A model generated the notes under the pieces. That model did not search any database. It had not been told where the DNA came from and worked only from the letters and a program-made list of their open reading frames with translations. Positions 1 to 20,808 of a stretch of 20,808 nt of DNA are shown here, one piece after another (within the stretch, counting starts at the first letter, position 1; every line of letters begins with the position of its first letter). This stretch comes from a virus. The position numbers were made by a program, and so were the translations under genes. The DNA lies in the IMG/VR virus record IMGVR_UViG_3300010396_000438, positions 1-20,808 of that record. One strand, written 5' to 3'.

Positions 1-2392
1 TCTTCCAGCCGTTCAGGAAGTTGGTTCCTGATGGGCACGGAAGGGTCACGGCAATTGTGCTTGCATTGTTATACGTCGTCAGGTCGTCTTCATCGGCGTT
101 CGCAATCGTGTACGTTGTCCCTGTCTGCGGGTTCACACCGTTATGCGTTACGAGCGTTTGGCTCGAGTCGGCAGATGGCGTTGTTGAGCTAAGGCAGAAG
201 TTCCCTGCTGACGCGCATGGGAACAGGTAAGTGAAGTACGTGTCCGCTGGGGATGCGCCGAGCTTCAAGTAGGCTGGCGTGGTGTTCGATGCTCCGCTGC
301 CAGAATCCGCCTGATAGAAAGAAGCGGTCGCTTGCGACCCACTGCCCAGCGTGAAGGTGTTCTGCGTGTTGAGCGTTAGTGTGTTGGCGATTAGGTTTCC
401 GCTCACGTCCAGAGACGCCAAAGTCGAGCTTGCTGCGTGATTCTGCAAGCGCCACGCGAAGCCCGTGGGCGAAGTGTCCGTGAACCGCGTATAGAGAATC
501 GTATCTGCGTTGTTGGCGTTCTGGTTCGCTGCCAGCGGGAAAGTTACGCCTCCACCGCCGCTCCCAGGCCATGCGCCGCCATTCCATAAGGGCAAGTCAG
601 TCGAGCTTACGGTGATCGTGTCATCTGCTGAATTCGCGTTGTTGCGGAAGTCAATCGAGTCGCCGTGGGAGAGCCGAATCACCCCAGCCAGGGCCGGATT
701 CGCGGATGAACTAATAAACGGCTCTCCGTTCACCATTATCTGTCCCGACTGGTCGGGGAACGAGAACGTCCGATTGTTCGTGAATATTGTGTGTTGGAGA
801 GTCGCGGTGAAGCCGTCACTGGAAACCGGAAAGCTCCATGAAGGCGTACTGATACCTCCACTGTTTGTAAATATGGCCCCTCCGATCTGGGCAAAATCTC
901 CATTAGCGCCCGCCTCGCTGCTTAGTCCGACAGCTGTGATATTGCACTGGTTGTAGGTCGGCAAGAAAGTTAGTGCGGCTATCGTGTTATTCAGAATGTT
1001 GCAATTCCCGTTGGAGTTCGTACTGTCGCCTACAAGAGAAACCATCTGCGTCTGGTTCGACGCAGACTCATCTGTTTGGTACACATAGGCGGTGGACCCT
1101 GTTGCCAAACGATAAAACGTCTGCCCTTCCAAGAGAATGTTGCGTGCGTCCTTGACCTCAAAGAGTGTCGTAGTTGTGTCGCTGGTGTTGCCCTCGCCGT
1201 GCTGCCCCCAGAAGTTTAGGCCGTTAATGGCTCCAGCGTGCCCGTTCCCGTTAATGTTGACGATATTGTTCCCTGCTCCCGGATGCCCTGCCCAGTCGCC
1301 GCCAAAGAAATCAATCTGGCTGATTCCGCCACCTGCGGTCACTGCGTTAGCAGCCGTGATGGTCATGGGCGTGCAGCCCGTGGCGTACTCGCAATCAAGG
1401 GAGAGATTGTTGAAGTAGTCGGAGTTGTCGCCAATCGCTCCGCTTATGTCGTGCATCCATACGAGTTTCGGTGCCGCGCCATCCACGGTGATGCGGTCAA
1501 TTTCACTATCATAAAGGCCCGCAAGGTCAAGAAGCGCGCCCGTCACTGTGGCGGAAGCGTTCCCGCTAATCTCAAATCCGTCAAGAATTGCGTGGGTGGT
1601 AATTCCGCTGCTTCCGGGTACGTTCTGAACTGCGGCCAAGACGTTTGCCGTGGACGCGAGAACGATGTGCCCAACAGCAATGGAAGAGGTGGGGCTACCG
1701 TGCAGCTGACCGACCATACCCGAACCATCCGTGAACGTGACGCATGGAGTGCTATTCGTTATCGTGCAAGTGAGAGTCCACGGCCCTTGCCAGATAATTG
1801 TTACTGGCTTCGCGGATGTGCCGATGGCAAGGGTGCTGGAAATAGTCTCGGAGAAGTTCGGGCTTCCTAGAATCACGCCACCCGATGAGGGCAAGGCACT
1901 CTGAGCGGCTGCTAGAGTTAGCTTGCATGTTCCAAAGGGCAGACCATCATTGGAATCATTGCCATCCGTACTGACGCACTGCACCGCATCGCTCGGCTGT
2001 GGCTTGACTGCGAAGTTGCTTCCGCCTCCACCGCCCCCGATGTTCACATCCGGCTGCACGTAGGTAGTCAGCGAAGGCCCGTAAAACTGAAGCGTGAACG
2101 GCCCAGCGGTTCCGCTCTTGATGTAGAAGTGGAAGTTTCCAAGCCCGTCAGCAGTCACTGGATTTGGCGACGTGCAAACAACGTCACTGGCAGAAGCGCA
2201 CAGCGGCGCGAGTGGCGTGCAAGGCGTAGTCGTCGTTCCTGCGGGCTGCGTGCAGACGGCGATTGTAGCCCCGCCTGCGGGCTGGCCGGAGCGCGACTGC
2301 ACAACTCCGTCGTATCGTGGATTTTGCGCGTAGGAGCGCGGAGCGCAGAAAAGCAAGCACACCACGGTTAGGAGAATCCACCTTGTCTTCAT
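1..2392 (-). CDS. Tail fibre/spike protein with Sec signal peptide (3' end outside window)
   Basis: I translated the minus strand from the ATG at 2390-2392 to the left edge and it stays open for 797 codons, so the C-terminus is missing. AAGGA lies 4 nt before the ATG. Residues 1-22 form a classic signal peptide: positive MKTR, hydrophobic WILLTVVCLLFCA, then SYA before Q23. A small Cys-rich domain follows (QNPRYDGVVQSRSGQPAGG; four Cys before residue 80). A Gly-rich linker leads at about residue 136 to CVSTDGNDSNDGLPFG, the typical entry motif of right-handed beta-helix/pectate-lyase-like spikes. A Ser/Thr/Asn/Gly-rich body continues. Near residue 657, SLDVSGNLIANTLTL resembles fibre shaft repeats. 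In podovirus-like modules a fibre gene commonly follows the ejection genes, as here. Role inferred: host-surface or polysaccharide recognition. The signal peptide is unusual for a virion protein, so an exported depolymerase-like product is an alternative. Confidence 0.75.
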   Translation of the reverse strand, partial: MKTRWILLTVVCLLFCAPRSYAQNPRYDGVVQSRSGQPAGGATIAVCTQPAGTTTTPCTPLAPLCASASDVVCTSPNPVTADGLGNFHFYIKSGTAGPFTLQFYGPSLTTYVQPDVNIGGGGGGSNFAVKPQPSDAVQCVSTDGNDSNDGLPFGTCKLTLAAAQSALPSSGGVILGSPNFSETISSTLAIGTSAKPVTIIWQGPWTLTCTITNSTPCVTFTDGSGMVGQLHGSPTSSIAVGHIVLASTANVLAAVQNVPGSSGITTHAILDGFEISGNASATVTGALLDLAGLYDSEIDRITVDGAAPKLVWMHDISGAIGDNSDYFNNLSLDCEYATGCTPMTITAANAVTAGGGISQIDFFGGDWAGHPGAGNNIVNINGNGHAGAINGLNFWGQHGEGNTSDTTTTLFEVKDARNILLEGQTFYRLATGSTAYVYQTDESASNQTQMVSLVGDSTNSNGNCNILNNTIAALTFLPTYNQCNITAVGLSSEAGANGDFAQIGGAIFTNSGGISTPSWSFPVSSDGFTATLQHTIFTNNRTFSFPDQSGQIMVNGEPFISSSANPALAGVIRLSHGDSIDFRNNANSADDTITVSSTDLPLWNGGAWPGSGGGGVTFPLAANQNANNADTILYTRFTDTSPTGFAWRLQNHAASSTLASLDVSGNLIANTLTLNTQNTFTLGSGSQATASFYQADSGSGASNTTPAYLKLGASPADTYFTYLFPCASAGNFCLSSTTPSADSSQTLVTHNGVNPQTGTTYTIANADEDDLTTYNNASTIAVTLPCPSGTNFLNGWK

Positions 2393-2420
2393 CTTGTCCT
2401 TCGCTTTAGTTTCGTCAAAT

Positions 2421-2452
2421 AAAAACCACTAAAAACCACTATTACTTGTGGT
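2421..2452 (-). terminator. Weak hairpin with T-tract over a tandem decamer repeat
   Basis: The plus strand carries AAAAACCACT twice in tandem (2421-2440). Read on the minus strand, ACCAC (2452-2448) can pair with GTGGT (2439-2435) across an 8-nt loop and is followed at once by TTTTTAGTGGTTTTT. This looks like a short intrinsic terminator between the ejection genes and the fibre start at 2392. The stem has only 5 bp, so it would be leaky. The repeated decamer could instead be a binding site in the divergent region between the fibre gene and the plus-strand membrane genes. Confidence 0.3.
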
Positions 2453-2462
2453 CAGAGGAAGA

Positions 2463-2576
2463 ATGCACCACAACATATGTATGATACTCAAAGCCTTCCC
2501 GGAAGAGCTTAGAAGTCTCATAAAGATGGTGGCTGGAGTATCGGAAAAAAATTGGCGACTCAGCGTTACAACGTAA
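2463..2576 (+). CDS. Possible 37-residue ORF (doubtful)
   Basis: The ATG at 2463 is preceded by AGAGGAAG, a good Shine-Dalgarno-like match about 4 nt away. The frame runs 37 codons to TAA at 2574-2576. The product begins MHHNICMILKAFPEELRSLI and has one short amphipathic stretch but no recognisable motif. It sits in the divergent region just before two plus-strand membrane-protein genes, so it could be a leader peptide or first gene of that group. It is equally possible that the region is regulatory and the ORF occurs by chance. A 20-bp imperfect inverted repeat lies inside it (2491-2510). Confidence 0.22.
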   Translation: MHHNICMILKAFPEELRSLIKMVAGVSEKNWRLSVTT

Positions 2577-2579
2577 TAC

Positions 2580-2608
2580 TTGACTCGCCTGTAGAACGGG
2601 CGTAGCGT
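2580..2608 (+). promoter_or_regulatory. Possible promoter before plus-strand membrane genes
   Basis: TTGACT at 2580-2585 matches five of six bases of a -35 box. The hexamer 17 bp downstream is TAGCGT at 2603-2608, a poor -10 with three of six matches. If used, transcription would begin only a few bases before the ATG at 2616, giving an almost leaderless message. I keep it only because the two plus-strand genes must have some promoter in 2393-2615 if they are real. Confidence 0.2.
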
Positions 2609-2615
2609 GCGAGAA

Positions 2616-2750
2616 ATGGATGTTTTCTGGCAAGTCTTCGCGGCTGTATTCACGGCCATAATGCTTTCAGTATCAATCTTGTCATTCATCTTTTCGCACG
2701 AGTTGCGGCGTGAGCTGCGGCGTCGAAGCGAAGAAGAGTACAAGGAATGA
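2616..2750 (+). CDS. Small single-span membrane protein (44 aa)
   Basis: This reads on the plus strand, against the structural module. The product starts MDVFWQVFAA and has one hydrophobic stretch at about residues 4-28 (VFWQVFAAVFTAIMLSVSIL, then SFIF). A strongly charged tail follows (HELRRELRRRSEEEYKE), so one membrane span with a charged end is predicted. Its TGA overlaps the ATG of the next gene as ATGA, which suggests translational coupling. The Shine-Dalgarno match before 2616 is poor, and an in-frame GTG at 2607 is an alternative start. Hydrophobicity is not a mirror of a convincing minus-strand gene, since none covers this stretch. A holin, holin partner or superinfection-exclusion peptide would fit the size, but no family is recognised. 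Confidence 0.5.
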   Translation: MDVFWQVFAAVFTAIMLSVSILSFIFSHELRRELRRRSEEEYKE

Positions 2751-2914
2751 ACGGCGCTGAAATCTTCGGTGCGATTCTCTTTGCTGTCGTTGCCATCGTG
2801 TGCTATATGGCCCGCATGGAAATCACGGAAGAGCGCAGGTTCCCGTGGATCACAATGCGAATGGGGATTGCTGGATTAGCGGCCATTTATTTCGTCTGGC
2901 TTCTTCTTTCCTAA
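2747..2914 (+). CDS. Small two-span membrane protein (55 aa), holin-like by size
   Basis: The frame begins at ATG 2747 inside the ATGA overlap with the 44-residue gene and ends at TAA 2912-2914. Two hydrophobic segments are visible: about residues 5-22 (EIFGAILFAVVAIVCYMA) and 39-54 (MGIAGLAAIYFVWLLL). They are joined by a charged loop (RMEITEERRFPWITMR). GAAGAG and AAGGA lie just upstream. The last 39 nt overlap the 3' end of the convergent ejection-protein gene. Two spans in 55 residues, placed beside a fibre gene, fit a small holin or holin antagonist, but no lysis enzyme is in the window to support this. Gene reality rests on the ATGA coupling and the two clean hydrophobic segments. Confidence 0.5.
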   Translation: MNGAEIFGAILFAVVAIVCYMARMEITEERRFPWITMRMGIAGLAAIYFVWLLLS

Positions 2915-4300
2915 AAGTCCTATCGTTCCCGAGCGTGCCGCACGTGCTGGGAATCCAGACCGAAGCGTTTTAGCCGCCATCATCTCGCCAGTGGGCGAAG
3001 ACAAAATTTCCGGTAGCAATAGACCGGCAGCCGCACCGATTGCTGGAGATTGCCCCTCGCGCTGCGCCAACACACTTCCAATTCCAGCCCCAGCCAGCGC
3101 TCCTGTGTGTGCGGCTAGGCGATGCGACATTCGTTGTGTCAATCCAGCCCCACGGTCGATGCTTGCCCCGCGCTGCGCCACAGGAATAAGGCTGGATATC
3201 CTTTGATTTATGTCTTTCGCCCCAGGAACAGTGCGGTCAAGCTCACTATCGAGCGCGCTGTATACCTTCCGAATCGTTCCACGCATCGCACCGCGCTGTT
3301 CTGGATTCCAGCTTTTCTCCAAGTTCCCTACCCCGCGCTTGAGATCCAAAATCCTGGAAGCGGGCATCTGGCCTGGAAAGGGCTGCCCTGTGCTCATGTC
3401 CTTGGTCAGTTGTTCGCGCAGAGCGTGCAGTTGGTCGTAATACCCGCGATTATTCTGTTTGAGCGCTTTGATTTGCTCTTGGTCGATTACTTTCACGGCT
3501 GGGCTCGTGCTCGCTGGAGTAGTCGAAGCCGCAGCGCGCTTCTCCAATTCTTGAGTTAATTCACTCGCCTTCTCTTGAGCGCTGTGCCCCACGGTAGCAG
3601 GACGGACGCCTTTGGTTTCTTCCAGCGCGGCTTCGCCAGGCGTCCTACCGAATCCACGCAATCTCTTGGTGACTCCCAGCGCCGATTCTGCCAATGCGGG
3701 TGCCACTGCACGACCAGCTTCACCAGCGGCACCAAGCGCTCCCCCAACCTCAGCTCCCTGCTTGAACGAACCGCCCTGCAATTTATTGACTCCGCCCGCA
3801 GACAGTGCGCCTGATGCCACGCGAACTGCCGGAGCAACGTATTTTGCGGCTTTCGGCAACGCCTTGGCCGCGAGCCTTCCAGCTTCTTCTTCCGCCGCAC
3901 CAGGCCCCATGAATTCAGCGGCCTGCTCGCCACCATAGCCGACTTTTTCTCCTGTGTTTTGCGGTGGCACTGCGAGGTCAGACGTTCCTGGAATCACTGG
4001 ATGGAAAAACTTATAAAGGCCGGAACGGCTTGCACGATCTGAAGGAATCGGTTCATACAGTCCGAGCGTGTGATTCGCTCCTTTCTCTGCTCCTTCCAAA
4101 GCGCTTCCGAGGAAATGTCCTACACTTGAAGCTATCGGATGGCGCGTGGCAAATGTGGACGGCGCAGCAGTTTGGGGCGGTGGAGTCTTTGCGGGCGGTT
4201 GCTCCGCAGTTCCCTTCTTATCGAAGAAATCAGCAGGCAGGGTTTCAGGGGCGCGTTGCTTATCAAAAAAATCCGCTGGCAGTGTCTGCGGTGCGCCCAT
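2876..4300 (-). CDS. Putative DNA-ejection / internal virion protein (474 aa)
   Basis: The start ATG overlaps the upstream stop (TAATG at 4298-4302). Residues 3-30 hold a 14-residue unit in tandem (APQTLPADFFDKQR, then APETLPADFFDKKG). A Pro/Ala-rich linker follows, then a long Ala/Gly-rich region (about residues 120-205). A helical, charged stretch rich in Gln/Glu/Lys (about 235-360) comes next, and then a Gly/Ala-rich segment near 395-425 (AHTGALAGAGIGSVLA; AIGAAAGLLLPEIL) that could insert into a membrane. The tail is basic (LLGKKKPDEINGR). Length, Ala-rich composition and a place after the nozzle and before the fibre match ejection proteins of podoviruses, which enter the cell envelope during DNA delivery. 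No catalytic motif such as lysozyme is seen. Function is inferred from context. Confidence 0.55.
   Translation of the reverse strand: MGAPQTLPADFFDKQRAPETLPADFFDKKGTAEQPPAKTPPPQTAAPSTFATRHPIASSVGHFLGSALEGAEKGANHTLGLYEPIPSDRASRSGLYKFFHPVIPGTSDLAVPPQNTGEKVGYGGEQAAEFMGPGAAEEEAGRLAAKALPKAAKYVAPAVRVASGALSAGGVNKLQGGSFKQGAEVGGALGAAGEAGRAVAPALAESALGVTKRLRGFGRTPGEAALEETKGVRPATVGHSAQEKASELTQELEKRAAASTTPASTSPAVKVIDQEQIKALKQNNRGYYDQLHALREQLTKDMSTGQPFPGQMPASRILDLKRGVGNLEKSWNPEQRGAMRGTIRKVYSALDSELDRTVPGAKDINQRISSLIPVAQRGASIDRGAGLTQRMSHRLAAHTGALAGAGIGSVLAQREGQSPAIGAAAGLLLPEILSSPTGEMMAAKTLRSGFPARAARSGTIGLLGKKKPDEINGR
4211..4294 (-). repeat. Two-copy 42-bp coding repeat at the start of the 474-aa protein
   Basis: Residues 3-16 and 17-30 are near-identical copies of AP(Q/E)TLPADFFDK. 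At the DNA level the copies have drifted at synonymous positions, so the duplication is not recent. The unit reads like a short linear motif, possibly a docking peptide for another virion protein. Confidence 0.7.
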
Positions 4301-5508
4301 TATTGAACCTTCTTGCCTCGCTTCCAGCTTCCATCTTTTTGCTTGGTGTACTCATATCCGCCGTGCGTTTGTGTCTGGCTTTGTGTTTGCGGCTGCGCTT
4401 CGTCGCCCATCTTCGCGTACCCGTCGAGCCACTCATGCGCCACGTTCAGCGCCTGAATCATGTTCTCAGGGCTTTGCTTGCCCGCGTCGAACATCTGCTG
4501 GAAGTGCTCGAATAGCTCGTTGCTCATTCGCCCGCGTGCGTGCGCCAAAGTGACAGCCGTGGACACCATGCCGATTTCGTCTTTGTAGTGCGCATAGGCG
4601 GGATCGCTGACGCCGACCTTTCCCTGCCAGAAGTCGTTCCAGCGGCCTTCGGTCGGTCCCAACAGGCCAGCTACCTTCTCCGTTTCGTCGAGCGCCTTGT
4701 CGATTTGCGGAAGCGTGGCCTGCGCCTGCTGCTTCATGGTCTTCATTGTGTTGGTGAGTTTGTTCGGGTCGTTCGCCATCGAAGCGCGGATTGTGGCTAT
4801 TTCCTTGTTGGCGAGATTCCTACCCGTGGCAATTCTCTCGGCAGAAGCTGTTCGTTCTTTAGTTATGTCCTCGGCGGTTTTGTTCTTACCTGTGGCAACT
4901 TCCTTCGTGGTTTCGTTTTTGCCCGTCGCAATATCCGCCGCTGACTTCCCTCTGCCGATTTCCTGCTCCAGTCGCGCCGCGTCTTTCTGCTGCACCATCA
5001 CAGGAGCGTCCTGCCACGGCACTTTCACGGGAACAAGGCCAAACTGCTTCGCCTGCTCTTGGCGCAACTGCTCCTCAGATTGCGTGTTCGCTTCGGAGCG
5101 CTGCTCAGCTCGTTCCTTCTCGCCTTGCGCAAGCTCGGTGTCGTAGTCGGAAGTCGCGCCTTTGTAATTCTTCTCGGCACGCTGCTCAGGGGCCACGTTC
5201 ACGGCTCGATTTAGCCACGGGCTGGAGGCCGCCAGAATTGAGCCTAGTTTCGCCATCCCGTGACGCTCTGGCGGCGCGTAATCCTTCCACTGCGGGCGCG
5301 CCGGAGGTTCGACGGCTGGCGCTGGCGACGTCAGCTTTGATATGGCGTTCGGGTCAGTCACAGGCGGCGCGGTTGGTATGGCGGGAGCAGGAACAGGCAT
5401 GGTGTTCACTGGCGGCGGCACGATAGGACGCGGCGGCGGGACAGGCGCATAACCGTTTTTCGGCTGGTCTTCCTGCTCGTCATCCATGATTGCTGGATAG
5501 TCGGCCAC
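4300..5508 (-). CDS. Putative internal virion protein with hendecad coiled coil (402 aa)
   Basis: The GTG start at 5508 overlaps the upstream stop as TAGTG, with GGAAGG 5 nt before it. An ATG seven codons inside is the alternative. Residues 20-75 are very Pro-rich (PVPPPRPIVPPPVN). Residues 120-185 are rich in Gln/Glu/Lys/Arg and predicted helical. Residues 193-247 contain five 11-residue repeats such as IATGKNETTKE and VATGKNKTAED. A more globular region follows (about 255-365, with EGRWNDFWQGKVGVSDPAYA and ARGRMSNELFEHFQQMFDAG), then a Gln/Thr-rich linker and a basic end (GGYEYTKQKDGSWKRGKKVQ). The place between two other Ala/Gln-rich virion-type genes suggests an ejected internal protein or a scaffold for them. 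No enzyme motif was found. Confidence 0.5.
   Translation of the reverse strand: MADYPAIMDDEQEDQPKNGYAPVPPPRPIVPPPVNTMPVPAPAIPTAPPVTDPNAISKLTSPAPAVEPPARPQWKDYAPPERHGMAKLGSILAASSPWLNRAVNVAPEQRAEKNYKGATSDYDTELAQGEKERAEQRSEANTQSEEQLRQEQAKQFGLVPVKVPWQDAPVMVQQKDAARLEQEIGRGKSAADIATGKNETTKEVATGKNKTAEDITKERTASAERIATGRNLANKEIATIRASMANDPNKLTNTMKTMKQQAQATLPQIDKALDETEKVAGLLGPTEGRWNDFWQGKVGVSDPAYAHYKDEIGMVSTAVTLAHARGRMSNELFEHFQQMFDAGKQSPENMIQALNVAHEWLDGYAKMGDEAQPQTQSQTQTHGGYEYTKQKDGSWKRGKKVQ
4768..4932 (-). repeat. Five 11-residue (33-bp) repeats in the 402-aa protein
   Basis: Residues 193-247 divide exactly into five 11-mers: IATGKNETTKE, VATGKNKTAED, ITKERTASAER, IATGRNLANKE and IATIRASMAND. Each starts with Ile/Val, and four of the five have Ala at position 2. 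An 11-residue period is the mark of a hendecad coiled coil, which is nearly straight or slightly right-handed. Confidence 0.75.
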
Positions 5509-6029
5509 TATGACCTTCCCCCTGGATTGAAGGCGGTGTTTATCCAGCCCATTGCAGTTTGATCTCCGCTCGGTCCAGCGGCGCGCGCTTGCAGCGTCGA
5601 AGGCCCAAGTCCGTACATCTGCCCCGCCATCTTCATCTGCTCGTCGGTGAGTTGGCCCAATCCGTAAGCCCCAGCCTCTTGATTAGCCATCTGCTGAGTT
5701 TGCAGCCCCGCCGCTGTCTTTCCGGCCGCCTGCCCTTCTTCTAGCGCGAGCTGGTCTTGCTGTGCGGGAAGGTTTGAAGCGTTGCGCGTGGCGCTGGCGT
5801 TGTTCTTCGCTTCCATGCCAGCAGCTTGGAACGGCGCAGCCGTCGCGCCCATCTCGGAAGTCGTCGCCGCTTCTTTTTGCTGAGGGTTGAAGTAACCCGT
5901 CTTCATCAGCGACGTGTATTCGGGCGTGAGTGCGCTTATGCCAGCGTTTGCACCACTGAGTTCGTTCGCCCCAATTGCGTTTGTAACGCCTAATTGTTTT
6001 TGAGCAGCCTGCGATTGCCCGCGCGCCAC
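5508..6029 (-). CDS. Ala/Gln-rich putative internal virion protein (173 aa)
   Basis: The GTG start at 6029 overlaps the stop of the GNAT-like gene as TAGTG, and GGGAGG lies about 7 nt upstream. The product is rich in Ala, Gln and Gly, with predicted helices and no Cys (MARGQSQAAQKQLGVTNAIG at the start; QLTDEQMKMAGQMYGLGPST near residue 130). Short Ala-rich proteins at this position, before two larger ejection-type proteins, are common in podovirus-like modules and are usually packed in the virion. This role is inferred from composition and gene order only. Confidence 0.5.
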   Translation of the reverse strand: MARGQSQAAQKQLGVTNAIGANELSGANAGISALTPEYTSLMKTGYFNPQQKEAATTSEMGATAAPFQAAGMEAKNNASATRNASNLPAQQDQLALEEGQAAGKTAAGLQTQQMANQEAGAYGLGQLTDEQMKMAGQMYGLGPSTLQARAAGPSGDQTAMGWINTAFNPGGRS

Positions 6030-6424
6030 TAGAGAACCTCCCGGTGATAATCAGTCCACAGCGGTCTTTCCCATCCCAACTTCAGCATGGTGCGGTCAAA
6101 GGCCTTGCTCTGCGCAATCTCAGGTGGAATCCAGCAAGACACATCCTCGAATCCGGCGAGCTTCGCCAGCTTCGGCGTTTCCTTTTGCAGGATGAGCATT
6201 CGGCCCAACTTCTCGCGCTTCGTTCCCGCGCTCGAATCGAACAGCCAATACGCTTCTGCCGTCTTGCGCAGAAACAAGGCATGGGTCACAAGGCCGTCTT
6301 CCTCGATCACTACGCGCACCGACATCGCGTCGGGACTTGGCAGTTGGTAGGCGAGTCCTTGCACCACATGAAGTTCAGTGATTCTCGGCAAGTCGCGCTG
6401 TTCGTACTCCCGAAAGACGATCAT
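6029..6424 (-). CDS. GNAT-like N-acyltransferase fold protein (131 aa)
   Basis: The N-terminus (MIVFREYEQRDLPRITELH) reads like the opening strand and helix of GNAT acetyltransferases. The central EEDGLVTHALFLRKTAEAYW looks like strands 2-4, and the end (AFDRTMLKLGWERPLWTDYH) like the closing helix and strand. The acetyl-CoA loop, normally R/Q-x-x-G-x-G/A, is not clear: the best candidate is KREKLGRMLIL at residues 69-79, which lacks the second Gly/Ala. The protein may therefore have lost activity. Proteins of this kind occur between tail and ejection genes in many phages, with unknown substrate. The start ATG overlaps the 54-aa gene's stop as ATGA. Acetylation of a virion or host protein is speculative. 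Confidence 0.6.
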   Translation of the reverse strand: MIVFREYEQRDLPRITELHVVQGLAYQLPSPDAMSVRVVIEEDGLVTHALFLRKTAEAYWLFDSSAGTKREKLGRMLILQKETPKLAKLAGFEDVSCWIPPEIAQSKAFDRTMLKLGWERPLWTDYHREVL

Positions 6425-6585
6425 CCTGGCGGCCTGCCGATATTCAGGAATGGCGGTGCTGGAAGTCGATTCCCTTTTGGCGCTGGTGTGTTGGCGTTGA
6501 TGTAAGTCTGCGCTTTCGTAAGCGCTTCACCGACGCGCGGCGTCTCTTTCGTGATTTTATCGAGTCCCGGTAGCGTTAACGCCAT
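6421..6585 (-). CDS. Conserved-looking small phage protein (54 aa)
   Basis: The frame runs from ATG 6585 to TGA 6421-6423, with AGGAG 9 nt before the start. The product begins MALTLPGLDKITKETPRVGE and ends FLNIGRPPG. It is short, Pro-rich at the C-terminus and has no membrane segment. Its 5' end overlaps the 63-aa gene by 29 nt and its stop overlaps the GNAT start as ATGA, so it fills an otherwise empty 132-nt gap exactly. That fit and the ribosome-binding site are the main support. Function is unknown; a minor tail or ejection accessory is possible. Confidence 0.6.
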   Translation of the reverse strand: MALTLPGLDKITKETPRVGEALTKAQTYINANTPAPKGNRLPAPPFLNIGRPPG

Positions 6586-6748
6586 CTGGCGCTGCTCCTA
6601 TGAAGGCGAACTTCTCCGTGTTGGTCTTTTGCGCATCGAGATAGTGCCTGTGACAAAGAAAACGAATCATCTTCACGCCATTCTCGATGTGCAGCGCTCG
6701 CCACTGCGCCCACTGCTTGCATCCTGATTCATCTTGGCAATTCATCAT
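6557..6748 (-). CDS. Small Cys/His protein, possible metal-binding (63 aa)
   Basis: The start ATG at 6748 overlaps the nozzle gene's stop (ATGATG over TGA 6745-6747). A second ATG follows directly, and GAGG lies 9 nt upstream. The product has C4 and C10 (MMNCQDESGC) and a later FLCHRHY at residues 31-36, so one zinc site of two Cys plus Cys/His ligands is possible. The rest is short and polar. It is coupled between the nozzle and the 54-aa gene. A longer reading starting inside the nozzle gene is less likely, because the coupling start is standard in this cluster. Function unknown. Confidence 0.6.
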   Translation of the reverse strand: MMNCQDESGCKQWAQWRALHIENGVKMIRFLCHRHYLDAQKTNTEKFAFIGAAPDGVNATGTR

Positions 6749-9700
6749 GCGGACATGCCTCGCACGGGAATCGTCGCGTCCTTCTTCATGCAGAACACGA
6801 ACCGCTCCAACTGAAACCACGACCCAAGAGAGTCGGTCGCAAGCTGAACCGCGAAGCGCTCTCCGTGAAGGTTCACGCATCGTTCCCCATCGCCCGTAGG
6901 AAACGTTGAAAGCGTATAGTTGCGCAGATTGATGACGCGATTGGCCTTGAGCACGGAGAGCAGAAGCCCACCAGCGCCAATTGTCCGCCACTTCAGATAC
7001 CCCAGGAGCTTTCTGTGCGCGCCAAGCTGCAACTGCTGCTCTTCCATCGTCCCAGGGCAAAAGTAGGTCGTGTAGATTGAATTGATCTCCACGCCATCAT
7101 CTGAAAGCTGATTAGGAGCCTCAATCTGCTGGTAAATCTTCCCGTTGCCAGCACCATTGCCGAAAAACGGTTGCGCGGTCCCATCGCTGCGCTCCGCGAA
7201 AGTCATACTATTGGCTGCGATGTTCCAATACGTCCAGTGTCGCCCGCGTCCGTGTGCGAGAATCTTGCCCGTGAAGGCCGAATACACAACCATCGGCGTT
7301 GAGGCAATGTCCTGGGCCGAATCGAGCCATTTGTAATCGACTACGAACACGACATTTGGTGCCGTGGCTCCGTTCACTGGCGCGCCCACGAGAATCCGCT
7401 TGTTCACTTTGTCGATGCGCACCCAGATGGTGTAACCCGCAGCCCAGTTGATTGAATTCCACACGATTTTGCCCGTGAGCGAAGCATCCTCCTGAATCTC
7501 CGGAGTGATTTTTACGGGATCGCCGCCCCAGGTGACATACAGGCCGGAACGTTCCGCGAACACCGCCCATTCCTCCGTCCAATCGACTGCGTTCGGCCCG
7601 CAAATGCCGACAGTCGCAGAGACTTCATTTACCGCCCACGAAGCAGGCTCGTTGACTCCATCGTCGGTGACGTAACAGAGGTAATGGTCTTTCGCCAGAT
7701 AGTAGTTGTTCCGCAGGGGGAATCCGGCGCGCAATTGCTGCCCATCGTTCGGGCGAATCTGCACTTGTCCGGTTATCGAATCGTAAGACTCGGGATTGAA
7801 AGCGTGAGAGATGCGCGCAATAGAATAATTGAACGGGGAATTGGTCGGGAAAATCTCGATTGAATCGACGAGGAACGTTCCGCCAGTTGTGGGTATGCCA
7901 TCCGCATAAACCTGCAACTGCAAATCGCTCGGTGGTGTTGCAAGGGGCGCATTCGTAAGAGTAGCCGTGAATTCGGCGTAATTGGCACCAACTTGCGCAG
8001 CGGCTACGGCAAGCCCTGCAGTTGTGAATCCCCCAATCGTGCTCTGCAAATTGATATGCAGTGTACCTGCGACAAGTCTGCCACTGCTCCGTACTCTTGC
8101 CCGCACGCTGTAGGAAGTATTGCTGGCAATGATGGCAACTCCAAGATAATCCTCGAACGCGCTTTGCGTCATCTTCCCGCAAATGAACGAGCCGTTGCCT
8201 GTGATCGCGTAAGCGTCTCCCCAGTCGGCTGGCAGGCCAAGCCCTGATGCACTTTCGCCGCCAGCATAGAAGCTCGGGTCTTCTGTCCAGCCCAATGGGA
8301 ACAGGTTTCCATTGTTGTCCTGCATGAATCCGCCATCGAACGTCAGATTGACGAAGTTCGGTTGCTTGTTGCGCTCACCGAGCCAAATCAGACGGGCATT
8401 GTATCCGGCAGAAAACGCGCATTCGCCAAGCTCCAACTGATTGAAAAGGTATTCGGCTTGGAAGGACGCAATTAGAATCTCGTCAGAGAAGTCCACGGTG
8501 ACTGTGGTCGATACATTGTCATTAATCATCATCGTGGGAATCGAGTAGAACGTCCCTTGCGTGGCGGGCGGAATGATAGCCGGAGTGAAAAGTATCAGCC
8601 TCGCAACGACATTAGGTGGCCCTGTTGCGATGTCGCTGACGGCAGCCAGTTGCGCTCCAGCAGCGTAGAACGGGGCGGGTGGAGATGGCTGGGCGATGAA
8701 TCCCTGCCGCGTGACGAACGCCACACTGACATTGTGGCGACCTGCTGAGATGTTTCCAACGATAGTCGCCGTGCCTGCGCTGGTCGAAGATTCATTCTGC
8801 CCGATCTGGGCAAAGGTGAAACTGCCCGCAGTCGGGATGGACAGAATCTGGGCGTATCCGTCGAAGGTTGACGAAGCGGTCGCCCCTGTGGCGCTGCCCG
8901 TGGCTGTGACCAATGCAAACGTGAAAGTGGTTGTACTTGGAACGGTCTGCACGGTGAAAGTTCCATTGAAACTCGCATCGCTCGCCCCGCTAATCACGAT
9001 TGTCTGCCCGCTGACGAATCCGTGCGCCGTGGCGGTCGAAATCGTCACTACGCCAGCGACTTGCGTGGCCGTTGCCGCTCCGCCGTGGGCGATATTCGGA
9101 ATCCCGCCGATAAGCACCGTCCAGCCGACAGAGAAGCCGTGCGCTCCGGAAGTGGTTACGGTCACGATTCCGTTTAGCCTGATAATCGAGGTTACGACTT
9201 TGGTTGACGTGCCACCGCTGCTCGTTGGAGTAGTTCCGCTAGAACTGGAGAAAGTTTGCGCATAGTTGAAGTTGTCGGGTCCGGTTACGAGAGTCACCTT
9301 GAAAGTTCCGTCGAAAGTCGCATCGGTTACTCCGGCGATGGCTACCAGATCGCCGACGTTCAATCCGTGCGCCGTCGCTGTTTGAACTGAAACGCCTGAC
9401 CATAGGAACAATCCACCAAAAAACTCCCGGCCTGTGCGCGTGATAGTCGTGATGGTCGCCGGAGACGGCGGACTGCCTGAGCCAATCGTCGCCGCAGGCG
9501 GCAGGTAGTTCTGCACGACAGGAGGCGCGCCTGGTCCGCACTGACTCACCCTGTCCCAGTGGATGTCATCGAACTGGCGCGGAATATCGAAGCCGCCCAG
9601 GGAATTGAAGAACGCCTGATATTCCCTGCCGAACAGGGTCGTGGATTCGTACAGAAGGTTCGGGTAGGGACGCGAAGCAATCAGATCCAGAATGCCTTGC

Positions 9701-9978
9701 GGCGTTTCCTTGTAAAAATTGCTGAGGGAATCCCAAACGAGAAGGCGCTGCGCCAGCGTGGAAGTAATGAAGCTTTTGAGTCCGTTCACGGAAGCAGCCG
9801 GGTTAAGCGCGGCGTACCCCAGATTCAACAGGCCGCCGCGCGTGCGCACTCCGCCCTGCGAGAAAACAACGTCTTGGCAGAATGGCGATGCTCCCGGCGG
9901 CAAGTCCTGCGGAGGAATGGCAGGACAGTAACCGCCAAAAACATCGACGCTCAAATCGACCAGATCAGGGTAGAGCAA
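6745..9978 (-). CDS. Tail nozzle-like structural protein with Ig-like repeats (1077 aa)
   Basis: Largest gene in the window. The N-terminus (FGGYCPAIPPQDLPPGASPF, then CQDVVFSQGGVRTRGGL, residues 14-50) resembles phage tail tubular/nozzle proteins, which share an 'insert a set of points, then a gene-wide R-x-G' opening. Residues 196-395 hold repeats of the form AHG-x5-G-x-x-V-x-I-x-G, then FDGTF or FNGTF, seen widely in phage tail proteins. Residues beyond 400 are beta-rich, with WLGERNKQPNFVNLTF near 540 and a propeller-like C-terminal half. No ATG lies nearby: after the stop of the upstream gene (9994) the first usable codon is TTG at 9978, with no strong ribosome-binding site, so the start is uncertain. 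Position after the adaptor gene supports a tail-tube end role. Confidence 0.62.
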   Translation of the reverse strand: MLYPDLVDLSVDVFGGYCPAIPPQDLPPGASPFCQDVVFSQGGVRTRGGLLNLGYAALNPAASVNGLKSFITSTLAQRLLVWDSLSNFYKETPQGILDLIASRPYPNLLYESTTLFGREYQAFFNSLGGFDIPRQFDDIHWDRVSQCGPGAPPVVQNYLPPAATIGSGSPPSPATITTITRTGREFFGGLFLWSGVSVQTATAHGLNVGDLVAIAGVTDATFDGTFKVTLVTGPDNFNYAQTFSSSSGTTPTSSGGTSTKVVTSIIRLNGIVTVTTSGAHGFSVGWTVLIGGIPNIAHGGAATATQVAGVVTISTATAHGFVSGQTIVISGASDASFNGTFTVQTVPSTTTFTFALVTATGSATGATASSTFDGYAQILSIPTAGSFTFAQIGQNESSTSAGTATIVGNISAGRHNVSVAFVTRQGFIAQPSPPAPFYAAGAQLAAVSDIATGPPNVVARLILFTPAIIPPATQGTFYSIPTMMINDNVSTTVTVDFSDEILIASFQAEYLFNQLELGECAFSAGYNARLIWLGERNKQPNFVNLTFDGGFMQDNNGNLFPLGWTEDPSFYAGGESASGLGLPADWGDAYAITGNGSFICGKMTQSAFEDYLGVAIIASNTSYSVRARVRSSGRLVAGTLHINLQSTIGGFTTAGLAVAAAQVGANYAEFTATLTNAPLATPPSDLQLQVYADGIPTTGGTFLVDSIEIFPTNSPFNYSIARISHAFNPESYDSITGQVQIRPNDGQQLRAGFPLRNNYYLAKDHYLCYVTDDGVNEPASWAVNEVSATVGICGPNAVDWTEEWAVFAERSGLYVTWGGDPVKITPEIQEDASLTGKIVWNSINWAAGYTIWVRIDKVNKRILVGAPVNGATAPNVVFVVDYKWLDSAQDIASTPMVVYSAFTGKILAHGRGRHWTYWNIAANSMTFAERSDGTAQPFFGNGAGNGKIYQQIEAPNQLSDDGVEINSIYTTYFCPGTMEEQQLQLGAHRKLLGYLKWRTIGAGGLLLSVLKANRVINLRNYTLSTFPTGDGERCVNLHGERFAVQLATDSLGSWFQLERFVFCMKKDATIPVRGMSA
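8794..9393 (-). repeat. Ig-like 'AHG' repeats, one apparently nested in another
   Basis: Residues 196-243 form one complete unit (TATAHGLNVGD ... VTDATFDGTFKVTLV ... NFNYAQ). Residues 269-296 begin a second unit (TTSGAHGFSVGW ... IGGIPN), but its second half, STFDGYAQILSIPTAGSFTF, appears only at 370-389. Between them sits a third, complete unit (311-355: STATAHGFVSG ... DASFNGTFTVQTVPS). This order is what an insertion of one copy into another would give. Confidence 0.55.
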
Positions 9979-9993
9979 TCCGTTGGCTCTGAA

Positions 9994-10368
9994 TTACAGC
10001 AACGGTGCTGCAAAGATTGCTTCACCACAAATCTTGTCGCCTGTGACGGCACCGGGGTATGCTCCGGCAGCAAGTTCCGTATTGAAAGCCGAGGTCACTT
10101 TGAATTTGCAGTTATTCAGAGCGGAGCCGAGAATCGGAAAATATCCGTTGGCGATATTCCCTCCCTGGCTCCAGATGTCGATTTGGCAAGCACCTTGGCT
10201 AGTCTCGATAGTGTCCGGCCCTCCGATGAACGATGGGTCTTTAATGGCCTTCGTGAAGTCAATCGTGTCGCCGCCGGAAACGTAATTGCCGGAAGCCACC
10301 AAGTTGAACGCTACGCGCAGTTGCTGGCCTACCGCCTTAATGCTTGTGATTTGAACTTGCAGTGCCAT
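9994..10368 (-). CDS. Small beta-rich virion protein (124 aa)
   Basis: The ATG at 10368 has an excellent ribosome-binding site (AAGGAGGAAGA) that includes the stop of the upstream gene. The product opens MALQVQITSIKAVGQQLRVA and is made of short beta-like stretches with Gly/Asn turns (NYVSGGDTIDFTKAIKDPSF). There is no transmembrane segment or catalytic motif. Such a strong translation signal implies a high-copy product, so a head decoration, tail or fibre accessory protein is plausible. Its place between the adaptor-like and nozzle-like genes fits a tail component. Not assigned to a family. Confidence 0.55.
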   Translation of the reverse strand: MALQVQITSIKAVGQQLRVAFNLVASGNYVSGGDTIDFTKAIKDPSFIGGPDTIETSQGACQIDIWSQGGNIANGYFPILGSALNNCKFKVTSAFNTELAAGAYPGAVTGDKICGEAIFAAPLL

Positions 10369-10377
10369 TCTTCCTCC

Positions 10378-11160
10378 TTAGATGATTGGCCGCTGCGAGC
10401 GTCCGCCACGCCCCGAATAGGGCTGCCGCCGCACTTGCTTGCGTTGCCTGCGGCGCGCGGATACCATTCGCAGAAGCATTATTTCTTCGTCAGCAGTTGC
10501 CTTGAACTGTGGCGCAACCATCCCGCCGCGCGATTCGCAAAAAATCTTTGCGCCCCAATACGCGGCTGCGTTTGTCACTCCCCGGATAGGAACCGGGTCG
10601 GTTACAGCGACGAGCAAAGGAAGGTGCTTCTCGTATTTGACCTTTACATCCTGAACCTGAAGTGCTCCACGGAACCTGAGCCCGTCAGCTTTCCATTCCC
10701 AATCGACCAGGAAAGTCTGCTGAATCATATTGAGCAGGCCGTCATTCGGCTGCTTCATCGGCGGTCCAGTGAAGTTGTTCGTCCCGTTCTGACGCTCCCA
10801 CAGTTTCAGCGGAAGAATCAGGTCGGTGGGCAGTTGCGGAGTTTGCGCGAATACGTTGCCGGTTCCGTTCGGGTAAATGATGTTCGTGCCGGAATCGTCA
10901 ACGATCAACCGCCCTTCAGGGTCCGAAATGGGCATGGCCGGAAGTCCGATCAACCATGCTTCGCCGGTATACGTCTCCATGCCCACTTGCGCCAGTTCCA
11001 TTTGCACCCGCTCATACGCCCCGTTCAGAACGTCGAACGTGAAAGGAGCCGTATCGGTGAGCACGTCGCCACCCGGAACTTCACTGTCGTTCAGAATCAT
11101 GCGAAGGCGATTGAGCACCTGTTCGCAGGTGACGTATGCGCTGGTTGCGAGTACGGGCAT
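10378..11160 (-). CDS. Putative head-tail adaptor/connector protein (260 aa)
   Basis: The N-terminal third is helical (VTCEQVLNRLRMILND; FTFDVLNGAYERVQMELAQV, residues 10-57), as in gp4/gp11-type adaptors that dock under the portal. A mid region with LPTDLILPLKLWERQN (about 111-126) and LVDWEWKADGLRFRG follows, then a helical part with a very basic tail (MVSARRRQRKQVRRQPYSGR, about 232-251). The basic tail could contact DNA in the channel. The start overlaps the upstream stop (TAAATG at 11158-11163). Order capsid, then adaptor, then nozzle matches podovirus modules. Function is inferred from order and the helical N-terminus, not from a firm family match. Confidence 0.5.
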   Translation of the reverse strand: MPVLATSAYVTCEQVLNRLRMILNDSEVPGGDVLTDTAPFTFDVLNGAYERVQMELAQVGMETYTGEAWLIGLPAMPISDPEGRLIVDDSGTNIIYPNGTGNVFAQTPQLPTDLILPLKLWERQNGTNNFTGPPMKQPNDGLLNMIQQTFLVDWEWKADGLRFRGALQVQDVKVKYEKHLPLLVAVTDPVPIRGVTNAAAYWGAKIFCESRGGMVAPQFKATADEEIMLLRMVSARRRQRKQVRRQPYSGRGGRSQRPII

Positions 11161-12030
11161 TTACTTCTTCGCGGCTCCTGCGGTGACTGGTTCTGCATAC
11201 CTGTCGGGATACATCTTCATCGCGCGCTCTTTGGCTGGCATCTCGCGGAGAGTTTCGATTCCTTCATCGAGCCATCCGCCGCAGTGCGAGCAAGAAAGCA
11301 CGTTCTCTTTGATTTTCGACCCACAGCCAGGGCAATCGACAAGCTGCTGAGGTACGTACGACCACGGCCGCTCCTGCCCCAGCCGCGTACATGACCTGCG
11401 GTGAATCTCGTTGATGTTCTGCTGTTCCGTGGGGCGCGCCCACATCCGGTCGCCTTCGGCCACAAGACGCTGGTCCTCGATTTGCAGTGCGTGCTTGGCG
11501 CGCTGCACTTCCTTTTTGGTCACTAACTTGCGACATTCCTTGACGAAATCGGCGCGCAAGTCTTGGATGCGGAAGGAGATTTCCTCTTTCTCTTTCTTGA
11601 CGTTGTCTGGCTCGATGTTCACCGCGACAATGGCTCCGGACTTGTTGTCCTTGCGCATCTTAACGTCGGGCGGATTGAAGTTCAGAAACTCGATTTCCTT
11701 TTCGAGCGCGTTCAGTAGCTCTTTGGGAAGGTCAGGTTCCGCTTCACACAGAAGCAATCCCCACTTCTCTTTCGTACCTGGCGATCCGTAGCCGTGCGAG
11801 GCTGCGTCGGAGCGCATCCCGACAATATCGAGCGCCAGTGGCTTCGATTTCAGCCAGTGCATGACGCGGCGCTGGTCGCCAATGTCCTGAATCTCCGGCG
11901 TCGGATAAACAACGAGAACCGCGAATTCCTCATTGGCCTTTTTCCCTGGGACAATCCACGTTCCTGAAAGCCCGTTCGAGTGAAGCTGCTCTTGCTCGCT
12001 GACATTTATGATGATGCTCGCTTGACTCAT
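11161..12030 (-). CDS. Unassigned virion-module protein with C-terminal zinc ribbon (289 aa)
   Basis: GGAGAGAGGG precedes the ATG at 12030. The N-terminal part (residues 1-120) is mixed alpha/beta (SGTWIVPGKKANEEFAVLVV; WGLLLCEAEPDLPKELLNAL). Residues 140-205 are predicted as a charged helix (KKEKEEISFRIQDLRADFVK; KKEVQRAKHALQIEDQRLVA). A zinc ribbon follows: CPGC at 233-236 and CSHC at 247-250. The tail includes KERAMKMYPDRYAEP. No enzyme family is recognised. The zinc ribbon and long helix suggest a nucleic-acid or protein-binding role, perhaps in capsid assembly, since it sits between the capsid and adaptor genes. Confidence 0.55.
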   Translation of the reverse strand: MSQASIIINVSEQEQLHSNGLSGTWIVPGKKANEEFAVLVVYPTPEIQDIGDQRRVMHWLKSKPLALDIVGMRSDAASHGYGSPGTKEKWGLLLCEAEPDLPKELLNALEKEIEFLNFNPPDVKMRKDNKSGAIVAVNIEPDNVKKEKEEISFRIQDLRADFVKECRKLVTKKEVQRAKHALQIEDQRLVAEGDRMWARPTEQQNINEIHRRSCTRLGQERPWSYVPQQLVDCPGCGSKIKENVLSCSHCGGWLDEGIETLREMPAKERAMKMYPDRYAEPVTAGAAKK

Positions 12031-12039
12031 CCCTCTCTC

Positions 12040-12702
12040 CTATTGGACAACGAAGTCCTCACCACAGAACGGCCTTAACCCATCTTTCAGCCGGTCTTGT
12101 GTGATGCGTACAAAACCAAGTTCCTTGCGTTCCACTTCTTGCTCGATGGCCGCTCTGCGCTGCGCCAGCGAGAAAGACTTCCGGCCATAGACAATCATTT
12201 GAACCAATCCCTCGACGATTTCAGGGTAGAGCGGAATCGGATTCCCCTGACTCGTCCCGTCATCGGTGAGCGGATAGCAAAGCTCGTACTCTCCGCGCGA
12301 GGGATACGGCCCTGAAGTGTCCACGGTACTGATGCCGACTTTCTCTTCTCCGGCCTTGGCCCACTCTTCGGGCGAGCCGTACTCTTCCGGCGGCCGCCAC
12401 ATTTCCAAATGCCAGCAATTACCCGGCAGATACTTTGGCACCATGCGCGTTTCCACTACAGACTTCACGAGCTTGGTGAACGGCCTTGATTCGGAGTAAC
12501 CTGTCAGCTTGTCTCTGAGCGTTGCAACGCCGTGCTCCCATTCCTGCCACTCGCCAGAGATGGGAACAATGCGGTTATAGCCCCACACGACGCGGAAGTT
12601 CGGCTCACCGAAGAGGTTGTTTCCGCCCGCAGTGCGCAGACGTTCCGTGACGCTATCGGGGCAATCGTGATGCTCGACCTTCTCCCGTGAACTCTGCTTC
12701 AT
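12040..12702 (-). CDS. Unassigned capsid-region protein (220 aa)
   Basis: The ATG at 12702 overlaps the 80-aa gene's stop as ATGA. The product is soluble with no membrane segment, rich in Trp and aromatic residues (VVWGYNRIVPISGEWQEWEH near residues 38-57; GNCWHLEMWRPPEEYGSPEE near 94-113). It ends in a helical, charged part (SLAQRRAAIEQEVERKELGF). I do not recognise a family. It lies in a coupled group with the zinc-ribbon protein after the terminator, so it is probably expressed at lower level than the capsid gene and may act in head completion. Confidence 0.5.
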   Translation of the reverse strand: MKQSSREKVEHHDCPDSVTERLRTAGGNNLFGEPNFRVVWGYNRIVPISGEWQEWEHGVATLRDKLTGYSESRPFTKLVKSVVETRMVPKYLPGNCWHLEMWRPPEEYGSPEEWAKAGEEKVGISTVDTSGPYPSRGEYELCYPLTDDGTSQGNPIPLYPEIVEGLVQMIVYGRKSFSLAQRRAAIEQEVERKELGFVRITQDRLKDGLRPFCGEDFVVQ

Positions 12703-12941
12703 TCGGGAACGACTGGCACGGGCTTCGGAGGAACGGGCAACGGCGGCTCGGGTTTCGGCTCAATTACCGATACTTTGGAAACAAGCTGAATTCCACCCGA
12801 CGCCGTGCGCTCGACTGACACAACTTCCGCGTGAAGTTCGGCCTTGTCAGAAGCAAGCTCGAATGGGCCGTCTGCCTCAAGCTGCGAAGTCAGAATGTGA
12901 TTGCCATCCTTGTCTGTTTCTTTCGATGTTACATGCATCAT
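12699..12941 (-). CDS. Small protein with Pro-rich tail after the capsid gene (80 aa)
   Basis: The start is set at 12941, where AAAGGAG lies 5 nt before an ATGATG; an earlier in-frame codon at 13055 would overlap the capsid gene without a ribosome-binding site. Residues 1-60 look like a small beta-type domain (MMHVTSKETDKDGNHILTSQ; HAEVVSVERTASGGIQLVSK). Residues 61-80 are a Pro-rich tail (EPKPEPPLPVPPKPVPVVPE). Small proteins directly after the capsid gene are often decoration or cement proteins, and a Pro-rich arm would fit, but this is inference. It is separated from the capsid gene by a terminator hairpin. Confidence 0.55.
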   Translation of the reverse strand: MMHVTSKETDKDGNHILTSQLEADGPFELASDKAELHAEVVSVERTASGGIQLVSKVSVIEPKPEPPLPVPPKPVPVVPE

Positions 12942-12956
12942 GAATCTCCTTTCAGG

Positions 12957-12985
12957 AAAAGCAAGGGGAAGCATTCGCCTCCCCT
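12957..12985 (-). terminator. Intrinsic terminator after the major capsid gene
   Basis: On the minus strand AGGGGAGGC pairs with GCTTCCCCT (12985-12964): a 9-bp stem with one G-T wobble and a GAAT tetraloop, followed by TGCTTTT (12963-12957). It starts 12 nt past the capsid stop TAA at 12998-13000. A competing hairpin CCCC/GGGG (12996-12981) shares the GGGG arm, so the two structures exclude each other. Expected effect: most transcripts end after the capsid gene, and some read through into the tail genes. Confidence 0.7.
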
Positions 12986-12997
12986 CGCGGTTGGGGT

Positions 12998-14254
12998 TTA
13001 GTAGCCTCCGACGGGAAGCGCAAGGCCGTCGAAGAAGAAACCAAAGCGCGGACAATCCATGAACACGTTGAATACCGTGTCGAAGTACGAGATGTATCCA
13101 GCCAGCAATCCGCCTGACTGCCCGTACAGTTGGAACACAGTTTGTCCGCCTTCCTCGAACAGGTCCACTTCCTTGGTCACGCCGCGACCCCAGTGCTTGA
13201 GCGCCAAAACGTCAATGCGCTGGATGGTGGCGTGAATGCTCGTCTTGATGGGAATCCCGCCGAATGTCTTCGGAGGACGCCGCTTGAGCATGTCTTCGGA
13301 GTTGTTTCCGGTGATTTGCGCCTGGATGTTGGTCGTCACGGTGATTCCGACGTTCTCCCATGCCGCCTCCTGGTCTACGTTCATGAACGCAACCAGAGGC
13401 TCATCGAAGTCAACGCCAAGAACGCGCCGCAACTTGTTTTCGCCCAAGCGCCGCAATGCCGGCGTGATCGTCGCGCCGCCAGCCGCCACGTGGGGAGTCT
13501 TCAGCACTTCAGGGTAAGTGGAACGCGCCAGATTGTTCCAAGACCCAGAAGCTGAATCCACGTGGTTGTAAAGCAAACCCTCAAGCGAGACAGGGTTCGC
13601 TCCGCCAGCTCCCTGCGAGATGTTGATGACCAGTGCGTCACCGACAATCGTTCCCGCGGGAAGCGCGTTGAGTGTGATTGTTTTGAGCAGCGGGTCAACC
13701 GCCGTGACCGTAGCCAAGCCGCGCGAAGCGGATGCCAGTCCCGTCGGATACACCTGAATATCCTGGTTGAAGTAAAAGATATTCGGGTTGACCACGCCAA
13801 TCGTGGTTCCGCTGATGCTCTGAATCGAATCTTCCTGCCCTGTGCCGTTGGTCTGATAGACGCAATCGAGGAACCGCTTGAACATTTTCATCGCTTCCGC
13901 GACTTCGCGGACAGCAACGTCCTCAACCGCTTTATCGTTTCCCTTCGTCGCGTATTCCGCGAGCTTCGATACTTCAAACGCCCAGCGGAATTGCAGCGTC
14001 GAAAGCGTGCCAACGTCCCAGGTTGATCCAGAGCCACGACCCATGTCGTCGAAGTCGGCTGTTCCCTGCGAACCTTTGCCTCCAGGACGGATGAGCATCG
14101 GCAAGCGAATGTTGCGGGTGGAGGCGTCGATGACGTCTCCGCGCTTGTCAATCATGTCCAGCAATACGTGCTCCTGCTCATAGGCAGTCGGAACGTTTTT
14201 GCGGACCTTTTCAAGCTGTAGCGCTACTGACTGAAGATTTGAAGGTGGGGCCAT
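12998..14254 (-). CDS. Major capsid protein (HK97-type fold expected, 418 aa)
   Basis: AGGAG lies 9 nt before the ATG at 14254. The N-terminal helix region (SVALQLEKVRKNVPTAYEQE, residues 9-28) is followed by a basic loop (NIRLPMLIRPGGKGSQG) and SGSTWDVGTLSTLQFRWAFE, with strand/helix alternation typical of capsid proteins. Middle residues (KMFKRFLDCVYQTNGTGQED, about 113-132) recall the spine helix and P-domain of HK97-type subunits. The C-terminal part is beta-rich and ends FFFDGLALPVGGY. Length (418), the position after portal and scaffold, its own leader, and a strong terminator directly behind all fit the most abundant virion protein. The fold is inferred from pattern; no cross-link or protease motif is evident. 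Confidence 0.82.
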   Translation of the reverse strand: MAPPSNLQSVALQLEKVRKNVPTAYEQEHVLLDMIDKRGDVIDASTRNIRLPMLIRPGGKGSQGTADFDDMGRGSGSTWDVGTLSTLQFRWAFEVSKLAEYATKGNDKAVEDVAVREVAEAMKMFKRFLDCVYQTNGTGQEDSIQSISGTTIGVVNPNIFYFNQDIQVYPTGLASASRGLATVTAVDPLLKTITLNALPAGTIVGDALVINISQGAGGANPVSLEGLLYNHVDSASGSWNNLARSTYPEVLKTPHVAAGGATITPALRRLGENKLRRVLGVDFDEPLVAFMNVDQEAAWENVGITVTTNIQAQITGNNSEDMLKRRPPKTFGGIPIKTSIHATIQRIDVLALKHWGRGVTKEVDLFEEGGQTVFQLYGQSGGLLAGYISYFDTVFNVFMDCPRFGFFFDGLALPVGGY

Positions 14255-14357
14255 AAGGCCATTCTCCTGTTCGTCGTTGAATTTTTAATCTGCCGCTCAA
14301 CGAGTACTCGGGGGAACGTGCCCGATAAATCTGCGTTCACTTCGGCTCGCTTTCTTG
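14255..14357 (-). promoter_or_regulatory. 103-nt structured leader before the capsid gene
   Basis: The longest non-coding gap within the structural module. On the minus strand it can form a TCGGG/CCCGA hairpin, contains the palindrome CGAGTACTCG (14301-14310), and then has a perfect 7-bp stem, TCGTTGA (14303-14297) with TCAACGA (14280-14274), whose 16-nt loop includes TTAAAAA. That stem ends just before AGGAG of the capsid ribosome-binding site. I find no convincing -35/-10 pair. It may be a stabilising 5' hairpin, an RNA processing site or a promoter of unusual type. Confidence 0.4.
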
Positions 14358-15677
14358 CTATTGACCCAGGTGCTTGCCCGCCAAGACTTCAGCGGTCGTA
14401 AATGGACTTCCGTTTTCCCGATACCACCGGCCAGCAATCTGACGCGGCCCTTTGGTGGTTTCAGTTTTCTTTCCACCGGATGCGGGAGGTGCAGTCCGTG
14501 CGGTTCCGGCGCGGCGCGCAGCGGTTTCCCGGTTGTTTTGAACCATACTCGGCACTTCCTTTGCCAAGACCGTTCTGACCATGCGATTGAGCAGCCAAGG
14601 TTGTGACCATGCTGCTTTCACAAGATTGTTCGTTTCCGAAAGATTGCGCGATTGGTACGCTGCTCTCAGCTTGCGCATGAACGATGGGCTGTTTTGCAGA
14701 AACTTCTCAGTGCTCGCCACAATCTGTCCGACAATCTGATTGCGCTTATCTTCGGAGATGGAATTGACCTGCATGAGCCTCTTGACCGCAGGATGGGCGC
14801 TGACAATATCCCGCTCAACCTTCAAGTTAGAAGAGGCGAATGAATTGTGGAACTTTTTCTGCTCGCCCTTTTCGGCTTCAGCCTTCGTGCGGTCAAACGA
14901 TTGCCGGTCGCGCTGCAATCGTTCCTCTTCGGCGCTCGGCTTCGGACGTTCGGACGTGTAGCCTTGCGCCCAGTTGAGCAGCTTACGCAATCCGCCTTCC
15001 AATCCTTTGGCTTCAAGTCCTTTGGCCTCTTCCGCCAGTTCCGCAATGAATTCAGGGATTTCTTTCTGTGCGAGCGTTGCGCCCAAAATGCTGCCCATGA
15101 CTTCGTTGTAACTCTCGCGGTCCAGGCGCGCCCATTCGCGGGGAATTGTCTTCAGTAACGACACAGCCGCGTTGCGGTCCCGGTCGAAGAAGTTGCTGAT
15201 TATCTGAACATGGCCGGGGTAGTTCCCTTCCTGGTCGCGTTGGTCGAAGTTGCTGTCCAGTTCTTCGATTTCCTTTACATCCTCAAGAAGCGCCTGCACG
15301 TCCGCTTGGCCGTTCGGGAAGTTGTCGCGCATTACACGCGCTTCCGCTACAGTCGGGAAGATTTCGCGCAGCGCTGCTTCCCTGCGGAATACAGCCTCGA
15401 CTTGCTCTTGCAGCTTGGGGTATTTCGTGAAGACTTGCCCAAGCTCGGGAGCCTGCTTGACGATGGAACGCAGTCGGGCAGATACAGCGCCGCGAAACTC
15501 GGATAACTCCGGCTCTTCCTTGGTTTCTCGCGGCTGCTCGGCTGACTCCCGCTCTACGGTTTCCTGCGGCTCAGGTTGAGATTCATCTACGGTTTCAGTC
15601 GGAGTCTCAGCAACCTCAGTCGATACGTCTCCTGCGTCAGGAACTTCCGTCGTCATCAGTTCTGTGTCTTCGGCCAT
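14358..15677 (-). CDS. Putative scaffold-like protein (439 aa)
   Basis: Start set at ATG 15677, ten nt after the portal stop, with AGAGGGAA in front; an in-frame start at 15707 would lie inside the portal gene without such a signal. Residues 1-70 are strongly acidic and Pro/Thr-rich (MAEDTELMTTEVPDAGDVST; ESQPEPQETVERESAEQPRE). Residues 75-290 are mainly charged helix. The remainder includes a basic, Ala-rich end (ETAARRAGTARTAPPASGGK). An acidic N-terminus, helical body and location directly between portal and capsid are typical of scaffolding proteins. No protease motif was seen, so this is not an obvious prohead protease. A minor head protein is the alternative. Confidence 0.58.
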   Translation of the reverse strand: MAEDTELMTTEVPDAGDVSTEVAETPTETVDESQPEPQETVERESAEQPRETKEEPELSEFRGAVSARLRSIVKQAPELGQVFTKYPKLQEQVEAVFRREAALREIFPTVAEARVMRDNFPNGQADVQALLEDVKEIEELDSNFDQRDQEGNYPGHVQIISNFFDRDRNAAVSLLKTIPREWARLDRESYNEVMGSILGATLAQKEIPEFIAELAEEAKGLEAKGLEGGLRKLLNWAQGYTSERPKPSAEEERLQRDRQSFDRTKAEAEKGEQKKFHNSFASSNLKVERDIVSAHPAVKRLMQVNSISEDKRNQIVGQIVASTEKFLQNSPSFMRKLRAAYQSRNLSETNNLVKAAWSQPWLLNRMVRTVLAKEVPSMVQNNRETAARRAGTARTAPPASGGKKTETTKGPRQIAGRWYRENGSPFTTAEVLAGKHLGQ

Positions 15678-15687
15678 CGCTTCCCTC

Positions 15688-18135
15688 TTATCCGCCCATT
15701 CCCGCATTCGGCGGCTCGCTCGTAGGCGGCGCGCCCTGGGGCGGTATCCCAGTTGGCGGTCTCTTCTTTGCTTGCTCCAAAGCTACTTGAGCTACAAAAT
15801 CTTCCGGTGAAATGTTGATGCCCATCTGAGCAAGGGCTTGAGCCTGAGCTTCGGGCGGCAAGTCCTTGAAGTTCGCTGTGAATGTCTCGCTGATCGGCTT
15901 CTGCGGCGGCGGAGCCTTCGGAATCTGAGCGTCGTGCTGCGCCTTGTGCTCTTTCACCGCCTGCCAGCCCATCGGGTTTTGCCTCTTCGCTTTCTGTCCT
16001 TTGGCGCTGCTCATCCAGTATTTGCAAGTCGAGGATTCAATCTGGTGGAAGTCATCAGAATCCACTTCGACCATCGGCGCTACACCGGAAAGCATGTCCT
16101 CGCCCTGCGGCATCTTCGTAAGCTCTGCGATTTCCTTGAGTTGCTTGCGAATCGAGTCGATACCGGGAACCTTCAAGTCCTGAATGCCAATGAGCTTGAC
16201 TATCAGTTCCGCATTCTCAGGGTCTTGGACAAGCTGAGAGCCGTAGGGCGAATCCATGACTTGCATCAGCGTGGCGCGCTGTTGATTCCACAGGACAGGA
16301 TAGTTCTCGTCGCCTTCGGGATACGCTTCAGCCTCGCCCTCGAGCGCGCTGACATCGACAGACTCAGATTCAAAGTCGCCAGATGCTCCCAAAACGGGCA
16401 CCTTGACTTCGCCTTCCGCGTGCGCTTCAAAGCAGCGGCAAGAAAGCGTCATAATGTCGGCGTGGGCTTGCTTCAGGTTGACGTAGAATATTCCCATGCG
16501 CCCCATCGCCTGGTCGCGCTGCATGGCTTGCTGTCCCAAAGTGTCTGGTGCGCCTTGCTCGGCCCCAGCGCCAGTCAGGGCCGGATACGTTCCGCTCAAC
16601 TGGTCGGAGATTGGCCCGATCAATTCGTTCGTGTGCTGGTACATATCAGGGGAAACGGAATCGGCCCGAAGCTGCATGATGCGGTTGCCAATGACTTCGT
16701 TCGGTCGAAGAGCCACTTCCACTTCCAAGCCGGGGGCCGCACGTTGGTCTTCGTCCGCATTCGAGTCCCAGGTATCCGAAGCGCGATAGGTGATCGGAAT
16801 CCCGTATTCGTAAGTCTCGGCCTCGATATTCGAGAACGTGTTTACGCGGTCTTGAATCGAGAGCATCGACTGGCCGATTGACGGCCTGTGCTGGCCGCGG
16901 CCCGGCATTGCGTGGCAGGTGACAATAGCATCGTCCATCGACTCGGCTGCGCTGCGGCAGTAGACAGTCCCCGTGAACTCAACGCGACAGCCGCGCGGGA
17001 ACGCGTCGAGCAGTTTCTGGCGCTGCTCTTTGTCGTCAATCATCCAGAATGCCGTTGGCCGGAACCAGCAGCGAACGAACGTACAAAGGTTCATCTGGTT
17101 CGCGCCAGTCTGCGTCAAGAGCTTCGTATTCTCGGCCACGCTCAATCGGGCATTGCGCTCAAACACGTCATCCGAGCCAAGATTCAATCCAGGCTTGATT
17201 TTGTCCGCCTGCTCAGGGAAGGCGGCGCGCAGTGTCGAGTAGTGGATTTCATCTTCCAGTCCGAAATAATGGAACTGGCTTTGCTCGTTGGTCTTCTGCG
17301 GGCGGCAGCAATTCAGTGCTCCGTAAATGCTGATTACCTGCCTGCCTTTGGGTATCTCCTGCTGTTCACTATCTTCAGGTACGGGAATCGGCTCCTCGGA
17401 AGTGATATTTTCTTCGGTCAGCGGAGTACCGCATTGCGGGCAAGGCACGGGAGGCTCGGCTTGGCTTGCAGGCGCTGACCATCCACACTTCGGGCAGACA
17501 ATCGATTCGTCAACGTCCTGCGACCCTTGCGATAGGAGTTGAACCGAATCCACGCCGTACTTCTCGCCGTCCGCGACGTAGCGCGTCCACCAAGCGATAA
17601 ATCCACCTGTCCACGCGTGGTAGGCTTCTTCCTGAAGCAGTTTCTGAACCGGATTCCAGCGCTCAATCAGCTTCGTGAGCTTCGTGCGCGCTTCCGCTGT
17701 CTCAATGTCGTTCTCTTCGTCCGCATCGTTCGGGAAGAATCGCACTCTCGGCGGCGCGCCAGCGATTGCTGCGATGGTCATAAGCCCGCGCGCCTGGTAG
17801 ATATTCGTCACAAACTCGAACCGCGGCATGTCGTCGATGTTGACGTCACCGTAGTTCGCGGCTTGTTGCGTGGGCAGATTCCAGCGCTGGTCTTCCGACG
17901 ACCACCAGATGTATTGACGTCCGCCCCAGTAGAACTCCTGCTGCTTGGTGTCCTTGACCTCGACAAGACGGCTGAAACGGTCTTCGCCCTTGCACTTCGT
18001 GTAGAGGCTCATAAGAACCTGCTGCGCTTCCGTGTCATTGGCTATCGGGTCGTCAGACGAGCTTTCGCCCTGCTCGGGTGATTCTTCGCCTGATTCCGTG
18101 TCGGCCAGCTTGTCTAACTTTTCGTCGTCAGCCAC
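15688..18135 (-). CDS. Portal protein with inserted zinc ribbon (815 aa)
   Basis: GTG start at 18135 directly after the 63-aa gene's TAA. Acidic N-terminus (residues 1-40), then a portal-like clip/stem core: NIYQARGLMTIAAIAGAPPR (111-130), KLIERWNPVQKLLQEEAYHA (155-174), TGGFIAWWTRYVADGEKYGV (176-195). Residues 214-236 contain a CPKC...CPQC zinc ribbon in an insertion before the core resumes (GRQVISIYGALNCC, from 264). Later parts include DRVNTFSNIEAETYEYGIPI and the usual C-terminal PISETFTANFKDLPPEAQAQ, with a Pro/Gly-rich tail. It forms the dodecameric DNA entry and exit ring at one capsid vertex. Longer than the T7 portal (about 536 aa) and nearer the P22 size class (about 725 aa). Start of the head cluster: scaffold and capsid follow. 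Confidence 0.85.
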   Translation of the reverse strand: MADDEKLDKLADTESGEESPEQGESSSDDPIANDTEAQQVLMSLYTKCKGEDRFSRLVEVKDTKQQEFYWGGRQYIWWSSEDQRWNLPTQQAANYGDVNIDDMPRFEFVTNIYQARGLMTIAAIAGAPPRVRFFPNDADEENDIETAEARTKLTKLIERWNPVQKLLQEEAYHAWTGGFIAWWTRYVADGEKYGVDSVQLLSQGSQDVDESIVCPKCGWSAPASQAEPPVPCPQCGTPLTEENITSEEPIPVPEDSEQQEIPKGRQVISIYGALNCCRPQKTNEQSQFHYFGLEDEIHYSTLRAAFPEQADKIKPGLNLGSDDVFERNARLSVAENTKLLTQTGANQMNLCTFVRCWFRPTAFWMIDDKEQRQKLLDAFPRGCRVEFTGTVYCRSAAESMDDAIVTCHAMPGRGQHRPSIGQSMLSIQDRVNTFSNIEAETYEYGIPITYRASDTWDSNADEDQRAAPGLEVEVALRPNEVIGNRIMQLRADSVSPDMYQHTNELIGPISDQLSGTYPALTGAGAEQGAPDTLGQQAMQRDQAMGRMGIFYVNLKQAHADIMTLSCRCFEAHAEGEVKVPVLGASGDFESESVDVSALEGEAEAYPEGDENYPVLWNQQRATLMQVMDSPYGSQLVQDPENAELIVKLIGIQDLKVPGIDSIRKQLKEIAELTKMPQGEDMLSGVAPMVEVDSDDFHQIESSTCKYWMSSAKGQKAKRQNPMGWQAVKEHKAQHDAQIPKAPPPQKPISETFTANFKDLPPEAQAQALAQMGINISPEDFVAQVALEQAKKRPPTGIPPQGAPPTSEPPNAGMGG

Positions 18136-18327
18136 TTATAGCGGTTTCCAGTGCCTCTTTGCCATGCGTGCGAAGTTAGCTTCCTTGCCCAACACTCCAC
18201 CGGCATGGGATTCCTTCTGCGCGTATTCCTGAAGGCCGTATCCTGCGGCTTTTGCCTTCTCGGTGAACAGACCGCGATGCGACGGCTTGATGTGCATCTT
18301 CTTTTTGCGAACACCCACGTGTTTCAT
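18136..18327 (-). CDS. Small basic phage protein, HIKPSH type (63 aa)
   Basis: Start ATG 18327 overlaps the 57-aa gene's stop as ATGA; an internal ATG (MHIKPSHRG) ten codons in is a plausible alternative start. Key features are HIKPSHRGLF (residues 12-21) and KEANFARMAKRHWK (48-61). From memory, short phage proteins with this pattern (H-x-K-x-S-H-x-G near the start, NFA-x-x-A-K near the end) are common close to head genes, without known function. Its TAA abuts the portal's GTG, so it is coupled to portal translation. Confidence 0.7.
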   Translation of the reverse strand: MKHVGVRKKKMHIKPSHRGLFTEKAKAAGYGLQEYAQKESHAGGVLGKEANFARMAKRHWKPL

Positions 18328-18497
18328 CGCTTCTTCTTGCGCGGCCCTACGTGCGGCTTCTTACTTCCTCTAGTACCCGACAGGCTGCCTTGTGGTGTTG
18401 CTGCATCCCACTCGGCAACCTTACTGCTACCGCCAAGCGCCCTGAGGCCCGCAGGTGAGTGCCCCCAGCGGGCTTGCTGTACCGAGTCCCACGGCAT
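18324..18497 (-). CDS. Small basic protein (57 aa)
   Basis: The ATG at 18497 overlaps the upstream stop as TAATG, and its own stop overlaps the next start as ATGA, so it is tied at both ends by coupling overlaps. The product runs MPWDSVQQARWGHSPAGLRA at its start and ends KKPHVGPRKKKR. It is basic and Gly/Ser-rich, with no Cys and no membrane segment. A longer reading up to 18644 would run far inside the 281-aa gene and is not preferred. No function assigned; the basic tail may bind DNA or RNA. Confidence 0.55.
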   Translation of the reverse strand: MPWDSVQQARWGHSPAGLRALGGSSKVAEWDAATPQGSLSGTRGSKKPHVGPRKKKR

Positions 18498-19342
18498 TAC
18501 TGAGCTGGCTGAACTGGCGTGTAACCCCAGACGCGCGCTTTGACCGCTCCGGCCCCGGCGTTGGACGTGCCCGCCGTAATCAAAATGGCAGTCAGCGCCG
18601 AAGTTGTTCCGGTGCTCGCTGGTGCGGCTTGGTTCGCAAGGCAAGTCGTTCCTGCGGTCAGCGTGGAATCCGCAGAGCAGAAAATGCCCGTTGCGCCCGA
18701 AATGCCGACAGCCCAGTTAGCCGACGTGGTGATGGTCGTAGTTACGCGCCCCGCTGCCCCTTGATTGTAGAAGTTGGTCGGAACGAACGTGGTCGAGGTA
18801 GTCGTCAGGCCTGTGGTCGAGAGTGCGACAATGCCCGTGTCCGCGATCCAGTAAACGAGTCCTCCACCCTGGTTGCCAGCGTCGGTAATCGCTTCCTCGA
18901 TGCCGTTGTCGCCGGAATTGACGGGCGCGCCCTGGCCGTGCGTGTTATTGAACGTCCCTGTGACCGTGGCGCAAAGCGAAGACCCGCCAACGCCAAGATT
19001 GCCCGCAGGACACGCACCAATCGTAACGCCCGAAGGAGTAACCGTTTCGGCGTTCGCATCGTTGACGCGGATCGGCACGTTCGTATTGAAGACTGCGGCC
19101 ATCGAGATGGTCGTACCGTCGGCCAGCGTCGGCCCTAGGCCGCCTGGAACGGCCACGACAATCGACGTGCCCGCGCCTGTGGTTCCGTTGCCTGATACGA
19201 CCGTGCCCTGCCACGTGGCATATCCAACGGAGTAGTACATTCCGCCGACGTGATGCAGGTAAGACTGTTGCTGGGGATTCTGCGCGAACGCCGCCATTGT
19301 GAGCAGCATCACTGCGCCAATCAGACTGATGATCTTTCGCAT
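18497..19342 (-). CDS. Exported beta-rich protein with Sec signal peptide (281 aa)
   Basis: ATG at 19342 with GAGGAG 9 nt upstream. Residues 1-20 are a clear signal peptide (MRKIISLIGAVMLLTMAAFA before Q21), cleaved after AFA. The mature part is rich in Gly/Thr/Ala and beta-like, as in virion surface proteins: HHVGGMYYSVGYATWQGTVV (30-49), then ASDTG-type turns, FNNTHGQGAPVNSGDNGIEE, and NWAVGISGATGIFC near 210. Four Cys are in the mature chain, so a disulphide in the periplasm is possible. It lies in the coupled head cluster before the portal. No family recognised. The mature start (QNPQQQ) resembles that of the fibre (QNPRYD). Confidence 0.6.
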   Translation of the reverse strand: MRKIISLIGAVMLLTMAAFAQNPQQQSYLHHVGGMYYSVGYATWQGTVVSGNGTTGAGTSIVVAVPGGLGPTLADGTTISMAAVFNTNVPIRVNDANAETVTPSGVTIGACPAGNLGVGGSSLCATVTGTFNNTHGQGAPVNSGDNGIEEAITDAGNQGGGLVYWIADTGIVALSTTGLTTTSTTFVPTNFYNQGAAGRVTTTITTSANWAVGISGATGIFCSADSTLTAGTTCLANQAAPASTGTTSALTAILITAGTSNAGAGAVKARVWGYTPVQPAQ

Positions 19343-19366
19343 TTCCTTGTTCTCCTCGTGAAAAGT

Positions 19367-19684
19367 TTAGACGCCTGGTCCGAATCCTGATTCGTTTTCC
19401 ATTTCGTCCCCGGCCGAATAGCCGTGATCTTGTCCCTCTGAGCCGCCAAGCTGCTCGTGGATGTGCTGCGCAATGCCTTCCGAGTCGCCGTGGCCGTGCT
19501 CGTGCTTCTCGTGTCGTCCATCTTGGTGCAATATGTGGACTGTGTGACCCTTGGCGTGGGAATGGATGTGAATCTGCGGGCGGTCGTGGCCGCCGTGCTC
19601 TTTCTTGCCTTTCGGCTCCGGCTTTTTCTCTTCTTCGCCGCCGCTAAGGTGTCTGCCCATCGCTGGGTTCATGAAGTGTGACAT
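19367..19684 (-). CDS. Very His-rich small protein, possible metal binding (105 aa)
   Basis: Start ATG 19684 with AAGGAG 7 nt upstream; the 5' end overlaps the 92-residue-frame gene by 41 nt. Seventeen of 105 residues are His, concentrated between 29 and 80 (IHIHSHAKGHTVHILHQDGR; HEKHEHGHGDSEGIAQHIHE), with no Cys. The rest is Gly/Glu/Lys-rich, including GGEEEKKPEPKGKKE. Metal binding is the simplest reading of the composition. It is in the coupled pre-portal group. The His-rich core fits a pattern I have seen in uncharacterised soil-phage proteins, but I cannot name a family or function. Confidence 0.6.
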   Translation of the reverse strand: MSHFMNPAMGRHLSGGEEEKKPEPKGKKEHGGHDRPQIHIHSHAKGHTVHILHQDGRHEKHEHGHGDSEGIAQHIHEQLGGSEGQDHGYSAGDEMENESGFGPGV

Positions 19685-19904
19685 TTGGCTCTCCTTGAGT
19701 TACGAAATCGCATGTCCCGCAACTGAAAACCTGCGCTCCGTCTTGCGGGTCGAAATTGTTGCAGCAACCGAGCTTAGAACTGATGCCACCTTGCACTTCA
19801 ACCACTTTGCAATCCGCGTCCTTCTGCGCTCCCTGAAGCTCCATGTAGCCCGCAAGCTGCTCAGGAATGCGGCCACGCAGCGCATCGGTTATCCGGTCAG
19901 CCAA
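19644..19904 (-). CDS. Small Cys-containing phage protein (86 aa)
   Basis: I prefer TTG at 19904, because GGAGGAAGGAAG sits just upstream with good spacing and the overlap with the previous gene is 8 nt. An ATG six codons earlier (19922) has no ribosome-binding site but remains possible. The product opens LADRITDALRGRIPEQLAGY (helical) and has a Cys cluster: DADC, then GCCNN, then FSCGTCDF near the C-terminus. CC plus CGTC could bind one metal ion. No transmembrane segment. Function unknown; its 3' end overlaps the His-rich gene by 41 nt. Confidence 0.55.
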   Translation of the reverse strand: MADRITDALRGRIPEQLAGYMELQGAQKDADCKVVEVQGGISSKLGCCNNFDPQDGAQVFSCGTCDFVTQGEPNVTLHEPSDGQTP

Positions 19905-20127
19905 TTGGCTTCCTTCCTCCATCGGTCAGTTCGAGGATCCATTTGCGTTGCGGCCAGCTTAGACCTTTCAAGCTCTCGGCCTTTTTGCGCTTCTCAAGCG
20001 GCACATCGGCAAGCGTCTCCGTGGGCGAGCCATTCGCATCGCGCTTGGTGACGAAGTGGCGTTCAAGATCCAAAACACGCGCTTCCAGTTCTCGTATCTT
20101 TGCGAATGGGTTGTAGATCACGGCCAT
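19897..20127 (-). CDS. Short coiled-coil protein (76 aa)
   Basis: ATG at 20127 overlaps the upstream stop as TAATG. The N-terminal third is a predicted heptad coiled coil (IRELEARVLDLERHFVTKRD, residues 11-30), and the rest is polar and Lys/Arg-rich, with LSWPQRKWILELTDGGRK near the end. The small size and coiled coil suggest a binding partner or accessory of the neighbouring structural proteins. Family not recognised. Confidence 0.55.
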   Translation of the reverse strand: MAVIYNPFAKIRELEARVLDLERHFVTKRDANGSPTETLADVPLEKRKKAESLKGLSWPQRKWILELTDGGRKPIG

Positions 20128-20606
20128 TACGCGAGCCTCGTGATCTTCACGGTGCAGCCCACCGCGTTTGCGCCCTTGGTGCGCACCACGCGCATGAACT
20201 TGCCGCCTGTTGGCGACAGGTCCGCGCGCGCTACGTTGTTGGTGTTGAATGCGGCAATCGTGTATGTGGCGTTCGCGGGCGTAACGTAGAAGCCATCCGC
20301 ATCCGTATCAGCTTCCTGGATGGCGAACGATTCTCCGGCCCCAGGAGCGCCGTTGGTGTGAACTTCTACGCAGACCATTGGCGGCGTGTCGCCTGCCTGG
20401 GATTGCAGGTCGACAGCAATGGAAGCCTCGGTCGCGCCGGCTGGGGCAGCCTCAAACGCCACGTTGTTGTCGCTGACGGGAAGCTGCGTTGCGCCCACAG
20501 CCAATACGCCCAGCACGTAGCACGATTCGCCCTTCTGCAAGGCGATTGGCGATGCGTTCGATGCCGCGGGAACAAACGAACCTGCGCTACCGGGGTATGC
20601 TGGCAT
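20127..20606 (-). CDS. Small beta-rich virion protein (159 aa)
   Basis: ATG at 20606 with AGGAG 8 nt upstream. The product starts MPAYPGSAGSFVPAASNASP and is rich in Ala, Val, Thr and Asn, with short beta stretches (QKGESCYVLGVLAVGATQLP; NATYTIAAFNTNNVARADLS) and an end KGANAVGCTVKITRLA. It has no signal peptide or membrane segment. Composition and size resemble phage structural or decoration proteins, though no family is recognised. It couples to the coiled-coil gene downstream (TAATG). Confidence 0.5.
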   Translation of the reverse strand: MPAYPGSAGSFVPAASNASPIALQKGESCYVLGVLAVGATQLPVSDNNVAFEAAPAGATEASIAVDLQSQAGDTPPMVCVEVHTNGAPGAGESFAIQEADTDADGFYVTPANATYTIAAFNTNNVARADLSPTGGKFMRVVRTKGANAVGCTVKITRLA

Positions 20607-20609
20607 GTT

Positions 20610-20808
20610 TTACGCTCCTGTCTGTGGCCGCCATATGCGCCCTAGTCCGCCGCGCCTTGCGTGCCGTCTGCACTGCTCCGCAATAGTGGCGCGGCGCGAT
20701 AGCTGGGCGACGGTATTAATTTCCAGTTCTTCGACTTGCTTGTTGCGGGATTCAGCGAAGTCCTTGATGCGCTCCTGGGCCACTTCAGCCACAGGCATCT
20801 CGCCTGCA
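20610..20808 (-). CDS. C-terminal part of a basic, helical protein (5' end outside window)
   Basis: The minus-strand frame is open to the right edge; an ATG at 20798 may be an internal methionine or the true start. The visible residues are helical and charged (VAQERIKDFAESRNKQVEEL), followed by a basic end (CRRHARRGGLGRIWRPQTGA). The TAA at 20610-20612 lies 3 nt before the next gene's ATG. Too little is visible for a function. A terminase-region or head protein upstream of the small-gene cluster is possible from gene order. Confidence 0.45.
   Translation of the reverse strand, partial: AGEMPVAEVAQERIKDFAESRNKQVEELEINTVAQLSRRATIAEQCRRHARRGGLGRIWRPQTGA

Follow-up and report, generated by a model that had tools for sequence, protein, structure and literature searches.

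Gene content of the virus record

We analysed one stretch of 20,808 bases, here called the window, which is the whole of IMG/VR virus record IMGVR_UViG_3300010396_000438 and holds the late module of a tailed phage, encoded on the minus strand. Read along that strand, the module comprises a gene for a 159-aa protein, small genes, a gene with a signal peptide (18497..19342), a portal-like gene (15688..18135), a scaffold-like gene, the putative major head protein gene (12998..14254), further small genes, a tail-tube-A/adaptor-like gene (10378..11160), the gene of a 1077-aa nozzle/tail-hub-like virion protein (6745..9978), a GNAT-like gene, three more genes and finally a fibre/spike gene (2..2392). 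The names portal, scaffold, adaptor and nozzle were inferred from gene size and order. The portal-like protein had no PHROG match, the head protein matched PHROG major head protein weakly (E 7.5e-05), and the 1077-aa protein matched a PHROG virion structural protein.

Relatives of the record were gathered with the portal-like protein and the second signal-bearing protein as baits, and afterwards by alignment scan; terminase and head genes of the tailed-phage type are present in them. A tblastn search with the fibre N-terminal domain (N-domain), the portal and the nozzle gave no match in 50,697 phage records, so the group lies far from cultivated phages. A search for the portal in 296 genomes from a single phylum, the one to which the Bacteroidales MAG of locus L002 belongs, found none, a result that says little about the host.

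Several small features of the window were also recorded. Two short plus-strand ORFs with an ATGA overlap (2616..2750 and 2747..2914), on the opposite strand to the late genes and between the fibre gene and a 474-aa gene, encode membrane-type proteins of 44 and 55 aa that are holin-like in appearance only. At its 3' end, the 1077-aa gene is overlapped by a minus-strand ORF (6557..7060) that encodes a short Cys-rich segment (MMNCQDESGCKQWAQW...), and several relatives have small ORFs overlapping the same spot. A histidine-rich protein of 105 aa (HGGHDRPQIHIHSHAKGH...; 19367..19684, minus strand) is encoded ahead of the second signal-peptide gene, and similar small genes were found in two relatives (G007 and G012). 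Zinc-ribbon-like CxxC...CxxC motifs occur in two proteins, the portal-like one and, at its C-terminus, a 289-aa one (11161..12030, minus strand).

The fibre gene and its signal peptide

The fibre gene (minus strand) encodes 797 aa, and its 3' end lies beyond the contig; it is incomplete in the window because the window is the entire virus record. Its ATG, at 2392, is preceded at 4 nt by the ribosome-binding site AAGGA (2397..2401), with an in-frame stop 13 codons upstream. Residues 1-22 (2327..2392; MKTRWILLTVVCLLFCAPRSYA, then Q) consist of M-K-T-R, an uncharged hydrophobic core and SYA followed by Q, which correspond to the three regions (n, h and c) of a Sec signal of the type cleaved by SPase I, with a positive n-region, a hydrophobic h-region and small residues at -3 and -1. 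Neither the twin arginine of a Tat substrate nor the lipobox of a lipoprotein was present in this segment. Within the first 80 residues, the only in-frame starts after residue 22 were GTG31 and GTG79. The only Shine-Dalgarno-like motif of GTG31 (GGAG) lies just 2 nt away, a bad spacing, and a start there would cost the protein R26, D28 and G29, three residues that do not vary among seven homologues.

The signal was called from conservation among homologues together with a rule-based scan, which required a positive charge in the n-region, a core of nine uncharged residues, small residues at both -3 and -1, and a Q at +1. The rule gave 1-5 matches per genome examined (2-5 in most), against 0.2-1.25 expected from shuffled N-termini, and the matches were mostly large genes within or beside the structural module. 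The preliminary description had read the gene start as a genuine Sec signal peptide directly after AAGGA, with no good start downstream, and these readings hold: K/R, the hydrophobic core, the small residue at -1 and Q at +1 are kept in all 16 signal-bearing homologues. At the level of sequence, conservation excludes chance and confirms that the protein begins with a Sec-type signal peptide.

Domains and predicted fold of the fibre

The mature protein would start with a beta-sandwich (residues 23-130; 2003..2326), for which AlphaFold gave a pLDDT exceeding 90 across most of mature residues 1-90, near 80 across residues 91-100 and low thereafter. The next region (residues 131-561; 710..2002) is probably a pectin-lyase-like beta-helix, as judged by eye; its model was of low confidence and was not used. 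The C-terminal part (2..709) runs to the contig edge. No known fibre family was recovered for the window protein by PHROG or Pfam match, and a profile of the N-domain had no match among the sequences of solved structures.

A Foldseek comparison of the N-domain model with the PDB ranked two phage tail structures first, the tail tip of Ur-lambda and the tail complex of cyanopodophage Pan3, at E-values of 0.09-0.4 that carry no significance by themselves; head-binding structures of the P22 tailspike (1lkt, 2vky) came lower down at E >1. Several predicted phage proteins superposed on the N-domain at 1.8-1.9 A over 97 residues (E ~0.003). The N-domain is homologous to that of fibres encoded in head-tail modules, a trait that the protein shares with tail fibres and spikes, and one signal-less homologue carries a tail-fibre PHROG domain at its C-terminus.

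Homologues with and without a signal peptide

A first-pass scan of viral and genome collections with the single N-terminal sequence as query gave no useful match. Six fibre genes in five related virus records were found to match from residue 4-11 onward, signal included, and the alignment scan for the fibre N-terminus recovered 30 loci. The sequences fell into two classes: 16 signal-bearing fibres (window included) and 16 records of signal-less fibres (L048, L050-L060 and L062-L065; about 13 distinct). The signal of the first class ends in A or G and is followed by an invariant Q at +1 (16/16), while members of the second begin directly at the N-domain, for example with MSxFRFDG. Pairwise identity among the signal-bearing fibres was 25% in the signals and 44% in the first 30 mature residues (15 sequences, ungapped). 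The letters of the signal thus change while its properties stay, as expected of a working signal.

The label (signal-bearing or signal-less) changes once on the tree of the fibre family. Homologues starting after residue 22, which the preliminary description had named as evidence against the signal, do exist, but only in the separate signal-less clade; all the closer relatives keep the signal, divergent in letters. The trait belongs to the whole phage group and not to the window alone, a point that the preliminary description had missed together with the second signal-bearing gene of the window.

Cysteines that accompany the signal peptide

Exactly four Cys were counted in the mature N-domain of the window fibre (Cys47, 58, 65 and 73), the number first noticed from the sequence. 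Cys47 is present in 16/16 signal-bearing and 14/16 signal-less fibres, whereas its presumed partner Cys58 is present in 15/16 of the former and 0/16 of the latter; the signal-bearing exception (L040) has Cys51 as a substitute. The second pair has two alternative forms: seven sequences have Cys65/Cys73, and six have a pair at other positions. Either form is present or missing as a pair, and both were found only in signal-bearing fibres. Overall, there were 1.2-3.4 Cys per 100 aa in signal-bearing fibres versus 0-0.9 in signal-less ones.

Further close pairs follow in region 131-561 (139/156, 209/217, 334/340 and 464/483). The first 14 mature Cys of the window fibre form seven close pairs, and only 32 of 200,000 random placements were as tight; this test excluded Cys786, which may pair with a Cys past the contig end. 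Since the label changes once on the fibre tree, the rows of the Cys comparison are not independent and amount to one event there and one in the second family of signal-bearing proteins, described below. The early suggestion that the Cys would suit an oxidising compartment has gained strength from these comparisons, as Cys47/Cys58 and the second, alternative pair go with the signal and are missing from the signal-less homologues. Together with the same link inside one genome of the second family (G026), the association makes the predicted export of the fibre to an oxidising compartment well supported at the level of sequence.

A second protein with a Sec-type signal

The gene at 18497..19342 (minus strand), which adjoins the portal gene, encodes a 281-aa protein with a predicted Sec signal (MRKIISLIGAVMLLTMAAFA, then Q) found by signal scan and in homologues. 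It is unrelated to the fibre and capsid/tail-like. A signal-bearing homologue was found in all nine records first examined (in G002 after the start was moved downstream), and 29 of 29 sampled homologues with a readable start (30 loci) have the signal, mostly behind AGGAG-type sites. For this family the alignment scan was run with the N-terminal part, as the full-length family had too few conserved stretches. Irregular signals were those of L075 and L076, which end in T, and of L070-L072, which are unusually long. Two Cys, 9-17 residues apart, are kept in the N-terminal part.

Genome G026 has two paralogues of this family (26906..27691 and 34315..35385), in that order one with neither signal nor Cys and one with both: the portal-side copy lacks the signal and any Cys, and the paralogue elsewhere has both. 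In a quick tree the two paired inside the signal-bearing family, a placement that points to a secondary loss, although the branches are long and the SH-aLRT support is just 81.

The model of the 281-aa protein had a pLDDT of 86.7. Its beta-rich part resembled the Pam1 capsid chain 7eel_H and the R4C baseplate 8gtc (Foldseek probability 1.00, E ~0.002), a partial similarity with TM of 0.3-0.5. From the structural matches of both putatively exported proteins and the tail-fibre domain of the signal-less homologue, both proteins look virion-type.

Position of the fibre gene

In signal-less relatives the fibre gene lies within the head-tail module, beside the adaptor-like gene, a place where the window has no fibre. 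The signal-bearing genomes that were mapped have nothing at this adaptor-side place and a fibre at the module end, and by inspection they showed no obvious signal-less fibre elsewhere. Based on this arrangement, we think that the signal-bearing gene is the functional counterpart of the signal-less fibre. Two genomes (G026 and G017) combine signal-bearing proteins with a signal-less fibre, so there the former need not be virion parts, and export alone is no proof of virion membership. The two rule matches of G017 are adjacent proteins of 835 and 546 aa, the 835-aa one with fibre-like sequence; the single match of G023, another genome with a signal-less fibre, looks like a chance membrane segment.

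Separately, in G002 (L033), five consecutive genes downstream of the terminase (5749..14371) encode proteins with signal-like N-termini (124, 652, 702, 1196 and 218 aa); four were checked and all four contain Cys. The signal-like segment of the 702-aa protein ends in AHA followed by T, so Q at +1 is not universal outside the two families.

Comparison with known systems

The tailed phages studied so far assemble their fibres in the cytoplasm as a rule, and to our knowledge the known spikes and fibres of the P22 gp9/T7 gp17 type are made without a signal peptide. The window fibre resembles that type in having a variable, beta-rich shaft after a conserved N-domain and in its late structural position, but differs in its Sec-type signal, its many Cys and its lack of a PHROG match; having a conserved signal, it departs from the cytoplasmic, signal-free synthesis that characterises tail fibres. 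The fibres of the signal-less sister phages have the same N-domain (37-40% identity) in the same type of head-tail module, but lack the signal and Cys58, contain few Cys, occupy another place in the module and are mostly of about 335 aa.

Capsid-decoration and baseplate proteins of the Pam1/R4C type are assembled in the cytoplasm; the 281-aa protein, similar to them in its beta-rich part, differs in its signal and conserved Cys pair. In filamentous phages, the coat proteins pIII and pVIII are virion components made with a Sec signal peptide. Virions of those phages assemble at the membrane without lysis, whereas the relatives of our record carry terminase and head genes of the tailed-phage kind. 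WceF of Pantoea stewartii (PMC7949094) is likewise an exported trimeric protein with a phage-tailspike fold, but it is bacterial, Tat-exported and encoded in an exopolysaccharide cluster, not a phage gene.

Our non-exhaustive searches of the open-access literature returned no report of Sec-exported tail fibres or of signal peptides on virion proteins in tailed phages. The initial view that an exported N-terminus is unexpected for a fibre holds. The new point, as far as the sequences tell, is a conserved signal peptide on a fibre/spike-type protein of a tailed phage.

Alternative explanations

An artefact, either a chance hydrophobic N-terminus or a wrong start codon, might be suspected of a signal called by rule on a single sequence, but the signal is conserved in two unrelated families and dozens of records, many with ribosome-binding sites; this conservation refutes the artefact reading, which we regard as hardly credible. 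The same segment could be an uncleaved anchor that tethers the protein to the inner membrane or to the virion; a hydrophobic N-terminus immediately ahead of a domain would suit that role. We consider such an anchor improbable, as the cleavage-type ending (A or G, then Q) is kept while the rest of the signal diverges, and the Cys pairs occur only in signal-bearing proteins. The preliminary description had also envisaged a chimera with an N-terminus from a host secreted protein; in that case a surface protein of the host, for instance a TonB receptor containing CarboxypepD_reg, would have supplied signal and first domain in one piece. The N-domain does show a weak similarity to CarboxypepD_reg (PF13620), with a best E of 8.6e-4 in one of seven homologues, but the window scored 15.5 bits, under the gathering cut-off of 32.3, and falls outside that family. 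Moreover, one scan of a genome collection gave no cellular homologue of the N-domain, its single match spanning residues 127-166 only, and the signal-less homologues of the domain are found in phage head-tail modules. The first mature domain being of phage type, we reject the chimera, the chance of which is very small.

The most serious rival to a virion spike is an adhesin or depolymerase (the latter among the meanings first proposed) that is not part of the virion but exported during infection, and that would reach the envelope or the medium and modify or mask the surface glycans of the host. It might loosen the matrix, or block receptors and so limit wasteful re-adsorption, with a spike-like fold reused from virion fibres. 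The signal itself fits this reading, as do the signal-bearing fibre-like proteins found besides a signal-less fibre in G026 and G017, a signal-bearing homologue (G008) with a pectate-lyase domain and a tail-spike match, and the precedent of WceF (PMC7949094), a bacterial enzyme that is exported and folds like a phage tailspike. However, the window and most signal-bearing relatives show no other fibre candidate on inspection, and their signal-bearing genes lie in the structural module; the homology to signal-less fibres includes the N-domain, beyond a mere catalytic shaft, and by eye the C-termini have no evident outer-membrane sorting signal. On balance, we hold a secreted, non-virion protein to be rather unlikely.

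A spike that may fold in the periplasm

We give an even chance to a spike that folds in the periplasm and joins the virion at lysis. The fibre/spike would be translated with a cleavable Sec signal and exported across the host inner membrane, the signal would be removed so that the mature protein begins at Gln23, and folding in the periplasm would be accompanied by disulfides 47-58 and 65-73 and by further pairs along the shaft. At lysis, the finished spike would meet particles assembled in the cytoplasm and dock through its conserved N-terminal beta-sandwich, so that the adhesin would be attached at lysis or later. The 281-aa protein encoded at 18497..19342 may be handled in the same way.

The sequences support the signal and its conservation, the association with Cys pairs and the homology of the N-domain to the fibres of signal-less sister phages; we infer from these the probable cleavage, export, disulfide bonds, virion presence and attachment timing of the fibre. 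Late docking is mechanically plausible, since the long tail fibres of T4 join already assembled fibreless particles (PMC3004832). Against periplasmic folding counts that Sec exports unfolded chains, so that oligomerisation of the fibre would have to take place in the periplasm unaided by any known helper. More tentatively, and at somewhat less than even chance, a clade of tailed phages may make several adhesins, and perhaps a capsid/tail decoration protein, in the periplasm by means of Sec and disulfides, with virions completed only during or after lysis, a way of virion formation for which our literature searches gave no description in tailed phages.

Both the periplasmic spike and the secreted protein predict a mature protein that begins at Gln23 and is located either on virions or, unattached, in the periplasm and medium, and the homologues with and without a signal provide a ready comparison for testing export. 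If the export holds true, part of virion assembly would occur across a membrane, or free adhesins or enzymes would be released during infection; either would alter the picture of receptor binding, superinfection and matrix breakdown in these phages.
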